A stretch of DNA of 64,000 bases from Anaerolineales bacterium (lineage in GTDB: Bacteria; Chloroflexota; Anaerolineae; Anaerolineales; UBA11579), in the NCBI GenBank assembly GCA_025808555.1, contig CP075526.1, forward strand, positions 1,070,712-1,134,711, in the 5' to 3' direction. A model generated the notes under the pieces. It was not told where the DNA came from. It saw only the letters and a program-made list of their open reading frames with translations, and searched no databases. Positions 1 to 64,000 of the stretch are shown here, piece after piece. How positions within the stretch are numbered: the first letter of the stretch is position 1; each line of letters opens with the position of its first letter. The translations under genes were made by a program, and so were the position numbers.

Positions 1-567
<567 letters not shown>

Positions 568-583
568 CTCAAAGAGGAGAATT

Positions 584-937
584 ATGGACGTTCGCAATCT
601 ATTCATTCGCTTGGGAAAAACTGTTTTCTTCTGGGGCTTCCTGCAGATCGCCCTCATTGGCGCAGCTTACTTCGGCGCCGCTCCCAGCAGCTGGCACGCC
701 TGGAGCGGCATGCTGATGCTGCTCATGCTGGTGGTCATGCTGATCCTGGCCCTGGTTGGCAAGTTGGGCGGGCGCATCATTGGCCTAACGCTGCTGGCGC
801 TGGTCATGCTTGGCATGCAAGGCTACATCCGCGCCGACTCCATTCCAGCGATTGCCAAGGCTTTGCATCCTATCTTCGGCATTGGTGTCATGTTCCTCGG
901 CCAGTCGCTGGCGAAACGCGCCGCGGCTGCCAGCTAG
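584..937 (+). CDS. small four-helix membrane protein, unknown function (DUF6220-like)
   Basis: The product is 117 residues with four hydrophobic segments (about 12-30, 41-60, 64-80 and 95-110), so it is an integral inner-membrane protein. I chose the ATG at 584 because AAAGAGGAGA (571-580) gives a ribosome site 3 bases before it; longer in-frame starts overlap the dus gene. A conserved-looking His-x-x-x-Gly in helix 2 and an ALHP motif before helix 4 resemble the uncharacterised DUF6220 family, but I could not search to confirm that. It follows dus by 16 bases and is closed by a strong terminator, so the two may form one transcript. No function is assigned. Confidence 0.75.
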   Translation: MDVRNLFIRLGKTVFFWGFLQIALIGAAYFGAAPSSWHAWSGMLMLLMLVVMLILALVGKLGGRIIGLTLLALVMLGMQGYIRADSIPAIAKALHPIFGIGVMFLGQSLAKRAAAAS

Positions 938-958
938 CTCTCAAACACAACAAAAAAA

Positions 959-982
959 GCCCGCCAAATGGCGGGCTTTTTT
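959..982. terminator. bidirectional intrinsic terminator
   Basis: A 7-bp perfect stem (GCCCGCC / GGCGGGC) with an AAAT loop is followed by six T and preceded by a run of A. It therefore works for the plus-strand dus operon and for the minus-strand P-type ATPase gene ending at 1029. Confidence 0.9.
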
Positions 983-1028
983 ATATTTACAGGCATTCAG
1001 TCTAATACTCTATTACTAGAGTATTTGA

Positions 1029-3851
1029 CTATGCAGCCGCAGCAGCCGCTTTGCGCTCCAACCCACGGCGGATGAACCACTTGGTGATCTCAGCTGCGAT
1101 CGCAGGCAGCACGGCCAGCGGCAGCACGATCTCCCATTGCAGCCAGGTCAGCGAAGTGGTGTCGAACACTCCCTGGAAGGGCGGAAAGAACACCACCACC
1201 AGCAGCAGCACAGTCGAGATCATTACGGCCACATTCATGTTCTTGTTGGAGAACAGGCCACCATGGAACATGGAGAAGTGCTCCGAGCGGGCGGTATAAG
1301 CCCGCACCAGCTCAGACAGGCCCAACGTCATAAACGCCATTGTAGATGCGGTCAGGTTCTCAACCCCGCTGGACGGGAACATTTGCAGCCCCAGGATGTA
1401 GGCCGCCAGCGTGGCCGCGGTCTTCACCACGGTTTGAATGGCAATGCCGATGCGCATCTCGCCGTCAATGATCGGCTCATCCTTACGGCGCGGCGGCAGC
1501 TTCATGATGTCCGGGTCGCCCTTCTCGGTGCCCAGGGCCAGCGCCGGGGCGCCGTCCGTCAGCAGATTGAGCCACAGCAGCTGGATCGGCGCCAGCGGCG
1601 AGGGCAGTCCCATCATGATCGCCGTGAAGATGATCATAATCTCGGCGGTGTTGCACGACAGCAGGAAGAACACAAACTTACGGATATTGCTATAGATGAC
1701 GCGGCCCTGCTCCACTGCCGAGACAATGCTGGAGTAGTTGTCATCCGTCAGCACCATGTCAGCCGTTTCCTTGGCCACATCCGTGCCGGTGATGCCCATC
1801 GCCACACCAATGTCAGCCTGCTTGAGCGCCGGCGCGTCGTTCACCCCGTCGCCGGTCATTGCCACGATGTTGCCGTTGGCGCGCAGTGCCTTGACGATGC
1901 GCACTTTGTGCTCCGGAGACACGCGGGCGAACACGCTGGTGTGCTTGATCTCTTCCTGCAGTTGCTCGTCGCTCATGTCGTTCAGTTCGGCGCCTGGGAT
2001 GACTTTGCTGTTGGCCTCATCCACCAGGCCGATCTGAATGGCGATCGCCCGCGCCGTCTGCGGATAGTCTCCCGTGATCATTACCGTGCGGATGCCGGCG
2101 CTGCGCGCCTTCGCCAGCGCGTCCTTCACTTCCGGGCGCGGAGGGTCGATCATGCCCAGCAGGCCTACGAACACCAGGTCCTGCTCCACAAGCTCAGGTG
2201 TCAGTTTGTCAGGCACATCCTTGCTGATGCGGTAGGCCACAGCGATCACGCGCAGCGCATCTTGCGCCATCTGGTCATTGGCCTCCAGGATCCGCGTCCG
2301 CATGTTGTCGTTCAGCGGCGCAATCGCGTCGTCGATCGTCTGGTATTGCTTGCACAGTTCCAGCACCACGTCGGGCGCGCCTTTCACCGCCACCACATGC
2401 CAACCCTTATGTTCGTGCCCCTCATGGAAAGGCGAGAGGTCCGCGGTCAGCGGGTCGGCCACCTGGTGAATGGTGGTCATACGTTTGCGGTCCGAATCAA
2501 ACGGAATTTCCTGCACGCGCGGGTAGCGCTTGGTCAATTCGCCATAGGCAGCGTCGGCCTTGGCCGCCGCCACCAGCATGGCCGCCTCGGTCGGGTCACC
2601 CACAACGCGGGTACCTGTCTCGGCGCTCGATTCCAAAATGGCGTCGTTGTTCAGGGCGCCCAGCCACAGCGCGCTGAACACGCCGTGGTGCTTGTCCAGG
2701 TCAAATGAATTGCCATCCAGGGTGAATTCGCCTTGCGGGTGGTAGCCGGTGCCCGAGATCTCGACCCGGCGGCCGTCCACCCACACGCTCGTCACAGTCA
2801 TGGCGTTCTGGGTCAGCGTACCGGTCTTGTCCGATCCGATCACTGTGGCCGAGCCCAGCGTCTCCACCGAAGACAGACGGCGGATCAGCGCATTGCGCTT
2901 GATCATCTCGCGCATACCCAGCGCCAGGCTGATGGTCACAACCGCCGGCAGGCCCTCGGGCACCGCCGCGATTGCCAGCGTCACGGCCACTTCAAACATG
3001 TGCAGGGCTTCCTGCCCGCGCAAAATGCCGACGCCGAACACCAGCGCACAGATCACCAGCGCAGCCCAGCCCAGCCAGCGCCCTAGCTCTTCCAGGCGGC
3101 GCTGCAGCGGGGTTGGCTCATGGTGCACCGATTGCAACATCTCGGCGATCAAGCCGACCTGGGTGCGCATGCCGGTGTTGACCACAATGCCGCTGCCGCG
3201 GCCATACGACACCAGCGTACCCATAAAGGTGGTATTCACGCGGTCACCCAGGCCCACATCGTCCTTCTCCAGGCGGCCGGCGCTCTTCTCCACCGGCACT
3301 GATTCTCCGGTCAGGGCGGCTTCTTCAATGCGCAGATTGATCGCTTCGATCAGGCGCACATCCGCCGGAATATAGTTACCAGCTTCCAGGAATACTACAT
3401 CGCCCGGCACCACCTCGTAGGACGGCACGTCCACCCGGCGGCCGTCGCGCAGCACATGCGCCTCTGGCGAAGCCAGCTGGCGCAGTGCTGCCAGCGCCTG
3501 CTCGGCGCGGCGCTCCTGCACAATGCCGAAGCCGGCGTTGAGCACCACAATTGCCATCACGGCCCCGGCTTCCACCCACTCGCCCAAAATGGCCGAGATG
3601 ATGACCGCCGCGAACAGCAGGTACACAACAAAGTTGTTGAGCTGCTCCCACAATAGGGTGATGAACTTCTTGGGCGGCGCTTCTTCCAGCCGGTTGGGGC
3701 CGTACTTCTCCAGTCGCGCTTTCGCCTCTGCCGAGCTGAGACCCTGCTCGCGAGAGGTGCCCAGGCGCTCGGCCACTTCTGTGTGGCCCAGCTTGTGCCA
3801 GGGTTCTTCAATTTGTGCCTGTCGGTTAACAGGTAAAGACGTAGGTGCCAC
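1029..3851 (-). CDS. P-type cation-transporting ATPase (Ca2+-ATPase type, P2)
   Basis: The product is a 940-residue membrane pump that uses ATP to export a cation, most likely Ca2+. In order there are an N-terminal cation-ATPase cap, an actuator domain with TGES, a PEGLP ion-binding motif in helix M4 (about residue 297), the phosphorylation site DKTGTLT (about 340), a nucleotide-binding domain, the TGDGVNDAP hinge, and M6 with NLLTDGAPALALG, which resembles the NxxTDGxP site of SERCA-type pumps. The GTG at 3851 is the chosen start because AAGGAGGA lies 7-8 bases upstream; a longer frame to 3875 would bury that ribosome site. It stands alone with a strong promoter and an unusually long leader. 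Ion specificity (Ca2+ versus Mn2+) cannot be settled from sequence alone. Confidence 0.9.
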   Translation of the reverse strand: MAPTSLPVNRQAQIEEPWHKLGHTEVAERLGTSREQGLSSAEAKARLEKYGPNRLEEAPPKKFITLLWEQLNNFVVYLLFAAVIISAILGEWVEAGAVMAIVVLNAGFGIVQERRAEQALAALRQLASPEAHVLRDGRRVDVPSYEVVPGDVVFLEAGNYIPADVRLIEAINLRIEEAALTGESVPVEKSAGRLEKDDVGLGDRVNTTFMGTLVSYGRGSGIVVNTGMRTQVGLIAEMLQSVHHEPTPLQRRLEELGRWLGWAALVICALVFGVGILRGQEALHMFEVAVTLAIAAVPEGLPAVVTISLALGMREMIKRNALIRRLSSVETLGSATVIGSDKTGTLTQNAMTVTSVWVDGRRVEISGTGYHPQGEFTLDGNSFDLDKHHGVFSALWLGALNNDAILESSAETGTRVVGDPTEAAMLVAAAKADAAYGELTKRYPRVQEIPFDSDRKRMTTIHQVADPLTADLSPFHEGHEHKGWHVVAVKGAPDVVLELCKQYQTIDDAIAPLNDNMRTRILEANDQMAQDALRVIAVAYRISKDVPDKLTPELVEQDLVFVGLLGMIDPPRPEVKDALAKARSAGIRTVMITGDYPQTARAIAIQIGLVDEANSKVIPGAELNDMSDEQLQEEIKHTSVFARVSPEHKVRIVKALRANGNIVAMTGDGVNDAPALKQADIGVAMGITGTDVAKETADMVLTDDNYSSIVSAVEQGRVIYSNIRKFVFFLLSCNTAEIMIIFTAIMMGLPSPLAPIQLLWLNLLTDGAPALALGTEKGDPDIMKLPPRRKDEPIIDGEMRIGIAIQTVVKTAATLAAYILGLQMFPSSGVENLTASTMAFMTLGLSELVRAYTARSEHFSMFHGGLFSNKNMNVAVMISTVLLLVVVFFPPFQGVFDTTSLTWLQWEIVLPLAVLPAIAAEITKWFIRRGLERKAAAAAA

Positions 3852-3972
3852 TAGCGATTCCTCCTTTAGGAACACTTGCGGTAACTAAATAAACTTCGTA
3901 AGCAGGCTTTTGGTCCGGGTATGCCCGGTGGGGAAAATTGCGACCCAAACAGGTCGCGGGCCAACTGCAATG
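3852..3972 (-). promoter_or_regulatory. long structured 5' leader of the P-type ATPase mRNA
   Basis: From the promoter at 3979-4007 the transcript should begin near 3972, giving about 120 untranslated bases. Two hairpins lie in it: GCGACC/GGTCGC (3940-3957) and CCGGG/CCCGG with a TATG-type loop (3915-3928). The second is 60-80 bases before the start codon and is not followed by a T run. A metal-sensing leader is possible for a cation pump, but I do not recognise a known riboswitch class. Confidence 0.45.
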
Positions 3973-3978
3973 GATTTT

Positions 3979-4007
3979 ATTATAGCGATTCTTGTTTCGG
4001 CTGCAAA
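3979..4007 (-). promoter_or_regulatory. sigma-70-type promoter for the P-type ATPase
   Basis: Read on the minus strand, TTTGCA (-35, 4002-4007) and a perfect TATAAT (-10, 3979-3984) are separated by 17 bases. Confidence 0.8.
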
Positions 4008-4027
4008 GTCCCCAGAAAGCCGAAGTG

Positions 4028-4033
4028 TATAAT
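4028..4033 (+). promoter_or_regulatory. -10 box for icd
   Basis: A perfect TATAAT lies 39 bases before the icd start, back to back with the divergent ATPase promoter. I see no good -35 element at the usual distance, so activation by another factor is possible. Confidence 0.55.
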
Positions 4034-4072
4034 CCCCTAAAATTCATATACTTTTCACATTGGAGAGCGTGC

Positions 4073-5371
<1,299 letters not shown>

Positions 5372-5376
5372 GACCA

Positions 5377-5410
5377 CAGAACGGGCGAAAATTCGCCCGT
5401 TCTGCTTTTA
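5377..5410 (+). terminator. intrinsic terminator after icd
   Basis: A 13-bp perfect inverted repeat (CAGAACGGGCGAA and its complement, 5377-5389 and 5392-5404) with a very short loop is followed by CTTTTAAG. Confidence 0.85.
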
Positions 5411-5415
5411 AGCAT

Positions 5416-5482
5416 TGTCATTGCGAGGAGCAACGGGGCGAGCCCCGCTCTGGCGAGCCGCTTGTTGCGACGTGGCAATCTG
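5416..5482. repeat. dispersed intergenic repeat, TCATTGCGAG...GCAATCT type
   Basis: The stretch begins TCATTGCGAGGAGCAACGG and ends GCAATCT, with G+C-rich imperfect palindromes between. Similar pieces occur near 6870 and, in reverse orientation, at 52387-52502. This looks like a short non-coding repeat family. Confidence 0.55.
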
Positions 5483-5521
5483 GTTTTTGTCTTATGCTCT
5501 TTGTGGTTAAAGTTAAGCGCT

Positions 5522-6142
5522 ATGGCGAAACAACCTATCCCCGCACCCGTTCTCACCACCGTGCCTGCCAACCGTGCATCCTGGGATGACTTGATGGCGG
5601 TGCTGGGTCCGGCGCGCTGTCATGGCAAGTTTTGCTTCTGCCAGCGCTTCAAAGTGCGCGACCGCGGCTGGTTCACCGTAGACGAAGAGCAACTCGCCCG
5701 CAACCTGCGCACGCAGACCAACTGCGGCAAACCATCCGCCAGGCAGACCAGCGGCCTGGTCGCCTACCTGGATGGCGAGCCGGTCGGCTGGTGCGCAGTC
5801 GCTCCACGCCTCGACCATCCCAACTTGGTACTCAACCGCATGCTCTCCACCGGCCGCGACGAAGACCTCGCCGACCCCGGCGTTTGGGCCGCCACCTGCT
5901 TCATCATCCGCAAGGGCTACCGCGGCCGCGGTTTCACCTATGAACTCGCCCGCGCCGCGGTCGAGTTTGCCCGTCGCCGCGGCGCCACCGCCCTCGAGGG
6001 CTATTCGATGATCACGCATCCGGGCCAGACCATCACCTGGGGCGAGTTGCACGTTGGCAGCTACAATATCTTCGTTGCCGCTGGCTTCAAACCCGCCAGC
6101 CAGCCTAGCAAACGCCGCGTCGTTATGCGCATTGACTTCTGA
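5522..6142 (+). CDS. GNAT-family N-acetyltransferase (copy 1)
   Basis: The 206-residue product carries the GNAT acetyl-CoA pyrophosphate loop RKGYRGRGFT (about residue 136) and a cysteine-rich N-terminal segment (CHGKFCFCQRF, about residue 38). The sequence GLVAYLDGEPVGWCAVAPR is shared almost exactly with the next gene. It should transfer an acetyl group from acetyl-CoA to an unknown amine. The ATG at 5522 is chosen because the upstream frame lies in a dispersed repeat; the ribosome site is weak. One base separates it from its paralogue, so translation is probably coupled. The pair looks like a tandem duplication followed by divergence of the N-terminal half. The substrate is unknown. Confidence 0.8.
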   Translation: MAKQPIPAPVLTTVPANRASWDDLMAVLGPARCHGKFCFCQRFKVRDRGWFTVDEEQLARNLRTQTNCGKPSARQTSGLVAYLDGEPVGWCAVAPRLDHPNLVLNRMLSTGRDEDLADPGVWAATCFIIRKGYRGRGFTYELARAAVEFARRRGATALEGYSMITHPGQTITWGELHVGSYNIFVAAGFKPASQPSKRRVVMRIDF

Positions 6143-6143
6143 T

Positions 6144-6770
6144 ATGGCCAAAGACCAAACCCCCATCGCCGCAGACGCACTCACCATCCTGCCCGCCAAT
6201 AAAGCGCGCTGGGAGGATTTGCTGGCCATCTTCGGCCAGCGCGGCCAGACCGCTCACTGCATGTGCCAGCATTACAAGGTACGCGCCAGCGATTGGTGGG
6301 AACTACCCCGCGAGGTGCGCCCGCATATGCTGCGCGAGCAGACCCAGTGTGACCATCCCCGCGCTCGCTACACCAGCGGCCTCGTCGCCTACCTGGATGA
6401 CGAGCCGGTCGGCTGGTGCGCCGTGGAGCCGCGCCCGGCCTACCTGCGCTATCTCGACAAGACCACGCCCTGGGAGGGCCGCGACGAAGATCCCGCCGAT
6501 GATGGCGTGTGGGCGGTGGCCTGCTTCGTGGTGCGCATCGGCTACCGCGGCCGCCGTATCACCTACGCGCTGGCCCAGGCCGCCGTTGAGCACGCCCGCG
6601 CTCGCGGCGCCCGCGCCCTCGAGGGCTACCCGTTGCTGCCCAAGCCTGGCCAGACCATCAGCTGGGGCGAGATGAACGTCGGCAGCCGCGGCGCCTTTGA
6701 GTCCGCCGGCATGCAGCTCGTCCATCACCCCTTCCCCCGCCGCGCTGTCATGCGCATCGATTTCAAGTAG
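6144..6770 (+). CDS. GNAT-family N-acetyltransferase (copy 2)
   Basis: This 208-residue paralogue of the preceding gene has the loop RIGYRGRRIT in place of RKGYRGRGFT, the shared GLVAYLDDEPVGWCAVEP block, the LEGYPLLPKPGQTISWGE block and the C-terminal VMRIDFK. The N-terminal region keeps a CMCQHYKVR cysteine pair where copy 1 has CFCQRFKVR, so both probably share a fold and perhaps a metal or substrate contact there. The start ATG at 6144 follows the stop of copy 1 by one base, indicating translational coupling. In the acetyl-CoA loop a conserved glycine is replaced by arginine (RGRR), which might alter cofactor binding. The substrate is unknown. Confidence 0.8.
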   Translation: MAKDQTPIAADALTILPANKARWEDLLAIFGQRGQTAHCMCQHYKVRASDWWELPREVRPHMLREQTQCDHPRARYTSGLVAYLDDEPVGWCAVEPRPAYLRYLDKTTPWEGRDEDPADDGVWAVACFVVRIGYRGRRITYALAQAAVEHARARGARALEGYPLLPKPGQTISWGEMNVGSRGAFESAGMQLVHHPFPRRAVMRIDFK

Positions 6771-7016
6771 CCCGCAACACTATTTCTTCGCCCCCACGCA
6801 GCACATTACTGAGAACGTCACTCGGGCCGCGGCCGTAAGGGCGCAGCATGCTGCACCCTCGTCGTTCCGTCATTGCGAAGAGCAAGGCGCGCCCGCTTCT
6901 GGCGAACTGCGTTTGCGCATCAGGGTCGATGTTTGCATTTTATCTGCGTGCATCTGCGTTCATCTGCAGCAGAATTTTCTTTCATCCGATGATTAAACAC
7001 TCCTCGCGCGTGCAAA
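6771..7016. repeat. 318-bp gap before sdhC: remnants of two dispersed repeats
   Basis: No convincing gene lies here. At about 6870-6912 there is a TCATTGCGAAGAGCAAGG piece of the GCAATGACA-type repeat. At 6941-6970 there are three ATCTGCGTKCATCTGCG-like direct units, the reverse orientation of the ACAGATGAACACAGAT repeat found at 44715 and 52348. Short frames crossing it have no ribosome site. Confidence 0.5.
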
Positions 7017-7039
7017 ACAGCACGCATGCCGCGCGGTGC

Positions 7040-7045
7040 TATAAT
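7040..7045 (+). promoter_or_regulatory. -10 box for the sdhCDAB operon
   Basis: A perfect TATAAT lies 43 bases before the sdhC start, giving a leader of about 37 bases that carries AAAGGAG. No clear -35 element is seen. Confidence 0.5.
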
Positions 7046-7088
7046 GCCTTTTAACATCCGCGGAGATTGGTTTTCAAAGGAGTTGTAC

Positions 7089-7541
7089 GTGGCTGCCCCC
7101 AGCACACCGCTCAAAAATACCGTAAAGGGATACGCAACCTACATGGGGCGCGAAGGGCATTATGCTTTCCTCCTTCACCGCCTCACCGGTCTGGGTGTCC
7201 TGCTCTTCCTCACCATTCACATCTTGGATACTGCCACCGTCTACTTCTACCCCTCGCTCTATGAGCACGCCATCGAGCTCTACCGCGCCACCCCCTTCAT
7301 GCTGGGCGAGATCGGCCTGCTCTTCGCCGTCATCTATCACGGCGTCAACGGCCTGCGCATCGCCGTAACCGACATGTGGATGCCTAAGCGCTGGGCCATC
7401 GAGAAGCAGCGCCAGGCTGTGCGCATCACCCTCGTGGTAGCCATCCTGCTGTGGGCGCCAGGCGCCCTGGTCATGTTCTACAACATGCTCCTGCACAACT
7501 TCCATATCGACCTGCTCACCTTCCTGCCCTTCGGTAAATAA
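7089..7541 (+). CDS. sdhC: succinate dehydrogenase cytochrome b subunit
   Basis: The 150-residue membrane subunit anchors succinate dehydrogenase and carries quinone and haem contacts. Visible marks are HRLTGLGVLLFLTIHILD (helix I with the S/HRxTG motif and a candidate haem histidine), YHGVNGLRIAVTD in helix II and a third hydrophobic helix near residue 120. I chose the GTG at 7089 because AAAGGAG lies 6 bases before it; the frame reaches back to an ATG at 7026, but that would put the ribosome site and part of the promoter inside the gene. First gene of sdhCDAB; sdhD follows after 2 bases. Confidence 0.88.
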   Translation: MAAPSTPLKNTVKGYATYMGREGHYAFLLHRLTGLGVLLFLTIHILDTATVYFYPSLYEHAIELYRATPFMLGEIGLLFAVIYHGVNGLRIAVTDMWMPKRWAIEKQRQAVRITLVVAILLWAPGALVMFYNMLLHNFHIDLLTFLPFGK

Positions 7542-7543
7542 CC

Positions 7544-7915
7544 ATGGCCACCAAGATCAAACCCAACTTTGAAACCACCGCTTGGCGCTTCATGCGCTAC
7601 AGCGGCATTCTGCTCATCCCCCTGGCTTGGTTCCATGTCTACCTGCAAGACGTCATCGTCGGCGTGCATGCCATTGATATTGATTACGTCGCCGTGCGCC
7701 TGGCCGACACCGGCTGGGTGATCTACAACTTCCTGCTGCTGGGCTTCGCCTTTGCCCACGGCATGTACGGCCTGCGCCAGGTCATGTACGACCTTGTGCA
7801 CAAAGAAAGCACTCGCCGCATCCTCAGCATCCTCATGCTCATCTTCTGGCTGGTGGTCACCGCCATCGGCGCCACCGCCCTAGCCATGGGCGCTCGCCCG
7901 GAACTGGTTCAATAG
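7544..7915 (+). CDS. sdhD: succinate dehydrogenase membrane anchor subunit
   Basis: The product has 123 residues and three transmembrane helices (about 15-35, 58-82 and 95-120). It is placed between the cytochrome subunit and the flavoprotein gene, the usual position of the second membrane anchor. Histidines in helix I (WFHVYLQD) and helix II ([10 protein letters not shown]) are candidate haem and quinone ligands. The start ATG lies 2 bases after sdhC, so translation is likely coupled. Identification rests on position, size and topology more than on a signature, since this subunit is poorly conserved. Confidence 0.85.
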
Positions 7916-7920
7916 AGACT

Positions 7921-9714
7921 ATGACGCAAACTCACCAACATGAAGTCATCATCGTAGGCGCGGGTGGCGCCGGCCTTATGGCCGCCCTCTACGCCTCGCG
8001 CAGCGCGGACACCGCCGTACTCAGCAAGCTCTACCCCACCCGCTCCCACACCGGGGCCGCCCAGGGCGGCATCGGCGCCGCCCTCGGCAACCTCGAGCCC
8101 GACAAGGTGGAGTGGCACAGCTTCGACACTGTCAAAGGCAGCGACTACCTGGGCGACCAGGACGCCATTGATTACATGTGCGCTCAGGCGCCCGAAGTGG
8201 TCTATGAGCTCGAGCATATGGGTCTGCCCTTCTCGCGCAACCCGGATGGCACCATTGCCCAGCGCCGCTTTGGCGGCCACACCAACAATGAAACCAGGCA
8301 GCCCGTGCTGCGCTCCTGCTACGCCGCAGACCGCACCGGCCACATGATCCTGCAAACGCTGTACCAGAACTGCATCAAGAACAAGGTGCACTTCTACGAT
8401 GAGTTCCATGTTCTCGACCTACTGATGAAGGACGGCGTGGCCAACGGCGTGGTCGCCGTTGAGCTCGCCACCGGCGAGTTGCACGTTTTCCACGCCAAGT
8501 CGATCGTCTTCGCCACCGGCGGCCACGGCCGTATTTGGGAGCTAACCTCCAACGCCTATGCCTACACCGGCGACGGCGTCGCCATCACCCTGCGCCGCGG
8601 CCTGCCCGCCCAGGATCTGGAGTTCTTCCAGTTCCACCCCACTGGCATCCTCAAGCTCGGCATCCTCATCACCGAGGGTGTGCGCGGCGAGGGCGGCATC
8701 CTCATCAATGGCAAGGGTGAACGCTTCATGGAGCGCTACGCCCCCACCGTGAAGGACCTCGCCTCGCGTGATGTGGTCAGCCGCTCGATCTATCTCGAAA
8801 TTCGTGACGGCAATGGCATCAAGGGCGACCGCTACGTTCACCTGGACATGCGTCCTGAAGTCGTCAACCACTATGCCGAGCTCGACGGACGCAAGCTGCC
8901 AGACGGCACGCCCTACCGCGTCACCGGTGAGCAGTTGCTCTCCAAAGTGCCTGACATTGTGGATTTTTGCCGAACCTACCTGGGCATTGACCCCATCAAA
9001 GAACCCATGCCCATCCAGCCCACGGCGCACTACGCCATGGGCGGCATCCCCACCAATATGCACGGCCAGGCCCTCAGCGACGCCAAGGGCACCATCGTGC
9101 CCGGCCTCTTCGCCGCTGGCGAAGTGGCCTGCGTCTCCGTGCACGGCGCCAACCGCCTCGGCACCAACTCCCTCCTTGACCTCGTGGTCTTCGGCAAGGA
9201 AGCCGGCAAGATGGCCGCCGAATACGCCAAGAGCGCTGACTACAAGCCGCTCGAAGCTAATCCCACCGACTTCACCCGAGAGCAGCTTGACCGCATCCTC
9301 GGCAAGAGCGGCGGCGAGAAGGTTGTCACCCTCGGCGAAGAGATGAAGACCAAGATGATGGATGACGTCGGCGTCTTCCGCACGGCCGATGGTATGGCCA
9401 GCGCCATCGAGAAGATACGCGAACTGCGCCAGCGTTATAAGAACGTCGGCGTGGACGACCACGGCAAGCGTTTCAATACTGACCTGCTCAACGCCTGGGA
9501 GCTGGGCTGCCTGCTGGATGTAGCCCTGGCCACCGCTGTTTCGGCCCACGCCCGCCCGGAGAGCCGCGGCGCCCACGCCCGCGAGGACTTCCCTCAGCGC
9601 AATGACGCTGAGTGGCTGAAGCACACTCTGGCCTGGATGGACGGCGACAACGTGCGTTTGGAGTACAAGCCGGTCACCATCACCAAACACCAGCCGAAAG
9701 AACGCGTCTACTAA
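7921..9714 (+). CDS. sdhA: succinate dehydrogenase flavoprotein subunit
   Basis: This 597-residue subunit oxidises succinate to fumarate with covalently bound FAD, feeding electrons to SdhB and the quinone pool. The dinucleotide fold [15 protein letters not shown] is at the N terminus. [17 protein letters not shown] near residue 42 contains the histidine that links FAD. The FAD-binding stretch [18 protein letters not shown] is near residue 405, and the C-terminal helical domain has [16 protein letters not shown] with the active-site His-Arg elements. It begins 5 bases after sdhD and is followed 12 bases later by sdhB. A large antisense open frame (8542-10458) is a codon-bias shadow. Confidence 0.95.
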
Positions 9715-9726
9715 ACCGGGAGCGCC

Positions 9727-10437
9727 ATGCTTGTCTATCTGAAAATTTACCGCTACAACCCCGAGGCTGGCCGCAATGTGCCCAGCTTCGACACCTACAA
9801 CATCGAGGCCGAGCCGACCGACCGCGTGCTGGACCTGCTGGAGCATGTCAAAGGCAATGTAGACGGCACCATCTCCTTCCGCCGCTCGTGCGCCCACGGT
9901 GTGTGCGGCTCGGATGCGATGCGCATCAACGGCCGCAACATGCTGGCTTGCAAAGCTCTGGTCAAGGACGTGGGCACCGAGATCACCATCGAGCCCATTC
10001 TTGGCCTGCCGGTGCTCAAGGACATGATCGTGGATATGGAGCCGTTCTTCAACAGCTACAAATCCCTCATGCCCTTCCTCATCAATGAGGATGCGCCGGC
10101 CGATGGCAAAGAGCGCCGCCAGACGCCGCAACAGCTCGACCGCTTCGAAGACACCACCAAGTGCATCCTGTGCGCGGCCTGCACCACCTCCTGCCCGGTC
10201 TTCTGGTCGGATGAGCAGTACGTAGGCCCGGCCACCATCGTGAATGCGCACCGCTTTATCTTCGACAGCCGCGACCAGGCGGCCAACAAGCGCCTCGAGA
10301 TCCTGGCTGACCACGGCGGCGCCTTCCGCTGCCGCACCGCCTTCAACTGCACCGAGGCCTGCCCGCGTGAGATCCATGTCACCCAGGCCATCGCCGAGGT
10401 CAAGCAAGCCATCACCGCCGGCGGCGTAGAACACTAA
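9727..10437 (+). CDS. sdhB: succinate dehydrogenase iron-sulfur subunit
   Basis: The 236-residue subunit carries electrons from FAD to quinone through three clusters. The [2Fe-2S] ligands are in RRSCAHGVCGSDAM and the later NMLAC (about residues 57-77), [4Fe-4S] in CILCAACTTSCPVFW (about 148-160), and the third cluster in CRTAFNCTEACP (about 202-213). The set is complete, so the enzyme should be functional. Fumarate reductase use cannot be excluded from sequence, but the neighbouring icd supports a TCA role. The operon ends at a shared terminator facing clpC. Confidence 0.95.
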   Translation: MLVYLKIYRYNPEAGRNVPSFDTYNIEAEPTDRVLDLLEHVKGNVDGTISFRRSCAHGVCGSDAMRINGRNMLACKALVKDVGTEITIEPILGLPVLKDMIVDMEPFFNSYKSLMPFLINEDAPADGKERRQTPQQLDRFEDTTKCILCAACTTSCPVFWSDEQYVGPATIVNAHRFIFDSRDQAANKRLEILADHGGAFRCRTAFNCTEACPREIHVTQAIAEVKQAITAGGVEH

Positions 10438-10459
10438 GCCACCATGCCCTGAAAACAAA

Positions 10460-10488
10460 AGAGCCGCCCGGTTGGGCGGCTCTTTTTT
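10460..10488. terminator. terminator shared by sdhB and clpC
   Basis: A 10-bp perfect stem (AGAGCCGCCC / GGGCGGCTCT) with a GGTT loop is followed by a T run. The A-rich left flank lets it serve the convergent clpC gene too. Confidence 0.9.
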
Positions 10489-10494
10489 GTTGCG

Positions 10495-12972
10495 TTATGC
10501 GCTCACGTCTTCCTGTTGCTTCTCGAGCTTGACGGGCTTGCCTTCTTTGAAGACGGTGCCCTCGCGCTTCTCGTCCACGTCCACCTCGATGGTGGTGCCG
10601 GGCTTGAATTTGCCGGCCAGCAACTCCTTGGAGAGCGGGCTCTCCACGAACTTCTGCAGCGCACGGTTGAGCGGGCGGGCGCCGAAGGCGGTGTCGTAGC
10701 CCTGGGTAGCCAGCCATTCGCGGGTGTCCTCGGTCAGTACGACCTGGATGCCCTTCTCGGCCAGGCGGTCTTGCACTTCCTTCATCTGCAGGTCGACGAT
10801 CTGCTTCATGTCCTCCACCGACAGCGGCGAGAAGGTGATGATCTCGTCGATGCGGTTGATGAACTCCGGACGGAAGGTGTCTCGCAGGGCCTTCTGGATT
10901 TTCTGGCTGGAGGCGCGCTCCTCGTCGTTGCCGCTGTTCTGCAGGAAACCGAGCGAGCCGGACTTGCGCACGAACTCGGTGCCCAGGTTGCTGGTCATGA
11001 TCAGCACCGTGTTGCGGAAATCGACCGTGCGGCCCTGGCCGTCGGTCAGGCGACCGTCGTCCAGGATCTGCAGCAGGGCGTTCCATACATCCGGGTGGGC
11101 CTTTTCGATTTCATCGAAAAGGATCACGCGGTAGGGGCGGCGGCGGATGGCCTCGGTCAGCTGGCCGCCTTCCTCGTAGCCGATGTAGCCCGGAGGGGCG
11201 CCGAACAGGCGCGCCGTGGTGTGCTGCTCGCGGTACTCGGACATGTCGATGCGCACCAGGGCGTCTTCGTCATCGAACATGAATTCGGCCAGCGCCTTGG
11301 CGAGCTCGGTCTTGCCGACGCCGGAGGGGCCGATGAAAATGAATGAGCCGATGGGGCGCTTGGGATCCTTGAGGCCCGAGCGGGCACGGCGAATGGCGTC
11401 AGAGATGGCGCTGATGGCTTCATCCTGGCCGATGATGCGCTCGTGCAAACGGGCTTCCATGTTGAGCAGCTTCTCGGCTTCGGTCTCCATCATTTGGCTG
11501 ACCGGAATGCCGGTCCACTGGGCAACCACTTCGGCGATGTCGTTGATGTCAACGACTTCGTCGAGCTGGTGCTCGCTCTCCCACTTCTCGCGCTTGGCTT
11601 TGAAGTCGCCCTCGATGCGCAGACGCTCGGATTTCTTTTCGGCGGCGCGCTCGTAATTGCGTTCCACGCCGGCCTGCTCTTCTTCGGCCTGCAGGCGTTC
11701 GATCTCGGTCTTCATCGTCTTGAGCTCATCCGGCAGCGAGTAGAGCGCCACGCGCAGCTTGGCGGCCGCCTCGTCCATCAGATCGATGGCTTTGTCGGGC
11801 AGGCGGCGGTCGGGCACATAGCGGGCGGAGAGCTTGACGGCTTCCACCAGCGCATCGTCGGCGAAGCGCACGTTGTGGTGCGCCTCGTAGCGGTCACGCA
11901 GGCCCATCAGCATCTGGATGGTGTCATCCATCGAGGGCTCTTCGACATACACGGGCGCAAAGCGGCGCTCGAGGGCCGAGTCCTTCTCGATGTGCTTGTG
12001 GTATTCGTCGAGCGTGGTAGCGCCCACCGCGTGCAGCTCGCCGCGCGCCAGGGCCGGCTTGAGCATGTTGCTGGCGTCCATGGCGCCCTGGGCGGCGCCG
12101 GCGCCAACGACGGTGTGCAACTCGTCAATGAACAGGATGATCTCGCCTTCAGCGCGCTGGATCTCTTCCAGGGTGGCCTTAAGGCGCTCTTCGAACTCGC
12201 CGCGGAAGCGCGAGCCGGCAATCATGGCGCCCAGGTCGAGCGAGAGCACCTTCTTACCCGAAAGAATTTCGGGAACATCGTTGGTGGCGATCTTTTGCGC
12301 CAGGCCTTCGACGATGGCGGTCTTGCCGACGCCGGCCTCACCGATGAGGACGGGGTTGTTCTTGCTCCGGCGCGAGAGGATCTGGATCACGCGCAGGATC
12401 TCGCTGTCACGGCCGATGACCGGGTCCAGCTTGCCCTCGCGGGCGGCCTGGGTGAGGTCACGCGAGTATTTCTCCAGCGTGCGGTAGCGCGTCTCGGCCT
12501 GCGGGTCAGTGACGCGCTGGCCGCCGCGCAGCTGCTGCACCGCGTCAAACACACGCTCGCGCGTGATGCCGGCGCCTTCCAGCAGGCGGGCGGCCGGGGT
12601 GCTGCGCTCGTTGAGGATGGCGAGGAAAATGTGCTCGGTGGAGATGTATTCGTCTTTGAGGCGGTTGGCCTCCTCATTGGCGATGTCTACGATGCGCTTG
12701 ACGCGCGGGGTGATGAAGATCTGCCCGGCGCCGCCGCCAAAGATGTTGGCCTTGGGGCTGGTGCGCAAAACGTAGTCCAAACGCTCTTTGAGCGAATTGG
12801 CATCCACCTTGAGGATGTCCAACAGCTGGCCGATGACGCCCTCAGGCTGCTCGATCAGGGCCAGCAGTATGTGCTCGGTGTCAATCTGGTTGTGCCCGTA
12901 GCGCTGGATGATCTCAGCCGCCCGCTGGGCAGCCTCCTGGGCACGTTCGGTAAATCGGTCAAATCGCATCAT
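10495..12972 (-). CDS. clpC: ATP-dependent Clp protease ATP-binding subunit ClpC
   Basis: This 825-residue HSP100 unfoldase feeds proteins to ClpP. It has two N-terminal Clp repeats (about 1-145), a first AAA+ domain with GEAGVGKT (about residue 213), a middle coiled-coil segment of about 60 residues (ClpC length, much shorter than ClpB), a second AAA+ domain with GPSGVGKTE (about residue 550) and a C-terminal D2-small domain. The loop KSGSLGF in the second AAA+ domain corresponds to the ClpP-docking loop. The frame starts with two ATGs at 12972 and 12969; TAGGAA upstream fits the first. No McsA/McsB or CtsR gene is adjacent. Confidence 0.93.
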
Positions 12973-13050
12973 TGTGGGTTCCTACCTAACTGCCGCCCGC
13001 AGGCGACAATCGCATTGAAAGTCAAAAATCGCCCCGTAGGGGATGCGAAG

Positions 13051-13080
13051 ATTATATAGGGGCGGGCAAGCGGCTGTCGT
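13051..13080 (-). promoter_or_regulatory. probable clpC promoter
   Basis: On the minus strand a perfect TATAAT (13051-13056) is preceded at 18 bases by ACGACA. The leader is about 70 bases and contains a CCCCTACGGGG hairpin (13031-13042). No CIRCE or CtsR-like operator is visible. Confidence 0.6.
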
Positions 13081-13084
13081 AGAA

Positions 13085-13382
13085 ACGCGTAAGAGAATTG
13101 TTGGATTCTTATACGTGGCGGCTGGGGCCGCCCCATATGAGGAGTTTGGTGAGAAACATGTAGTTGTAGCGGCTGGGGGAGCGGTTCACTACAACTTGAC
13201 AGGGATTTAGGTAAAAGTTTGCACCTGGAGATGCTCCAAGTTAATACTTTTACAGGGAAAGTTTTAACTTTTAACTTCCCGACGAATTGGTTAAAACTTG
13301 ACACTTTGCGGCATTTTGTCCACACGACGGTGGAATTATGAGAATGACCTATTCCCGGGGGACTGGTTAGGTCATTCTCATC
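13085..13382. repeat. cluster of six tandem hairpins in the 594-bp gap upstream of clpC
   Basis: No gene is convincing between 12973 and 13566. Six inverted repeats follow one another: CGTAAGAGAAT/ATTCTTATACG (near 13086-13115), GGCGGC/GCCGCC (13117-13132), AGTTGTAG/CTACAACT (13162-13169, 13189-13196), GTAAAAGT/ACTTTTAC (13211-13218, 13246-13253), GGGAAAGTT/AACTTCCC (13255-13280), and a perfect 14-bp pair ATGAGAATGACCTA (13338-13351) with its complement (13368-13381). The rest, 13383-13566, shows nothing I can name. Confidence 0.6.
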
Positions 13383-13566
13383 AAGGTTGCTTGACAGCAA
13401 GGCACCTGGGCGGGCTGTGCGAGGGCTATCAGGGCGCGTGGGAACGAGGGCTACGGGTTTGGCCATGCGGCCTGTTATGCCATGGGAAGCGACGAACGGG
13501 GCGGATTGGCGGGCGGTGTCAAGGGATGCGATTAGCCCCTTCCATCGGACTTTGAAATACAGTTTT

Positions 13567-14307
13567 TTAAATAACGCCAAGGAACTTAAGCAGTATCGAG
13601 GCAAGTATTGTGCCGAGCACTGTAACTACAAGATTTACTATTGGGTTATCTCTAAGTTCACCGCGCAAAGCCATGCGCAACATAACTCCGACTGACGAAT
13701 CCCGAAATCGAATATGCAAACCTTGTGGGCTCGAGAGATAACCGTAGAGTCCTGCCAAAAAGATAAATATTATGAATAGGTCTACGAAGAACAAGGCTGG
13801 GTTTTTAAACATCTGGACGAATAGCAATTTGCCATCACTGAACAAAGACATGACTTCAGCCATGAGTCCGAGAGCAAACACTAAGCCGGAAAATGCAGAG
13901 AAACTCCCCTTACTTCTTTCACTTAGATACTCGTAAAAGAAAGCCAATAAGGAAAAAGTCCTTCCGGGATCCGGTGACTGCACATATATCTCTGTTGGTT
14001 GGCTATGGCCACTTGGAAATGTGTCATCAACAAAGTATGTTTCTTTGGATATGTTTACAAATAGAACCTTTATAAGTTCTTTGCTTTTAGCATTAGTTGC
14101 TTCAAGAATTATTGACGGGTAGTTACGTTCCCTGTTAAAAAACGTTTCCAAAGAAATATAATCTTTTTCTTTAGCAGGTATTAAATTACGCGGAAGCCGA
14201 ATCCTTATAACCGAAAACCCTGCGTTTCTAAACATTGTTGCAAATTCATTTAAAAATGCTTTGTCCCAATATCTTGAACCCCCAATTGATTTGCGCTTAC
14301 TGAACAT
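13567..14307 (-). CDS. hypothetical membrane protein, A+T-rich, probably acquired
   Basis: The 246-residue product has a soluble N-terminal domain (about 1-125, mixed alpha/beta by appearance) and three hydrophobic segments near 135-155, 168-190 and 225-245, so its C-terminal half is membrane-embedded. I recognise no family. Sampled stretches of the gene are about one third G+C, against about 62% in neighbours, and codon choice differs (many AAA, TTT and ATA), which suggests horizontal transfer. It lies alone next to the hairpin cluster, divergent from padR. Its start ATG at 14307 is preceded by AGAGGGTGC, a fair ribosome site. A membrane effector or stress role would be a guess. Confidence 0.65.
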   Translation of the reverse strand: MFSKRKSIGGSRYWDKAFLNEFATMFRNAGFSVIRIRLPRNLIPAKEKDYISLETFFNRERNYPSIILEATNAKSKELIKVLFVNISKETYFVDDTFPSGHSQPTEIYVQSPDPGRTFSLLAFFYEYLSERSKGSFSAFSGLVFALGLMAEVMSLFSDGKLLFVQMFKNPALFFVDLFIIFIFLAGLYGYLSSPQGLHIRFRDSSVGVMLRMALRGELRDNPIVNLVVTVLGTILASILLKFLGVI

Positions 14308-14421
14308 TGCACCCTCTAGGAACTGTTTTTATGAATCCTAAATATACGCTATTAGGAATGTGCCGGGTAACTGAGTGACTTCAGCTACAGATAGCCGTTT
14401 TAGTGCCAGTAATACTTCCTA

Positions 14422-14451
14422 TTGACAATACTGTATTACACACAGTATAAT
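14422..14451 (+). promoter_or_regulatory. padR promoter with embedded PadR-type operator
   Basis: TTGACA (14422-14427) and TATAAT (14446-14451) are spaced 18 bases apart. A perfect dyad ATACTGT-N7-ACAGTAT (14428-14434, 14442-14448) fills the spacer and overlaps the -10. This is the expected layout for autorepression. Transcription should begin 7 bases after the -10, at the padR start codon. Confidence 0.8.
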
Positions 14452-14458
14452 TCCTCAC

Positions 14459-14815
14459 ATGGTAACCAAAGAGGAATACCCCTCCCTGCTGGAAACGCTC
14501 ATCGGCGAGCTGCGCCGGGGCGCCCTGGGCCTTGCCGTGCTCAGCCAGCTCGCCCAACCCCAATACGGCTACTCGCTCAAGCAGCAGCTCGCCGCCCAGG
14601 GCATGGATATCCCCGAGGGTACGCTCTACCCGCTGCTGCGCCGCCTGGAGGCCCAGGGCCTGTTGGAGAGCGAATGGCGGGTGGTGGATGAGGCGCGGCC
14701 GCGCCGCTACTACCGCATCAGCCCCCAGGGCAAGCAGGCGCTTGCCGACCTTACCCATGAATGGCAGGCAATGAGCGCCGCACTGGCCGGCCTGCTGAAC
14801 GGAGAATCGAAATGA
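14459..14815 (+). CDS. PadR-family transcriptional regulator
   Basis: This 118-residue winged-helix repressor has the family pattern ALGLAVLSQLAQPQYGYSLKQQL, then GTLYPLLRRLEAQGLL (recognition helix and wing) and RRYYRISPQGKQAL (wing). The C-terminal helix is short, as in subfamily-2 PadR proteins. The start ATG at 14459 has no ribosome site and coincides with the predicted transcription start, so the mRNA is probably leaderless. It overlaps the next gene by the four bases ATGA. The two downstream genes encode HAAS-type membrane proteins, the usual PadR partners, so it likely controls this operon in response to an unknown signal. Confidence 0.9.
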   Translation: MVTKEEYPSLLETLIGELRRGALGLAVLSQLAQPQYGYSLKQQLAAQGMDIPEGTLYPLLRRLEAQGLLESEWRVVDEARPRRYYRISPQGKQALADLTHEWQAMSAALAGLLNGESK

Positions 14816-15783
14816 CCGATACCCTGATCGACCGCTACATCCACGAGGTAGGCGCCCACTTGCCCGCCAAAACCCGCGCCGACGTGACCCTGGAGCTGCG
14901 CAGCACCCTGCAGGACGCCCTGGCCGAGCGCGGCCTCGACGCTGGCAAGCCGGAGCACGCCGAGGGCGTGGCGGCCCTGCTGCGCGAGTATGGCGAGCCG
15001 GAGCAGTTCGCCGCCCGCTACCAGCCTGAGCGCTACCTCATCAGCCCGGCGGCCTTCCCGGCCTTCCGCCTCAGCTACGCCATCGCCGCCATCGTGGTCA
15101 CCATCGTGCACCTCATCGGCCTGGCGCTGCAGATCAACCGCGGCGGCTTCAGCTTCGAATGGTGGGGCGGCTTCATGGCCAACTATGTCGACGCCATGCT
15201 GCTCAACCTCGGCGTCGTGGCCTTCGTCTTCTATCTACTCGAAGGCTTCAAGATCATCAAGCCGGCCAAGCCGAATCTGGACTGGGACCCGCACAAGCTG
15301 CCCGCCATTCAGGATCCCAACCGCATCAACCGCACCGAGGAGCTGGTGGGCATGTTCTTCACCGTCGCCGCCCTGCTGGTGTTCAACTTCGCGCCGGAGT
15401 GGATCGGCATCATGGGTTGGGGCGACGGCGCGCCGGGCATCTTCCCCGTGCTGGCCGAGAGCTTCCTGGCCTATGTGCCCTGGCTCAGCGCGCTGTGGCT
15501 GGCTGAGCTGGCGCTCAAGGTGCTGGTCTACCGCCGCGGCCGCTGGACGCTTATTCTGCGCGGCGCGGAGTTCGTGCTGCAGCTGGCCGGCATCTTCGTG
15601 GTCTACACCATCCTGCAGAACGCCGAGATCGTCAACATCCCGGTGGTGGACAGCCTGGTCAAGTTCGGCCTTTCGGTGGCCGTGGCCATCATGGTGATCG
15701 AAGCCGCCAAGCAGCTGTTCGTGCTGCTGCGCGGTGAGCAGCCTGCGCTCAGCCTTGAGCGTATGATCGAGAAAATTAAATAG
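14812..15783 (+). CDS. HAAS-domain membrane protein, PadR partner (copy 1)
   Basis: The 323-residue product starts with an 80-residue cytoplasmic helical domain (ETL/DTLIDRYIHEVGAHLPAKTR, DVTLELRSTLQDAL, VAALLREYGEPEQFAARY) that matches the HAAS signalling module often encoded after padR. Five or six transmembrane segments follow (about 84-108, 118-140, 178-200, 215-235, 245-270 and 285-305). Translation is coupled to padR through an ATGA overlap. The family is thought to sense envelope state or partner with transporters; no ligand is known. The next gene is a diverged copy with the same layout. Confidence 0.8.
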   Translation: MTDTLIDRYIHEVGAHLPAKTRADVTLELRSTLQDALAERGLDAGKPEHAEGVAALLREYGEPEQFAARYQPERYLISPAAFPAFRLSYAIAAIVVTIVHLIGLALQINRGGFSFEWWGGFMANYVDAMLLNLGVVAFVFYLLEGFKIIKPAKPNLDWDPHKLPAIQDPNRINRTEELVGMFFTVAALLVFNFAPEWIGIMGWGDGAPGIFPVLAESFLAYVPWLSALWLAELALKVLVYRRGRWTLILRGAEFVLQLAGIFVVYTILQNAEIVNIPVVDSLVKFGLSVAVAIMVIEAAKQLFVLLRGEQPALSLERMIEKIK

Positions 15784-15821
15784 AAAGCGCCCGCAGAATG
15801 CGAAGTGCGCAAAGAGAGAAC

Positions 15822-16799
15822 ATGAACGAAACCCTTATCGACCGTTATGTGCAAGCCGTAGGCCGCCGTCTGCCCGCCAAGACGCGTGTAGACGTGCAGC
15901 TGGAGCTGCGCACCGCCCTGCAAGACGCCGCCGAAGCCCGCGGCCTGAACCCCGCCGCCGAGGCGGACCAGGCCGGCATCATCGCCCTGCTCAAAGAATA
16001 CGGCCCGCCGGAGGCGATGGCGGCCAGCTACGGCGCGGGCAACTCGCTCATCCATCCGCAGGTCATGCCCGCCTACCGCCGCGTGCTCACCATCAGCGGC
16101 GGCATCATCACCTTCATCCACCTGGTGGGGCTGGTGCTGGTGCTTGGCAACACCGGCTTTGACTTCAGCATTGGCGACATCATCGGCAACTACGTCAAAG
16201 TGTTGCTGATGAGCTTCGGCGCCATCACCCTGGTCTTCGCCGTCATTGACCGCAACCTGCCCGACCTGCAGGTCAAAGAGCCCGAGTGGGACCCGGCCAC
16301 GTTGCCGGCCCTGCTGCCGGCCCGTGACCGGCTGGACTATGCCGAAACCATCGCCGAGCTGATCATCCTGGTGGCCGTGCTGGGCGCCTTTACCAGCCTG
16401 CCGTGGGATATCCGCCTGCCCAGCGGTGGCAGCTGGGCGCTGATCCACGATGCGCTCACCATGCTCACTGGCTTGCTACCCTGGTTCATCGGCTTGGGCG
16501 CGATCGATGTGCTCATCAATGGAATCAAGCTGCTGCAGGGCCGCTGGACGCGGCTCACGCGGATAGCCACTGTAGTGCACAGCCTGGCCGGCGTGGCGCT
16601 GCTGGGCTACGCCAGCGGGCAGATCATCCGCATCCTGCAGCCCGGCCCGTGGGATGACCGCGTCTTCGCCAGCATCGCCTGGACGATGGTGGTGATCATT
16701 GTCATCGTGCTGGGCACGGCCGCCAACGAGGTGCGCAAGCTGCTGCTGCCCAAGCCCACGCCTGAGGAGGCGCTGGGCCTACCCAAGCTACGGCAATAG
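15822..16799 (+). CDS. HAAS-domain membrane protein, PadR partner (copy 2)
   Basis: The 325-residue paralogue of the preceding gene keeps the N-terminal signature (NETLIDRYVQAVGRRLPAKTR, DVQLELRTALQDA, IALLKEYGPPEAMAASY), then about six hydrophobic segments. The ATG at 15822 is preceded by AAAGAGAG; the in-frame upstream ATG at 15798 lacks a ribosome site. The two copies probably form a heteromeric or alternative membrane partner pair for the same PadR. A strong terminator ends the operon. Confidence 0.78.
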   Translation: MNETLIDRYVQAVGRRLPAKTRVDVQLELRTALQDAAEARGLNPAAEADQAGIIALLKEYGPPEAMAASYGAGNSLIHPQVMPAYRRVLTISGGIITFIHLVGLVLVLGNTGFDFSIGDIIGNYVKVLLMSFGAITLVFAVIDRNLPDLQVKEPEWDPATLPALLPARDRLDYAETIAELIILVAVLGAFTSLPWDIRLPSGGSWALIHDALTMLTGLLPWFIGLGAIDVLINGIKLLQGRWTRLTRIATVVHSLAGVALLGYASGQIIRILQPGPWDDRVFASIAWTMVVIIVIVLGTAANEVRKLLLPKPTPEEALGLPKLRQ

Positions 16800-16808
16800 C
16801 GCCAGCCC

Positions 16809-16846
16809 AAAGCTCCCTCGGAACACAGTTCCCAGGGAGCTTTTTT
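16809..16846 (+). terminator. intrinsic terminator after the padR-HAAS operon
   Basis: AAAGCTCCCT pairs with AGGGAGCTTT; an inner GGAA/TTCC extends the stem with one C-C mismatch. A run of six T follows. Confidence 0.9.
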
Positions 16847-16860
16847 ATCCTTTGCCCCAT

Positions 16861-16936
16861 CGCCTAAAGGCGTAGTATCCGCCTAAAGGCGTAGTATCCG
16901 CCTAAAGGCGTAGTATCCGCCTAAAGGCGTAGTATC
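16861..16936. repeat. four perfect 19-bp tandem repeats
   Basis: The unit CGCCTAAAGGCGTAGTATC occurs four times without a mismatch or spacer (16861, 16880, 16899, 16918). Each unit contains the palindrome CGCC-TAAA-GGCG. The array sits between a terminator and the next gene start (16984), in promoter position, and could be a multi-copy binding site or a slippage-prone minisatellite. Confidence 0.9.
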
Positions 16937-16983
16937 CTTAAAGGGCGCCGGTTCAGGCGCAAAGACCCCTATGGAGCGTGTGA

Positions 16984-18675
16984 ATGGATATTCGTGGAAA
17001 GAATGCCCTTGTCTTGGGTGGTTTTGGGCTGGTGGGCAACGCCGTGTGCCGGGAGCTGTTGGCGCACGAGCCTGCCCGGTTGGTAGTGGCATCTCTCAAG
17101 AGATCCGAATCAGATCAGGCCATCGCAGAGCTGAAAGCAGCTTTCCCGAATAGTAAAACCAAGTTCCTCTCCGCCTGGGGAGACATTTTTGTGCGCACCG
17201 AGTGGCAGGAGGCGGAGAACCCGCCCCGCAACGCCATCCTGGCCGACCCAGCCAAACGCAAAGTGCTCATCAACGACATCGTGGATGAGCTGAACGAAGA
17301 CATCCTCAACGCATCCCTGCTGTACCAGATCATTACCGGCCGCGCCCCCGGCCTGGACGGCGAGCCGGCCCACATCGTGGTGGACGCGATCAATACTTCC
17401 ACCGGCGTGGCCTATCAGAACATCTACGCGTATGCGCGCAAGCTGCAGAGCGAGATCGCCAAAGACAGCCCGGAAACCAACTGGCCGGACGAGATCGAGC
17501 AACTGCTGGCCTCGTTATATATTCCGCAGCTGGTGCGCCACATCCAGATCATGCACGAGGCGATGCTGCAGGCCGGCACCCAGGCTTACGTCAAGGTGGG
17601 CACCAGCGGCACCGGCGGCATGGGCCTCAATATTCCGTATACGCACGGCGAAGAGAAGCCCTCGCGGGTGCTGATGTCCAAAGCGGCGCTGGCCGGCGCG
17701 CAATCGCTACTCACGTTCCTGATGGCGCGCACGCCCGGCGGCCCCACGGTGGTCAAGGAGTTCAAGCCGACGGCGCTGATCGCGTGGAAAGAGATCGGCT
17801 ACGGCAAGATCAGCCGCGGCGGCAAAGACTTCATGCTGTACGACTGCCCGCCGGAGCAGGCCTTGCCGCTTAACGCGGCCAACCTGGCGCCCAGCGGCGA
17901 ATTTGGCGCGGCGACGGGCGAAGCCATGCATGCCGTCTACATCAACACCGGCGAGAACGGCTTGTTCGCGGCCGGCGACTTCGCCGCCATCACCTCATAT
18001 GGGCAGATGGAATTCGTGACGCCGGAGGAGATCGCCTTCAATGTGGTGCGCGAGATCATGGGCGGCAACACGGGGCGCGACATTGTGGCCGCGCTGGACA
18101 GCGCGGTGATGGGGCCCAGCTTCCGGGCCGGTACGCTGCGCGATTCGGCGCTGCGGCGCCTGCGCGAGCTGAGCGAGCAGCATGGCGAGTCAGTAGCGTT
18201 CGAGATCCTTGGCCCGCCGCGCATGTCCAAGCTGATGTTCGAGGCATTTTTATTGAAGCAGGAGTACGGCAACAAGATGAGCAACGCGCTGGCGGACACA
18301 CCGGCACAGATGGCGGCCAAGCTGGAGGCGCGCATCGGCAGCGATGCCAAGCTGCGCCAGGAGATCATCTCGGTGGGGCTGCCGATCCTGCTATCAGACG
18401 GCACGCGCATTCTGCGCGGGCCGGTGGTGAAGTCTGAGAACGCCTTCAACGGCTGGGTGGACCTGACGGTGGAGAACATGGCGCAGTGGCAGCAACGCCT
18501 GCAAGGCATCCGCGCCATGGTGAAGGAGCAGCTGGATGGCAATGACTCCTCCTCGCGCTATGACCGGTCCTATTCCTCGGTGCGCGAGTGGGTGGACGAT
18601 GACCGCTTCGAGATCGGCGAGATGGCCGGCTGGGTGGCGATCAACGAGGACGAAGGACGGCGCGGCAAACAGTAG
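16984..18675 (+). CDS. large Rossmann-fold (SDR-like) protein, function unknown
   Basis: The 563-residue product begins with a dinucleotide-binding motif, NALVLGGFGLVGNAVCREL (GxxGxxG), typical of short-chain dehydrogenase/reductases. At twice the usual SDR length it has a long C-terminal region that I do not recognise. A central segment KVGTSGTGGMGLNIPYTHGEE and TVVKEFKPTALIAWKEIGYG look conserved but match no family I can name. An oxidoreductase is inferred from the N terminus only. The ATG at 16984 follows GGAG by 7 bases. It lies just downstream of the 19-bp repeat array and upstream of msrA, which starts 84 bases after its stop behind two hairpins. Confidence 0.65.
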   Translation: MDIRGKNALVLGGFGLVGNAVCRELLAHEPARLVVASLKRSESDQAIAELKAAFPNSKTKFLSAWGDIFVRTEWQEAENPPRNAILADPAKRKVLINDIVDELNEDILNASLLYQIITGRAPGLDGEPAHIVVDAINTSTGVAYQNIYAYARKLQSEIAKDSPETNWPDEIEQLLASLYIPQLVRHIQIMHEAMLQAGTQAYVKVGTSGTGGMGLNIPYTHGEEKPSRVLMSKAALAGAQSLLTFLMARTPGGPTVVKEFKPTALIAWKEIGYGKISRGGKDFMLYDCPPEQALPLNAANLAPSGEFGAATGEAMHAVYINTGENGLFAAGDFAAITSYGQMEFVTPEEIAFNVVREIMGGNTGRDIVAALDSAVMGPSFRAGTLRDSALRRLRELSEQHGESVAFEILGPPRMSKLMFEAFLLKQEYGNKMSNALADTPAQMAAKLEARIGSDAKLRQEIISVGLPILLSDGTRILRGPVVKSENAFNGWVDLTVENMAQWQQRLQGIRAMVKEQLDGNDSSSRYDRSYSSVREWVDDDRFEIGEMAGWVAINEDEGRRGKQ

Positions 18676-18749
18676 ATGAGCAAATGCTCATCACGAAGCG
18701 CAGTAAGAAAACAAACCATTCGTTGCTCTTTGTAACAAAGAGCAACGAA
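18675..18749 (+). promoter_or_regulatory. two hairpins between the Rossmann gene and msrA
   Basis: GATGAGCA/TGCTCATC (18675-18692) starts at the last base of the upstream stop codon. A 15-bp perfect inverted repeat (TTCGTTGCTCTTTGT, 18719-18733; complement 18735-18749) ends exactly where the msrA ribosome site AGGAGA begins. There is no T run, so this is more likely an mRNA processing, stability or translation-control element than a terminator. Confidence 0.65.
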
Positions 18750-18759
18750 GGAGAAAATA

Positions 18760-19296
18760 ATGGCAACGCAAACAGCAGTCTTTGGCGGCGGGTGTTTTTG
18801 GTGCACGGAGGCCGCGCTCAAGATCCTCAAGGGTGTGACGCGGATCGAGCCGGGCTACGCCGGCGGGCCGGCGGACGCCAAGGCGCCAACGTACGAGCAG
18901 GTGTGTACCGGGCGCACGGGCTTCGCCGAGGTGGTGCGAGTGGAATACGACCCGGCGGTGGCGAGCTACGGCGACCTGCTGACGGCGTTCTTTGCGACGC
19001 ATGACCCGACGACGTTGAACCGCCAGGGCAACGATATCGGCACCCAGTACCGCTCGGTGATCCTGTACGCCGATGAGGCGCAGAAGGCGGAGGCCGAAGC
19101 GTTCATCCGCGAGCATGCCGGCGAGTATGCGCAGCCGATCGTGACGGAGCTTGCGCCGCTGGGCGATTTCTTCGTAGCCGAGGAGTATCACCACAATTAC
19201 TTCGAGCGCAACCCGTTCTCCGGCTATTGCATGGCGGTGATCCCGCCGAAGTTGAGCAAGCTGCGCAGTAGGTATGCGGAGTTGGTTAAGGGATAG
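18760..19296 (+). CDS. msrA: peptide-methionine (S)-S-oxide reductase MsrA
   Basis: This 178-residue cytosolic repair enzyme reduces methionine S-sulfoxide in proteins. The GGCFWCTEA motif near residue 11 holds the catalytic cysteine, followed by GYAGG, YEQVCTGRTGFAEVVRVEYDP, FFATHDPTTLNRQGNDIGTQYRS and the C-terminal AEEYHHNYFERNP. The recycling cysteine pair seen at the C terminus of some MsrA proteins is not evident apart from GYCMAV. The ATG at 18760 follows AGGAGAAAATA. A strong hairpin immediately precedes the ribosome site and may tune expression. No msrB is adjacent. Confidence 0.95.
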   Translation: MATQTAVFGGGCFWCTEAALKILKGVTRIEPGYAGGPADAKAPTYEQVCTGRTGFAEVVRVEYDPAVASYGDLLTAFFATHDPTTLNRQGNDIGTQYRSVILYADEAQKAEAEAFIREHAGEYAQPIVTELAPLGDFFVAEEYHHNYFERNPFSGYCMAVIPPKLSKLRSRYAELVKG

Positions 19297-19314
19297 GGAG
19301 TAAAGCGGGGCAAA

Positions 19315-19366
19315 TTCATCCACGGATGAACACGGATAACGAGGGGCGGGTCTGAGACCCGCCCCT
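19315..19366. repeat. GGATGAACACGGAT repeat followed by a G+C-rich palindrome
   Basis: TTCATCCACGGATGAACACGGATAAC (19315-19340) resembles the ACAGATGAACACAGAT repeats elsewhere in the window. A 25-base palindrome with a single central base follows (AGGGGCGGGTCT / AGACCCGCCCCT, 19342-19366) and then ACGTTTT, so it may also terminate msrA. Confidence 0.6.
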
Positions 19367-19810
19367 ACGTTTTAATTCCTGTCATTGCTAGCAAGTGCCA
19401 CTTTCACCCGGCATTATTCGGAACCTGAGCGGAGTGAGACAAGGAAACCTTTAGGTCGCTCTCAAACCAGCCAGCCTTTTCTTGACCTAAAGGATTCCTC
19501 GGCTGTAGTGATTGAGGGCGGGGCTGACTTCTAAAAGACCGCCTCGGAATGACATTTTGTCTGTGATTGCGAGCTACAGTTTGGCGGCAACAGACTGTGT
19601 GGATAGATTGCTTCGTCGGCGCTGTGCGTTATGCGCGGCAGCGCATCCCTCGCAAAATCACAAGTTTTCAGCAGGCTTTGTCTTGAAAACTGGCGTTCTG
19701 ACTGCCCTTCGCTCAGGGCGACACGACTTTGAGATTTAGTGTTTGCCAGAAGATGTGAAATCACGCGGCAAATGCGCAGCATTTGCCCAAGGCTGGGTGC
19801 TTTTCCCGGC
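19367..19810. other. gap after msrA: repeat remnants, no gene
   Basis: I see no supported gene. The segment 19494-19552 (AGGATTCCTCGGCTG...CCTCGGAATGACAT) resembles 26150-26212 and appears to be a dispersed repeat. Further on are ATTGCGAG and GATTGCTTCG pieces (19565-19616) of the GCAATGACA family. Short open frames here run through these repeats and lack ribosome sites. Confidence 0.5.
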
Positions 19811-20305
19811 CTAATAGTCCCGCATGGCCCAGCCGGCGGTAGGTTCGTGCTCCCAGGGGTAGACAATGAAGGCGTCTGTGCTGGCAGCGAAGTAATCCGG
19901 GCGGGTGTTATCAAAAAGGTTGCGATGGGGGTTGAAGTGCAACACGCTGGTGAAGGGCATGCCGCCAGCAGCGGAGACGCGGTTCTTGACGGCGGTGCTG
20001 GTGCGGCCGGAACCCCAGACGTCATCGACCACAAGAATACGGCGGCCGCGCAGCAGTTCATCGTCTGGGAATTGCACAAATTTGGGAAAGACGAGCATTT
20101 TTTGGCGGGCAATTTCCATCTGGGCGGGGAAGTCCACTGCGGCGGTAAGGATCTCGGCCAGGCCCATGCGCTCGGCCAGCATGCCGCCGGGCACGATGCC
20201 ACCGCGGGTGATGAGCAGCATGGCCTGGAACTCATGCTCGAACTGCTGCATGAGCAGGTTGATGAGATGTTGGACTTCTTCCCAGCTGACTAATTCTCGA
20301 CGCAC
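19811..20305 (-). CDS. phosphoribosyltransferase (type I PRTase, purine-like)
   Basis: The product is about 164 residues. The type I PRPP loop RRILVVDDVWGSGRTST (about residue 90) and an early TRGGIVPGGMLAERM match xanthine/guanine/hypoxanthine phosphoribosyltransferases, which make nucleotides from a base and PRPP. The C-terminal YPWEHEP hood resembles Gpt-type enzymes. GTG at 20305 is chosen because GAGGGA lies 6 bases before it; a TTG two codons upstream would sit directly on that site. It lies 19 bases downstream of priA on the same strand, so the genes are probably co-transcribed. The exact base preference is not readable from sequence. Confidence 0.8.
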   Translation of the reverse strand: MRRELVSWEEVQHLINLLMQQFEHEFQAMLLITRGGIVPGGMLAERMGLAEILTAAVDFPAQMEIARQKMLVFPKFVQFPDDELLRGRRILVVDDVWGSGRTSTAVKNRVSAAGGMPFTSVLHFNPHRNLFDNTRPDYFAASTDAFIVYPWEHEPTAGWAMRDY

Positions 20306-20324
20306 TGACAATCCCTCGCAAACA

Positions 20325-22763
20325 TTATAGTGGCGCAGGCGGATTTACTTCGACGCGCCAGCCGGGCAATCGCAGACCGCGCACCAGCTCGGCAGGTTGC
20401 GGGCCGCGCAGCAGAATCTGCCAGCGGTACTCCTTGTTGACGCGGGCGTGGAAGCTGGGCGCCGGGCCGATGACATCGGTAGAGCCGCGGCCCTGGCGGG
20501 CGATCTGGGCGTGCAGTTCGGCGGCCAGGGCGCCAGCTTCCTGCTCAGCCTTGCGGGCATCGAGATGGCGGAACTCCAAACGTAGCAGTTGGGCAAAGGG
20601 TGGGTAGCGCAGCTGGCGGCGGTAGGCGCTCTCGGTTTCGTAGAAGCCAGCGTAATCATGCGCGGCGGCAGCCTGGATGGCGTAATGCTCAGGCTGGAAG
20701 GTTTGGAAGATGACGCGGCCGCCGAGCGCAGAGCGCCCGGCACGGCCGGCAACCTGAGTGAGGAGCTGGAAGACGCGTTCGGCGGCACGGTAGTGGGGCA
20801 TCTGCAGGCCGACATCGGCGAGGACCACACCGACGAGAGTCACCTTGGGCAGATCCAAGCCCTTGGTGAGCATCTGCGTGCCGACCAGCACATCAGCCTG
20901 ATGCTCAGCGAATTGATAGAGAATGCGCTGGTGAGCCCCTTTGGTGCGGGTACTGTCGCGATCCCAGCGTAGAGTGCGGGCGGTTGGTAGCAGGCGAGCC
21001 AATTCTTTCACGACGGATTCAGTGCCGGTGCCGTAGTGGCGGATATTTGCGCTCTGACAATTGGGGCAAGCCTGCGGAAGCGTGCGCTGGTAGCCGCACT
21101 GGTGGCATACGAGGTCGTGGGTGAGTTCGCTACTTCCGTGCTGGGTCAGCGGGGTTTCGCAATTGGGGCAGCGCATCACATGGCCGCAGTCACGGCAGAA
21201 GACGTAGGTGGCGCTGCCGCGGCGATTGAGGAACAAGATAGCCTGTTGGCCGCGCTGCAGCACTTGCTCCAGCTCGCTTTGCAAGCCGCGGCTGAAGATG
21301 GAACGGTTGCCCGCCTTGAGCTCGCGGCGCATGTCGACGATCTCGACCGGCGGCAGCGCGGGCGCTTTGTCGATGGCGCCGTGGGCCTGGACGCGCTCGG
21401 GCAGCTGCAACAACTGCCAGGCGCCGCTACGCGCCTGGGTGTAGCTGCCGACATCGGGCGTGGCGGAGCCGAGCAGTACCAGCGCGTTCGAAATTTTGCC
21501 AAGCTGCAAAGCGGCCGTGCGGGCGTGATAGTGCACATCTTGCTGGGCTTCGTAGTAGCTGTCATCATGCTCTTCGTCGAGCACGATGAGGCCGAGATTC
21601 TCGAGCGGGGCGAAGAGGGCGCTGCGTGGACCGACGACCACGCGCAGCTCACCGCGGCGGACGCGGCGCCAGGTGTCGTAGCGCTCGCCGTCGGAAAGCT
21701 CGGAGTGCAGCAGGCCGACCTGATTGCCGAAGCGAGCGAAGAAACGCTGGACGGTTTGGGGAGTCAACGCAATCTCCGGCACCAGCACGATTGCGGTGCG
21801 CCCGGCGGCGAGGGCGTGAGCCACGGCGCGCAGGTAGATCTCGGTCTTACCGGAGCTGGTGACGCCATGCAGCAGGATCGGCTCGGGGTCAGAGCTGGCG
21901 AGTGCGGCCTCGACGGCGCGCCAGGCGGCGTCTTGGGCGGGGGTGAGCTTGAGGGCCACATCCATCGCAGTTTGCAGGCCCACGAGCGGGTCACGCACCT
22001 GCTCAGCCTCGCCGAGCTCCACATAGCCGTGCTCCTCCAAATAGCGCAGATCCGCCAACTGGGCGCCGCTCTCGGCATACAGCCATTCAGCGGCAATGTG
22101 GCCGCGCTCGCGCTGCAGGACATCCAGCAAGGCGGCGCGGCGAGCCTGCACGGCTGCGGTTTTGCCGAGCTTGAGTTCAGGCGGTGGAGCGTGGAGCAGG
22201 CGTGCGGTGCGCACCAAGCGGGCCTTTTGACGCGGGAAAGGGATGACCGGCTGGGTGGCAATGAGGCCGCGGCCCTGCAGGGCGCGGATGGAGGCGCGCC
22301 AATTGCGGCGTGGCAATGCCTTATCGAGCTGACTGCCAGTGAGGGCGCCGCGTTTGACCAGCGTATCCAAAACCAGACGCTGTGCGGAGGTGAACTCGGC
22401 AGGGACGGGTATGGCGGTAAGGCTGTAGAGCACATCGGCGGTGCGGCCAATGCCGGGCGGGAGCATCAAAGCCACGCATGCCGCTACTGGGGCCAGGGTT
22501 GCATCGGCCAGTTGGCGGGCAAGCTCGAGTTGAGCGGCGGTCAGCACGGGATCGTCGTCGAGCAAGCTATCAATGGGGCGGGTTTCGGCCACCTCCGGCG
22601 TGTCCACACTGCGCAGCACGACACCCTGGACGATCAGTTTGCCAAACGGCGCCAGCACCAGATGGCCGGGGCGCAGGGTGTGCTCCAGCTCAGGCGGGAC
22701 GTGATAGTGAAAGACGCCAGAAACTTTGGGAACGTTGACGGCTAGTTCAACATACTCAGGCAT
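20325..22763 (-). CDS. priA: primosomal protein N' (replication restart helicase PriA)
   Basis: This 812-residue 3'-5' helicase reloads the replisome at broken forks. Order: N-terminal 3'-DNA-binding domain (VFHYHVPPELEHTLRPGHLVLAPFG), a winged-helix region, a helicase core with Walker A HGVTSSGKTEIY (about residue 300), LDEEHDDSYY (DExH, about 393), GSATPDV, eight zinc-binding cysteines in CRDCGHVMRCPNC and CHQCGYQRTLPQACPNC, GTQMLTKGLD, and QVAGRAGR (motif VI). All key motifs are intact. It is followed by a PRTase gene after 19 bases and preceded by the PP2C-like gene after 20 bases, suggesting a three-gene unit. Confidence 0.95.
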   Translation of the reverse strand: MPEYVELAVNVPKVSGVFHYHVPPELEHTLRPGHLVLAPFGKLIVQGVVLRSVDTPEVAETRPIDSLLDDDPVLTAAQLELARQLADATLAPVAACVALMLPPGIGRTADVLYSLTAIPVPAEFTSAQRLVLDTLVKRGALTGSQLDKALPRRNWRASIRALQGRGLIATQPVIPFPRQKARLVRTARLLHAPPPELKLGKTAAVQARRAALLDVLQRERGHIAAEWLYAESGAQLADLRYLEEHGYVELGEAEQVRDPLVGLQTAMDVALKLTPAQDAAWRAVEAALASSDPEPILLHGVTSSGKTEIYLRAVAHALAAGRTAIVLVPEIALTPQTVQRFFARFGNQVGLLHSELSDGERYDTWRRVRRGELRVVVGPRSALFAPLENLGLIVLDEEHDDSYYEAQQDVHYHARTAALQLGKISNALVLLGSATPDVGSYTQARSGAWQLLQLPERVQAHGAIDKAPALPPVEIVDMRRELKAGNRSIFSRGLQSELEQVLQRGQQAILFLNRRGSATYVFCRDCGHVMRCPNCETPLTQHGSSELTHDLVCHQCGYQRTLPQACPNCQSANIRHYGTGTESVVKELARLLPTARTLRWDRDSTRTKGAHQRILYQFAEHQADVLVGTQMLTKGLDLPKVTLVGVVLADVGLQMPHYRAAERVFQLLTQVAGRAGRSALGGRVIFQTFQPEHYAIQAAAAHDYAGFYETESAYRRQLRYPPFAQLLRLEFRHLDARKAEQEAGALAAELHAQIARQGRGSTDVIGPAPSFHARVNKEYRWQILLRGPQPAELVRGLRLPGWRVEVNPPAPL

Positions 22764-22783
22764 GCGTACGCCTTCGGCCTTGC

Positions 22784-24991
22784 CTAAGGCATGGGGCCAA
22801 AGTAGACCTGGTTCTGGAAGGCCAGAAAGACGAAGCGATTGGGCGAGATGGTGAACGCTGTGACCAAGCTAGATGGAAGCTCGTTCTGCGCGCGCAATTG
22901 GCGGGTCATGCTGAGGCGGGTGCTGAACTGATAGACCGACGGCACGATGGGATCGAGAAAGAACAGTGAAGGACCAGGCGGGTCGGTGAGGAAAAGTTGT
23001 GAGAAGTTGGCGCCTGCCACTGTGGGGCCGCTCTGCTGGCCCGGGCGCGTATCGCCAAATTCCAGCGGGTCGGTGCAGGTGGTGGGGTTGTCGAGATCAT
23101 CACTGAAGACACAGGCCGCCACGCGGCCCGTCACATCCAGAATATAGAGGGTATCTCCATCCATCACGATGTCAACGGCCTGCTGCATACTGGGCACTTC
23201 TGCGCCGAAGAAGAAACGCGGCTCGCCCGTGAAGGAGCCGCCCTCGCCGAAGTAGACCCAGACCGCGTTGGTGACGGGGTCGAGAATATAGAGATTGTTG
23301 TTCTCTATGGCAATGGCGACCGGCTTACCCCAATGGCTATCCGGTTCATTGAGGACGGCGGCGGCGGGCGGCTCGCCGACGATGCAGTAAATGATGTTGC
23401 CATTGGCATCAATGGCGGCAAGGGTGGCGCCCAGGACGTGTGAGCCGGAGGGCAGGAGAGCCATATCCACCAAATTGCTGACAATGGTGCCAGCGTACGA
23501 GGCGGGCTCGCACGAGAAATCATTATCCAACTGGTAGCCGCTGGAGGTGAGAAAGGCACGCAATACTTTGCCTGTATTGGAATCCAGCATATAGAGGTCA
23601 CGATTGTCGGCGACCATTTGGGTAATGTTGGTGGCGCGCGGCAGGTTGGTGAAGAGGGCGGGCTGAAGGTTCATGCGCTCGATGAAGTCAAGTTCATCCA
23701 GCGCGAGGCGGGCCTGGGACAGCAACTCGGCGGCGGCCTGAGCATCTTGCTCGTAGGCCGAGGCGCGCTCAGCGTAGTGCACGGCGACGATCCAGGCCTG
23801 GCGAATCTCGACCGGGTTCTCGCGGGCCTGGGCCAGGGCGGCGGCGCTTTGCGCCTGGGCCAGATAGTTTTCGTAGAGCTGGACACGCCCGAATTGCAAG
23901 TAGATGACCGAGACCAGGATGACCACCGCGAGGGGAACTGCAATGGCGATGATGGCGAGGGTTTGGCGCGGTAGATTGAAGACCGGTTCGTCTGGGAGCA
24001 GGCGGAGGAGGAAGCTGCGCAGGCCTGGCGAGACGCGTAGCCAAAATTGGCGGGCGCGAGTGGCAATTTCATCTATAAGCACCGAAAAACCGCTGGGCTC
24101 CTCGGGTTCGTGTTGCGTGGGCCAGTCAGTTTCTGGCAACTCAGCCTGAGCAGCCGAGCGCGGATAGGCGCCTGTCTCTTCAATATCAGGCTCAGGCAGC
24201 TGCTCCCAAGCCTCCAGGCGGGGCTCGGGGGCGGCGGGCGGCGCGGCGGGGGCAGCAGGAGCCGGAGCGACGCTGGCGGTTTGCGGGCGGGCGGCGGGCG
24301 GCGCGTCTTCAAAGCTGGTCATGAGGCTGAGGCGGCCAGTGCCAGGCTGGGCCATGAGCATGAGGGCGCGCAGGTGTGTGCCAGCCTCGCTGAGGAAGCG
24401 GCGGCGTAGGGTGGAAAGCTTCTGGCCGGCTACACTGGCGAGAGTCTTTTCATTCCAGCCGGTGGGGATGTCTGGCACGAGCAGCAGGCAATCGCCGGCG
24501 GTGATCTCGGTTTGGTAAAAACGAATTTCGGTCTGACTGCCCATACCAAGGCCGCGGCCGGAGGCTGGGGCATCGTAAAAGTGCTGGATGGTGTTGTTGA
24601 GCACGAAGCCATGCTGAGCGCCAGCCTGAGCCAGGGTGACGCGCTCGTCGCGTATCGAGAGGACGCTCAGCCGGGCTGCGCCGGGCTGGCCGCGCTGATT
24701 GAGCTGCAGGAAGTAGGCGTTGAGCCGGTCGATCTGCTCACGCAGGGCGGCGGTGACGGAGCCGGGCGTGCGGAAGTAACCCTCAGCCAGGTCACCGAGC
24801 AGGGCATGCTGCTGGTCAGCGCTGAGGGTGATCTCAGGCGGCAGGGTGAGATGCAGCACCAGGCGCTCGCCGGCGCGGCCGCGGGCGGCGCGGCGCGGTG
24901 AAGCCAGCAGGTATACGCCGGGCAGGTAAGCCTGGTCTTGTCCGTCGCGTCTGTAGAGGGGTACTACGAAGAGATCGAGCGCGTTAGGCAT
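22784..24991 (-). CDS. PP2C-like / transmembrane / beta-propeller-like protein
   Basis: The product has about 735 residues in three parts. Residues 1-225 resemble a PP2C-type phosphatase fold (RLSVLSIRDERVTLAQAG, then GDCLLLVPDIPTGW), but the acidic metal-binding residues of active PP2C enzymes are not obvious, so it may be a pseudophosphatase. Residues 225-310 are a Pro/Ala/Glu-rich linker. A single transmembrane helix (IIAIAVPLAVVILVSVIYL) lies near 345-365. The C-terminal 330 residues have repeated units such as DNRDLYMLDSNTGKVL, NNLYILDPVTNAVWVY and DGDTLYILDVTGRVAA, which suggest a beta-propeller outside the membrane. The ATG at 24991 is a reasoned choice; an upstream GTG at 25018 is possible. 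Function unknown; a sensor or surface role is inferred. Confidence 0.6.
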   Translation of the reverse strand: MPNALDLFVVPLYRRDGQDQAYLPGVYLLASPRRAARGRAGERLVLHLTLPPEITLSADQQHALLGDLAEGYFRTPGSVTAALREQIDRLNAYFLQLNQRGQPGAARLSVLSIRDERVTLAQAGAQHGFVLNNTIQHFYDAPASGRGLGMGSQTEIRFYQTEITAGDCLLLVPDIPTGWNEKTLASVAGQKLSTLRRRFLSEAGTHLRALMLMAQPGTGRLSLMTSFEDAPPAARPQTASVAPAPAAPAAPPAAPEPRLEAWEQLPEPDIEETGAYPRSAAQAELPETDWPTQHEPEEPSGFSVLIDEIATRARQFWLRVSPGLRSFLLRLLPDEPVFNLPRQTLAIIAIAVPLAVVILVSVIYLQFGRVQLYENYLAQAQSAAALAQARENPVEIRQAWIVAVHYAERASAYEQDAQAAAELLSQARLALDELDFIERMNLQPALFTNLPRATNITQMVADNRDLYMLDSNTGKVLRAFLTSSGYQLDNDFSCEPASYAGTIVSNLVDMALLPSGSHVLGATLAAIDANGNIIYCIVGEPPAAAVLNEPDSHWGKPVAIAIENNNLYILDPVTNAVWVYFGEGGSFTGEPRFFFGAEVPSMQQAVDIVMDGDTLYILDVTGRVAACVFSDDLDNPTTCTDPLEFGDTRPGQQSGPTVAGANFSQLFLTDPPGPSLFFLDPIVPSVYQFSTRLSMTRQLRAQNELPSSLVTAFTISPNRFVFLAFQNQVYFGPMP

Positions 24992-25096
24992 ATGGATAAG
25001 CGCCGCAATTGTACGCACTGCATGTACTACGCGCGCAAAAAATTATACTGGTAAAATCCCTTGAGTCATTCTGCACAAACTTCCACGCATCAATCC

Positions 25097-26101
25097 ATGA
25101 AGATAGACATCATTCGCAACACAGCCTCCTGGGCAACCTTGCAGCAGGAGTGGGACGCGCTTTTGCAAAAAAGCCATCTCAATCTGCCCTTCCTGACCTT
25201 TGCCTTCCAGCAGGCCTGGTGGCAGCATCTGGGCGGTGGTGAGTGGCAGGATGCCGAGCTGCACATCATTACCGGCCGCGGCGAGGACGGGGCGTTGCTG
25301 GGGATTGCGCCCCTGTTCCGCACTCCGGACGGGCAGCTGTATTTGATCGGCAGCCATGAAATTGCCGACTACCTGGACTTTATCGCCAGGCCGCAGGACT
25401 TGGACGCGTTTGTGCAAGCCGTGCTTGAGGCATTGAAGGCGGATGAAGGCTGGGCGCAGCTGACGCTGTACAACATCCTGGACGAGTCAAAGACGATTGA
25501 AAGCGTACAGGCCGCGGCGCAAGCCGCCGGGCTGCAGGCAGCAGAGGAAACATTGCAGCCGTGCCCATACATCGCGTTGCCGGAGAACTTCGACGCCTAC
25601 CTGGAAAGCCTAGACAGCAAGCAAGCGCACGAACTGCGGCGCAAGATGCGCAAAGCGGCACGGAACGTGTTGCCGGTGAGCACCGAGCTGATCAGCGAGG
25701 CGGGCGGGCTGGACCAGGCCCTGGATGACTTCTTTGGCCTGATGACGCAAGAGGAAGACAAGCTGAAGTTCCTGACGCCCGCCATGCGAGTGCAGATGGA
25801 AGCGATCGCCCGGGCGGCCTTCGCCGGCGGCTGGCTGCAACTGGTGTTCCTCAAGGTTGGCATGCAACGGGCGGCGGCGTACATGAACTTTGACTACGAC
25901 AACCGCATCTGGGGCTACAACGCCGGGTTCAGCAATGCGCATGCGCAGCTTTCACCCGGCTGGTTGATGATGGCGGAGATGATGCAACGCAGCATTGAGG
26001 AAAAGAAGGTCGTGTTTGACTTCATGCGCGGGGATGAAGAATACAAGTACCGCTTTGGGGCAGTGAACCGCTTCGTCAAGAAAGTGACTATTCGACGCTA
26101 A
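25097..26101 (+). CDS. CelD/BcsL-type GNAT acetyltransferase
   Basis: The 334-residue product has a double-GNAT layout. The N-terminal domain contains NLPFLTFAFQQAWWQHLGGG and the C-terminal domain ends in VFDFMRGDEEYKYRFG, the hallmark of the CelD/BcsL (Acetyltransf_6, FemAB-like) group linked to cell-surface polysaccharide or peptidoglycan modification. KQAHELRRKMRKA in the middle is also typical. I chose ATG 25097; a TATACT box at 25044-25049 gives a leader of about 40 bases, but there is no good ribosome site. It faces away from the PP2C-like gene. Substrate unknown. Confidence 0.75.
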   Translation: MKIDIIRNTASWATLQQEWDALLQKSHLNLPFLTFAFQQAWWQHLGGGEWQDAELHIITGRGEDGALLGIAPLFRTPDGQLYLIGSHEIADYLDFIARPQDLDAFVQAVLEALKADEGWAQLTLYNILDESKTIESVQAAAQAAGLQAAEETLQPCPYIALPENFDAYLESLDSKQAHELRRKMRKAARNVLPVSTELISEAGGLDQALDDFFGLMTQEEDKLKFLTPAMRVQMEAIARAAFAGGWLQLVFLKVGMQRAAAYMNFDYDNRIWGYNAGFSNAHAQLSPGWLMMAEMMQRSIEEKKVVFDFMRGDEEYKYRFGAVNRFVKKVTIRR

Positions 26102-26143
26102 TCGCTCGGATGGTAGTTTAAAAATCAACTCTTGGAATACAAG

Positions 26144-26215
26144 ACTACAGGGATTCCTCGCTGAGATGGCCTGGCGTTCCGGTATTTAACCTTAGCACCC
26201 GCTCGGAATGACACA
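26144..26215. repeat. dispersed repeat, GGATTCCTCG...CTCGGAATGACA type
   Basis: AGGGATTCCTCGCTGAGATGG at the left and CGCTCGGAATGACACAAG at the right correspond to the ends of the segment at 19494-19552. It sits between the acetyltransferase stop and a terminator. Confidence 0.5.
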
Positions 26216-26226
26216 AGTAAACAAAA

Positions 26227-26254
26227 AAACGCCTGCTAAAGCAGGCGTTTTTTT
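26227..26254. terminator. bidirectional terminator
   Basis: AAACGCCTGC and GCAGGCGTTT (26227-26236, 26241-26250) flank a TAAA loop. A runs on the left and T runs on the right let it serve both the acetyltransferase and the convergent racemase gene. Confidence 0.9.
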
Positions 26255-26279
26255 GTTTATACGAGGTGACTGGGGTTGG

Positions 26280-26966
26280 TCAGGCTGCGGCGTAGCGCAG
26301 GGCGGCGCGGGCGAGCAAGCGGGTCGAGTCTAGAGTGGGCAGCACGGAGTCTTGCGGCTCGATGAGCAGCGGGATCTCGGTGCAGCACAGGCCTACGGCG
26401 TCGCAGCCCTGCTCCGCAAACTGCGCGATCAGGGATTGGAAGTAGCGCCGCGTCTCGGGCAGCATGGTGCCGTAGATGAGTTCATCCACGATGTGCTTGT
26501 GCACCTGCTGGCGCTGGGCCAGGTCAGGGAACTTGAGCTCAATGCCCATCGGCTCCAGCTTGCGCGGGTAGACCGGGCCTTCTATGAGCGGTTGGGTGCC
26601 GAGGATGCCGACACGTTTATAGCCGCGGGCCAGGGCCTCGCGGCCCACTTCTTCGGCGATGTGCAACCAGGGCAGCGGCGAGCGCTCGATGACCGGGTCG
26701 ATGGATACGTGGACGGTATTGTCCGGGCAGATCAGGAAATCAGCCCCCATGGCGGCAAGCTTGTTGGCCGACTGCAAGATGGTTTCGCTGACCTGATCCC
26801 ACTTGCCCTCTTCGGAAGGAAAGTGATAGTCGCCCATGTTGAAGTTGTGCAGGGTGACTTCGGGATTATTGAAGGGGCCGAAGAATTCTTTGCTCTCCTG
26901 AATGATGGTGCGATAGCACAGGGCTGCACCTTCGTACGAGACGCCAACAATACCGATGTGCTTCAT
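26280..26966 (-). CDS. aspartate/glutamate racemase family protein
   Basis: The 228-residue product is a cofactor-independent amino-acid racemase that makes D-aspartate or a related D-amino acid. The two catalytic cysteines lie in LICPDNTVH (about residue 78) and GLCCTEIPLL (about 193), and the Asp/Glu racemase pattern GILGTQPLIEG links the two lobes. The start ATG at 26966 follows AGAGGAAC. It is 27 bases downstream of the R3H gene on the same strand and ends at a terminator. D-Asp use in peptidoglycan cross-bridges is one possible role, not shown here. Confidence 0.85.
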   Translation of the reverse strand: MKHIGIVGVSYEGAALCYRTIIQESKEFFGPFNNPEVTLHNFNMGDYHFPSEEGKWDQVSETILQSANKLAAMGADFLICPDNTVHVSIDPVIERSPLPWLHIAEEVGREALARGYKRVGILGTQPLIEGPVYPRKLEPMGIELKFPDLAQRQQVHKHIVDELIYGTMLPETRRYFQSLIAQFAEQGCDAVGLCCTEIPLLIEPQDSVLPTLDSTRLLARAALRYAAA

Positions 26967-26993
26967 TGTTCCTCTGAGAGCAGGGGTTAGTGG

Positions 26994-28709
26994 TTATTCA
27001 CGAAAGATACGAACGCGGCGATTGGGCTCTTTGCCGTAGGAGTGGGAGACCAACTTGGACTCCTCGACCATTTGGTGCTGCAGGCGCCGAATTTGAGAGG
27101 TAGCCGGAGGCAACTCCACCCAGCGCTCGCCGTTGAGCACGGCATCAATCGCCTGGCGGGTCTGGCCGAGCTGCTCGTCCATCTCGGCAGGCTCTTCCAT
27201 GCCGCCGGGAAGATCGAACAGGCCGGAGAGGAAGCGCTCCATCTGCGAGACGGTGTTGGCGCGCAACACATACACGGGCATGCCGCGCTGCTCAGCATCC
27301 ACGATGGGGCGCTGGCGCTTGCGGTAGTAGGTGCGCAGGGTGACAAGCACATCCGCCTCGCCGGGCTCTTTGACCGGGATGACGGGCACGCCGACGCGCT
27401 TGGCGGCATTCACCAGCCGGTTGCGCGCCACCCCGAAGGGGTAGATGCGCACCGGCTGAAGGCTGGCGCTGCTCCGCGGGGCCACGCTGGGCACGGCCAC
27501 CGCGGCGGGCTGGATGCGCGCATAGGCTTCATAGTCTCCGTCAGGTTCTTGGGCGCGGGCGGACGAATCGGTCACGGGCTCACGGCGGCGCGGTCCACCG
27601 CCCATGGAGCCGCCGCTGGATTGGCGGCCTGTGGGTGTGTTCTTGGCAAGTCGGCCACTGGTGCGCGGGGCGGATTCGCTGCGGCCGGAGCGGGCGGGTG
27701 CAGCGGCCGGTTGAGCCGCGGTGATCTTGATCTCGCCATTCTCATCGCGCATGCGCTGCTCAGGATCGATGGGATAACCGCGCAGCAAACCGTCTACCGC
27801 GATGGCAACGTCTCGATGCACGGCGAACTGGCTGCGGGACTGAATTTCGACGAGGACATCGAAGGTGGGCGGCGAGCGGCGCTCAAGCACCGTCTTTTGG
27901 GTACCGCGGCGGCGGGCTTCTTCATCTGACAGCGTGACGGATTCGATGCCGCCGACCAGGTCAGACAAGGTGGGGTTGAGCAGTAGGTTCTCGAGCGAGT
28001 TACCGTGGGCCGTGCCGATGAGCTGCACACCGCGCTCGGCGATGGTGCGGGCGGCCTTGGCCTCCAGCTCACGGCCGATCTCGTCGATGACGATGACCTG
28101 CGGGTTGTGGTTCTCCACCGCTTCGATCATGACCTCGTGCTGCATGGAAGGCGTCGCCACCTGCATGCGGCGGGCGCGGCCAACGGCCGGGTGGGGCACA
28201 TCGCCATCGCCGCCGATCTCGTTGGAGGTATCCACGATCACAACGCGGTTCTTCTCGGCCAGGATGCGGGCCGCCTCGCGCAGCAGGGTGGTCTTACCCA
28301 CGCCGGGGCGGCCGAGGATGAGCAGGCTCTTGCCATCCTGGATCAAGTCTTGAATGATGTCGATGGTGCCGTAGACGGCGCGGCCGACGCGCAGTGTCAG
28401 GCCAACCACATCGCCGCGGCGATTGCGAATAGCCGAAATGCGGTGCAGGCTGCGCTCAATGCCAGCGCGATTGTCTTCGTCAAAGTCGCGCAGGCGCTGG
28501 ACGACATAGGCGATGTCGTCTTTGCTGATCTCACGTTCCAGAAGTACAACTTCTTCGTTGACCAGGCGCGTGGTAGGAACCCGCCCAAGGTCAAGAATGA
28601 TCTCGAGCAGGTCAGAGCTGTTGTTGTGTTCGCGCACGGCGGCCTGCACATCAGGCGGCAGCACGCCGAGCAAAGCGTCAAGGTCGTCAGTGATTTGGCG
28701 TCTTGTCAT
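26994..28709 (-). CDS. SpoIIIAA/Ycf45-like AAA ATPase with C-terminal R3H domain
   Basis: The 571-residue product has a P-loop ATPase domain with LILGRPGVGKTTLLREAARIL (about 130-150), Walker B VIVIDEIG (about 205) and the SpoIIIAA-like GTAHGNSLENLL segment. A low-complexity Arg/Ser/Gly/Pro linker (about 340-410) follows, then a C-terminal single-strand nucleic-acid-binding R3H motif (RRLQHQMVEESKLVSHSYG). Proteins of this layout occur in cyanobacteria, plastids and Chloroflexi with no settled function; RNA or DNA remodelling is inferred. Its ATG overlaps the stop of the upstream gene (28706-28709), so the two are translationally coupled. Confidence 0.85.
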   Translation of the reverse strand: MTRRQITDDLDALLGVLPPDVQAAVREHNNSSDLLEIILDLGRVPTTRLVNEEVVLLEREISKDDIAYVVQRLRDFDEDNRAGIERSLHRISAIRNRRGDVVGLTLRVGRAVYGTIDIIQDLIQDGKSLLILGRPGVGKTTLLREAARILAEKNRVVIVDTSNEIGGDGDVPHPAVGRARRMQVATPSMQHEVMIEAVENHNPQVIVIDEIGRELEAKAARTIAERGVQLIGTAHGNSLENLLLNPTLSDLVGGIESVTLSDEEARRRGTQKTVLERRSPPTFDVLVEIQSRSQFAVHRDVAIAVDGLLRGYPIDPEQRMRDENGEIKITAAQPAAAPARSGRSESAPRTSGRLAKNTPTGRQSSGGSMGGGPRRREPVTDSSARAQEPDGDYEAYARIQPAAVAVPSVAPRSSASLQPVRIYPFGVARNRLVNAAKRVGVPVIPVKEPGEADVLVTLRTYYRKRQRPIVDAEQRGMPVYVLRANTVSQMERFLSGLFDLPGGMEEPAEMDEQLGQTRQAIDAVLNGERWVELPPATSQIRRLQHQMVEESKLVSHSYGKEPNRRVRIFRE

Positions 28710-29638
28710 TTTTCATCCATGGTTGCGGCGGACTGCACGGGGAATTGGATGGTGGAAGCTTCCGCTGCGGCAGCCTTGGCAATCTTCTGCAAGTCTTTTA
28801 CTTTTACTGGTTGCACCATGCGGCGCACCAAAACGGACTGGCGTGGGCCAGGTTGTGCATCCAGCCCTTCGAGCACCGGCTCCAGCCAGTCTTGAAAGGC
28901 GCGCACACATACATACACGGGGCGGCCGGGCCGCGGCCGCAAGCGCAGCATGAGCGCCATCAGGCGGTCAGCCAGGGCGCGGCCGGGCTCGATGAGCAGC
29001 TGAACCCAAATGCCCTTTGGCCCGCGCTGCACATCAGCAAAGGCGGCGAGCTGGCCGCCCTCATACAGAACGAAACTATCACGCGTATCGTTCGATCCGC
29101 ATTCCAAGTGCTGCATTGGCGGCGGCAACAGGCTGCTGCGCAGCAGGCGCACAGCCAACGCATGGCGACCCAGGTGCGGCTGCCAAAGCAGGTTGTCATA
29201 GCCGGCCTGTGGCGGGCGGGTAAGCCGCCACAGGCGCTGGTGCCCCTGCACGCTAAGCCCGGCTTGCTGCAGCGCGGCGTTGGCGCCGCTGTGCTCGTCA
29301 AGCTCGGCGAAGATGCCCTGTGCGCCGTGTGGGCCAAGCTGTTTCAGCATGTACTCCACGGCGGCGGTGAGGGCCGGGCCGCTGAGCGCGGCTTGCGGGG
29401 CGGCGAAAACCAGCGCGGCCAGCGAGCGGCCCGGGAAGCGTTGGGCTTGCAGCACCAGACCCTCTTCTGAACTGACCGCGGTGTGTACCCCGGTGAGGGA
29501 GCACAAGGGCGCCAGCAGGGAGCGGCGGGCGAGGGCGGCCGGGCCGCGGGTGAGCACGGATTGATTGTGTAAGAACAGAGCGTGATGGCGGGCGGTGTTT
29601 AGCGCCCCATAGTCTGAAATTGTAAAGTCGTGCAACAC
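28706..29638 (-). CDS. hypothetical protein, possible GNAT fold
   Basis: The product has 310 residues and no motif I can assign firmly. Two similar halves with patterns such as AALVFAAPQAAL...ALTAAVEYMLKQLGPHGAQGIFAEL and AAFADVQRGPKGIWVQLLIEPGRALADRLMALML suggest tandem GNAT-like domains without the usual acetyl-CoA loop. The frame begins with GTG at 29638; the ribosome site is poor, so the start is uncertain. It overlaps the R3H ATPase gene by four bases, which argues for a shared process. Its stop lies in the ATGA overlap. Confidence 0.55.
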   Translation of the reverse strand: MLHDFTISDYGALNTARHHALFLHNQSVLTRGPAALARRSLLAPLCSLTGVHTAVSSEEGLVLQAQRFPGRSLAALVFAAPQAALSGPALTAAVEYMLKQLGPHGAQGIFAELDEHSGANAALQQAGLSVQGHQRLWRLTRPPQAGYDNLLWQPHLGRHALAVRLLRSSLLPPPMQHLECGSNDTRDSFVLYEGGQLAAFADVQRGPKGIWVQLLIEPGRALADRLMALMLRLRPRPGRPVYVCVRAFQDWLEPVLEGLDAQPGPRQSVLVRRMVQPVKVKDLQKIAKAAAAEASTIQFPVQSAATMDEK

Positions 29639-29683
29639 CCTGCTATTCTACAACAGCGGTTTTTGGCTTGCATCAAGGTTATG

Positions 29684-30277
29684 TTAACTTTTGGCCAGGT
29701 TCAGGAACAGGCGGTGGAAGCGGTCGTCTCCCGAGATCTCGGGGTGGAAGGCGGTGGCTAGAAGCTTGCCCTGCTGGGCGGCGATGATGCGCCCGTCTGG
29801 CAGGCTGGCGAGGGCCTGGGCATCGCCGCTAACGGATTTGATGAGCGGGGCGCGGATAAAGACGGCGCGCACCGGCGGGTCACCAGGGGCAAGGCCCTTG
29901 AGGGCGGGCACGTCCACTTCAACATCGAAACTCTCGACCTGGCGGCCATAAGCGTTACGCTCGACGGTGATATCCATAAGGCCCAACAGCGGCTGTTTGC
30001 GTTCGGCGTCTTTTGAGAGGAGGATGGCGCCGGCGCAGGTGCCGTAGATGGCCTTGGTCTGGCCGAACGTGCGCAACGGCTCGATCAAGCCATAATCGGT
30101 GGCCAGCTTGCCGATGGTGGTGGATTCGCCACCGGGCAGCACGAGCCCGTCGAGCCCATCCAGCTCTTCGGGCAGACGCACCTCGCGCACCTGCGCGCCG
30201 AGGCTGGCCAGCATATTGGCATGCTCTGCAAAGTCACCTTGGAGGGCAAGGACGCCGATGGTTGGAGAGGAGTTCAT
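29684..30277 (-). CDS. pdxT: pyridoxal 5'-phosphate synthase glutaminase subunit
   Basis: This 197-residue class I-type glutaminase supplies ammonia to PdxS for vitamin B6 synthesis. Marks are IGVLALQGDFAEH at the start, LVLPGGESTTIGKL (oxyanion region), the nucleophile in YGTCAGAILL (about residue 80) and the His-Glu pair in ATAFHPEIS near the C terminus. The start ATG at 30277 follows GGAGAGGAG-type bases on the minus strand. It lies downstream of pdxS on the same strand, 64 bases apart, with a strong hairpin between them. Confidence 0.95.
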   Translation of the reverse strand: MNSSPTIGVLALQGDFAEHANMLASLGAQVREVRLPEELDGLDGLVLPGGESTTIGKLATDYGLIEPLRTFGQTKAIYGTCAGAILLSKDAERKQPLLGLMDITVERNAYGRQVESFDVEVDVPALKGLAPGDPPVRAVFIRAPLIKSVSGDAQALASLPDGRIIAAQQGKLLATAFHPEISGDDRFHRLFLNLAKS

Positions 30278-30290
30278 AACTTGCAGGATA

Positions 30291-30327
30291 TCCGACCTCG
30301 AATCTCTTTCAGAGATTCGAGGTCGGA
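30291..30327 (-). promoter_or_regulatory. 17-bp perfect hairpin between pdxS and pdxT
   Basis: TCCGACCTCGAATCTCT (30291-30307) and its exact complement (30311-30327) flank a 3-base loop. On the transcribed strand no T run follows, so it may act as a processing or stability element that sets the PdxS:PdxT ratio. Confidence 0.7.
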
Positions 30328-30341
30328 GGCTTTGAATTCAG

Positions 30342-31229
30342 TTACCAACCGCGCTGGGCGATCAGATCTTCCTTGGGGATGTCTGTGACCTGGCGGCCCA
30401 CCATCGGCTCGCCCAGATTGCGGCTGACCTCAGCCAGGATCTTGGCGTTGTTGTAGTGGGTAGTGGCTTTGACGATGGCTTCGGCGCGGCGAGCAGGGTC
30501 GCCGGACTTGAAGATGCCTGAGCCAACGAAAACACCGTCCACGCCGAGCTGCATCATCAGGGCGGCGTCCGCCGGGGTGGCGATGCCACCGGCGGCGAAG
30601 TTGACCACGGGCAGGCGGCCAAGCTCTTTGGTCTCTTTGACCAGTTCAAACGGCGCACCAAGCTCTTTGGCGAGCGCCATGACTTCTTCGTCTGGCATGG
30701 TCTGCAGGCGGCGTACGGTGCCCAGCACGGTGCGGGCGTGGCGCACGGCCTCGACTACATCGCCGGTGCCGGCTTCGCCCTTGGTGCGGATCATGGCAGC
30801 GCCTTCGCCAACGCGGCGCAGGGCTTCGCCCAGGTTGCGGCAGCCACACACGAAGGGAATCTTAAAGTCATGCTTGTTGATGTGATTGGCTTCGTCGGCC
30901 GGGGTGAGCACTTCGGACTCGTCTACATAGTCCACGCCGAGGGATTCGAGGATCTGGGCTTCCACAAAGTGGCCGATGCGCACCTTGGCCATGACGGGGA
31001 TGCTGACAGTGCTCATGATCTCTTCAATGAGGCCGGGATCGCTCATGCGGGCCACGCCGCCGTGGGCACGGATGTCAGCAGGCACGCGCTCGAGGGCCAT
31101 TACGGCTGCGGCGCCGGCATTCTCAGCAATGCGGGCATGTTCGGCGGTGACCACGTCCATAATCACGCCTCCCTTGAGCATCTGGGCCAGGCCCTTCTTG
31201 ACTTCAAATGTAGCGACTTGCTTTTCCAT
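30342..31229 (-). CDS. pdxS: pyridoxal 5'-phosphate synthase, PdxS subunit
   Basis: This 295-residue (beta/alpha)8 synthase joins ribose 5-phosphate, glyceraldehyde 3-phosphate and ammonia to give pyridoxal phosphate. Family marks run through the protein: [56 protein letters not shown] (catalytic lysine region), [32 protein letters not shown] and [20 protein letters not shown]. It forms a dodecamer with PdxT. The start ATG at 31229 is preceded by AAGGAGCTGCGTAG. The pair makes this organism independent of external vitamin B6. Confidence 0.97.
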
Positions 31230-31306
31230 CTACGCAGCTCCTTGGCGAGCGAATTGGGGTACTGAGGCGATTCTACCATTCACGTTTTTGGAAAGGCTGC
31301 CCAACA

Positions 31307-31343
31307 AACAAGGGCGGCACATGAAGGTGCCGCCTTGTTAAAG
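31307..31343 (-). terminator. terminator downstream of the frameshifted membrane gene
   Basis: On the minus strand AACAAGGCGGCAC pairs with GTGCCGCCCTTGTT (one bulged base) around a CTTCAT loop and is followed by TGTTGG. It separates the AraC-to-membrane-gene block from pdxS. Confidence 0.6.
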
Positions 31344-31357
31344 ATTGTTTCACTCCG

Positions 31358-31719
31358 CTAGCCTGTAAGGCTGGCCCCAAACAGCGTTGCCGGTACCAAC
31401 AGCGCCAAGAACAGCAAGTGATACCAGACGGGCATCAGCTTCCAATATTGGCGCTGCACCATGATGCCAACCAGTAGCAGGATCACACCGAGGATCAGCG
31501 GCAAGTTGGCGCCCGCGCTGACCAGGGTGACCACATAGCCCGCCGCGAGCGAGACCAGGGCGGCAAACACCAGCATGGTGAGCAGTGCGCCCGTGTGGCG
31601 CACGGAACCGTCTTTTGCAGGGCGCCAGGGAACAGCTTAAGCACCTGCGGGCTACCGCCCAGCCATAGCACACTCCAGGCGGCAAAGCCCGCCACGATTG
31701 CAAGAATATCCATCAACAT
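31358..31719 (-). pseudogene. small membrane protein gene interrupted by a frameshift
   Basis: A well-placed start (ATG 31719, after GGAGG) opens a frame that reads MLMDILAIVAGFAAWSVLWLGG and continues to about LQKTVP near 31605. There it runs out of membrane-like sequence into Cys/Arg/Ser-rich text, while a second frame immediately continues with VRHTGALLTMLVFAALVS and two or three more transmembrane helices to a stop at 31358. Together they make a plausible 120-residue protein with four helices, so one base appears to be missing near 31602-31610. A sequencing error, a real pseudogene or (less likely) recoding would all fit. No function is known. Confidence 0.7.
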
Positions 31720-31736
31720 CTTTTCCTCCACAGTAG

Positions 31737-32171
31737 TTAAGGGGTTCGTCGTTCAAAGCTGGCTTGCATGGTTTGCTGCTCACCAGCGTCAGACAAGGCG
31801 TACAAAGTCCAGTCATAGTGATCGCGATCGGTGAAGCGCCATTCTTCGCGGTAGCGCTTGGTGCCAGAGTTGTCATGGGTGAGTAGATGGCAAGTCATCA
31901 GGTCACCGTGGCGGGTGACCTCGGTATATTCGGCCAAGCTAACGCCATCCAACGCTTTGCCGAGGGCGATCATCTTGACCCTGTGTTCAGCGGGATGCCA
32001 ATACCAGTAGCCAAAGCTTTCACCACCGGGAGATTGGCTACTGGACACCAGCAGGGCATCAGGCACCTGCCAGGTGAAGGTGTGCACCATAGTGAGGCCT
32101 TGCTGGCCACCGGGCGGCAGATAATGCCATTGCCCGCCAACCAGATCAGACAGAATGTGGATCGTGCTCAT
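31737..32171 (-). CDS. hypothetical cytosolic protein (lipocalin/DUF1579-like)
   Basis: The product has 144 residues, no signal peptide and no membrane helix. Alternating beta-type segments (LVGGQWHYLPPGG, FTWQVPDALLVSSS, FGYWYWHPAEHRVKMIAL, YREEWRFTDRDHYDWTLY) suggest a small beta-barrel such as those in DUF1579/lipocalin-type proteins; this is inference only. GGAGG lies just before the ATG at 32171. It is 17 bases upstream of the frameshifted membrane gene and downstream of the AraC-type gene, so these may form one unit. Confidence 0.6.
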   Translation of the reverse strand: MSTIHILSDLVGGQWHYLPPGGQQGLTMVHTFTWQVPDALLVSSSQSPGGESFGYWYWHPAEHRVKMIALGKALDGVSLAEYTEVTRHGDLMTCHLLTHDNSGTKRYREEWRFTDRDHYDWTLYALSDAGEQQTMQASFERRTP

Positions 32172-32225
32172 GCGCCTCCTTGCTATGTATTGTAGGGAGG
32201 GCGGCCGATCTTGTATTGCAAAAAA

Positions 32226-33080
32226 TTAACCGAGGGGAACGAAGCGAGAATCCTCGCTGGGACCGTAGTTGCTGTAGTGCGAGCGTAATTCTATGTATTG
32301 GCTGGGCGTCAACCCGGCGAAGAGCTGGAACTCTCGATTGAAGTGCGATTGGTCGTGGTAGCCGGCTTTTTGGGCGAGCGCGGCCCAATCCGGCTGGGCG
32401 CCGGCGAGCAGATCGGGCAGCATATGGCTGAAGCGTATGACGCGAGCAAACTGCTTGGGGCGCAGGCCAACGGTGGAGGTGAAGACTTCGATCAAGTGCT
32501 TATGGCTGACATGCAGCCCTTCGCTCAGCTCGGCGATACCCAGGCTGCCCTCGGCAGCCTGGATGCGCTGCCCGGCCTCAAGCGCCAGAGCGAGGCCGGG
32601 GCGATCTTGCTTGAGGCGCTGCACCAGGAAGCTCTCCAAGGCGGCGAAACGCGCTGTGTCATCCGCGGCAGTAGTTAGGGCGATGTGCAACTCGTCGGTG
32701 GCAGCGGCGCCCACGATGGCGCGCAACGGAGTGACGCGATCGGTGAACTGGCTGGCATCACCGGCAAAGAAGGCTGCGACGCCGGCGGGCTTGAGGCGGG
32801 CGCCCAGCAGATGACTGGAGGTGGACTCGATGGTGAAATAGCGGCTTTGCAAACCAGCCAGCCAAGCTTGCTCATGTATAGTGAATTCTGCAAGGTCAGG
32901 CGCGAGGAAGACCTTGTGGGGCTGGCCAAAGTTGAAGATCAGCTCCATGTGCGGGCTGGGCAGGATAATCTCTCTCGCGCTATAGATGGGGATATGCTGG
33001 TACCAAAGCACCTCGATGTAACGGTCCAGCGGCGGAGTAGGCGGCTGGACGGCGCTGTGGATGGGCATATTAGGCAACAT
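32226..33080 (-). CDS. AraC-family transcriptional regulator
   Basis: The 284-residue product has an N-terminal domain of the kind seen before AraC helix-turn-helix units in many small regulators (PPLDRYIEVLWYQHIP, REIILPSPHMELIFNFGQPH). The C-terminal double helix-turn-helix contains GIAELSEGLHVSHKHLIEVFTSTVGLRPKQFARVIRF and the signature AGYHDQSHFNREFQLFAGLTPSQY. It should bind DNA as an activator or repressor; targets are likely the small genes around it. The ATG at 33080 follows GGTGG; a second ATG lies four codons in. The ligand is unknown. Confidence 0.87.
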   Translation of the reverse strand: MLPNMPIHSAVQPPTPPLDRYIEVLWYQHIPIYSAREIILPSPHMELIFNFGQPHKVFLAPDLAEFTIHEQAWLAGLQSRYFTIESTSSHLLGARLKPAGVAAFFAGDASQFTDRVTPLRAIVGAAATDELHIALTTAADDTARFAALESFLVQRLKQDRPGLALALEAGQRIQAAEGSLGIAELSEGLHVSHKHLIEVFTSTVGLRPKQFARVIRFSHMLPDLLAGAQPDWAALAQKAGYHDQSHFNREFQLFAGLTPSQYIELRSHYSNYGPSEDSRFVPLG

Positions 33081-33121
33081 CAGACCACCAGTGGATCATC
33101 GCGAGTGTTGGCTTGCAAAGA

Positions 33122-33664
33122 TCACTTCTTGTAATGCAGGGCAACGACTCCTGAACCGAATACCTTTGAGTCCACCAATGTGAGGGTACGGCCGCCGCCC
33201 GGCTGAAACAAGCGCGGCCCCTTGCCGGCAATGATGGGATGGACGACGAAGCGATATTCATCAATCAGGCCCCATTGCTCAGCCTGGGCGGCAACATTGA
33301 TGCTGCCGATGGAGATGTTCTTGCCGGGTTGCTGCTTCAGCTCGATGATCTTTTCTTTCAAGCCGCTACGCAGCAGGGTGGTGTTATTCCACTCGGCGCG
33401 TTCGAGTGTAGTGGAGAAGACGATCTTGGGGATGGCGTCGAAGGCGAGGGCGAATTCATTTGTGACCGCGTTTTCCGACTGAGTCACGGCGACATCATGC
33501 CAGAACGGATACATGAGCTCATAGGTGTGGCGACCAAAGATATCGACGTCTGATTGGTGCAACAAGTCAGTGAAGTACTGGTGCACCTCATCATCAACGA
33601 CGGCCGTTTCGTGGCCGCAATAGCCGTCTATGGTCATATTGATGGAAAAGACGGCTTTTCTCAT
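33122..33664 (-). CDS. dihydrofolate reductase / RibD C-terminal family protein
   Basis: The 180-residue product has the RibD_C/DHFR-like reductase fold: MRKAVFSINMTIDGYCG at the start, DVDIFGRHTYELMYPFW, an NADPH-binding-like GSINVAAQAEQWGLIDEYRFVVHPIIAGKGPRLF and a C-terminal strand. Stand-alone members are common in soil bacteria and act on unknown pteridine- or flavin-like compounds. AGGAGG precedes the ATG at 33664. It sits 16 bases downstream of speB, close enough to be a fourth gene of the polyamine operon, though no metabolic link is known. Confidence 0.8.
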   Translation of the reverse strand: MRKAVFSINMTIDGYCGHETAVVDDEVHQYFTDLLHQSDVDIFGRHTYELMYPFWHDVAVTQSENAVTNEFALAFDAIPKIVFSTTLERAEWNNTTLLRSGLKEKIIELKQQPGKNISIGSINVAAQAEQWGLIDEYRFVVHPIIAGKGPRLFQPGGGRTLTLVDSKVFGSGVVALHYKK

Positions 33665-33680
33665 TGGTGCCTCCTATGCG

Positions 33681-34562
33681 TTAGGCGAAATTCGCCTGGG
33701 CGAATTTGTAAGCGAGCAGTTTGTAGATCAGCTTGGCGGCAAGGAAGTCTGGCGCCTTGTTCTCGGTGGGGAGCAGCTCGACCACGTCGCAGCCGACAAT
33801 GTTGTGCTCAGCGGCGACGGCCTTGAGGGCGGCGAGGACGGGATACCAATACAGGCCGCCGGGCTCGGGCGTGCCGGTCGAGGGCATGATGGCCGGGTCG
33901 AAGACGTCGAGGTCGAAGGTGATGTAGACGTTCGGCTTCAGCAGGCGCGAGACCTTATCGATCCAATCCATCGAATGGAAGATGTTCTCGGCGTAGAAGA
34001 CCTTGCTCTCATCGAGGTACTGCAGCTCGCCGACATCCAGGCTGCGGATGCCGACGGAAACGATGTCGTCGTTGAGCTCAGAGATGCGGCGCAGAGTGCA
34101 AGCATGGCTGAACCTGTCGCCTTCGAACTCCTCGCGGCGGTCGGTGTGGGCATCGAAGTGCAGGATGCTGAGCTGGTCGTAGGCTTCGATGTGGGCTTTG
34201 GCGGAGCCGTAGGCCACGGAATGTTCACCGCCAAGGGTGACGACGAACTTACCGGCGTCGATGTGCTTCTTGACGCGGGCATGCACATTGGCGTTTAGCG
34301 CCAGCGTATCGTCGGCGGTCACCGCCTGGTCAGTGAAGATGCCGTGTTCGTAGGGCTCGCTGGCGGTCTCGATGTCGTAGAGCTCGAGATAGCCCGAGGC
34401 TTCGATGAGAGCGCGCGGGCCTTTGGCGGTGCCCGGCATCCACGAGGTGGTCAGGTCGAACGGCACCGGCACCACAGCCACCTTGGCGGAGTCGTAGGCG
34501 GTGAACTCGTCTGGCAGGCCGCCGAAGTTGTATGGTGGCGTGTGGGTGCCGGAGTCAGCCAT
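33681..34562 (-). CDS. speB: agmatinase (ureohydrolase)
   Basis: This 293-residue binuclear manganese enzyme hydrolyses agmatine to putrescine and urea. Metal ligands are visible in VTLGGEHSVAYG, LHFDAHTDRREE and YITFDLDVFDPAIMPSTGTPEPGG. Arginase and other ureohydrolases share these motifs, but the arginine decarboxylase gene directly upstream makes agmatine the expected substrate. Nine bases separate it from that gene. The start ATG at 34562 has a modest ribosome site (GAGGAC), fitting coupled translation. Confidence 0.9.
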   Translation of the reverse strand: MADSGTHTPPYNFGGLPDEFTAYDSAKVAVVPVPFDLTTSWMPGTAKGPRALIEASGYLELYDIETASEPYEHGIFTDQAVTADDTLALNANVHARVKKHIDAGKFVVTLGGEHSVAYGSAKAHIEAYDQLSILHFDAHTDRREEFEGDRFSHACTLRRISELNDDIVSVGIRSLDVGELQYLDESKVFYAENIFHSMDWIDKVSRLLKPNVYITFDLDVFDPAIMPSTGTPEPGGLYWYPVLAALKAVAAEHNIVGCDVVELLPTENKAPDFLAAKLIYKLLAYKFAQANFA

Positions 34563-34571
34563 GTACGCGGG

Positions 34572-35123
34572 TCAGTCCTCGGAGCGGATCAGCACCGCGG
34601 CAGCCAGCACCGTGGTCCACAGTCCGTTCTTGTGGCCCTCGGCGGATTGGACGTAGTGGCGAGTCTTGAAGATGTGCGGGTTGGCATCGTAGATCTGCTT
34701 GCGCTCATCCCAGGCCGTATCCGGGTCAAATTCCAGGCCCAAGGTAGTGGCTAGCATGGTGGCGGCCAGGTCTTCGGCGTATTCGCCACTTTTCTCGCCG
34801 GTCTCACCGTGCGCATGATGCTCAGATAGATAGCCGTAGCGAGTGGTGTCTTGCGGCAGGGCTACACCAATGGCGGAGGACACTAGGCGGTTGGGTTCAT
34901 TGGTGTCGCTGCGCGCCATGACACAGAAGACCACTTCGCCCGGCGAAAGGTGCTTAAGGCCTTCATCCACCGAAACCATCTTGCAGTTGGGCGGAAAGAT
35001 GCTGGATACGTAGACCAGATTGAATTTTTCAATCTTGGCGCTGCGCAGGGCTGCCTCAAAGGAAGCTAGGCGGTCTTTGTGCACACCCACACCCTTGGTG
35101 AAGAAAATCTTGTTCGGGATCAT
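34572..35123 (-). CDS. pyruvoyl-dependent arginine decarboxylase
   Basis: The 183-residue proenzyme converts arginine to agmatine. Self-cleavage between serines in [11 protein letters not shown] (residues 40-41) would create the pyruvoyl cofactor and split the chain into beta and alpha subunits, as in the archaeal-type PvlArgDC family. Other marks are [26 protein letters not shown] and [38 protein letters not shown] precedes the ATG at 35123. It sits between the deoxyhypusine-synthase-like gene and speB, giving a compact arginine-agmatine-putrescine pathway. Confidence 0.93.
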
Positions 35124-35147
35124 TCGCTCTCCTCTATCTAAACGCAG

Positions 35148-36182
35148 CTAGGCTGCCTGGGCGCTCTTATCGAGCACGGCGTTGAAGTCTTTGTGCTGGC
35201 GCTTCTTCCAGCTGCCTTTGTGATAAGCGTAGCCGGCAATGAGCGGCATGGCCAGGGTGGCCTCAGCGAACACCATCTGCTCGCTCTCTTGCTCCACTTT
35301 GCCCCATGAGTGAGCTTCCTGCAGCGTGGAGCCCGACAGACCGCCATCGCGCTCGTCGGCGACGGTGATCTGGATGGCGTACTTGTGCATGTCGGCTTCG
35401 CCTTCCAGGATCTCGGCCGCCACAGTGATGTCCTGTGCAAAGTTCTTGGGTACGCCGCCACCGATCATGAGCAGGCCGGTGGTGCCGGCGGCGATCTTGA
35501 TCTTGGTCAGCTCGAGAAAGTCCTTGGCGGAGTCGATGGAGACTACGCCGCCGGTGGCGCGGTATTGGTGATCGACCAGGCCGAAACCGGCGCTGGAGTC
35601 GGAGAAGGCCGGCACGAAGATGGGCACGCCCACTTCGTAGGCGCGGCGCACGAAGCAACCCTCGCCCTTGCCGTTGTCGACGAGATACTTGCCCATGTGC
35701 CAGATGAACTCGCGCGAAGAGTAGGGGCGCGGCGGCAGGCTATCGGCGATCTGCTTGATGGTGTCATCGCAGATGCGCAGCTCGTCTTCATCAATGTAGG
35801 TGTCGTAGATGCGGTCAATGCGCAGGTTCATCAGCGCATCGTCATCCGACTTGGGGTCACCGATGTAGTGCTTGAAGCCCAGGCCTTCAAAGAAGTCCTG
35901 GTCCACCACGTTGGCGCCGGTGGAGACGATCGCATCCACCATGTGGTTATCCACCAAATCGTAGATCACCCGTTTGAGCCCGGCGCTGACCAGCGAGCCG
36001 GCAAGGCACAGGATGACCGCGCACTCGGTATCGGCCAGCATGTTGTCGTAAATGCGGGCCGCCCGAGCCAGATTACGCGCCTGAAAGGCCATGCGCTCGT
36101 ATTGGTCCACCAGGGGGGTGGGGTCAAACGACTTGATGTCGATGTGCTCAATGGTTTGGCTGAGCAGGGTTTTCTTATCCAT
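35148..36182 (-). CDS. deoxyhypusine synthase-like protein (polyamine aminobutyl transferase)
   Basis: The 344-residue product belongs to the deoxyhypusine synthase family, NAD-dependent enzymes that move an aminobutyl group from spermidine. TGANVVDQDFFEGLG, PIFVPAFSDSSAGFGL and LLMIGGGVPKNFAQD match the fold, and EAHSWGKVEQES keeps the lysine that forms the enzyme-substrate intermediate (the EAVSWGK position in eukaryotic enzymes). Bacteria lack eIF5A, so the acceptor is probably a small polyamine (for example putrescine, giving homospermidine). That use is inferred from its place at the head of the arginine decarboxylase-agmatinase operon. The ATG lies 6 bases after a TATAAT box, so its mRNA may be leaderless. 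Confidence 0.88.
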   Translation of the reverse strand: MDKKTLLSQTIEHIDIKSFDPTPLVDQYERMAFQARNLARAARIYDNMLADTECAVILCLAGSLVSAGLKRVIYDLVDNHMVDAIVSTGANVVDQDFFEGLGFKHYIGDPKSDDDALMNLRIDRIYDTYIDEDELRICDDTIKQIADSLPPRPYSSREFIWHMGKYLVDNGKGEGCFVRRAYEVGVPIFVPAFSDSSAGFGLVDHQYRATGGVVSIDSAKDFLELTKIKIAAGTTGLLMIGGGVPKNFAQDITVAAEILEGEADMHKYAIQITVADERDGGLSGSTLQEAHSWGKVEQESEQMVFAEATLAMPLIAGYAYHKGSWKKRQHKDFNAVLDKSAQAA

Positions 36183-36188
36183 ACGCGC

Positions 36189-36194
36189 ATTATA
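36189..36194 (-). promoter_or_regulatory. -10 box of the polyamine operon, leaderless type
   Basis: A perfect TATAAT on the minus strand ends 6 bases before the ATG at 36182, so transcription should begin at or within a base of the start codon. The -35 region (near 36212-36217) is weak. Confidence 0.65.
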
Positions 36195-36336
36195 ACGAGC
36201 GCGCGCTTAAAACCTTACGAGTATGTAATTCCGTTTTTTTACGGATCACCAACCTGCACATACCGAGCGAAGCTGGGCACAGTTTTTTCTGCTTAAAAAA
36301 GTTTCGTTTTTAAGCGATACAAAGGGGTGTTGGCAC

Positions 36337-36365
36337 TTGACAAAGCGCGAGATTCATACAATAAT
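36337..36365 (+). promoter_or_regulatory. promoter of the GntR-CPBP/ABC operon
   Basis: TTGACA (36337-36342) is followed after 17 bases by AATAAT (36360-36365). ACATATACACTCATACAGAGG downstream is the likely leader and may contain the GntR operator. Confidence 0.65.
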
Positions 36366-36399
36366 ACACATATACACTCATACAGAGGTACGCATAGCA

Positions 36400-36804
36400 A
36401 TGAGCCCACTTTCAAGACTCCGTGTGGACCTTACCATACACACCCCGGCCTATCTGCAGATCATGGACCAGATTCGTTTGGCGATCGCCAATGGTGAGTT
36501 GAAGCCCGGCGACCAATTGCCCCCCGTGCGCCAGTTGGCAGCCGACCTGCAGATCAATTTCAACACAGTGGCGCGGGCTTATCGTTTGCTGGACGAGAAG
36601 TCGATCATCTCCACCCAGCACGGTCGCGGCACTTACATCCTAGACGCGCCGACCGGCAGGAACCTGCAACGATTGCGTAAGCAGCAGCTCGGCGTGATGG
36701 GCGAGCATTTGATAGAAGAGGCCGAGAAGCTGGGTTTTGAGCCGGCCGAGCTGCGCAAGTTAATGGATGAAAAGATCACAGCATGGGAAGCGAGCAAACG
36801 ATAA
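36400..36804 (+). CDS. GntR-family regulator, YtrA type
   Basis: The 134-residue repressor has a GntR winged helix-turn-helix (AYLQIMDQIRLAIANGELKPGDQLPPVRQLAADLQINFNTVARAYRLLDEKSIISTQHGRGTYI) and only a short C-terminal helical tail, as in the YtrA subfamily that controls ABC transporter operons. The ATG at 36400 is the best start; the longer frame from 36337 includes the promoter. It is the first gene of a five-gene operon including an ABC ATPase fusion and its permease. Autoregulation with release by an unknown small ligand is the usual mode. Confidence 0.88.
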   Translation: MSPLSRLRVDLTIHTPAYLQIMDQIRLAIANGELKPGDQLPPVRQLAADLQINFNTVARAYRLLDEKSIISTQHGRGTYILDAPTGRNLQRLRKQQLGVMGEHLIEEAEKLGFEPAELRKLMDEKITAWEASKR

Positions 36805-36840
36805 GAGTGTTCGTTCTTATCCTAGAGAAAGGATGCGATC

Positions 36841-37236
36841 ATGGCCTTCGCTGGAGCAGCACAGGCTGAACTGCAACGATTGATGCAAGAAGAGGAAGAG
36901 ATGACCAACTACACACAAGATGATCTACAGAACTACGAGTTCAAAATTCTGCGCTCCGCGGTTTCAGGCTTCCGGTCTCGGGAAACCATGGCCAAAGCGC
37001 TGGAGGAAGAGGCTACCCACGGATGGCAGCTGGTGGAAAAGTTTGACGACGCCCGCATTCGCCTCAAGCGGCCTCGCGGCGCCAAATCACGCATCAACAC
37101 CGGCGCTGGCGCTGGCACCGACCCCTACCGCACCCAGTACGGCATCAGTGATGGGCGTTTTGCCATTTACATTGTCACCGGCACGCTGCTGCTGTGCGCA
37201 CTGATCATCGGCGGTCTGGTCTATTTCATAAACTGA
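36841..37236 (+). CDS. small single-pass membrane protein, unknown
   Basis: The product has 131 residues with a cytoplasmic N-terminal domain (YEFKILRSAVSGFRSRETMAKALEEEATHGWQLVEKFDDARIRLKRP) and one C-terminal transmembrane helix (IYIVTGTLLLCALIIGGLVYFI). The N-terminal domain resembles the DUF4177-type YEYKxxxx...GWELV fold, which is inference. Two starts are possible: ATG 36841 (AAAGGA, spacing 9) and ATG 36901 (after GAGGAAGAG). It lies in the GntR operon between the regulator and the CPBP-ABC fusion, so a role with that transporter is likely. Confidence 0.7.
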   Translation: MAFAGAAQAELQRLMQEEEEMTNYTQDDLQNYEFKILRSAVSGFRSRETMAKALEEEATHGWQLVEKFDDARIRLKRPRGAKSRINTGAGAGTDPYRTQYGISDGRFAIYIVTGTLLLCALIIGGLVYFIN

Positions 37237-37238
37237 GT

Positions 37239-37254
37239 TGTTTCACGTGAAACA
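37239..37254. promoter_or_regulatory. parS site 1 (ParB-binding palindrome)
   Basis: TGTTTCACGTGAAACA is an exact match to the bacterial chromosomal parS consensus. It sits between the stop at 37236 and the ribosome site AGGAG of the CPBP-ABC gene. Confidence 0.93.
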
Positions 37255-37264
37255 CAGGAGCACT

Positions 37265-39184
37265 ATGAACACTTTGGACACACGACGGATCTGGATCTTT
37301 GTTGGCCTGGCCTTCGGCATTTGTTGGGCGATCGCAGGCGTCATATATGTAAACGGCGGCCTGGTCAACAGTCCGGAGATCCTTCCGGGTACTGGCATCA
37401 CCCTGGCGACCGCGCTACTGGCGCTGGGCTGTATGTGGGCGCCGGCCGCGGCGCATTTATTGACACGTATCATCACGCGCGAAGGCTGGAAGGACATGTG
37501 GCTGCGCCCGCAGGCCGGCCGCAACTGGATAAGCTGGGGCCTTGCTTGGATCCTGCCGCCAGTCCTCACCCTGTTGGGCCTGGTGGTGTACTACGCGATT
37601 CTCCCCAGCCATTTTGACGGCAACCTGACCCAGCTACAGAGCCTGCTGGACGACGCGGCGGCGATGGCCGGCCAGGAACTGCCTTTTGATGTCTGGACAA
37701 TGATGCTGATCCAGATCGGTCAGGCGATCTTGCTTGGCCCCATCCTCAATGGCTTCTTTACGTTTGGCGAAGAGTTTGGCTGGCGGGCGTATCTGCAGCC
37801 CAAGCTGATGCCGCTGGGTTTCCGCAAAGCGATGCTGGCGGTGGGCGTCATCTGGGGCTTGTGGCACGCCCCCATCATTGCCATGGGCCACAACTATGGC
37901 TTCGGCTATTGGGGCGAGCCGTGGACCGGCATCCTGGCCATGGTGTGGTTCACCGTTCCGCTGGCGGTCATCATCGGCTGGTTGACCTTGCGCGGCGGTA
38001 GCGTGTGGCCGGCAGTTATTGCCCATGGCAGCATCAATGCGATCGCCGGCATTGGCATCTACATGACCCACCTGGATGCACCGGGGCTTAGCTCGCTGCT
38101 GGGACCGCTGCCCACGGGCCTTATTGGTGGTTTACCCAGCGCACTGCTAGCGGCATACCTGCTCTGGAAGAACGGTAAGGTTGGCGGCGCAGGCGATGTT
38201 TCACGTGAAACATCCGGGCCTGCAGTCGGCCCATCCACGCCGCCCAGCGCCGAAGCAATCATCATCAACGGGTTGACCAAGCGCTTTGGCGACCTGGAGG
38301 CGGTGGATCATTTGGATCTCACGATCCCAGTAGGCGAAGTGTTTGGCCTGCTGGGGCCGAACGGCGCCGGCAAAACCACCACCATTCGCATGCTGGCGGC
38401 ACTGATCGCACCGACTGAAGGGGAAGCATGGGTGGCGGGCCACCGCCTGGGCGAAGACAACACTGAGCTGCGCAAGCACATCGGCATCCTTACCGAGACG
38501 CCGGGTATGTATGAGCAACTGAGCGCCGAGCGCAATCTGGACTTCTTCGCCAAGATGTACGAGGTCGAAGACATCCCCGGCCAGGTGGAGCGCTATTTGC
38601 GCATGCTGGGCTTGTGGGGTCGCCGCCACGAAGCCGTGGGCGGTTTTTCCAAGGGCATGCGCCAAAAGCTAGCCATCGCCCGCGCCCTGCTCCACGAGCC
38701 GAAGGTGATCTTCTTTGATGAGCCGACCAGCGGCCTGGATCCTGAAGCTTCACGGGTGGTGCGTGACTTTATTGAGGAGCTGCGCGGCGAGGGCCGCACC
38801 ATCATCGTTACCACTCACAACCTGGACGAGGCGGACCGCTTGTGCGACCGCATCGCCGTCTTCAAATCCAAGCTGCTGGCGGTGGACACGCCAAACAGTT
38901 TGCGACGCAAACTGTTTGGCCGCTCGGTAGTCTTCCATCTCGCTGCGGCCAAAGAGGCCTTTGCCAACGCGCTGCGCCAAAAAAGCTACGTGCACGAAGC
39001 GAATTTGCGCGGCGACAAGATCGTGGTCAAGCTGGATGACCCCGAAGCGCACAATCCCGAACTGCTGCGCGAGCTGATCGGCCTGGGTGCCGACGTGCAG
39101 TTTGTGGGCGAGATCCGCCAAAGCCTGGAAGATGTGTACTTTCAGCTACTGGGCGCCCAGGCCCAGCCAGAGGCGGCCACATGA
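37265..39184 (+). CDS. fusion of CPBP intramembrane protease and ABC transporter ATPase
   Basis: The 639-residue product joins two families rarely found in one chain. Residues 1-305 form a CPBP (Abi/CAAX-type) membrane domain with about eight helices. The protease motifs are FGEEFGWRAYLQ (about 167), WGLWHAP (about 196) and VIAHGSINA (about 251). Residues 320-639 form an ABC ATPase with GPNGAGKTTT (about 364), the signature GGFSKGMRQK (about 460), FFDEPTSGLDPEASRVV (about 480) and a switch histidine in VTTHNLDEAD. The linker is encoded by parS site 2. ATG 37265 follows AGGAG. The permease gene overlaps by ATGA, so this is the ATP-binding subunit of an exporter with a protease or chaperone-like membrane part attached. 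Confidence 0.9.
   Translation: MNTLDTRRIWIFVGLAFGICWAIAGVIYVNGGLVNSPEILPGTGITLATALLALGCMWAPAAAHLLTRIITREGWKDMWLRPQAGRNWISWGLAWILPPVLTLLGLVVYYAILPSHFDGNLTQLQSLLDDAAAMAGQELPFDVWTMMLIQIGQAILLGPILNGFFTFGEEFGWRAYLQPKLMPLGFRKAMLAVGVIWGLWHAPIIAMGHNYGFGYWGEPWTGILAMVWFTVPLAVIIGWLTLRGGSVWPAVIAHGSINAIAGIGIYMTHLDAPGLSSLLGPLPTGLIGGLPSALLAAYLLWKNGKVGGAGDVSRETSGPAVGPSTPPSAEAIIINGLTKRFGDLEAVDHLDLTIPVGEVFGLLGPNGAGKTTTIRMLAALIAPTEGEAWVAGHRLGEDNTELRKHIGILTETPGMYEQLSAERNLDFFAKMYEVEDIPGQVERYLRMLGLWGRRHEAVGGFSKGMRQKLAIARALLHEPKVIFFDEPTSGLDPEASRVVRDFIEELRGEGRTIIVTTHNLDEADRLCDRIAVFKSKLLAVDTPNSLRRKLFGRSVVFHLAAAKEAFANALRQKSYVHEANLRGDKIVVKLDDPEAHNPELLRELIGLGADVQFVGEIRQSLEDVYFQLLGAQAQPEAAT
38197..38212. promoter_or_regulatory. 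parS site 2, inside the CPBP-ABC gene
   Basis: A second exact TGTTTCACGTGAAACA, 958 bases from the first, encodes Val-Ser-Arg-Glu-Thr in the linker between the two domains. Confidence 0.93.
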
Positions 39185-39972
39185 AGAAGATAGGCGTACT
39201 GATCGCCAAAGAATGGGCGGAAGTGTTCCGCAACAAACTGGTGATCTTCAGCGTGGTCTTCATGCCGCTGGTCTTTGCAGTCATCCCACTCGGCATGCTT
39301 TACACCACCATAGGCGCGGATCTGAGCGCGGTGCAATCGGAGTTTGGGCCGCTGTTGGCGGCGCTCAACACCGCATGCGGCCCGCTGGAAGGCATCCAGT
39401 GTACGCAGCTGATCCTGCTGCAGCAGTTCCTGGTGCTGTTCCTGCTCATGCCCGCCATCATCCCGATCACCATCGCTTCCTACAGCATTGTGGGCGAGAA
39501 GACCACGCGCACCCTGGAGCCACTGTTGGCCACTCCGATCACTACCGGCGAGCTGTTAGCAGGCAAGGCCTTTGCAGCGGCGCTGCCGGCGTTGTTGGCA
39601 AGCCTGGGCAGTTTCACCATCTTTGCAATTGGCACCGGCATATTGGCGGGCAGCGAAGTGGCGGCGCGTCTGCTTTCGCCGCTGTGGCTGCTAGGAATTT
39701 TTGTGGTCGGCCCCCTGCTTTCGGTCACCGGGGTAAGCCTGGCGATCATGATCTCTTCACGGGTCAATGACCCGCGCGCCGCGGAACAGCTGGCCGCCCT
39801 GCTGATCTTGCCGGTGATGGCCCTATTCCTGGGCCAGATGTTCGGGGCAGTAACGTTGAACCAAACGCTGTTACTAAGCATCGCCGGCGCGTTGGTATTC
39901 GTTGATCTGGCGCTGTTATATTTTGCGATCCGTTTGTTTCAACGCGAAACCATATTGACGCGTTGGAGGTAA
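39181..39972 (+). CDS. ABC-2 type transporter permease
   Basis: The 263-residue membrane protein has about six helices and the ABC-2 pattern: KKIGVLIAKEWAEVFRNKLVIFSVVFMPLVFAVIP at the start, IVGEKTTRTLEPLLATPITTGELLAGK in the coupling region and a C-terminal helix pair. It pairs with the ABC ATPase domain encoded just upstream (ATGA overlap, 39181-39184). The cargo is unknown; YtrA-controlled systems are often involved in lipid, cell-wall or antibiotic response. Ribosome entry is coupled to the upstream gene. Confidence 0.88.
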   Translation: MKKIGVLIAKEWAEVFRNKLVIFSVVFMPLVFAVIPLGMLYTTIGADLSAVQSEFGPLLAALNTACGPLEGIQCTQLILLQQFLVLFLLMPAIIPITIASYSIVGEKTTRTLEPLLATPITTGELLAGKAFAAALPALLASLGSFTIFAIGTGILAGSEVAARLLSPLWLLGIFVVGPLLSVTGVSLAIMISSRVNDPRAAEQLAALLILPVMALFLGQMFGAVTLNQTLLLSIAGALVFVDLALLYFAIRLFQRETILTRWR

Positions 39973-39975
39973 TGA

Positions 39976-40707
39976 ATGAAGAAGCTTGCTTTGATCTTTG
40001 CAGCTACCGCCCTGTTCCTTGTTGTCACGCCAGCGCGCGCGCAGGAGACTGGCCTGATACTCAGCATGAGCCGCGATTTTGGCTACGCTGGTTTCGGTAG
40101 TGACATCGAGGGCTTGTTCAGCCTGCGCGCCAGCGGCCCTAGCGATCTGCAGCGCGTGGATTTTTACATTGAGGATGAGTTGATCGGCAGCGTCGCCGAG
40201 GAACCTTATCGGGTTCAGTTCACCACGAAAGACTATGAGCCCGGTGAGCGCACGATGTACGCACTGGGCTACCTGAGCGATGGCAGCCAGCTGCGCTCGA
40301 ACGAGTTCACGCGCATTTTTCTTTCCGCCGAGCAGGCGCGCGGCAAGATGCTTGAGTTGGTGTTTCCGATCCTTGGCATCGTGCTGGTGGTGACGCTAGT
40401 GACCACTGTCGTACCGGCTCTGTTTGGCCGCGGCAAACCGGTGCGCGGCAAATATGGCATGAGTGGCGGTGCGGTTTGCCCCAAGTGCGACTTGCCGTTC
40501 CCGCTGCGCTTCTTCAGCTTCAATATGGGCGCCCGTAAGTTTGAGCGCTGCCCGCATTGCGGCAAGTGGTCCATGGTGCGCCGAGCCAGCAAAGAGGACC
40601 TGGCGGCCGCGGAGGCACGCTGGGCTGCACTGGATGCGCCTGGGCAACCCGCACCGCGCGACAGCCGGCAGGATGAACAAATAGACAACAGTCGATATGA
40701 GAATTGA
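39976..40707 (+). CDS. secreted/membrane protein with Ig-like domain and zinc ribbon
   Basis: The 243-residue product has a cleavable-looking signal peptide (KKLALIFAATALFLVVTPARAQ), an extracytoplasmic beta domain (about 25-115; SDLQRVDFYIEDELIGSVAEEPYRVQF resembles a bacterial Ig-like unit), a transmembrane helix (FPILGIVLVVTLVTTVVPALF, about 130-150) and a cytoplasmic zinc-ribbon-like pair, CPKCDLPFPL and CPHCGKWSMV. It is the last gene of the GntR operon, 3 bases after the permease. Such a protein could be an accessory or sensor for the exporter; this is inferred from the operon. Confidence 0.75.
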   Translation: MKKLALIFAATALFLVVTPARAQETGLILSMSRDFGYAGFGSDIEGLFSLRASGPSDLQRVDFYIEDELIGSVAEEPYRVQFTTKDYEPGERTMYALGYLSDGSQLRSNEFTRIFLSAEQARGKMLELVFPILGIVLVVTLVTTVVPALFGRGKPVRGKYGMSGGAVCPKCDLPFPLRFFSFNMGARKFERCPHCGKWSMVRRASKEDLAAAEARWAALDAPGQPAPRDSRQDEQIDNSRYEN

Positions 40708-40720
40708 TTATTCAAAAACA

Positions 40721-40751
40721 AAAAAAAGACCTGCGTTGCAGGTCTTTTTTT
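40721..40751. terminator. bidirectional terminator
   Basis: GACCTGC and GCAGGTC (40728-40734, 40738-40744) flank GTT, with seven A before and seven T after. It ends both the GntR operon and the convergent kinase gene. Confidence 0.92.
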
Positions 40752-41385
40752 ATTCGAGCGGCAATTGGGTTTGGCGCGGGGCGGATCGTAGCGCCTCGCG
40801 TATCAGTTGCTCCACGTGCGCTTGCGCTTGCGGGCTGCTAACAATATCCAGCTCATCGGTGGCAATGCGCAGTACGGGGACCCCCTTTATATAGTCGTCA
40901 AAGAAGCCTTCATAAGCCTGGTTGAGCGTGTCGATGTACGCTCGCTCCATCTGGCGTTCGTAGGGGCGGTCACGGCGGGCAATGCGTTGCATGAGCACAT
41001 CTGTGGAGGCTTGCAGGTATACGATGAGCTCCGGCAGCTGGATCTTCTCAGCCAGCGCATCATGCACGTTGTAGTACATCTCCAGCTCATCGCCCACCAG
41101 GTTGATGCGCGCGAACAAGGCATCTTTGGCAAAGGTGTAATCCGTAATCAGGTTCTTGCCCTGATTCAGAATGTCAGGCGCAAAACGGTTCTGCTGATGA
41201 TAGCGGCTGAGCAGAAAGAAGATCTGGGTCTGAAAAGCATAGCGCGCTCGATCACCATAGAAATCTGACAAAAACGGGTTTTCGTCAAAGACTTCGAGGC
41301 GCAGCTCAGCCTCAAAACGCTCCTGCAGCAGGCGCGCCAAGGTGGTCTTCCCCACCCCGATCACGCCCTCGATCGCAATGTACAT
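40750..41385 (-). CDS. deoxynucleoside kinase (copy 1)
   Basis: The 211-residue product phosphorylates deoxynucleosides in the salvage pathway (dGK/dAK/dCK family). Marks are MYIAIEGVIGVGKTTLARLL (P-loop), FDENPFLSDFYGDRARYAFQTQIFFLLSRY (substrate pocket), LITDYTFAKDALFA (the family usually has DRxxxED here), the LID region IARRDRPYERQM and YIDTLNQAYEGFF. ATG 41385 is chosen because it directly precedes the P-loop and lies 10 bases after a -10 box; the longer frame would run through the promoter. A second family member, with only moderate similarity, starts at 63508. Confidence 0.88.
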   Translation of the reverse strand: MYIAIEGVIGVGKTTLARLLQERFEAELRLEVFDENPFLSDFYGDRARYAFQTQIFFLLSRYHQQNRFAPDILNQGKNLITDYTFAKDALFARINLVGDELEMYYNVHDALAEKIQLPELIVYLQASTDVLMQRIARRDRPYERQMERAYIDTLNQAYEGFFDDYIKGVPVLRIATDELDIVSSPQAQAHVEQLIREALRSAPRQTQLPLE

Positions 41386-41395
41386 AACGGGAATT

Positions 41396-41424
41396 CTTAT
41401 ACCAGTGCGAGCAAGGCTTATCAA
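41396..41424 (-). promoter_or_regulatory. promoter of the deoxynucleoside kinase gene
   Basis: On the minus strand TTGATA (41419-41424) and TATAAG (41396-41401) are 17 bases apart. Transcription should start about 3-4 bases before the ATG, leaving no room for a ribosome site. Confidence 0.65.
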
Positions 41425-41515
41425 GCAACTTGATATTAACAATTACGCGGGCGCGCTTTTTGTGCAAAAAAGGCAGGCTTGCTCTATAGTTTAGGCGGAG
41501 AATAAGGAACGACCC

Positions 41516-42373
41516 ATGAGACGAACTTTGCCTTTGTTGGCAGCCGTGAGCTTGCTATTGAGTGCGTGCGCGCTGCCATTTGCGCCCGCCCCTACCGCCA
41601 CCGAAACCCCGCTGCCCCCGCCCAGCGAAACGCCAACGCTGGCAGCCACGGCCACCGAGACTCCTCTGCCTACCAACACCTTGGAGCCAACCGAGACCCT
41701 GCCGCCTACGGAAACACTGCCACCCACGGAGACGCCCACTTTCACGCCGACTCCTACGCCGCTGCCGTTCGACCCGCGCAGCGAATACGGCAACACGCCT
41801 ACGCTGTATGACAGTATGGACACTGACCGCAACTGGGCCGATTCCAGCGGCCTACCCAACGACACATTGCTGCGGTTGGCGCTGGGCGGTGGTTACCTGA
41901 ACGTGACCGGCAAACAGGCCGGCTTTGACACCTGGTGGTTCACGGCGCCTTCGCCCAATGACATGTTCCTGCAAATGACAGTGCGCACCGACAACTGCAG
42001 CGGCAAGCAAGCCTATGGCTTCATTGTGCGCGGGCCGCAAAGCACTGGCGCCGGAGCACGCGGCTACATTTTTGCTTTTTCATGTGATGGTCATTACCGC
42101 CTGGACCGTCTGGACTCCACGGCGCCGTATAGCAAGACTGAGCTGATCGGCTGGACAGAGAACGACTACATCCGTCGCGGCAGCCAGGAAACCAATACCA
42201 TTGGTATTCGCCTGATTGGTGATGTGCTCACACTGTATGCAAACCAATTTGAGATCGACGAGATCGAAGACGGCAATTTTGCCGGCGGGCGTTTTGGCCT
42301 GTATGTGAATGCAGACTCAACGGCAGGCTACACCTATCGCATCGACGAGCTGTGGTATTGGCGGCTAGACTGA
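41516..42373 (+). CDS. lipoprotein with Thr/Pro-rich linker and beta-sandwich domain
   Basis: The 285-residue product has a lipoprotein signal with lipobox LLSAC (cysteine about residue 19), a 60-residue Thr/Pro/Glu linker (repeated TETP and PPTETLP units) and a C-terminal domain of about 195 residues. Segments DTWWFTAPSPNDMFLQMTVRTDNC, YGFIVRG and RFGLYVNADSTAGYTYRIDELWYW suggest a concanavalin/LamG-like sandwich that may bind surface carbohydrate. AAGGA lies 7 bases before the ATG at 41516. A terminator follows. The linker is typical of Chloroflexi surface lipoproteins. Confidence 0.82.
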   Translation: MRRTLPLLAAVSLLLSACALPFAPAPTATETPLPPPSETPTLAATATETPLPTNTLEPTETLPPTETLPPTETPTFTPTPTPLPFDPRSEYGNTPTLYDSMDTDRNWADSSGLPNDTLLRLALGGGYLNVTGKQAGFDTWWFTAPSPNDMFLQMTVRTDNCSGKQAYGFIVRGPQSTGAGARGYIFAFSCDGHYRLDRLDSTAPYSKTELIGWTENDYIRRGSQETNTIGIRLIGDVLTLYANQFEIDEIEDGNFAGGRFGLYVNADSTAGYTYRIDELWYWRLD

Positions 42374-42445
42374 TGCATGGCCTTCGGCCATGCAGGAGTT
42401 TGCTGCGCGAACTCCGCCTGGCACTTGATGCTTAGTAAGGAGACC

Positions 42446-42480
42446 CAAAAATCCGGTGCAAATGCACCGGACTTTTTTGT
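42446..42480 (+). terminator. intrinsic terminator after the lipoprotein gene
   Basis: TCCGGTGCA and TGCACCGGA (42452-42460, 42463-42471) form the stem, followed by CTTTTTTG. Confidence 0.88.
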
Positions 42481-42638
42481 TAGGTTTACTCTTTATACAA
42501 GCGCATTTCCAATGCTGGCCTAATACTTCACAGCCAAAGCTAATGTGAGAAAGCAGCGGATTCGGTAACGCGCTCTGCGGGGGAGGCGTTAGCGGGAACA
42601 GAGGCCCATTTTCAAATCCTTTGCCTCTGGAGGAAAAA

Positions 42639-42839
42639 ATGGCTGGCAACAAACAGACCAAAGACAAGGATCTGCGAACCGGCAACGGCGAGCAGGCCGA
42701 CAAGCGAGGTTCTGCGGCGCAGGACCCGCGTGAGCACGACCAGGGTCGTGTGAGCGGCACGCAGGAGCGCGAGTACGATGCGCAGCGCGAACGCCGCCGT
42801 GAAGACGAGCAGAACGAGATCAACGAGGAACCGATCTAG
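42639..42839 (+). CDS. 66-residue highly charged, probably disordered protein
   Basis: A strong ribosome site (GGAGG, spacing 5) precedes ATG 42639, and terminators lie on both sides, so this is very likely a real monocistronic gene. The protein is almost entirely polar (Lys, Asp, Glu, Arg, Gln, Gly, Asn) with no hydrophobic core and no cysteine; the C-terminal third, EYDAQRERRREDEQNEINEE, could form a charged helix. It resembles hydrophilins or stress-protective disordered proteins in composition only. I recognise no family. Confidence 0.7.
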   Translation: MAGNKQTKDKDLRTGNGEQADKRGSAAQDPREHDQGRVSGTQEREYDAQRERRREDEQNEINEEPI

Positions 42840-42860
42840 CGCTGCTTAGGTGGCAAACGA

Positions 42861-42893
42861 AACGGCCGGTGCATTGCACCGGCCGTTTTTTGT
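42861..42893. terminator. terminator between the small charged-protein gene and pepF
   Basis: AACGGCCGGTGCA and its complement (42861-42873, 42875-42887) are nearly continuous, so the real loop is about 5-7 bases. A T run follows for the plus strand; the pepF stop is at 42895 on the other strand. Confidence 0.85.
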
Positions 42894-42894
42894 T

Positions 42895-44664
42895 TTAGCT
42901 CAGCTTCTCGAGCTCATTCACCATATTGGCGACGACATCATAGCCGCCCTGCCAGAAGGCCGGGTCTTTGATGTCTACGCCGGCGTTCTTGAGGATGTTC
43001 TCCGGGGAGTCGGAGCCGCCTGCAGAGAGGAGCTGGATGTAGCGCGGTTTGAACGAGTCGCCCTCGGCTTTGTACTGCTGGTAGAGCGAGAAGACGAGCA
43101 GCTGGCCGAAGGAGTAGGCGTAGACGTAGAACGGATAGTAGAAGATATGCGGGATGGAGACCCATTCGTACTTGAACTCATCGGCGATGTCCATCGAGTC
43201 GCCAAACTGATTGTTTAGATTCGCCATGTAGGCGGCGGAGAGCTCGTCTACGCTGGCGCCCTGGCTGACCATCTCGTGGGCCTGGCGCTCAAAGAGGGCA
43301 AAGCCGACCTGGCGCATGATGGTGGCGTAGGCATCATCCACCTGGCCGAAGAGGATGTCTCGGCGGACGGCGGGGTCGGTTTCTTCTTCGAGCAGGCGGT
43401 CGATGAGCAGCATCTCACCGAAGGTGGATGCGGTCTCAGCGAGCGGCAGCGAGGAGTGGAAGTTGAAGGCGTTGTGCTTATCGGCCAGGACGGCGTGCAC
43501 AGCGTGGCCGAATTCGTGGGCCAGGGTGGACACATCGCGGGCGGCGCCGGTGTAGTTGATCAACACATACGGCAGCAGGGCCGGATCAGCGGAAGAGCAG
43601 AAGGCGCCGCCGCGCTTGCCCTTGCGGACTTCACTATCCACGTGGCCAGCATCGAAGATGCGGCGGGAAATATCGGCCAGTTGAGGGTCAAAGCTGCCGA
43701 AGGATTCGAGGGTGAGGGCGACGGCCTTATCGTAGGAATATTCTTTGGTGGACTTGGCGACGGGGGCATAGATATCGTAACGGCGCAGCTTGTCCATGCC
43801 GAGGACTTTGGCCTTCATTTTGAAGAAGCGCTGGAAGATGCGGGTGTTCTCCTCCGAGACGCCGAGCAAGGTGTCGACGACCTCGTCTGAGATGTCGTTG
43901 CCGAGGTTGCGAACGGAGATGGCGCTCTCGAACTTGCGCAGGTCGAGGTTCTCGGACTTCCAGTCACGCGTGACGGTCTGGTACATCTGGCCGAGGATGG
44001 GGGCATCCTCGCCATAGACGCGGTAGAGCTCCTGGTAGGCGTTGCGGCGATGGTCTGGATTGGGGCTGTAGGCCAGCTTCATCAGCTCGCCGCGAGTGAG
44101 CTCTTTGATCTCGCCGTCGACATCTACTTTGAAGACGTAGCGGTCGGTGATGGCGGAGTAGAGGGCCTGCATGGCCTTGGCGCCGGTGACGTCTTTGAGG
44201 TTGATGATCTTCTCTTCGGCCTCGGTGAGCGTGTAGGGCTTGAAGTTGCGGATCTGGCGCAGCCAATAGTCGAACTCCGGCCCGGCGGAGGCTTGCAGCT
44301 TGGCGGCGAGGTCATCAGAGAGCGCCTTCCACCAGATGCTGAAGAAGAGGGTCTTGTTGCTGAGCTCGGCCATGAGCTGGTCGACGCGGGCCTGAAAGGC
44401 CTGGGCTTCCTGGTTCTGGGTGTCTTCGCTGAACCAGAGACCGGCGAACTGATCGATACGAGCGGCGAGGCGGGTGTTTTGCTCCATCTGGGTGACGATG
44501 GCTTTGAAGTCGGCGTCACTGATTTTGTCGGTGAGCTTTTCGCGCTGCTTTTCAAAAGCGGCGACATTGCTCTCGAGCTTTTTGATGGCGGCTTTCATCT
44601 CGGAGCTGTCGGCCCCGGGGAAGAGGTCTTTGAGGGACCAGCGGCTGAGGGTGTATTCGGTCAT
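42895..44664 (-). CDS. pepF: oligoendopeptidase F, M3 family
   Basis: This 589-residue zinc metallopeptidase cleaves short peptides in the cytoplasm. The zinc site HEFGHAVH (about residue 376) and a downstream glutamate (LAETASTFGEMLL) are intact, as are the YSFGQLLVFSLYQQY helix and the GGSDSPENILKNAGVDI motif near the C terminus. The ATG at 44664 begins MTEYTLSRWSLKDLFPG, typical of the family; the frame extends further upstream but into a dispersed repeat. The ribosome site AAAAGGAAAA is fair. It stands alone. Confidence 0.93.
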   Translation of the reverse strand: MTEYTLSRWSLKDLFPGADSSEMKAAIKKLESNVAAFEKQREKLTDKISDADFKAIVTQMEQNTRLAARIDQFAGLWFSEDTQNQEAQAFQARVDQLMAELSNKTLFFSIWWKALSDDLAAKLQASAGPEFDYWLRQIRNFKPYTLTEAEEKIINLKDVTGAKAMQALYSAITDRYVFKVDVDGEIKELTRGELMKLAYSPNPDHRRNAYQELYRVYGEDAPILGQMYQTVTRDWKSENLDLRKFESAISVRNLGNDISDEVVDTLLGVSEENTRIFQRFFKMKAKVLGMDKLRRYDIYAPVAKSTKEYSYDKAVALTLESFGSFDPQLADISRRIFDAGHVDSEVRKGKRGGAFCSSADPALLPYVLINYTGAARDVSTLAHEFGHAVHAVLADKHNAFNFHSSLPLAETASTFGEMLLIDRLLEEETDPAVRRDILFGQVDDAYATIMRQVGFALFERQAHEMVSQGASVDELSAAYMANLNNQFGDSMDIADEFKYEWVSIPHIFYYPFYVYAYSFGQLLVFSLYQQYKAEGDSFKPRYIQLLSAGGSDSPENILKNAGVDIKDPAFWQGGYDVVANMVNELEKLS

Positions 44665-44713
44665 GAGGTGTTTTCCTTTTCTTGACTGAATTGTAGCTTG
44701 GCTGGGAAATTTA

Positions 44714-44749
44714 GCCACAGATGAACACAGATGCGTGGCTGCGCCACGC
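44714..44749. repeat. ACAGATGAACACAGAT repeat with palindrome
   Basis: GCCACAGATGAACACAGAT is followed at once by the 7-bp inverted repeat GCGTGGC-TGC-GCCACGC (44733-44749). The first part recurs at 52348 and, reversed, at 6941-6970. Confidence 0.65.
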
Positions 44750-44769
44750 GGCGCAGATAAAACCCTAAT

Positions 44770-45867
44770 TTATTTATCTTTGATTCCTTCACGCAGCAAT
44801 TGGCGCAGGTCGTCGATGGGGCGGCGGCGGCCGGTGTCTGGGTCGATGTAGTGCCAATGCTGCCAGCCGTTGGCGGGTGCGGCGAGGGCCTCTTTGGCGG
44901 CCTGGTGAATAGAGGCGCGGCGGCCGTTGTATCTGAGCGAGCCATCGGCGAGGATGCGGGCGCTCTCGCGGCCCTTTTCGCCGAGGTAGAGGCGCTGGCC
45001 GGCTTCGAGCAGGCCGGCTTCGAGCAGGTTGCCGAAGGGAATGCGCGGCTCGCGACGGGGCTCATGCGCCTCGAAGAGCTCGGCTTCGTAGGCGACGGGC
45101 TCGATCTGGCCGATGCGGCGGCGGGCTAGACGGACGTAGGCGGGGTCTTGCTCGATGCCGATCCAGTTGCGGTGCAGGCGCTTGGCAACGGCGCCGGTGG
45201 TGCCGGAACCGAAGAAGGGGTCAAGAACTACATCGCCGGGGTTGGTACTGGAGAGCAGGACGCGGTAGAGCAATGATTCCGGCTTTTGCGTTGGGTGGGC
45301 GCTCTCGCCATCGGCGCGCAGACGCTCGCCCCCGGAGGCGATGGGGAGCAGCCAATCGCTGCGCATCTGCTTGTCTTCGTTGAGCGACTTCATGGCGTGA
45401 TAGTTGAAAGTGTACGGCGCGCCCTGCTCTTTTTGGGCCCAGAGCAGGGTTTCGTGAGCGTTGGTGAAACGGGTGCCGCGGAAATTGGGCGTGGGGTTGG
45501 CTTTGACCCAGACGATGGAGTTGAGCAGCCAGTAGTCAAGATCTTGCAGGATGTTGCCGACGCGATGGATGTTGTGATAGCTGCCGATGACCCAGAGGGT
45601 GCCGCTGGGCTTGAGGACGCGGCGGCAGGCGGCGAGCCAGGCACGAGTGAAGTCATCATAGGCGGCGAAATCATCAAAACGGTCCCAGGCTTCCTGGACG
45701 CCGCGGACCTTGGTGTTGTTGGGGCGGCGCAGCTCGCCGCCGAGCTGGAGGTTGTAGGGGGGATCGGCAAAGACGAGGTCGATGGAGTTGGCGGGGAGTT
45801 TGGCCAGCTCGGCCAGGCAGTCGCCGTGGAGGACGGAGTTGAGGGGCAGGGATGTGGCGCGGGGCAT
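44770..45867 (-). CDS. CcrM-type adenine DNA methyltransferase (GANTC-like)
   Basis: The 365-residue beta-class N6-adenine methyltransferase has its catalytic motif before the SAM motif: VFADPPYNLQLGGELRRP (about residue 31) and DPFFGSGTTGAVAKRL (about 210). Along its length it follows the Caulobacter CcrM pattern: WDRFDDFAAYDDFTRAWL, WVIGSYHNIHRVG, NPTPNFRGTRFTNAHETLLWA, HPTQKPESLLYRV, then a C-terminal domain with EPRIPFGNLLEAGLL, DGSLRYNGRRASIH and NGWQHWHY. CcrM methylates GANTC, so that target is likely. No restriction enzyme gene is adjacent, so it is probably an orphan regulatory methylase. ATG 45867 fits the family N terminus. Confidence 0.9.
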   Translation of the reverse strand: MPRATSLPLNSVLHGDCLAELAKLPANSIDLVFADPPYNLQLGGELRRPNNTKVRGVQEAWDRFDDFAAYDDFTRAWLAACRRVLKPSGTLWVIGSYHNIHRVGNILQDLDYWLLNSIVWVKANPTPNFRGTRFTNAHETLLWAQKEQGAPYTFNYHAMKSLNEDKQMRSDWLLPIASGGERLRADGESAHPTQKPESLLYRVLLSSTNPGDVVLDPFFGSGTTGAVAKRLHRNWIGIEQDPAYVRLARRRIGQIEPVAYEAELFEAHEPRREPRIPFGNLLEAGLLEAGQRLYLGEKGRESARILADGSLRYNGRRASIHQAAKEALAAPANGWQHWHYIDPDTGRRRPIDDLRQLLREGIKDK

Positions 45868-46299
45868 GAGTGCGTGGTCTCCGGCGCTTATTATGGATAA
45901 GGGGCAGGAATTGTGCGTCGGAAGCGGTGCGGGAGTTTTTGCGCCGTACGCGAAGCGGAGATGCTGCGCTGAGGGGCAAATGTAGATCAGCGGGCAAGGG
46001 CGAAAGGCGGAACAATGAGGTATTTGCATTCGCGAATCTCTTGCAGGGGCTCTGCCCCTGCGACCCCGTTGGGGGAACCTACGCTGCGCTTTGAGTTGGT
46101 TCCCCCCGAGCCCCCTCCGCAGACGCTCGTGTGAGTTGTGCATTCTGTCGCGGTTCCTCTGCGACCCGCGCCGAGGAATTGGTCTAAGGAAAGTTTTTTG
46201 TGAGCTAGGATCACACAACTTGCAAAAAGATGTTGCTCGTTAAGTCGGTGAGGGTATAGGGTGCAACTGAAAAGATATCTGGACATGGTGAGAGTTGGC
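45868..46299. other. 432-bp gap between the methylase and the RecA-like ATPase genes
   Basis: I see no gene here. It contains two palindromes, GCAGGGGC-TCT-GCCCCTGC (46043-46061) and GGGGGAACC/GGTTCCCCC (46071-46079, 46098-46106), which together look like a dispersed structured repeat. A CATAAT box at 45890-45895 on the minus strand may drive the methylase. Confidence 0.5.
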
Positions 46300-47526
46300 T
46301 TAGGCATGGTTGACAGCCTCGTGGCCGAGCGGGGTGAGGGCGTAAAGGGCGGGCGTGCCGTGGCCGCCGGGATTGGTGCGAGTGATGTAGCCGGCTGAGG
46401 CAAGCTCGTACACAAGGGTGCGGGCGCGGGAAGCGCCGGGCTGGGAAATGAGTTGTGGAGTGGCGGCTTCGCCAAGTTCGGCGAGGGTGAGGAGGAGGCT
46501 GCGGGCGGAGCGGCTGAGCCTGGCCGGCGCGGTTTGGCGATCGGCGAGGGATAGAGTAAATGTGTCTGGCGAGAAGTGGGTCTGGGCGGTGAGGGAGAGC
46601 GGCTCGACATCGCGGGCTTTGATGGTGGAGAGTTGAATGCAAGAGTCTTGCGGCGGGGATTGGGCCAGGAGCATGTGATCTACGCCAGAGGAAAGGGCGG
46701 AGGAGCCGCGGAAGACGCCTTGCTTATTGGTGTGGTGAATGACCAGCACAGCGACATCCGCCTGAAGGCTGAGGCGGCGCAGGTTGGCAAGAACGGGCTG
46801 GACGGAGAGGACATTGTTCTCATCTGTGCCGGGCATGATGTTGTTGAGGCAATCGATGACGATGAGGCCGGCGTTGAGGGAGTGAGCGCGCTGGACGAGG
46901 GGGACGACGACGTTGTCTTCAGCAAAGTTGTGGAAGGCAGGCGGGATGAAATGGAGCGGGGCTGTGCGGGGCGCGTTGAAGCCGCGCATGACAAGGGCGA
47001 GGCGAGACCAGGTGCGCTGCAAGCCGCCCTCTTCATCGACAATTAAGACTGGAGCAGGTTGCGTGGAGCGGCCGAGCCAGGGCTGGCCAGTGGCGACGCT
47101 GACGGCGAGATGGAGGGCGAGCCAGGTCTTTTTGGCGCCGGGCGCGCCGACAAGCAGGTTGAGGCTAGGACGGGCGATGACGCCTTGGACAAGGGCTGGC
47201 TGTGCTGGAGGCGGAGTTTCAAGAGCTTCCCAGGCGGAATAGACGCGCAGCTGGCCGATGTAGTCGTAGGCGAGATCGTCGGCAGCCTGTTGGACCTCAA
47301 GCTCCATGTGGGCGGCGTCAGGCCGCTCGGCGATGGAATCAAGGAAGGCCCGCTGGCGCTGGGCGTAGGTGCTGGCGGTGAGGCTGCGAACGGCGTTGTA
47401 GGCGGCCTGCCATTCCGGCGGCAAGGCTTCAGGCAACTGGGCGGCGAGGCCGTGGTGGATGAGGCGGGCGAGGATGTGAGCAGGCTCTGGCGCGGTGCTG
47501 GAGCCGGAGTCGGTGACAGCGTGCAT
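46300..47526 (-). CDS. RecA-like AAA ATPase (RepA/AAA_25 type) with C-terminal winged helix
   Basis: The 408-residue product has a central RecA-fold ATPase: SLNLLVGAPGAKKTWLALHLAVSVA (about 120-145), APVLIVDEEGGLQRT, LIVIDCLNNIMPG (Walker B) and VLVIHHTNKQGVFRGSSALSSGVDHMLL. The P-loop reads GAPGAKKT, with Lys before the catalytic Lys, as in RepA/AAA_25 proteins of plasmids and phages. The last 70 residues (ARSLLLTLAELGEAATPQLI...TLVYELASAGYITR) look like a winged-helix DNA-binding domain. A replication or DNA-loading role is inferred. It lies between the methylase and the SIR2 gene, close to the oriC candidate. It could be a relic of a mobile element. Confidence 0.75.
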   Translation of the reverse strand: MHAVTDSGSSTAPEPAHILARLIHHGLAAQLPEALPPEWQAAYNAVRSLTASTYAQRQRAFLDSIAERPDAAHMELEVQQAADDLAYDYIGQLRVYSAWEALETPPPAQPALVQGVIARPSLNLLVGAPGAKKTWLALHLAVSVATGQPWLGRSTQPAPVLIVDEEGGLQRTWSRLALVMRGFNAPRTAPLHFIPPAFHNFAEDNVVVPLVQRAHSLNAGLIVIDCLNNIMPGTDENNVLSVQPVLANLRRLSLQADVAVLVIHHTNKQGVFRGSSALSSGVDHMLLAQSPPQDSCIQLSTIKARDVEPLSLTAQTHFSPDTFTLSLADRQTAPARLSRSARSLLLTLAELGEAATPQLISQPGASRARTLVYELASAGYITRTNPGGHGTPALYALTPLGHEAVNHA

Positions 47527-47694
47527 GGAACCCCCAAGGCTGGACTGCGAAATGTTGCAAGTGGGGGGAATGTAGCAGGGATTAGCGGGGGCGAGAGGGA
47601 TTGGGGCGCGGTGTCAAGGAGGAGGTTCAGCGAAAATAACGCTCAACCAGACTAGTCAATCGCCTTTAGGATGTTACTTTCTTGGGAGGTGTTT

Positions 47695-49089
47695 CTAGAT
47701 ATTTCCTTTATCATCCTTCATTTCCTTGCTAATAAAATCGCCATTCAAAAATTTAGGCAAGGTCTCAGCACAATCACCATAAACTGAAAGTACTCGTCTT
47801 TTATCAAAATTTTGGATTCTCAATTCAAACTGTTTGGTCACTTTCTCCACAACAGAAACATCTGGGTCAAAGATAATCATTCGAGATTTCTCGTTTGTTG
47901 ATAACCACTTGCTAAGCATTCTTGAAATATATAGGTCTGCATCAGAAAAGGAGAAGCCCACGACAGCCACAATGCTGGCTTCACTGAGGGCGTCCTCGGC
48001 TCGCTCTAAGAGTGAATTTAATGAAGGAAAAATGTCAAACTTCATTGCCAGTGGAGGCACGAGCAACCCTCTTCGTTGTCCTCCACATTCCTTGCAAACT
48101 GCTATCACTGGGTAGAACGCAATATCATTGAGATAATTTTGTACAGTCGTGTTGATATCAATTAAGTGAACCTTTTGACAAGTCTCACAGAAAAACCAAT
48201 TAAGACTCCCATGAAGCTTAATAAGACGCGTCCCTGATTTTGGTGCACCACCTTGGTCATTGGTAAAATCAAGTTGATAGTTTAAGTCGTGCCCATCTTT
48301 GAGTAGCGCTAAATCCATACAGCAGTCATAGTTAGTTGTAACAATCGAGGACTTGCTGTTCCCTTTGACGTAGTCAGCTATAGCTAAGTGACCAGCATTG
48401 GGTTTTGCTGGCAACATACGACTAGATAAAAGACCGAAAAGAACTTGAAGAGTATCTTGCAAGAAGAGTACTGAAGAAAAGTCAACCCTTGGTCTTCTAA
48501 AGACCCGTCGCTCTTCTTGTGCTTGAAGATTCCCAAACAGCAGAAAGTCAACCAAATTTAGCACGTTGGGGTTTTGACTGCAGTATTCAGCAAGTTGAGC
48601 TGAAGTCAGCAAGTCTTCGATATTCTCAATCTTCTTCTCAACACAAAAATCAGCGAGTCTATTGACATCTTCGCGGTCAAGTCTTCGGGCCCTAGCCAGC
48701 ATATCTGGAAGGAGCTCTTTAACAGTGGGGATACCCGATGGTTCCGGTTTGGAAGCTCCGGCGCCTAACAAAAAGACTATATTCTCGGTTTTGGGGTCAA
48801 CTAGCTGTACTTCTTCATCAACTCCCAAGAGGTGGGCTACCAGCCTTTTTACTTCTTCTAGTAATCTTGCATAACGATGGGCGGAAGGTCGACTTGATAA
48901 CTCTGAATAGATATCAAGCCAGTCTGGGTGTAAGCTCTCCTCCCCAGACAATATATCTTCGTCAGTTATTGCTTCTCGCAACAAACTGACTGCGTGTGAA
49001 GTTGCACCTTCTTCAAGAGCAGTGATCGCCTCACTGAGCATGCTTACTTGCTCAATTGACACTTGTTCTACCCCCAACTTTATTTTCAT
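47695..49089 (-). CDS. SIR2-domain protein, A+T-rich, candidate defence NADase
   Basis: The 464-residue product contains a SIR2 NAD-binding domain: IVFLLGAGASKPEPSGIPTV (about residue 105), IVTTNYDCCMDLAL (about 252), IKLHGSLNWF with the catalytic-type histidine (about 294), a zinc-ribbon-like CETC...CKEC and VVGFSFSDADLYISRML (about 385). The first 100 residues are helical and unrecognised. Sampled stretches are 30-42% G+C against about 62% nearby, pointing to recent transfer. SIR2 domains of this stand-alone kind often deplete NAD in antiphage defence; that role here is inferred, and no partner gene is obvious. AGAGGG precedes the ATG. Confidence 0.82.
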   Translation of the reverse strand: MKIKLGVEQVSIEQVSMLSEAITALEEGATSHAVSLLREAITDEDILSGEESLHPDWLDIYSELSSRPSAHRYARLLEEVKRLVAHLLGVDEEVQLVDPKTENIVFLLGAGASKPEPSGIPTVKELLPDMLARARRLDREDVNRLADFCVEKKIENIEDLLTSAQLAEYCSQNPNVLNLVDFLLFGNLQAQEERRVFRRPRVDFSSVLFLQDTLQVLFGLLSSRMLPAKPNAGHLAIADYVKGNSKSSIVTTNYDCCMDLALLKDGHDLNYQLDFTNDQGGAPKSGTRLIKLHGSLNWFFCETCQKVHLIDINTTVQNYLNDIAFYPVIAVCKECGGQRRGLLVPPLAMKFDIFPSLNSLLERAEDALSEASIVAVVGFSFSDADLYISRMLSKWLSTNEKSRMIIFDPDVSVVEKVTKQFELRIQNFDKRRVLSVYGDCAETLPKFLNGDFISKEMKDDKGNI

Positions 49090-49129
49090 GTTCCCTCTGT
49101 ATTAATCTCTTAGAATTTTACCAGTCACT

Positions 49130-50188
49130 CTACACATTAAACCTAACGTTGATGATGTCGCCGTCCGCCATCTTGTACTCCTTGCCCTCGAGGCGGAGGC
49201 GGCCTTTGTCGCGGGCCTGGGCCATGCCGCCGAGCTCGAGGAGTTCATCGCCGGCGACGATCTCGGCGCGGATGAAGCCGCGGGCGATATCGGAGTGGAT
49301 GGCGCCGGCGGCCTCCAGGGCGCTGGCGTGCTTGCGCAGCATCCAGGCGTGGGCCTCGGGCTCGCCGACGGTGTAGAAGGTCTGCGTGTCCATCAGGTCG
49401 TAGGCGGCGCGGATGATGCGCAGGGAGCCGGGCTCCTGCAAGCCATATTCTTGTAAGAATATGGCTTGCTCATCAGCGGGCAACTGGGCCAGCTCCATTT
49501 CAAGCTTGCCTTGCAGAGCCAACACGGGCAGGCTGGAGGTGAGCGCGGGGGCAGCCTGGCCCTCGCCGAGGTTGATGACGGCGAGGATGGGCTTAAGGGT
49601 CAGGAGGCCGATGCCGGCGCTGGCAGTGATCTCGTCGTCGGTGAGGCCGGCGGTGCGCAGCGGCTTGTTATCTGAGAGGGCCGCGTGCAGTTTTTCGAAG
49701 TGGGCGATCTGGCGATCGAGGGCGGCGATATCACGGCCGCCTTTGCCGCGCTCTTCTTTGAGCTTTTGCTGCTTGCGCTCGACAATGATGAGATCGTTGA
49801 GGAGCAGCTCGTCTTCGATGGAGCGCAGGTCACGGGCGGCGTCAACGGTGGTGGCGGGGTGGGCCACGCTATCGTCCTCGAAGGCGCGCAAAACGATGAG
49901 CAGCCCGTCCATGCCACTGAGGGCGTTGAGCAGCTGGCCGCTGAGGCCCTGGGACGCCTCGCCAGAGCCCATACCGGCCACGTCGGCGAAAGAGATCTGG
50001 GCGTGCACGATCTTCTTGGAGGCGAATAGGGCAGCGAGGCGCTTGAGGCGCTCGTCTGGCACGTCGACCACGGCGGTGGTGATCTCAATGCGGCCGGCGC
50101 TCATGGCGAGCGGGCGGTTGCTGTGGGTGAGGGCGTTGAATATGGTGGTCTTGCCGGATTGCGGCAGGCCGATGATGCCTAATTTCAT
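49130..50188 (-). CDS. ychF: YchF/OLA1 family nucleotide-binding protein
   Basis: The 352-residue product is a TRAFAC-class P-loop protein that prefers ATP and binds ribosomes. MKLGIIGLPQSGKTTIFNALT is the P-loop, DVAGMGSGEASQGLSGQLLNAL the G3/switch region, and AVINLGEG holds the altered G4 motif (NxxE instead of NKxD), which is the family hallmark. The C-terminal TGS domain is visible in TFYTVGEPEAHAW and RGFIRAEIV. ATG 50188 gives the classical N terminus, but GTG 50197 lies 5 bases after a TATAAG box (50203-50208) and could be the start of a leaderless mRNA. Confidence 0.9.
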   Translation of the reverse strand: MKLGIIGLPQSGKTTIFNALTHSNRPLAMSAGRIEITTAVVDVPDERLKRLAALFASKKIVHAQISFADVAGMGSGEASQGLSGQLLNALSGMDGLLIVLRAFEDDSVAHPATTVDAARDLRSIEDELLLNDLIIVERKQQKLKEERGKGGRDIAALDRQIAHFEKLHAALSDNKPLRTAGLTDDEITASAGIGLLTLKPILAVINLGEGQAAPALTSSLPVLALQGKLEMELAQLPADEQAIFLQEYGLQEPGSLRIIRAAYDLMDTQTFYTVGEPEAHAWMLRKHASALEAAGAIHSDIARGFIRAEIVAGDELLELGGMAQARDKGRLRLEGKEYKMADGDIINVRFNV

Positions 50189-50202
50189 ACGTTGCACTAG
50201 TC

Positions 50203-50208
50203 CTTATA
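50203..50208 (-). promoter_or_regulatory. -10 box for ychF
   Basis: TATAAG on the minus strand, with GTTTGT about 17 bases further upstream as a poor -35. It predicts a transcript start near 50196-50197, on the GTG codon. Confidence 0.5.
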
Positions 50209-50244
50209 GTTAATCGAGATGCCGCACAAACCCGTACAACTTTT

Positions 50245-50380
50245 GGAGTAGCTACAGAGCTAACGCTCGGTTACGCTACTCCGCGCTTCAGTCGTACCGA
50301 GGATATAGGCGTTGACCTTCGTCTGGTGCGTACGCAATAGCTGCGCTATTGCGGTGGAGTTTGCAAAAACCGCAAACTCC
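50245..50380. repeat. three palindromes between ychF and tRNA-Leu
   Basis: GGAGTAGC/GCTACTCC (50245-50252, 50275-50282), CGCAATAG-CTGCG-CTATTGCG (50333-50353) and GGAGTTTGC/GCAAACTCC (50356-50364, 50372-50380) lie in a row. None has a T run. Confidence 0.65.
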
Positions 50381-50383
50381 ATG

Positions 50384-50412
50384 TTGACCATGCCTTTCCG
50401 GCTGATTATACT
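50384..50412 (+). promoter_or_regulatory. promoter of the tRNA-Leu gene
   Basis: TTGACC (50384-50389) and TATACT (50407-50412) are separated by 17 bases. The mature tRNA begins 13 bases later. Confidence 0.8.
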
Positions 50413-50424
50413 TTCATGCCTTTA

Positions 50425-50506
50425 GCCGAAGTGGCGGAACTGGCAGACGCGCGCGACTCAAAATCGCGTTCCCTTGGGAGTGTGGGTTCGATTCCCACCT
50501 TCGGCA
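50425..50506 (+). tRNA. tRNA-Leu (anticodon CAA)
   Basis: The cloverleaf is complete: acceptor GCCGAAG/CTTCGGC, D arm with TGGCGGAACTGGCAGACG, anticodon stem CGCGA/TCGCG around loop CTCAAAA (anticodon CAA at 50459-50461, reading UUG), a long class II variable arm and T arm GTGGG-TTCGATT-CCCAC. The discriminator base is A; CC follows but not the full CCA, so the end is added after transcription. Confidence 0.97.
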
Positions 50507-50510
50507 CCTT

Positions 50511-50540
50511 AAAAACAACGGCCCGCCGGCCGTTGTTTTT
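50511..50540 (+). terminator. terminator after tRNA-Leu
   Basis: AAAAACAACGGCC (50511-50523) pairs with GGCCGTTGTTTTT (50528-50540) around CGCC, with a T-rich end. Confidence 0.88.
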
Positions 50541-50550
50541 AGTTTATTTC

Positions 50551-50930
50551 TGTGGATAACCTGGCTTGTTTCGGTGGATAACTCAGGGGATTTGTGGATA
50601 GCAGGCTGTTGATAGCCGCTCTTCTGCCTCTGCAGTTGTCAAGCCTGGCTGTGTGTATGAGCGTGGATACTTTGAGGATAATCGGGCATATTCCCTATAG
50701 GATAGCTCTGCACGGGAGTACTCCCTATTGTCTGCTACCTGCCGTTGTGGAAAATTGCTTACGCTTTAGCCCAAGATAGCCTGCTCTTTTCAGCGTATTG
50801 GCGGCATATAGTGCTTTAGCGTGAAAATAGGGTAGCTATCCACAAATCCACAGGCCCTAAGACTAATACTAATAACTGATACAAAGAACTAAAGAGAGGG
50901 TTAGGGTTTATAGATTAAGACAAACCTTCA
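50551..50930. other. candidate chromosomal replication origin (oriC), DnaA-box cluster
   Basis: In a 430-bp gene-free stretch I find one perfect DnaA box (TGTGGATAA, 50551-50559) and 8-of-9 matches at 50573-50581, 50593-50601, 50673-50681, 50746-50754 and 50836-50844, with 7-of-9 matches at 50607-50615, 50662-50670 and 50844-50852. An A+T-rich tract with CTAATACTAATAACTGAT follows (50855-50930) and could be the unwinding element. Genes left of it (42.9-50.2 kb) all run left and genes right of it (50.9-64 kb) all run right. dnaN is 9 kb away and two parS sites are 12-13.5 kb away. A short open frame at 50594-50779 inside it is not a gene. Confidence 0.75.
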
Positions 50931-50940
50931 AAGGAGCCTG

Positions 50941-51621
50941 ATGACGACTTACATTTGGTATGGACACGCCACCTGCGCTTTTGTGATCAATGGGATGCAT
51001 GTGGTGGTTGACCCTTTCTTTCGGGAGAATGCCCAGGCGTCTATTGCGATGGACGATGTTCCGGCGGACTACATTTTGGTTAGCCATGGGCACTGGGATC
51101 ATTCGGGGGACGTGGAGCCGATAGCCCAGCGCACGGGCGCCATGATCATTGCCAATGACGAGATTGCCCGCTATTACGCTGCTAAGGGATACAAGACCCA
51201 CGGCCAGCATATTGGCGGCGGGTTCAAGCACCCGTTCGGCTATTTGAAGCTGACGCATGCGGCGCATGGGTCAGGCTTTCCCGACGGGTTCCCAGGGGGC
51301 ACGGCGAGCGGCTTTTTGCTGACCACGCCAGAGGGCAAGAAGGTCTACCTGGGCTGCGACACGGGCTTGTTCGGCGATATGGCGCTGATCGGCGATGAGG
51401 GCGTGGAGTTTGCGGCCCTGCCGATCGGCGACAACTTCACCATGGGGCCAGACGATGCTCTGAAGGCGGTGAAGCTGCTGCGGCCCAAGCGGGTGCAGCC
51501 GTATCACTACTCGACCTGGGATGTGATCAAGCAGGACGAGCACGCCTGGGTAAAACGAGTGAACGCGGAAACGGACACGGAGGCGTTCGTGATGCAGCCC
51601 GGAGACTCGCTGGAGATTTAG
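50941..51621 (+). CDS. UPF0173 metal-dependent hydrolase (metallo-beta-lactamase fold)
   Basis: The 226-residue product is a small metallo-beta-lactamase-fold hydrolase: YIWYGHATCAFVINGMHVVVDPFF at the start, the metal motif SHGHWDHSGDV (HxHxDH), a second His region LTHAAHGS and the Asp in YLGCDTGLFGDM, then QPYHYSTWDVIKQD. The substrate of the UPF0173 family is unknown. AAAGGAG precedes the ATG by four bases. It is the first gene right of the oriC candidate, and its transcript would start in the A+T-rich tract. A GCCTGCA-TTCA-TGCAGGC hairpin begins at the last base of its stop codon. Confidence 0.88.
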   Translation: MTTYIWYGHATCAFVINGMHVVVDPFFRENAQASIAMDDVPADYILVSHGHWDHSGDVEPIAQRTGAMIIANDEIARYYAAKGYKTHGQHIGGGFKHPFGYLKLTHAAHGSGFPDGFPGGTASGFLLTTPEGKKVYLGCDTGLFGDMALIGDEGVEFAALPIGDNFTMGPDDALKAVKLLRPKRVQPYHYSTWDVIKQDEHAWVKRVNAETDTEAFVMQPGDSLEI

Positions 51622-51659
51622 CCTGCATTCATGCAGGCGGCAGGCGCCGGGTCTATACT
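51621..51659 (+). promoter_or_regulatory. hairpin and -10 box before the molybdopterin oxidoreductase gene
   Basis: GCCTGCA/TGCAGGC (51621-51627, 51632-51638) is followed by TATACT (51654-51659). The box ends 7 bases before ATG 51667, so the transcript would be leaderless. Confidence 0.55.
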
Positions 51660-51666
51660 GAGGGCT

Positions 51667-52308
51667 ATGTTCGACTTCTCGAAGGATCGCCGTGAGGAAG
51701 AAGCGCGGGTGCGCAGCGAAGGGCGACTGCCGCCCGGACAATCGCTGACGCAGAAGTTCCCGGTGCTGCATTATGGGCCGGTGCCGCGCTTTAACCCGGA
51801 GACCTGGGACCTGCGCGTTTGGGGCGAGGTAGAGGAAGAGCGGCGCTGGAGCTGGGACGAGTTCAAGCAATTGCCGCGCCGCAAAGTTGTGATGGATCTG
51901 CACTGCGTGACGCGCTGGAGCAAGTTCGACACCGAGTGGGAAGGTGTGGGCTTGAAAGACCTGGTGGATAAAGGATTGATCAAGCTCAAGCCCACGGCCA
52001 AATATCTGCTGCAGCATGCAGAGTATGGCTTCACCGTGAACATCCCGATCGAGGTGGCTCTGGCGGAGAATTTTCTGCTGGCGGATATGTTCAACGGGCA
52101 ACCGCTGGACCCAGACCACGGGTTGCCGCTGCGTGGCGTGGTGGGCTACATCCGCGGGCGCGAGGATCTGGAGACGCCGTATTTGTGGAAGGGCGCCAAA
52201 TGGCTGCGCGGGCTGGAGTTCTTGACCGAGGACCAGCTGGGCTTCTGGGAGCAGGCCGGGTATCACAACCGCGCCAATGTGTGGAAGGAAGAGCGGTTCG
52301 CGCGCTAG
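51667..52308 (+). CDS. molybdopterin-binding oxidoreductase (sulfite oxidase-like)
   Basis: The 213-residue product is a short, soluble member of the sulfite-oxidase/MsrP molybdopterin fold. VVMDLHCVTRWSKFDTEWEGVGLKDLV (about residue 76) holds the cysteine that should bind molybdenum. FNPETWDLRVWGEVEEERRWSWDEFKQLP precedes it, and DHGLPLRGVVGYIRGREDLETPYLWKGAKWLRGLEF closes the fold. There is no signal peptide, so it is cytoplasmic. ATG 51667 has no ribosome site but sits 7 bases after a TATACT box. A MOSC-domain gene 6 kb downstream is also linked to molybdenum cofactor use. The substrate is unknown. Confidence 0.85.
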   Translation: MFDFSKDRREEEARVRSEGRLPPGQSLTQKFPVLHYGPVPRFNPETWDLRVWGEVEEERRWSWDEFKQLPRRKVVMDLHCVTRWSKFDTEWEGVGLKDLVDKGLIKLKPTAKYLLQHAEYGFTVNIPIEVALAENFLLADMFNGQPLDPDHGLPLRGVVGYIRGREDLETPYLWKGAKWLRGLEFLTEDQLGFWEQAGYHNRANVWKEERFAR

Positions 52309-52317
52309 CTTCTGAGC

Positions 52318-52342
52318 AGAGGCAACGGGGAGCCTCTTTTTT
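52318..52342 (+). terminator. terminator after the molybdopterin oxidoreductase gene
   Basis: AGAGGC and GCCTCT (52318-52323, 52332-52337) with an AACGGGGA loop, then five T. Confidence 0.8.
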
Positions 52343-52347
52343 GTTTA

Positions 52348-52505
52348 ACCACAGATGAACACAGATAGACAAAGATTGTTGATGTTTGCCTCAACTGGCT
52401 TTGCGAGCTGGCCGGAAGGCCGGCGAAGCAATCCCCAAGATGTTTTGGATACTCGCATGGAGATTGCTTCGTGCGCAGGCAAGCCTGCGCCTCGCAATGA
52501 CAGGC
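52348..52505. repeat. composite dispersed repeat overlapping the start of an esterase gene
   Basis: ACCACAGATGAACACAGATA (52348-52367) starts it. Then GGCTTTGCGAGCTGGCC with palindrome GGCCGGAAGGCCGG and GAAGCAATC, and finally GATTGCTTCGTGCGCAGG...CGCAATGACAGG (about 52460-52505). Both of the commonest repeat types of the window occur side by side here. Confidence 0.65.
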
Positions 52506-53419
52506 GAGCGCGGATTACTGCGCTGACGCTAATAGTGGCCGCATGGCTGCTGGCGGCGTGCGGGGGGCAGCCGCTGGCTGGCATGCCAACGGAGACGGCA
52601 ACCAAGCCTGCGCCGCAGGCGTCTGCAGCGGCGGCAACGGCGACGTTGGATGTGAACTTGGCCAAGGCCACGGAAACGCAGGCGGCGCTGGCGACACAGC
52701 TGGTGAAGGCGGAGTGCCTGGAAACCGGCGGCGAGGTGACCTATCACGAGGTGGATTCAGCTTATCTGGACTACGGGCTGCGCTTCCGAGTGTATACACC
52801 CCCGTGCTACGACCAGAGCGTAGAGCGCTACCCGGTGCTGTACCTGGTGCATGGGCAGACCTACAACGATGACCAGTGGGACCGGCTGGGCGCCGACGAG
52901 GCCGCCAGCGCCCTGATCGCGGCGGGCGAGGTGGCGCCATTCATTATTGTGATGCCGTATGACCGCTCGTCCAATCAGCCATCGCAAGACCCGTTCCGCC
53001 AGGCGGTCATCGAAGAGTTGCTACTCTGGGTGGATGCAAATTACCGCACGCTGACCGAGCGCGAGTTCCGGGCGGTGGGCGGGCTCTCGCGTGGGGCGTC
53101 GTGGGCGATCCACTTCGCGTTCAACTATCCGGAGCTGTTCTCGGCGGTGGGTGGGCACAGCCCGCCGGTGTTCCAGGAGGATGCGCCACAGATGCGCGGC
53201 TGGCTGGACGGGATGGCGATGGACAATATGCCGCGCATCTGGCTGGATATTGGCGAGCGCGACCAGCGCGCCATCCTGAACTCGGCCATCTGGTTTGAGG
53301 AGCTGCTGACGCAGCGCAACATCCCGCATGAGTGGTATCTGTTCAGCGGCGACCACAGCGAAGCGTACTGGAGCAGCCATGTAGAACAATACCTGCGTTG
53401 GTATGCGCAGGACTGGTAA
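52457..53419 (+). CDS. esterase-like lipoprotein (alpha/beta hydrolase)
   Basis: The product is a surface lipoprotein of about 320 residues with a serine-hydrolase domain. A hydrophobic stretch ITALTLIVAAWLLAAC ends in a lipobox cysteine. After an Ala/Thr linker comes RFRVYTPPCYDQ, YPVLYLVHGQTYNDDQW (oxyanion region), the nucleophile in GGLSRGASWAIHFAF (GxSxG), LDIGERDQRA and the histidine in SGDHSEAYW, matching the enterochelin esterase/esterase D group. The start is uncertain: the only good ATG before the lipobox (52457) lies inside a dispersed repeat, which seems to have replaced the original 5' end. The substrate is unknown. Confidence 0.78.
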   Translation: MEIASCAGKPAPRNDRRARITALTLIVAAWLLAACGGQPLAGMPTETATKPAPQASAAAATATLDVNLAKATETQAALATQLVKAECLETGGEVTYHEVDSAYLDYGLRFRVYTPPCYDQSVERYPVLYLVHGQTYNDDQWDRLGADEAASALIAAGEVAPFIIVMPYDRSSNQPSQDPFRQAVIEELLLWVDANYRTLTEREFRAVGGLSRGASWAIHFAFNYPELFSAVGGHSPPVFQEDAPQMRGWLDGMAMDNMPRIWLDIGERDQRAILNSAIWFEELLTQRNIPHEWYLFSGDHSEAYWSSHVEQYLRWYAQDW

Positions 53420-53456
53420 GCCGACACTTTACAGTGCGGCGAGGGTGGCGGCGATT

Positions 53457-53462
53457 TATAAT
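53457..53462 (+). promoter_or_regulatory. -10 box of the gat operon, leaderless type
   Basis: A perfect TATAAT ends 8 bases before the gatC ATG at 53471, leaving a leader of 0-2 bases. No clear -35 is seen. A GCCG(A)CACT/AGTGCGGC hairpin lies just upstream (53420-53440). Confidence 0.65.
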
Positions 53463-53470
53463 TAGCGCGT

Positions 53471-53767
53471 ATGCGCTTAACCAAAGAAGACGTTGAACAT
53501 ATTGCACTGCTGGCGCGCCTGCACCTGAGCGAAGAAGAAAAAGAACGTTACGGGGAGCAACTCTCCAACATTCTTGAGCATGTAGGCAAACTGCAGGAAC
53601 TGGACACCACGGATGTGCCGGCCATGGCCAGCATTGTGGTGGAACGAAGCCGCCTGCGGCCGGATGAGCCGGCGGCGGCCATGCCGCGCGCCGAGCTGCT
53701 GGCGAATGCGCCAGAGGCGGTGGACGAGCAGTTCAAAGTGCCGCCGGTGCTGGATGGTGGCCCGTGA
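53471..53767 (+). CDS. gatC: aspartyl/glutamyl-tRNA amidotransferase subunit C
   Basis: This 98-residue subunit stabilises GatA in the complex that converts Glu-tRNA(Gln) and Asp-tRNA(Asn) to the correct amides. RLTKEDVEHIALLARLHLSEEEKERYGEQLSNILEHVGKLQELDTTDVPAM is the family pattern, with the C-terminal RPDEPAAAMPRAELLANAPEAVDEQFKVPPVL. The ATG has no ribosome site, in keeping with a leaderless transcript. Its stop overlaps the GTG start of gatA. Confidence 0.93.
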   Translation: MRLTKEDVEHIALLARLHLSEEEKERYGEQLSNILEHVGKLQELDTTDVPAMASIVVERSRLRPDEPAAAMPRAELLANAPEAVDEQFKVPPVLDGGP

Positions 53768-55251
53768 GCGCGGCACGCAGCGCGGCCCTGCACGAGCTGA
53801 GCGCCAAGCAGGCGCTGGCTGGATTGCGGGCGGGCACCTTCTCCAGCGTGGAGCTGACGCGCGCCTACCTGGAACGAATTGAGCAGCACAATCCGCGCTT
53901 GAACGCGTATTTGTATGTGGCGGCGGACAGTGCGCTGCAAGCGGCCGCGGCAGCCGACAAACAATACGCCAAAGCGCGACGCAGCAAAACGGCCAAACTG
54001 CCCGCGCTGCTGGGCCTGCCGATCGCGGTGAAAGATGTGCTGGCGGTGGCTGGCATGCCGGCCACCTGCGGCTCGCGCATCCTCGAGAATTTTGTACCCA
54101 GTTACATGGCCACGAGCGTGCAGCGTCTGCTGGACGCCGGCGTGGTGGTGCTGGGCAAAACCAATACCGATGAATTCGCCATGGGCTCCTCTACCGAGAA
54201 TTCGGCGTATGGCGTGACGCACAACCCGTGGGATGAGACGCGCGTGCCGGGCGGGAGCAGCGGCGGCAGCGCGGCGGCAGTGGCCGCCCGCCTGGCGCCA
54301 GTGGCGCTGGGAACGGACACGGGCGGCAGTGTGCGCCAGCCAGCGGCGTTCTGCGGGCTGACCGGGCTCAAGACCACCTATGGGCGTGTCTCGCGCTATG
54401 GGCTGGTGGCGTTCGGCTCCTCTTTGGATACGGTGGGCGTGCTGGCGCGGGATGCGGCGGACGCGGGCCTGATACTGAAAGTGATGGGCGGCTACGACCC
54501 GCGGGACGCGACCACTGTAGAAAAGACGCCCAAGCTGGACAAACCGAGCGGCAAATCGCTCAAGGGTTTGCGGATCGGCGTGCCGAAGGAATACTTCATC
54601 GAAGGGCTTTCGGCCGAGGTGGAAAACGGGGTGCGCGAAGGAATCCGCCAGCTGGAGGCGCTGGGCGCCAAGGCGGTGCCAGTGAGCCTGCCGCATACGG
54701 AATATGCGTTGCCGGTGTACTACATCATCGCACCAGCGGAAGCCTCGGCCAACCTGGCGCGTTTTGACGGCGTGCGCTATGGCCTGCGCGTGGCGCAGGA
54801 CGACTTGATCGAGATGTTCAAGCACAGCCGCGGGGCCGGTTTTGGGCCGGAAGTGAAGCGACGCATCATGATCGGCTCGTATGCCTTGTCTGCCGGGTAC
54901 TACGATGCGTACTACGGCCAGGCGCAGAAGGTGCGGGCGCTGATCCGCCGGGATTTTGACGAAGTGTTCAAAAAAGTGGACATCATCGCCGCTCCTTCGA
55001 CCCCGAGCACGGCATTTCGCATCGGCGCGCACGGCAGCGACCCGCTAGAGATGTACCTGGAAGACGTATTCACCCTGCCGGCCAACCTGGCGGGTGTGCC
55101 CGGCCTGTGCGTGTGCGCTGGGTTTGATATGCAAGGGTTGCCGATTGGCCTGCAGATGCTTGGGCCGCACTTTGCGGACGAGCGGCTGCTGGCAGTGGCA
55201 GCGGCCTATCAAAAGGTGACCGACTGGCACACACAGGCGCCAGCGCTGTAG
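53764..55251 (+). CDS. gatA: aspartyl/glutamyl-tRNA amidotransferase subunit A
   Basis: This 495-residue amidase-signature glutaminase provides ammonia for tRNA-dependent amidation. The Ser-cisSer-Lys triad is visible: lysine in PIAVKDVLAVAG (about residue 86), serines in PGGSSGGSAAAVAARLAP (about 162) and TDTGGSVRQPAAFCG (about 185). C-terminal blocks RIMIGSYALSAGYYDAYYGQAQKVR and LPANLAGVPGLCVCAGF are standard. It starts with GTG at 53764, overlapping gatC (GTGA). A nucleotidyltransferase gene separates it from gatB. Confidence 0.96.
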   Translation: MSAARSAALHELSAKQALAGLRAGTFSSVELTRAYLERIEQHNPRLNAYLYVAADSALQAAAAADKQYAKARRSKTAKLPALLGLPIAVKDVLAVAGMPATCGSRILENFVPSYMATSVQRLLDAGVVVLGKTNTDEFAMGSSTENSAYGVTHNPWDETRVPGGSSGGSAAAVAARLAPVALGTDTGGSVRQPAAFCGLTGLKTTYGRVSRYGLVAFGSSLDTVGVLARDAADAGLILKVMGGYDPRDATTVEKTPKLDKPSGKSLKGLRIGVPKEYFIEGLSAEVENGVREGIRQLEALGAKAVPVSLPHTEYALPVYYIIAPAEASANLARFDGVRYGLRVAQDDLIEMFKHSRGAGFGPEVKRRIMIGSYALSAGYYDAYYGQAQKVRALIRRDFDEVFKKVDIIAAPSTPSTAFRIGAHGSDPLEMYLEDVFTLPANLAGVPGLCVCAGFDMQGLPIGLQMLGPHFADERLLAVAAAYQKVTDWHTQAPAL

Positions 55252-55264
55252 CAAGGAGATGACC

Positions 55265-56281
55265 ATGAGCGAGACGCTGAAAATCATTGTGCCTATGGCC
55301 GGCTTTGGCACGCGCCTGCGCCCGCACACGTGGAGCCGCCCCAAGCCGCTGCTGACCGCGGCCGGCGACACGATATTGGGGCATGTGCTGAAACTGCTGC
55401 AGACCGCGCCCGGCGCCGAGCAGGCCGAGATGGTTTTTATTGTGGGCTGGCTGGGCGAACAGGTACAGGCATACATGAAAGCCGAGCACCCCAAAGTGAA
55501 GGCGCACTTTGTGGAGCAGAAGGAAATGAAAGGCCAGTCCCACGCGCTGGCGCAGGCGCGCGAATTCATGAGTGGGCCAACGCTGGTGATCTTTGTGGAT
55601 ACGGTAGTGGAGACGGATTTCTCAGCCCTGGACAAGGAAGAAGTGGACGCGGTGGCGTGGGTGAAGCCCGTGCCTGACCCGCGCCGCTTTGGCGTGGCTG
55701 CGCTGGGTGAAGATGGGCTGGTGAGCGGCTTGATCGAGAAGCCCAGCGACATGAGCAACAACCTGGCCGTGGTTGGCATTTATTACTTCAAGCGCGGCGA
55801 AGAGCTGATGGCGGCGATCGACGAGCAGATGGAAAAAGGCGTGATCACCAAGAACGAATTCTTTTTGGCGGACGCGATCGACATCATGCTCAAGAAGGGG
55901 CTGCGCATGCGCACCGAAGTGGTGGGCGAATGGCTGGATGCGGGACTACCGGACACGGTGCTGGAAACGAATCAGAAGCTATTGGAAAAGGGCCGCGACA
56001 ATAGCGGCCAGATTAACCATAGTGGTGTAACGCTGCACGCTCCGGTATATATTCACCCCAGCGCCACAGTCGAGAACAGCACAGTGGGGCCGTACGTCTC
56101 CATCGGGGCGGGCTCGACGGTGCGCAACAGCACGATCGAGGATGCGGTGGTGGAGCGTGGCGTGGTTATCGAGGATAGCCAACTGAAGCACTCGCTAATC
56201 GGCGAGCGCAGCCAGGTGCGCGGCGTGCGCGGCCAGGTGAACGTGGGCGATGATTCCTCGGTGAGCGGAGAGGCGGCGTAA
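55265..56281 (+). CDS. sugar-phosphate nucleotidyltransferase
   Basis: The 338-residue product makes an NDP-sugar from a sugar 1-phosphate. The N-terminal Rossmann-like domain starts IIVPMAGFGTRLRPHTWSRPKPLL (nucleotide-binding signature), with LVIFVDTVVETDF as the metal-binding Asp block and AVVGIYYFKRGEEL following. The C-terminal 80 residues contain hexapeptide-repeat turns (VYIHPSATVENSTVGPYVSIGAGSTVRNSTIEDAVVERG), forming a left-handed beta-helix. It resembles glucose-1-phosphate thymidylyl- and mannose-1-phosphate guanylyltransferases; the base cannot be told. AAGGAG lies 6 bases before ATG 55265. It sits between gatA and gatB, an uncommon place. Confidence 0.87.
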   Translation: MSETLKIIVPMAGFGTRLRPHTWSRPKPLLTAAGDTILGHVLKLLQTAPGAEQAEMVFIVGWLGEQVQAYMKAEHPKVKAHFVEQKEMKGQSHALAQAREFMSGPTLVIFVDTVVETDFSALDKEEVDAVAWVKPVPDPRRFGVAALGEDGLVSGLIEKPSDMSNNLAVVGIYYFKRGEELMAAIDEQMEKGVITKNEFFLADAIDIMLKKGLRMRTEVVGEWLDAGLPDTVLETNQKLLEKGRDNSGQINHSGVTLHAPVYIHPSATVENSTVGPYVSIGAGSTVRNSTIEDAVVERGVVIEDSQLKHSLIGERSQVRGVRGQVNVGDDSSVSGEAA

Positions 56282-56286
56282 GCAGC

Positions 56287-57750
56287 ATGTCTGCCAAGTA
56301 CCAGCCTGTTATCGGGCTAGAAGTGCACGCGGTGTTGGAAACGCGCAGCAAGATGTTCTGCGCGTGCCCGGTGGTGGATTCCACGGTGGGCGAGCCGAAC
56401 ATTGCCGTGTGCCCGGTGTGCTCTGGCATGCCCGGCATGCTGCCAGTGATCAACCAGGCCGCGGTGGAATATGCGCTGCGAGTGGCACTGGCGCTGAACT
56501 GCACCATCAACCTGACCAGCATTTTTGCGCGCAAGAGCTACTTTTACCCGGACCTACCCAAGGGTTTCCAGATCTCACAATACGAGCAGCCCCTGGCGCA
56601 GAATGGCTGGCTGATGATCGACACGGCCGAGGGCGAGCAACGCGTCGCCATCCGGCGCGTGCATATTGAAGAGGACACCGGCAAGCTGACCCATGTGGAA
56701 AAAGGTGGCGAGCGCTATTCCTTGGTGGATCTCAATCGCAGCGGCGTGCCGCTGTTGGAGATCGTCACTGAGCCGGAGTTGCATTCAGTGGAAGCGGTGC
56801 GTAATTGTGCGTATGCGCTGCGCAGCATTTTGCGCTATGTTGGTGTGAACTCTGGCAATCTGGAAAAGGGTTTGATGCGGATCGAGCCGAATATTTCGAT
56901 CCGACCGGTGGGCAGCACCGAGTTTGGCACGCGGGCCGAGATCAAGAACCTAAACAGCTTCCGCTCGCTGGAACGCGCCACTACGTATGAGCTGGCGCGT
57001 CAAGAACAGCTGGTGGGAGCGGGCGGCCAGGTGGTGCAGCAGACCCTGGGTTGGGATGATGCGCGTGGCACCACGCAGGCGCAGCGCTCCAAGGAAGTGG
57101 CCGAGGATTATCGCTACTTCCCGGAGCCTGACCTGCCGCCGTTGGTGCTAGAAAAGGCCTGGGTCGAAAAGATCCGCAAAGGCTTGCCTGAATTACCGCA
57201 GGCGCGGCGCGAGCGCTTTATCAGTAAATACGGCCTGAAAGCCTATGACGCTAACGTCATTGTGGCTGAGCGTGAAGTGGCTGATTTTTATGAGGCGGCG
57301 ATTGTGGCGGCCAAAGTGGCGGACGCAAAAACGATTGCCAATTGGCTGACTGGGCCGTTGTTTGGGCTTATGAATGAGGGTGGCATCGAGATCGGCGAAC
57401 TGCGCTTCGGCGCCAAGCATTTCGCCGCCCTGTGCGACCAGGTGGCGGGTGGCAAGGTGAACGCGGCCGGTGGGCGTGAAGTGCTGGGCGTGATGTTCAC
57501 CGAGGGCGGCAGCCCGGCCAGCATCATCAAGGCGCGCGGGTTGCAGCAGATCTCGGATAGCGGGCAGCTGGCGGCCTGGGTGGGCGAAGTGATCGAGGCC
57601 AATCCTAAGCAGGCGGCAGACTATTTGGCGGGGAATACCCCGCTGCTGAACTTTCTATTTGGACAAGTAATGCAAAAGGCGAGCGGCAAAGCCAACCCGG
57701 CCGCCGTGCGCGAAGAATTGCAGGCCCAGCTGAGCAAGCTGGGAAAGTGA
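56287..57750 (+). CDS. gatB: aspartyl/glutamyl-tRNA amidotransferase subunit B
   Basis: This 487-residue subunit binds the mischarged tRNA and phosphorylates the acid. YQPVIGLEVHAVLETRSKMFCACPV and CPVCSGMPGMLPVINQAAVEYAL carry the zinc cysteines. PKGFQISQYEQPLA, IRRVHIEEDTGKL, DLNRSGVPLLEIVTEPEL and RIEPNISIRP follow in order, and the C-terminal tRNA-binding YqeY-like domain is present (EVIEANPKQAADYLAGN...FLFGQVMQ). It completes the GatCAB set in this operon, so the organism uses the indirect route to Gln-tRNA and/or Asn-tRNA. Five bases separate it from the nucleotidyltransferase. Confidence 0.96.
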   Translation: MSAKYQPVIGLEVHAVLETRSKMFCACPVVDSTVGEPNIAVCPVCSGMPGMLPVINQAAVEYALRVALALNCTINLTSIFARKSYFYPDLPKGFQISQYEQPLAQNGWLMIDTAEGEQRVAIRRVHIEEDTGKLTHVEKGGERYSLVDLNRSGVPLLEIVTEPELHSVEAVRNCAYALRSILRYVGVNSGNLEKGLMRIEPNISIRPVGSTEFGTRAEIKNLNSFRSLERATTYELARQEQLVGAGGQVVQQTLGWDDARGTTQAQRSKEVAEDYRYFPEPDLPPLVLEKAWVEKIRKGLPELPQARRERFISKYGLKAYDANVIVAEREVADFYEAAIVAAKVADAKTIANWLTGPLFGLMNEGGIEIGELRFGAKHFAALCDQVAGGKVNAAGGREVLGVMFTEGGSPASIIKARGLQQISDSGQLAAWVGEVIEANPKQAADYLAGNTPLLNFLFGQVMQKASGKANPAAVREELQAQLSKLGK

Positions 57751-57757
57751 GGCTGTG

Positions 57758-58312
57758 ATGGCTGATATGAATGGCACTGTTGAAGCGCTGGCGATCACGC
57801 CAGAATATATCCCTAGCACCGAGCTTGAGGAAGTTGAAACGACCCTGGAAGGCCTGGTGGGCGACAAGCATTTTGGCCTGACCATGAAAGCCAACAAGTT
57901 CCAGGCACCGTATCCCAAGGGTGAATTGATCCGCAATGTGCGCCAGATCTCGATCGTTTCGGCCGAGGAATTGGCGCAGATCGCCGCTGCAATGGGTGTG
58001 GAGCGTGTGGAGCCGGCCTGGCTGGGAGCGAACCTGATGCTGTCTGGCGTGCCTGACCTGACGCAACTGCCCGCCGGCAGCCGTCTGTACTTTGAGGGCG
58101 GCGCGGGCATTGTGGTGGAGGGCGAGAACATGCCGTGCGTGACGGCCGGCGGCTGCCTGGCCGACCAGTATCCTGACCGGCCGGAGCTGCGCACGGCGTT
58201 CCCCAAGCAGGCGATCGGCAAGCGCGGCCTGGTGGCGTGGGTGGAGAAACCGGGTGTGATCCGCAAGGGTGAACGCGTGACCGTGCGGCGGGCCGAGGAC
58301 GTGGGACGCTAG
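57758..58312 (+). CDS. MOSC-domain protein
   Basis: The 184-residue product is a MOSC domain, a beta-rich fold related to the molybdenum-cofactor sulfurase C terminus. MNGTVEALAITPEYIPSTELEEVE at the start, GDKHFG, NVRQISIVSAEELAQIA, LGANLMLSGVPDLTQLPAGSRLYF and the conserved cysteine in ENMPCVTAGGCLAD fit the family. It may handle sulfur or the molybdenum cofactor; a molybdopterin oxidoreductase is encoded 6 kb upstream. GAGG lies 5 bases before ATG 57758, and gatB ends 7 bases earlier, so it is part of the gat operon. Confidence 0.87.
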   Translation: MADMNGTVEALAITPEYIPSTELEEVETTLEGLVGDKHFGLTMKANKFQAPYPKGELIRNVRQISIVSAEELAQIAAAMGVERVEPAWLGANLMLSGVPDLTQLPAGSRLYFEGGAGIVVEGENMPCVTAGGCLADQYPDRPELRTAFPKQAIGKRGLVAWVEKPGVIRKGERVTVRRAEDVGR

Positions 58313-58461
58313 CATTACGAGATGTTGAGCCGTACTTAACAGCACTGCGAGGGCTCAACTTGACGGGTCTACGAGACTCTGATAGCGTATAGGCCTGTCT
58401 GAGCCTTCAGGGTCACTTCTGGACGTGAATAAACGCCTGAACAGTCTGAAACCAGCAGTAC

Positions 58462-58492
58462 ATGCGGACAACCTGGTCTGAGGTGTCCGCAT
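58462..58492 (+). promoter_or_regulatory. dyad upstream of gdhA
   Basis: ATGCGGACA and TGTCCGCAT (58462-58470, 58484-58492), perfect over 9 bp with a 13-base centre, lie 37 bases before the glutamate dehydrogenase start. It could be a regulator site or a leader hairpin. Nothing else is evident between 58313 and 58528. Confidence 0.55.
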
Positions 58493-58528
58493 AGTTGTTT
58501 AAAACACAAACTATTGTGCAGGAGAGTA

Positions 58529-59815
58529 ATGTCGGAGACCACCAACGCTTTCAGCATCGCCCAAGCCCAGTTTGACAACGTGGCCAAGCAGTTGCATCTG
58601 GATCCAGATGTGGCGGAGCAGCTGCGTTGGCCGCGCCGCGAATTCAAGTTCCAAATTCCGGTGCGCATGGACGATGGCAGCCAGAAGGTGTTCTTTGGCT
58701 ACCGCGTACAGCACAACGATTCACGCGGGCCGACAAAGGGCGGCATTCGTTTCCACCAGTCGGAGACGATGGATACTGTGCGTGCCCTGGCGATGTGGAT
58801 GACCTGGAAGTGCGCGGTGGCAGATATTCCGCTGGGCGGCGCCAAGGGCGGCGTGGCGGTGGACTCAGCTTCGCTCTCTGTGAAGGAGAAGGAGCAACTG
58901 TGCCGCGGCTGGGTGGGCCAGATCCATCACAACCTGGGGCCGAGAGTGGACGTGCCGGCGCCGGATGTGGGCACCACCCCGCAGATGATGGGCTGGATGA
59001 TGGACGAATATTCCAGGCTGGTGGGCCAGTACACACCCGGCGTGATCACCGGCAAGCCGGTGGGCGGCGGCGGATCCAAGGGGCGCAAAGAGGCTACCGG
59101 TTACGGTGTGATCTACAACGTGCGCGAGGCGATGAAGCATCTCAAGCTGGACCCGAGCAAGACCAGCGCGTCGATCCAAGGGTTTGGCAACGTGGCCCAG
59201 TTTGCCGGCCTGGGCTTCACGCAGCTGCTGGGCGGCAAGGTGCTGTGCGTTTCGTATTGGGACCGCGAAGAGAAGGCTTCGTTGAGCGTGAGCAGCAAGA
59301 AGGGCCTGGACATTGCCTTCCTGCAGAACATTACGGATGAGTACGGCTCGATCAACAAGGCCAAGGCGCAAGAGGCCGGCTACACGATCAGTGGCGGCGA
59401 CGACTGGATCTCGCAGGATGCGGATGTGCTGATCCCGGCGGCGCTCGAGGGCCAGATTAATGCCGAGAGCGGCAAGAAGATCAGCGACACGGTCAAGATC
59501 GTAGCCGAAGGCGCCAACGGGCCGACGACGCTGGAAGGCGACGAGGAGCTTGAGAAGCGCAACATCTTCGTCATTCCCGATTTCCTGTGCAACAGCGGCG
59601 GCGTCACCGTCTCGTATTTTGAGGGCGTGCAGAACGACATGAACTACTACTGGTCGCAGGAGGAAGTGATCCAGCGGCTGGACATGAAGATGACCGAAGC
59701 CTTCGGCAAGGTGCTTAGGATGGCGGTGGGCGAGAAGGTCAAGATGCGTGATGCGGCCTATATGGTGGCGATCGGCTCAGTGGTCGAGGCGATGCAGCTG
59801 CGCGGGTGGCTGTAG
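58529..59815 (+). CDS. gdhA: glutamate dehydrogenase
   Basis: This 428-residue hexameric enzyme interconverts glutamate with 2-oxoglutarate and ammonia. GPTKGGIRFHQSETMDTVRALAMWMTWKCAVADIPLGGAKGG holds the substrate and catalytic lysines. APDVGTTPQMMGWMMDEYSRL and GRKEATGYGV follow, and the nucleotide fold has QGFGNVAQFAGLGF (GxGxxA). PDFLCNSGGVTVSYFEGVQN closes it. The fold's acidic residue after the second strand is not clear, so NAD versus NADP is left open. ATG 58529 follows AGGAGAG. With icd in this window it links the TCA cycle to nitrogen metabolism. Confidence 0.95.
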   Translation: MSETTNAFSIAQAQFDNVAKQLHLDPDVAEQLRWPRREFKFQIPVRMDDGSQKVFFGYRVQHNDSRGPTKGGIRFHQSETMDTVRALAMWMTWKCAVADIPLGGAKGGVAVDSASLSVKEKEQLCRGWVGQIHHNLGPRVDVPAPDVGTTPQMMGWMMDEYSRLVGQYTPGVITGKPVGGGGSKGRKEATGYGVIYNVREAMKHLKLDPSKTSASIQGFGNVAQFAGLGFTQLLGGKVLCVSYWDREEKASLSVSSKKGLDIAFLQNITDEYGSINKAKAQEAGYTISGGDDWISQDADVLIPAALEGQINAESGKKISDTVKIVAEGANGPTTLEGDEELEKRNIFVIPDFLCNSGGVTVSYFEGVQNDMNYYWSQEEVIQRLDMKMTEAFGKVLRMAVGEKVKMRDAAYMVAIGSVVEAMQLRGWL

Positions 59816-59841
59816 GTATCGCTTATTAGCAAGACTGGTAA

Positions 59842-59870
59842 ACAAAGCGGGCTCAATAAGCCCGCTTTGT
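59842..59870 (+). terminator. intrinsic terminator after gdhA
   Basis: ACAAAGCGGGCT and AGCCCGCTTTGT (59842-59853, 59859-59870) flank CAATA. Confidence 0.82.
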
Positions 59871-59905
59871 GGTTAAAACTCGCTGTTTGGGGCCTATCAT
59901 TCAAA

Positions 59906-59914
59906 TGATATACT
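59906..59914 (+). promoter_or_regulatory. extended -10 promoter of dnaN
   Basis: TGA directly before TATACT (59909-59914) makes an extended -10 element; the -35 region is poor. The leader is about 57 bases and contains GGGAG before the start. Confidence 0.6.
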
Positions 59915-59977
59915 CAACTGGCTGACCCCAAATAATGCTGGGTAAGCCAGTAGTAACCCTAAGCGGGAGTTCTGCCC

Positions 59978-61111
59978 ATGAAAGTCTCAGTCCCCCAAGA
60001 GAATTTGGCCCAGGGCCTTAATATCGTCTCGCGCGCCGTTTCTTCGCGCAGTACATACCCTGTTTTGGCAAATGTGCTCATTTCTGCGGAGGATGGGCGG
60101 TTAAAACTGTCGGCAACTGACCGCGAGATGGGCATTACCTGCTGGATCAGCGCCAAGATCAGCGAGGAAGGCGCCACCACGGTGCCGGCGCGCACGCTGA
60201 TCGACCTGGTATCCACCTTCCCAGGCGAGACAATTGAGCTGGACCTGGCGGTGCGCACGCAGACTCTGCACATCAAGGCGGGCCGCGCCAAGGCTGAGAT
60301 CAAGGGCATTGATGCACAAGAGTTCCCGCCGATGCCGGAGCCGGATAAGGCGACGGGCATCGAGCTGCCGGCTGGCGATTTCAAGGAAATGATCCAGCAG
60401 GTGGTCTTTGCGGCATCGAAAGATGATGCCCGCCCGGTGTTGACCGGCGTGCTGACCACAGTAGAGGGCAAGGACCTCACGCTTATCGCCGCAGACGGCT
60501 TCCGGCTGTCGATCCGCAAGGCCAAACTGGGCGCCAAGGCGGAGCAGACGATGCGTGCCATCATTCCGGCGCGGGCGTTGAGCGAAGTGGCGCGGATCGC
60601 CACCGATGACAAAGAGAACATCAGCATGGTGATGCCGGCCGGCCGCGGCCAAGTGATCTTCAGCATGAAGAATGCCGAGTTGCGCTGCCAGCTGGTGGAA
60701 GGCGCGTTCCCAGAGATCCAGCAGATCGTGCCGACCAGCTTCAAGACGCGTACGGTAGTGGCGACCGACGCCTTTCTGCGGGCGGCGCGCCAGGCGGAGA
60801 TCTTTGCGCGTGAGAGCTCGCACATCACGCGGCTTGACATCAAGCCCGGCGACGGCAAGGCGCCGGGCGTCGTGGACATCTCGGCTACAGCCGAGGAGAC
60901 CGGCTCCAACGACAGCAAAGTAGATGCGACGGTGGAAGGCAACGGCGTGCTGATCGCTTTCAATGTGCGCTATCTGCGCGAGGCGCTGGAAGTGATGAAG
61001 ACGCCCAACGTGGCGCTGGAAACCACGGCGCCGGCGGCGCCGGGGGTGATGCGCCCGATGGGGAGCGACGACTTTTTGCATGTGATCATGCCCATGCATT
61101 TGGGCAAGTAA
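59978..61111 (+). CDS. dnaN: DNA polymerase III beta subunit (sliding clamp)
   Basis: This 377-residue clamp forms the dimeric ring that tethers DNA polymerase. Three similar domains are visible: MKVSVPQENLAQGLNIVSRAVSSRSTYPVLANVLIS, then LTGVLTTVEGKDLTLIAADGFRLSIRKA in domain 2, and GNGVLIAFNVRYLREALEVM in domain 3, ending with IMPMHLGK in place of the usual C-terminal MPMR pocket residues. GGGAG lies 9 bases before the ATG. dnaA is not adjacent; the nearest DnaA-box cluster is 9 kb to the left. It has its own promoter and a terminator-like hairpin after it. Confidence 0.95.
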   Translation: MKVSVPQENLAQGLNIVSRAVSSRSTYPVLANVLISAEDGRLKLSATDREMGITCWISAKISEEGATTVPARTLIDLVSTFPGETIELDLAVRTQTLHIKAGRAKAEIKGIDAQEFPPMPEPDKATGIELPAGDFKEMIQQVVFAASKDDARPVLTGVLTTVEGKDLTLIAADGFRLSIRKAKLGAKAEQTMRAIIPARALSEVARIATDDKENISMVMPAGRGQVIFSMKNAELRCQLVEGAFPEIQQIVPTSFKTRTVVATDAFLRAARQAEIFARESSHITRLDIKPGDGKAPGVVDISATAEETGSNDSKVDATVEGNGVLIAFNVRYLREALEVMKTPNVALETTAPAAPGVMRPMGSDDFLHVIMPMHLGK

Positions 61112-61143
61112 GCTCACGGCGATTTACAATCTAGCCAGGTTTT

Positions 61144-61178
61144 GCCGCCCGCATGCAGTGTGCGCTTGCGGCTTTTTT
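61144..61178 (+). terminator. imperfect terminator after dnaN
   Basis: GCCGC and GCGGC (61144-61148, 61168-61172) enclose a weaker GCA/TGC stem and are followed by six T. It ends 5 bases before the next gene, so the terminator is likely partial. Confidence 0.65.
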
Positions 61179-61183
61179 GAATT

Positions 61184-63511
61184 ATGACGCTGCCATACAA
61201 CTCTATTGATCCGGCCTATCGCATCTATTTAACGCTGGCGCAATACCCTACCCTGCGCCGGCGCATCCGCACCAAGATGCGTAACGAGCTGATCCAACGC
61301 GGCATTCTGTCCTCGCAGATGTTTGAGGAGATGGTGCGCCAGCAAGCGGTCGACTCGCAGCAGCGCGAGGGATTACTGGATGCTTTTGGCGACGAAGCGC
61401 CGGAGGAGTGGAAGCTGCGCCTGGATGTGGTGCGCGATCAGCTGACGGATGTGAGCTTTGCAAACAACCTGCCCTTTGAGATCTTTGAAGGGCTGGTGAA
61501 AGATATATTGGCCGAGCGCGGCGCCGAGAGCGAAGACCTGCTGCGCACGTTCAACCCGGAGCTGGCCTCGCAGGAGGCGCTGTTCGAGCAGGCCATGGCC
61601 ATCTCGCGCATGGAGAAGGAGCAGCGCCGCCGCCATGAAGCGCGCGAGCGCGAGATCAAGGTGGTGCTGCTCAAATCCATGATCTCAGACCAACTGGCAT
61701 ACATCAACATTGCCAAAGAGTGGTTCACGCTGGATGACCTGCTGGAGATCCGCCGCTACAAGATCGGCAAGGGCAAGGTGGGCGGCAAGGCGGCGGGTAT
61801 GCTGCTGGCGCTGCGCATCTTGCAAGCCGTGGCCGAAGAAGACATCGTCAAGAATGTGGATATTCCCGACTCGTATTTTCTGGGCGCGGATGTGATGTAT
61901 GCGTTCATGGCCAACAACGGCATGATGCACTGGGCAGACCAGAAGTACAAGGATGAAGAAGTCATCCGCACCGAATACGAGCAGATCAAAGAAGAGTACG
62001 CGGCAGGCAGCTTCCCTGAGGATATTTTGATCGAGCTGTCTGCGATGCTGGAGAAGATCGGCAGGCAGCCCATCATTGTGCGCTCCAGTAGCCTGCTGGA
62101 GGACAACTTCGGCTCGTCGTTTGCCGGCAAATACGCCAGCTTCTTCTGCCCGAACCAGGGCACGCATGCTGAGAATTTACGCGGGCTGACCCAGGCGATC
62201 GCGGCGGTGTACGCCAGCGCCCTGAACCCGGATGCGCTGTTGTACCGCCGCTCGCACGGCCTGGAAGATTATGACGAGCGCCTGGCGGTGCTAATCCAGG
62301 TGGTGCAGGGTGAGGCGTATGGAAAGTACTACTTCCCGCATTTTGCCGGGGTAGCGTTCAGCCGCAACCTGTTCCGCTGGTCGCCCAAGATCCTGCGCAA
62401 CGCGGGGTTTGTGCGCCTGGTGGCGGGCATGGGCACACGGGCGGTGGACCATGTGGGCAACGACTATCCGCGCCTGGTAGCGCTGAGCCATCCGGAGCTG
62501 CGCGCCCAGAGCGACCCGCGTTCCATCCACACGTATTCACAGCACTACATGGACGTGATCGACCTTGAGGACAATGCCTTCAAGACCCTGCCGTTCACGG
62601 ACGTTATGAACGGGCGCTATCCCCATTTGCGCCTAGCTGCCTCTGTATATAAGGATGGCGACCTGAGCCCGATCCGCTCGATGGTAGGGGCGGATAACGA
62701 GCTGGTGCTCACCTTTGACGGCGTGGTGCGCAATACACCGTTTGCGGAGCGCATGCGGCGCATACTGGCGCACTTGGAGAAGAAATACAGCTCGCCGGTG
62801 GATATGGAATTCACCATGCGCGTATTTGAGCGCGACGGAAAGCCCGAAATTGAGTTATTTATCCTGCAGTGCCGCCCGCAAAGCCACCTGCATGAGGTGG
62901 CGGTGCGCCTGCCGGAGCGGCTGGACAAGCAGGCGATCGTGTTCTCCACCAGCAAGGTGGCGCCGCATGGGCGGGCGACGAACATCCGCTATGCGTTGTT
63001 CGTGACGCCGGGCGGGTATTACGGCCTGCCCAACTCTCAGGCGCGCGGCGAACTGACGCGGGCAATCAGCAAGATCAACAAAGTGCTGGAAGGCGAAGAG
63101 TTCATTTGCGTGGGGCCGGGGCGCTGGGGCACCAGCACGCCCGATCTGGGCGTGAGCGTGAGCTATGCCGATATTTACAACACGCGCGCCCTGGTGGAGC
63201 TCTCTGGTGAAGGCGTAGGCCCGGCGCCCGAGCCATCCTATGGGACGCACTTTTTTCAGGATCTGATCGAGTCGCGTATTTATCCGCTGGCGGTGCACCT
63301 GGATGATGTGGACGCCATCTTCAATAACGCGTTCTTTTATGAGGCGCCCAACCATTTGACGGACTGGGCGCCGGAGTTGGATGGCTTGCAGAACACTTTG
63401 CGCCTGATCCACGTTGACGATGTAGCACCCGGCCAGGTGATGGAGCTTATAATGGACTCTGAATCCGGCCGCGCAGTAGCGTTTTTGAAAGAGGAGACTA
63501 GGGACGAATGA
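61184..63511 (+). CDS. pyruvate-phosphate-dikinase N-domain protein lacking the phosphohistidine domain
   Basis: The 775-residue product carries a PPDK/PEP-synthase ATP-grasp domain: GKGKVGGKAAGMLLALRIL (about 198), IVRSSSLLEDNFGSSFAGKYASFF (about 300), AVLIQVVQGEAYGKYYFPHFAGVAFSRN and LFILQCRPQSHLHEV (about 565). The first 180 residues are helical and charged, with a coiled-coil-like EKEQRRRHEAREREIK. The last 200 (GPGRWGTSTPDLGVSVSYADI) are unlike PPDK, and neither the swivelling histidine domain nor the pyruvate barrel is present. It may phosphorylate something other than pyruvate. No ribosome site precedes ATG 61184. It overlaps the kinase gene by ATGA, so the two are probably functionally linked. 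Confidence 0.75.
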   Translation: MTLPYNSIDPAYRIYLTLAQYPTLRRRIRTKMRNELIQRGILSSQMFEEMVRQQAVDSQQREGLLDAFGDEAPEEWKLRLDVVRDQLTDVSFANNLPFEIFEGLVKDILAERGAESEDLLRTFNPELASQEALFEQAMAISRMEKEQRRRHEAREREIKVVLLKSMISDQLAYINIAKEWFTLDDLLEIRRYKIGKGKVGGKAAGMLLALRILQAVAEEDIVKNVDIPDSYFLGADVMYAFMANNGMMHWADQKYKDEEVIRTEYEQIKEEYAAGSFPEDILIELSAMLEKIGRQPIIVRSSSLLEDNFGSSFAGKYASFFCPNQGTHAENLRGLTQAIAAVYASALNPDALLYRRSHGLEDYDERLAVLIQVVQGEAYGKYYFPHFAGVAFSRNLFRWSPKILRNAGFVRLVAGMGTRAVDHVGNDYPRLVALSHPELRAQSDPRSIHTYSQHYMDVIDLEDNAFKTLPFTDVMNGRYPHLRLAASVYKDGDLSPIRSMVGADNELVLTFDGVVRNTPFAERMRRILAHLEKKYSSPVDMEFTMRVFERDGKPEIELFILQCRPQSHLHEVAVRLPERLDKQAIVFSTSKVAPHGRATNIRYALFVTPGGYYGLPNSQARGELTRAISKINKVLEGEEFICVGPGRWGTSTPDLGVSVSYADIYNTRALVELSGEGVGPAPEPSYGTHFFQDLIESRIYPLAVHLDDVDAIFNNAFFYEAPNHLTDWAPELDGLQNTLRLIHVDDVAPGQVMELIMDSESGRAVAFLKEETRDE

Positions 63512-64000
63512 AGCATTTTGTGGCCGTGGCTGGGAATATTGGTGTTGGAAAATCGACGCTGGTGTCAAAACTGGCAGACCACCTGGAATGGAACCCATAC
63601 TACGAGCCGGTTGCTGAGAATCCCTATCTTGAAGATTTCTATGCAGACATGCGCACCTGGGCGTTTCAATCCCAAGTGTTTTTTCTGCGTCACCGCCTGA
63701 GCATGCATCTGGGCCTGTTGGCCGACCCGAACTCGGTGATCCAAGACCGCTCTGTGTATGAGGATGCGGAGATCTTTGCCAAGAACCTGTTCTTGTCCGG
63801 CCAGATGGATGAGCGCGACTACACCTCGTATCGCAATTTGTACACATTGCTATGTGATTTGCTGCGCCCGCCTGATCTAGTGATCTACCTGCGTGCGTCT
63901 GTGCCCACCCTGCAACGCCGGATCGCCCAGCGCGGGCGTGATTTTGAAGCCAAGATCAGCACTGAATACCTTGAGCAGCTCAATGGGCTGTACGAGGATT
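63508..64000 (+). CDS. deoxynucleoside kinase (copy 2), cut by window end
   Basis: The first 164 residues are visible. MKHFVAVAGNIGVGKSTLVSKLADHL is the P-loop, YEPVAENPYLEDFYADMRTWAFQSQVFFLRHRLSMH the substrate pocket, VIQDRSVYEDAEIFAKNLF contains the DRS/ED catalytic motif, and VIYLRASVPTLQRRIAQRGRDFE the LID arginines. It is closer to canonical dGK/dAK enzymes than the copy at 40750, which lacks a clear DR motif. The start overlaps the stop of the PPDK-like gene (ATGA). The frame runs off the window, so its 3' end is unknown. Confidence 0.9.
   Translation, partial: MKHFVAVAGNIGVGKSTLVSKLADHLEWNPYYEPVAENPYLEDFYADMRTWAFQSQVFFLRHRLSMHLGLLADPNSVIQDRSVYEDAEIFAKNLFLSGQMDERDYTSYRNLYTLLCDLLRPPDLVIYLRASVPTLQRRIAQRGRDFEAKISTEYLEQLNGLYED

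Follow-up and report, generated by a model that had tools for sequence, protein, structure and literature searches.

A horizontally acquired SIR2_2 protein in an accessory slot of an Anaerolineales genome, probably a stand-alone phage-defence enzyme

A gene of an Anaerolineales bacterium, located in a 64,000-nucleotide stretch of DNA (the window), probably encodes a SIR2_2 protein that acts by itself, was acquired horizontally and belongs to a small and previously unnamed family. The gene occupies an accessory and often defence-like slot of the chromosome, and its product would, in the mechanism proposed here, deplete NAD+. The gene and the features that surround it are the following:

47695..49089, minus strand: SIR2_2-family gene, 464 amino acids, G+C 0.425, with an N-terminal helical domain (residues 1 to about 100) and a SIR2 catalytic domain (about 104-452)
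48784..49089, minus strand: N-terminal domain, residues 1-102, with helices at 12-27, 30-41, 44-47, 56-66 and 68-88 and a conserved LHPxW
48085..48189, minus strand: zinc-ribbon-like segment, C301xxC304 and C332xxC335, directly after the catalytic LHGS (292-295)
46300..47526, minus strand: AAA_25 RecA-like ATPase, 408 amino acids, G+C 0.65, 3' neighbour of the SIR2 gene at a distance of 168 bp
46172..49129, no strand assigned: insertion of about 3 kb specific to the window's species that carries SIR2 and AAA_25, flanked by sequence homologous to relatives at the nucleotide level
44770..46218, minus strand: CcrM-like adenine methylase with a RAMA domain, a genus-conserved gene that bounds the slot on the left
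49130..50197, minus strand: ychF GTPase gene, likewise genus-conserved, which bounds the slot on the right
50425..50508, plus strand: tRNA-Leu(CAA), which adjoins ychF in all relatives and lies outside the insertion

The reading frame of the SIR2 gene is intact, with an ATG start and no internal stop. Its four catalytic motifs were located by residue (GAGAS, 109-113; TTNYD, 251-255; LHGS, 292-295; GFSFSD, 378-383), the first three being invariant in all four members of the family and the last varying as GFSF[SA][DE]AD. A preliminary description of this DNA had reported that these motifs were intact and that the base composition of the gene was far below that of its neighbours, and both statements hold. 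The G+C content of the gene is 0.425, compared to 0.606 in the remainder of the window, and a 400-kb sample of this genome, which served as background for composition and for A+T-rich islands, has only 0.3% of its 1395-bp stretches as G+C-poor. The gene shares its strand with ychF and starts 40 bp past the stop of the latter, so that the two may be transcribed together; a promoter search for the SIR2 gene returned nothing convincing.

Nucleotide homology to relatives ends at about position 46171 and resumes at 49130, the ychF stop, and the gene order lipoprotein, M3 peptidase, CcrM-like methylase and ychF was kept in all nine genus relatives examined, with the five closest relatives continuing the order with mbl, a sulfite-oxidase-like gene, an esterase gene, gatC and gatA. 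Since the methylase and the tRNA-Leu(CAA) have the same location in each of the nine, they represent landmarks of the core genome, and their presence does not point to a mobile element. Consequently, two elements of context put forward in the preliminary description, an "orphan" methylase and a nearby tRNA gene, do not stand as supporting evidence. For the same reasons we rejected the tRNA as an integration site, given that it lies beyond ychF, and the methylase and SIR2 as a restriction system. No direct repeats were found around the insertion in this slot (slot C). The true start of the methylase lies probably at about 45858; most relatives lack a counterpart of the initial ~100 residues of the open reading frame as listed. 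A 32-bp near-perfect palindrome (CAAGCCATATTCTT..AAGAATATGGCTTG) was observed at 49438-49469 within the ychF coding sequence, and some relatives (L036, L037) also have palindromes inside ychF.

Among the 11 genomes of the genus the SIR2 gene occurs only in that of the window and is absent from the other 10, and of 400 genomes of the phylum only 2 contained a full-length family member. Searches recovered just three full-length relatives, in Omnitrophota (L003), in a deltaproteobacterial MAG (L004) and in a different family of the window's own phylum (G147), and these are 49-52% identical to the window protein irrespective of phylum. The G+C contents of gene and host in the four hosts (0.425/0.606, 0.390/0.606, 0.500/0.655 and 0.478/0.360) make the gene look foreign in every one of them. 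An identity of about 50% whatever the phylum, together with a composition unlike that of each host, points to horizontal spread, and the comparisons of presence and composition that the preliminary description had suggested thus turned out in its favour. The loci of the three relatives are surrounded mostly by ordinary chromosomal genes, and comparison of the neighbours of the four SIR2 loci uncovered no partner in common. No relative of the family was detected in phage records or in IMG/VR viral contigs, and plasmid matches were SIR2_2 proteins only 21-28% identical; a phage or plasmid origin of the gene was rejected on these grounds.

In most relatives the slot between the methylase and ychF holds other cargo, with G+C contents of 0.42-0.46. 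This cargo comprises an MrcB_N-HNH nuclease in G008, a D12 methylase with a DndB/DpdB-like protein and a protein of no assigned function in G003, and proteins without assigned function in G002, G006 and G007. In three species the slot is occupied by a lipoprotein-like gene, related among them (G+C 0.49-0.58), and in one species it is empty. Two further slots of the same kind, dnaC/phoU and clpC/duf346, carry OLD/AriA-like ATPase, GmrSD_N, AIPR, AbiJ_NTD4, DUF4062, HEPN/PADLOC-candidate and PIN proteins, and a fourth locus carries a type II restriction endonuclease with a methylase. Genes of the relatives were called by open reading frame, and counts of cargo refer to one genome per species. 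One of the sister slots, which holds AIPR, GmrSD, OLD-like, HEPN and PIN genes in relatives, is also found in the window:

13551..14475, no strand assigned: clpC/duf346 slot, whose A+T-rich gene (G+C 0.39) encodes a probable membrane protein of 246 residues

In the dnaC/phoU slot of two species (L078, 4188-4411; L151, 7102-7340) the 3' end of dnaC is directly duplicated over 85-96 bp next to the cargo, resembling a remnant of integration at the end of the gene.

With its fixed core borders and interchangeable defence cargo, the SIR2 slot has the defining properties of the core-genome defence hotspots known in Pseudomonas aeruginosa (PMC10250203). The slots of the genus differ from those hotspots in that each holds one to three small A+T-rich genes, often together with a G+C-rich AAA_25 gene, with no integrase seen. 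Since the slot holds different accessory genes in most related species, several of them anti-phage, the SIR2 protein is most likely a stand-alone phage defence. The preliminary description had proposed a possible stand-alone antiphage effector, a suggestion that is strengthened by the restriction and abortive-infection-related genes that relatives have in the slot and, for its stand-alone part, by the lack of a partner shared by the four loci. Note however that several cargo genes have no assigned function, so that location by itself is no proof of a defence role.

Profile searches place the window protein in SIR2_2 (PF13289; 37.4 bits against a cut-off of 24.5, with relatives at 34.7-39.2), while its score with the canonical SIR2 model (PF02146) falls under the cut-off (21.2 against 24). 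On the tree, the four family members form a clade of their own (100/100) and canonical sirtuins a separate one (100/99); because of long branches, the order in which the family, other SIR2_2 proteins and canonical sirtuins branch is without resolution. Acyl-lysine sirtuins are characterized by the motif GIPDFR, with its DFR stretch, and canonical sirtuins read TQNID. The window protein reads GIPTVK and TTNYD at these positions, and the absence of the DFR stretch favours NAD+ hydrolysis over deacylation. Overall, the family resembles canonical sirtuins (CobB, SIRT5) in having a zinc-type CxxC...CxxC after the catalytic HG, but departs from them in these motifs, in its additional N-terminal domain and in its separate clade. 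A search of four genus genomes, including that of the window, found no canonical sirtuin, indicating that the SIR2 gene does not duplicate a resident one.

The window protein has GAGxS, TTNxD and HG motifs in common with the SIR2_2 antiphage NADases ThsA, DSR2, Avs5, SIR2-HerA and bAgaS, but it differs from these in having its own N-terminal helical domain and not STAND, SLOG/macro, HerA or Argonaute partners. A Pfam scan of the protein and its direct neighbours (AAA_25, methylase, YchF) detected no HerA, Argonaute, ThsB/SLOG, long C-terminal sensor or STAND. The best PADLOC matches were Argonaute-associated and SIR2 defence models; since these and the NCBIfam defence SIR2 models match weakly, the protein is claimed by no existing defence model. 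The closest sequence of solved structure was the SIR2 of the SIR2-HerA system, a match that was not significant.

The whole-protein model was poor (pLDDT 54.6). Its best structural matches include the canonical sirtuins SIRT5 and Sir2Af (Z about 17) as well as SIR2/HerA, with pLDDT below 50 there; ThsA was also among the matches. Modelled alone, the N-terminal part is predicted to be helical with a mean pLDDT of 80.6, and its identity among relatives is 23-25% as opposed to about 50% for the entire protein. This domain of about 100 residues had been called unfamiliar from the sequence, and structure prediction and searches likewise gave no convincing known fold. Foldseek returned no match to it at E < 0.001, and VIA-align matches (Z 6-9) were dismissed as fold identity, being generic helical arrangements.

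According to a 2025 study, SIR2_2 proteins do not have the zinc-binding module (PMC12700824). In the window protein, however, C301, C304, C332 and C335 are invariant in all four family members and located at the position of the zinc module of canonical sirtuins, in a segment where the predicted fold has pLDDT below 50. Contrary to that statement, zinc-type cysteines after HGSxxW were also observed in other SIR2_2 proteins (L031, L032, L046, L047, L060), so the statement may need qualifying. These proteins, which come from plasmids of Vibrio and Rhizobium, from Omnitrophota and from further genomes of the window's phylum, share HGSxxWxxCxxC after the catalytic histidine with the SIR2 family but have a short N-terminus and are at most distant kin, the tree giving no resolved common clade.

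The neighbour of the SIR2 gene had been described as a RecA-like ATPase of a plasmid- or phage-related type; Pfam assigns it to AAA_25, and in PHROGs it is nearest to phage primase/helicase families. Judged by eye, its C-terminal end is winged-helix-like. Paralogues exist in most genus genomes. An A+T-rich island (at least 500 bp, within 1 kb) was present on the 5' side of 11 of the 11 copies examined (46300-47526 and L071-L080), which represent about four slots and are not all independent, and on the 3' side of none, although in L080 that side extends only 0.45 kb to the contig end; a random 1-kb interval meets such an island with a frequency of 0.034. With respect to the borders of the slot, the unit of cargo and AAA_25 can lie either way round (L076 versus L071; L079 versus L077), the cargo remaining 5' in each case. 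The same arrangement was seen in two of three copies in another genus of the same family (OLD-like and PIN protein cargo), but not in a copy from another family. Another AAA_25 copy of the window's genome has as neighbours a type II restriction enzyme with an endonuclease VII fold and a DNA methylase (L072, 4842-6286; G+C 0.41).

The tree of AAA_25 proteins does not track slots. The window's copy groups (100/100) with the slot-B copies of G003 and G009, which have differing cargo (PIN-type and OLD-like), whereas the remaining copies from the window's genome fall elsewhere. This grouping suggests a small cassette made of cargo and AAA_25, and no integrase was noticed alongside such units. We tentatively raise the possibility that a minimal mobile cassette carries the SIR2 gene as one of several cargoes. 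The sole constant part of the cassette would be AAA_25, and its interchangeable A+T-rich, largely defence-like cargo would always lie 5'. The unit would move among a few fixed slots while encoding no integrase, and the ATPase would act in movement or cargo control.

Three other explanations of the SIR2 gene must be weighed. The invariant cysteines, the match of NCBIfam CobB-type models to residues 287-381 and the scores of L003 and L004, which exceed both the SIR2_2 and the canonical SIR2 cut-offs, all suit a sirtuin-like protein-modifying enzyme (a deacylase or ADP-ribosyltransferase) with a retained zinc module, which would regulate a protein of the host or of a phage; a role in defence, if there is one, would then not operate through NAD+ depletion. 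We regard this as unlikely given the replacement of GIPDFR by GIPTVK and of TQNID by TTNYD, a tree that does not put the family inside canonical sirtuins, and a mobile and species-specific occurrence that suits defence more than housekeeping. Slightly less probable again is a two-gene defence system comparable to SIR2-HerA, with SIR2 as effector and the AAA_25 ATPase as sensor or regulator. The two genes do share a strand and a single insertion, 168 bp apart, and AAA_25 genes of the genus are always beside A+T-rich cargo, but AAA_25 adjoins many unrelated cargo genes, the G+C contents of the two are far apart (0.65 and 0.425), and AAA_25 is not next to SIR2 in the other three hosts. An obligate SIR2-AAA_25 pair is therefore not supported.

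That the gene is a selfish toxin-like or metabolic passenger of a small mobile cassette, with no role in defence, appears improbable. Its mobile behaviour would fit, as would the part of the slot cargo that has no assigned function; however, no antitoxin-like neighbour is common to the hosts, and the invariance of catalytic and structural residues across phyla implies selection, which counts against a passive passenger.

A stand-alone phage-defence enzyme is thus the most likely identity of the SIR2 protein. The SIR2_2 proteins ThsA, DSR2, Avs5 and bAgaS deplete NAD+ upon infection or invasion (PMC12700824, PMC12931631, PMC10620215), and it is by analogy with these that NAD+ depletion and protection are proposed. 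In this scheme the protein would stay inactive as long as the cell is healthy. Its N-terminal helical domain, far more diverged than the catalytic domain, would sense an infection cue or be released by it, and activation could possibly involve oligomerisation of the kind known from ThsA and Avs5. Hydrolysis of NAD+ by the SIR2 domain (GAGAS, N253, D255, H293) would follow, and growth of the cell would halt before phage maturation.

If its activity is that suggested by its analogues, the family would extend the repertoire of NADase defence by a compact SIR2 protein that stands alone and has an N-terminal domain particular to it. Its conserved zinc-type cysteines bear on the relation of antiphage SIR2_2 NADases to deacylating sirtuins. 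Furthermore, the few fixed slots of the genus, often flagged by AAA_25 and each holding one to three accessory genes, many of them defence-like, provide short lists for new defence genes. If it proves true, the cassette of cargo and AAA_25 would be an unusually small carrier of immunity genes.

Follow-up and report, generated by a model that had tools for sequence, protein, structure and literature searches.

A probable chromosomal replication origin with a basal unwinding element, remote from dnaA, in an Anaerolineales genome

The window, that is, the whole 64,000-bp stretch of DNA analysed here, comprises bases 1,070,712-1,134,711 of a single-contig Anaerolineales genome of 2,243,062 bp (2.24 Mb). 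Between a tRNA-Leu gene and a gene for a UPF0173 metal-dependent hydrolase lies an intergenic region (50509-50940), with ychF as left neighbour gene and dnaN further to the right (Table 1). A first-pass annotation of this DNA had described the gap as gene-free and as the place where gene direction flips, and both descriptions hold, with genes from 42895 to 50197 all on the minus strand and those from 50941 to 63511 all on the plus strand. To the left of the DnaA-box array that occupies the gap, at 12.6 and 13.6 kb, are the two perfect parS sites of the genome, which has no others, and four relatives carry a parS pair ~10-12.5 kb from the corresponding element; nearby parS is a usual, not a defining, companion of a DnaA-dependent oriC. 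Of the two sites, one is at the beginning of an ABC-transporter/CAAX-protease-like ORF (37238-39184) and the other within it, and no parAB was identified among the annotated genes adjoining them. A CcrM-type adenine methyltransferase gene (44770-46218, minus strand; 528 bits, curated cut-off 830) was also observed 4 kb from the putative origin.

Table 1. Features of the array, its neighbours and the skew switch (positions in the window)
Feature	Position	Strand	Remarks
Replication-linked G/C skew sign switch region	8000-17500		no DnaA-box cluster, no unwinding element
parS site TGTTTCACGTGAAACA	37239-37254		perfect
parS site TGTTTCACGTGAAACA	38197-38212		perfect
ychF	49130-50197	-	left neighbour gene
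tRNA-Leu(CAA)	50425-50508	+	left border; missing here in DTUCFX4 (L052)
DnaA box 1, TTATCCACA	50551-50559	-	perfect; first of conserved outer pair; 8/9 positions invariant in five species
DnaA box 2, TTATCCACC	50573-50581	-	one mismatch; 22 bp from box 1; 7/9 positions invariant in five species
DnaA box 3, CTATCCACA	50593-50601	-	one mismatch; not conserved in some relatives
Weak DnaA box, CTATCAACA	50607-50615	-	two mismatches
Weak DnaA box	from 50652	-	two mismatches
Weak box GTATCCACG (50662) and box TTATCCTCA (50673)	50662-50681	-	two mismatches and one mismatch; position varies between species
DnaA box, TTTTCCACA	50746-50754	-	one mismatch; position varies between species
Tandem DnaA boxes CTATCCACA (50836-50844) and AAATCCACA (50844-50852)	50836-50852	+	one and two mismatches; face the unwinding site
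GC-rich spacer GGCC	50853-50856	+	between boxes and trios
DnaA-trios, 3'->5' GAT TCT GAT TAT GAT TAT	50857-50874	-	plus strand CTA AGA CTA ATA CTA ATA
A+T-rich putative unwinding region	50857-50935		79 bp; 31.6% GC against 60.2% for the window
Block GTTAGGGTTTATAG	50900-50913	+	nearly invariant in five species
UPF0173 metal-dependent hydrolase gene	50941-51621	+	right neighbour
dnaN	59978-61111	+	no other copy found genome-wide; 9 kb right of the array

Within 302 bp (50551-50852) the gap holds one perfect DnaA box, five with one mismatch and four with two, in good agreement with an earlier count of one perfect and about eight near-perfect 9-mers in 310 bp. Six boxes with at most one mismatch fall within 294 bp, against 0.045 expected from the 344 such boxes in the 2,243,062-bp genome; given that frequency the grouping is not due to chance, since the probability of five more boxes within 294 bp of any box, multiplied by 344, is ~5e-7. 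The array is thus an intergenic box cluster denser than chance, as a DnaA-dependent oriC should be, and it is the sole place in the 850 kb of genome sampled with at least three such boxes within 400 bp. Although the genome has about two TTATCCACA-like words for each occurrence of the reversed word (344 versus 171), this excess lends no weight to a chance cluster or base-composition artefact, which conservation rejects and to which, given the probability above, the phylogenetic footprint and the unique match of a published rule (both below), we assign a negligible likelihood. Close box pairs of the form TCCACA-N4..34-TATCCACA occur at two places genome-wide, the array and C1:1234314. The latter place (L010:1501-1530, corresponding to C1:1234311-1234340 of the window's genome, G000) lies 113 kb right of the putative origin, directly upstream of a 277-aa ORF, and has two perfect boxes 21 bp apart; this pair (C1:1234311/1234332) is accompanied neither by additional one-mismatch boxes nor by an unwinding element, and it is possibly a DnaA-controlled promoter or a DnaA-titrating or -reactivating site.

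The order of tandem boxes, short spacer and trios at the right end of the array (Table 1) is that of the basal unwinding system (BUS) of B. subtilis, where DnaA boxes are followed by a short GC spacer and DnaA-trios (PMC8287927, PMC6669920). The published rule accepts a box with up to two mismatches, a tandem partner with up to four, a spacer of 0-16 bp and at least three NAN trios read 3'->5' (PMC8287927). Both the tandem boxes and the spacer and trios of the array fit this rule, with a spacer of 10 bp and four trios; these are the last four consecutive trios, all conforming to NAN, from which the second trio (TCT) departs in the window species. A stricter form (tandem boxes with at most one and at most two mismatches, spacer of at most 16, at least three NAN trios) finds exactly one match in 850 kb of the genome, the array element, which is likewise the sole match there (57 bits) of a weight matrix built from 37 loci of relatives with the window sequence left out. 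An A+T-rich end had been claimed for the region, and the A+T-rich stretch flanking the boxes, another property of a DnaA-dependent oriC, bears this out. Resemblance to the B. subtilis system extends from the tandem boxes and short GC spacer to trios of the 3'-GAT-5' type and the A+T-rich stretch, whereas here the two tandem boxes share one base, giving an 8-bp period, the second trio is TCT, the outer boxes are opposite in direction and dnaA is 116 kb away. Distant relatives have canonical trios (CTACTACTACGACTA), compared with which those of the window clade are less regular. The block GTTAGGGTTTATAG could represent a second protein site or the promoter of the UPF0173 gene.

Close relatives of the window species are the Anaerolineales MAGs DTUCFX4, ACE_CHL1, TGS_CHL6 and ACE_CHL7, with UPF0173 proteins 92-96% identical. 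Comparison of the region in related genomes, a check suggested by the first-pass annotation, found the outer box pair and the tandem element to be conserved, as expected of a DnaA-dependent oriC. When the gap was aligned with four same-genus relatives, mean column identity was 65%, and 78-89% of positions in the key boxes were invariant across the five species, against 11% between the main boxes; in the tandem pair CTATCCACA-AATCCACA (50836-50852), which is kept across the class, 15 of 17 positions were invariant. Among 396 genomes of the class, 25 match the strict element pattern, with one copy per genome, and the element is likewise single-copy in the 14 of 24 family genomes where it was found. 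An array lies upstream of the UPF0173 gene in ~16 of the 24 family genomes, some with degenerate elements, and the boxes of the outer pair are 21-22 bp apart in most family genomes having the array, which in DTUCFX4 is present though the tRNA gene is not upstream. In two further genomes of the genus, G012 (L200-L205) and G017 (L206-L211), the segment with dnaN to the right of the element runs in the opposite orientation to the window, and homologues of the genes just left of the window start (~-3.4 to +0.6 kb) lie between ychF and the element.

The distance from array to UPF0173 gene, ~100 bp or somewhat more in these ~16 genomes, would also suit a DnaA-regulated promoter of that gene rather than an origin. 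In relatives, however, the same element stands after dnaA (L175, L176, L180, L188) or before ychF (L152-L154), so it does not follow the UPF0173 gene; a promoter, moreover, needs neither trios nor an A+T-rich flank, and we regard this reading as very unlikely. The three L152-L154 genomes belong to another genus; there, ychF and a gene for a CcrM-type methyltransferase come after the unwinding element.

The gap had been placed away from both dnaA and dnaN, which is correct for dnaA, ~116 kb left of the array (C1:1005262-1006188), but not for dnaN, which lies inside the window. The adjacency that marks a dnaA-linked oriC is therefore absent, and on same-genus contigs holding both, dnaA and the element are 116-188 kb apart. 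An origin adjoining dnaA, as in most bacteria, would agree with four genomes from other families within the class (L175, L176, L180, L188), in which the element directly follows dnaA, and with skew alone, by which the fit is slightly better for a switch placed at dnaA (RSS 4296) than for one placed at the array (RSS 4344), yet both fit worse than a switch at 7-9 kb of the window (RSS 4069). The earlier annotation would have given up its candidate for a denser box cluster next to dnaA; we looked for one and excluded it, as no box cluster was found within 3.4 kb around dnaA of the window genome or at any of 21 family dnaA loci (0/21), and the sampled 20 kb around dnaA contains no unwinding element. 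An origin at dnaA is thus highly improbable in this genome. The dnaA-linked origins of the other Anaerolineae share the tandem-box/spacer/trio element, with further boxes upstream, whereas in the window's family it stands among ychF, tRNA-Leu and the UPF0173 gene. Because the element follows dnaA in the four other-family genomes and stands apart from it in the window family, the separation of oriC from dnaA probably took place within the class Anaerolineae. In cyanobacteria, oriC is found directly next to dnaN and has TTTTCCACA boxes (PMC4674748). The present case is similar in that the origin is placed relative to dnaN, not dnaA, but dnaN stands at a distance of 9 kb, and the box type is TTATCCACA.

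Nucleotide skew, measured on stretches covering ~850 kb of the window's genome, does not switch at the array. The cumulative GC-skew minimum of the sampled chromosome falls in the window at 10-17 kb, ~40 kb left of the array, and at fourfold-degenerate sites, with gene strand accounted for, the switch is offset from the element by 43 kb to the left in G000 and, among the relatives G001, G002 and G003, by 34, 37 and 44 kb in the same direction; this placement fits far better than a switch at the element. In G000 the strand-corrected skew gives an RSS of 409 at the displaced switch versus 750 at the array; bootstrapped switch positions are tight in G000 and wide in G003, and in G012, G017, G005 and G057 the skew is too weak to place a switch. 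The genes between this switch and the array, most of which run leftward, therefore carry right-arm skew. The genes at 42.9-50.2 kb also have an extreme C excess at coding-strand fourfold sites (skew -0.62 in G000). The first-pass annotation had counted by hand a plus-strand G excess on both sides of the array and seen no switch there, correctly on both counts. It had also held that a skew minimum elsewhere would speak against the candidate; the minimum is indeed ~40 kb from the array, but as the chromosome-wide minimum of the sampled stretches it is still within the window, which supports an origin in this region.

Position at the skew switch is usual for a DnaA-dependent oriC without defining it, and the displaced switch in four related genomes is a real contradiction to an oriC at the array. 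Several explanations for it were rejected. ACE_CHL1 is collinear with the window throughout, which rules out an assembly error. One recent inversion of the block at 10-50 kb does not account for the displaced skew, because gene order in G005 and G012 shows the part closest to the element in unchanged orientation, and the offset is common to four genomes of the genus. Gene-strand bias is not the cause, since the switch stays near -40 kb when fourfold sites of both strands are used, and a second origin at the switch is opposed by the lack of a box cluster and of an unwinding element there. What remains is that serial rearrangement beside the origin, or a real shift of the start point, may lie behind the displacement.

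It seems unlikely that the point from which replication, or leftward replication, actually starts in this clade has moved 34-44 kb away from a fully conserved DnaA unwinding site; if it were true, the sequence mark of the origin and the strand asymmetry would record different start points on one chromosome. A somewhat smaller likelihood attaches to the version in which initiation now takes place at window ~8-17 kb, 34-44 kb further left, and the array is a retained DnaA site, serving for example in titration or reactivation of DnaA. Such a move is consistent with the strand-corrected switch in four genomes of the genus, with a stretch of the switch region (13.0-14.4 kb) that cannot be aligned with ACE_CHL1, and with the less regular trios of the clade. 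Against it, a contiguous 170 kb contains no box cluster or unwinding element except the array, boxes with up to two mismatches are sparse at window 9-14 kb, and the array, including its unwinding boxes, is still under strong constraint. The stretch that cannot be aligned (13020-14420) is low in GC, lies upstream of a Clp ATPase gene, and contains an ORF without Pfam match (13567-14307) and an inverted repeat, ATGAGAATGACCTA...TAGGTCATTCTCAT (~13337-13381).

Taken together, the box cluster, the unique BUS element, its conservation, the proximity of parS and dnaN, the diverging gene directions, a skew minimum within the window and the lack of a cluster at dnaA make the gap (50545-50935) very probably the chromosomal replication origin, oriC, judged from sequence. 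The candidate origin outside the dnaA neighbourhood that the first-pass annotation proposed has thus gained support from the BUS element, the footprints, the dnaA-linked homologues and parS and dnaN. With its elements, their order, their conservation and their uniqueness in the sampled genome established, the array is a well-supported oriC of known kind in an unusual place. By analogy with work on B. subtilis, DnaA would bind minus-strand boxes 1-3 and weaker sites, which form the outer array, as well as the tandem boxes on the plus strand, from which a filament of ATP-DnaA would extend over the GC spacer onto the minus-strand DnaA-trios. By stretching the minus strand, this filament would open the A+T-rich stretch, where the helicase would be loaded and initiation would follow. 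No description of an oriC from Anaerolineae was found in the literature searched, coverage of which was incomplete.

For an uncultured Anaerolineales group, the array would provide a precise oriC together with the unwinding element, and its sequence motif locates candidate oriCs across Anaerolineae without recourse to dnaA or skew. It would also represent a case of dnaA and oriC parting within one class. The displaced skew switch, in turn, is a warning for origin prediction from skew only, and presents a testable puzzle on the stability of replication start points.
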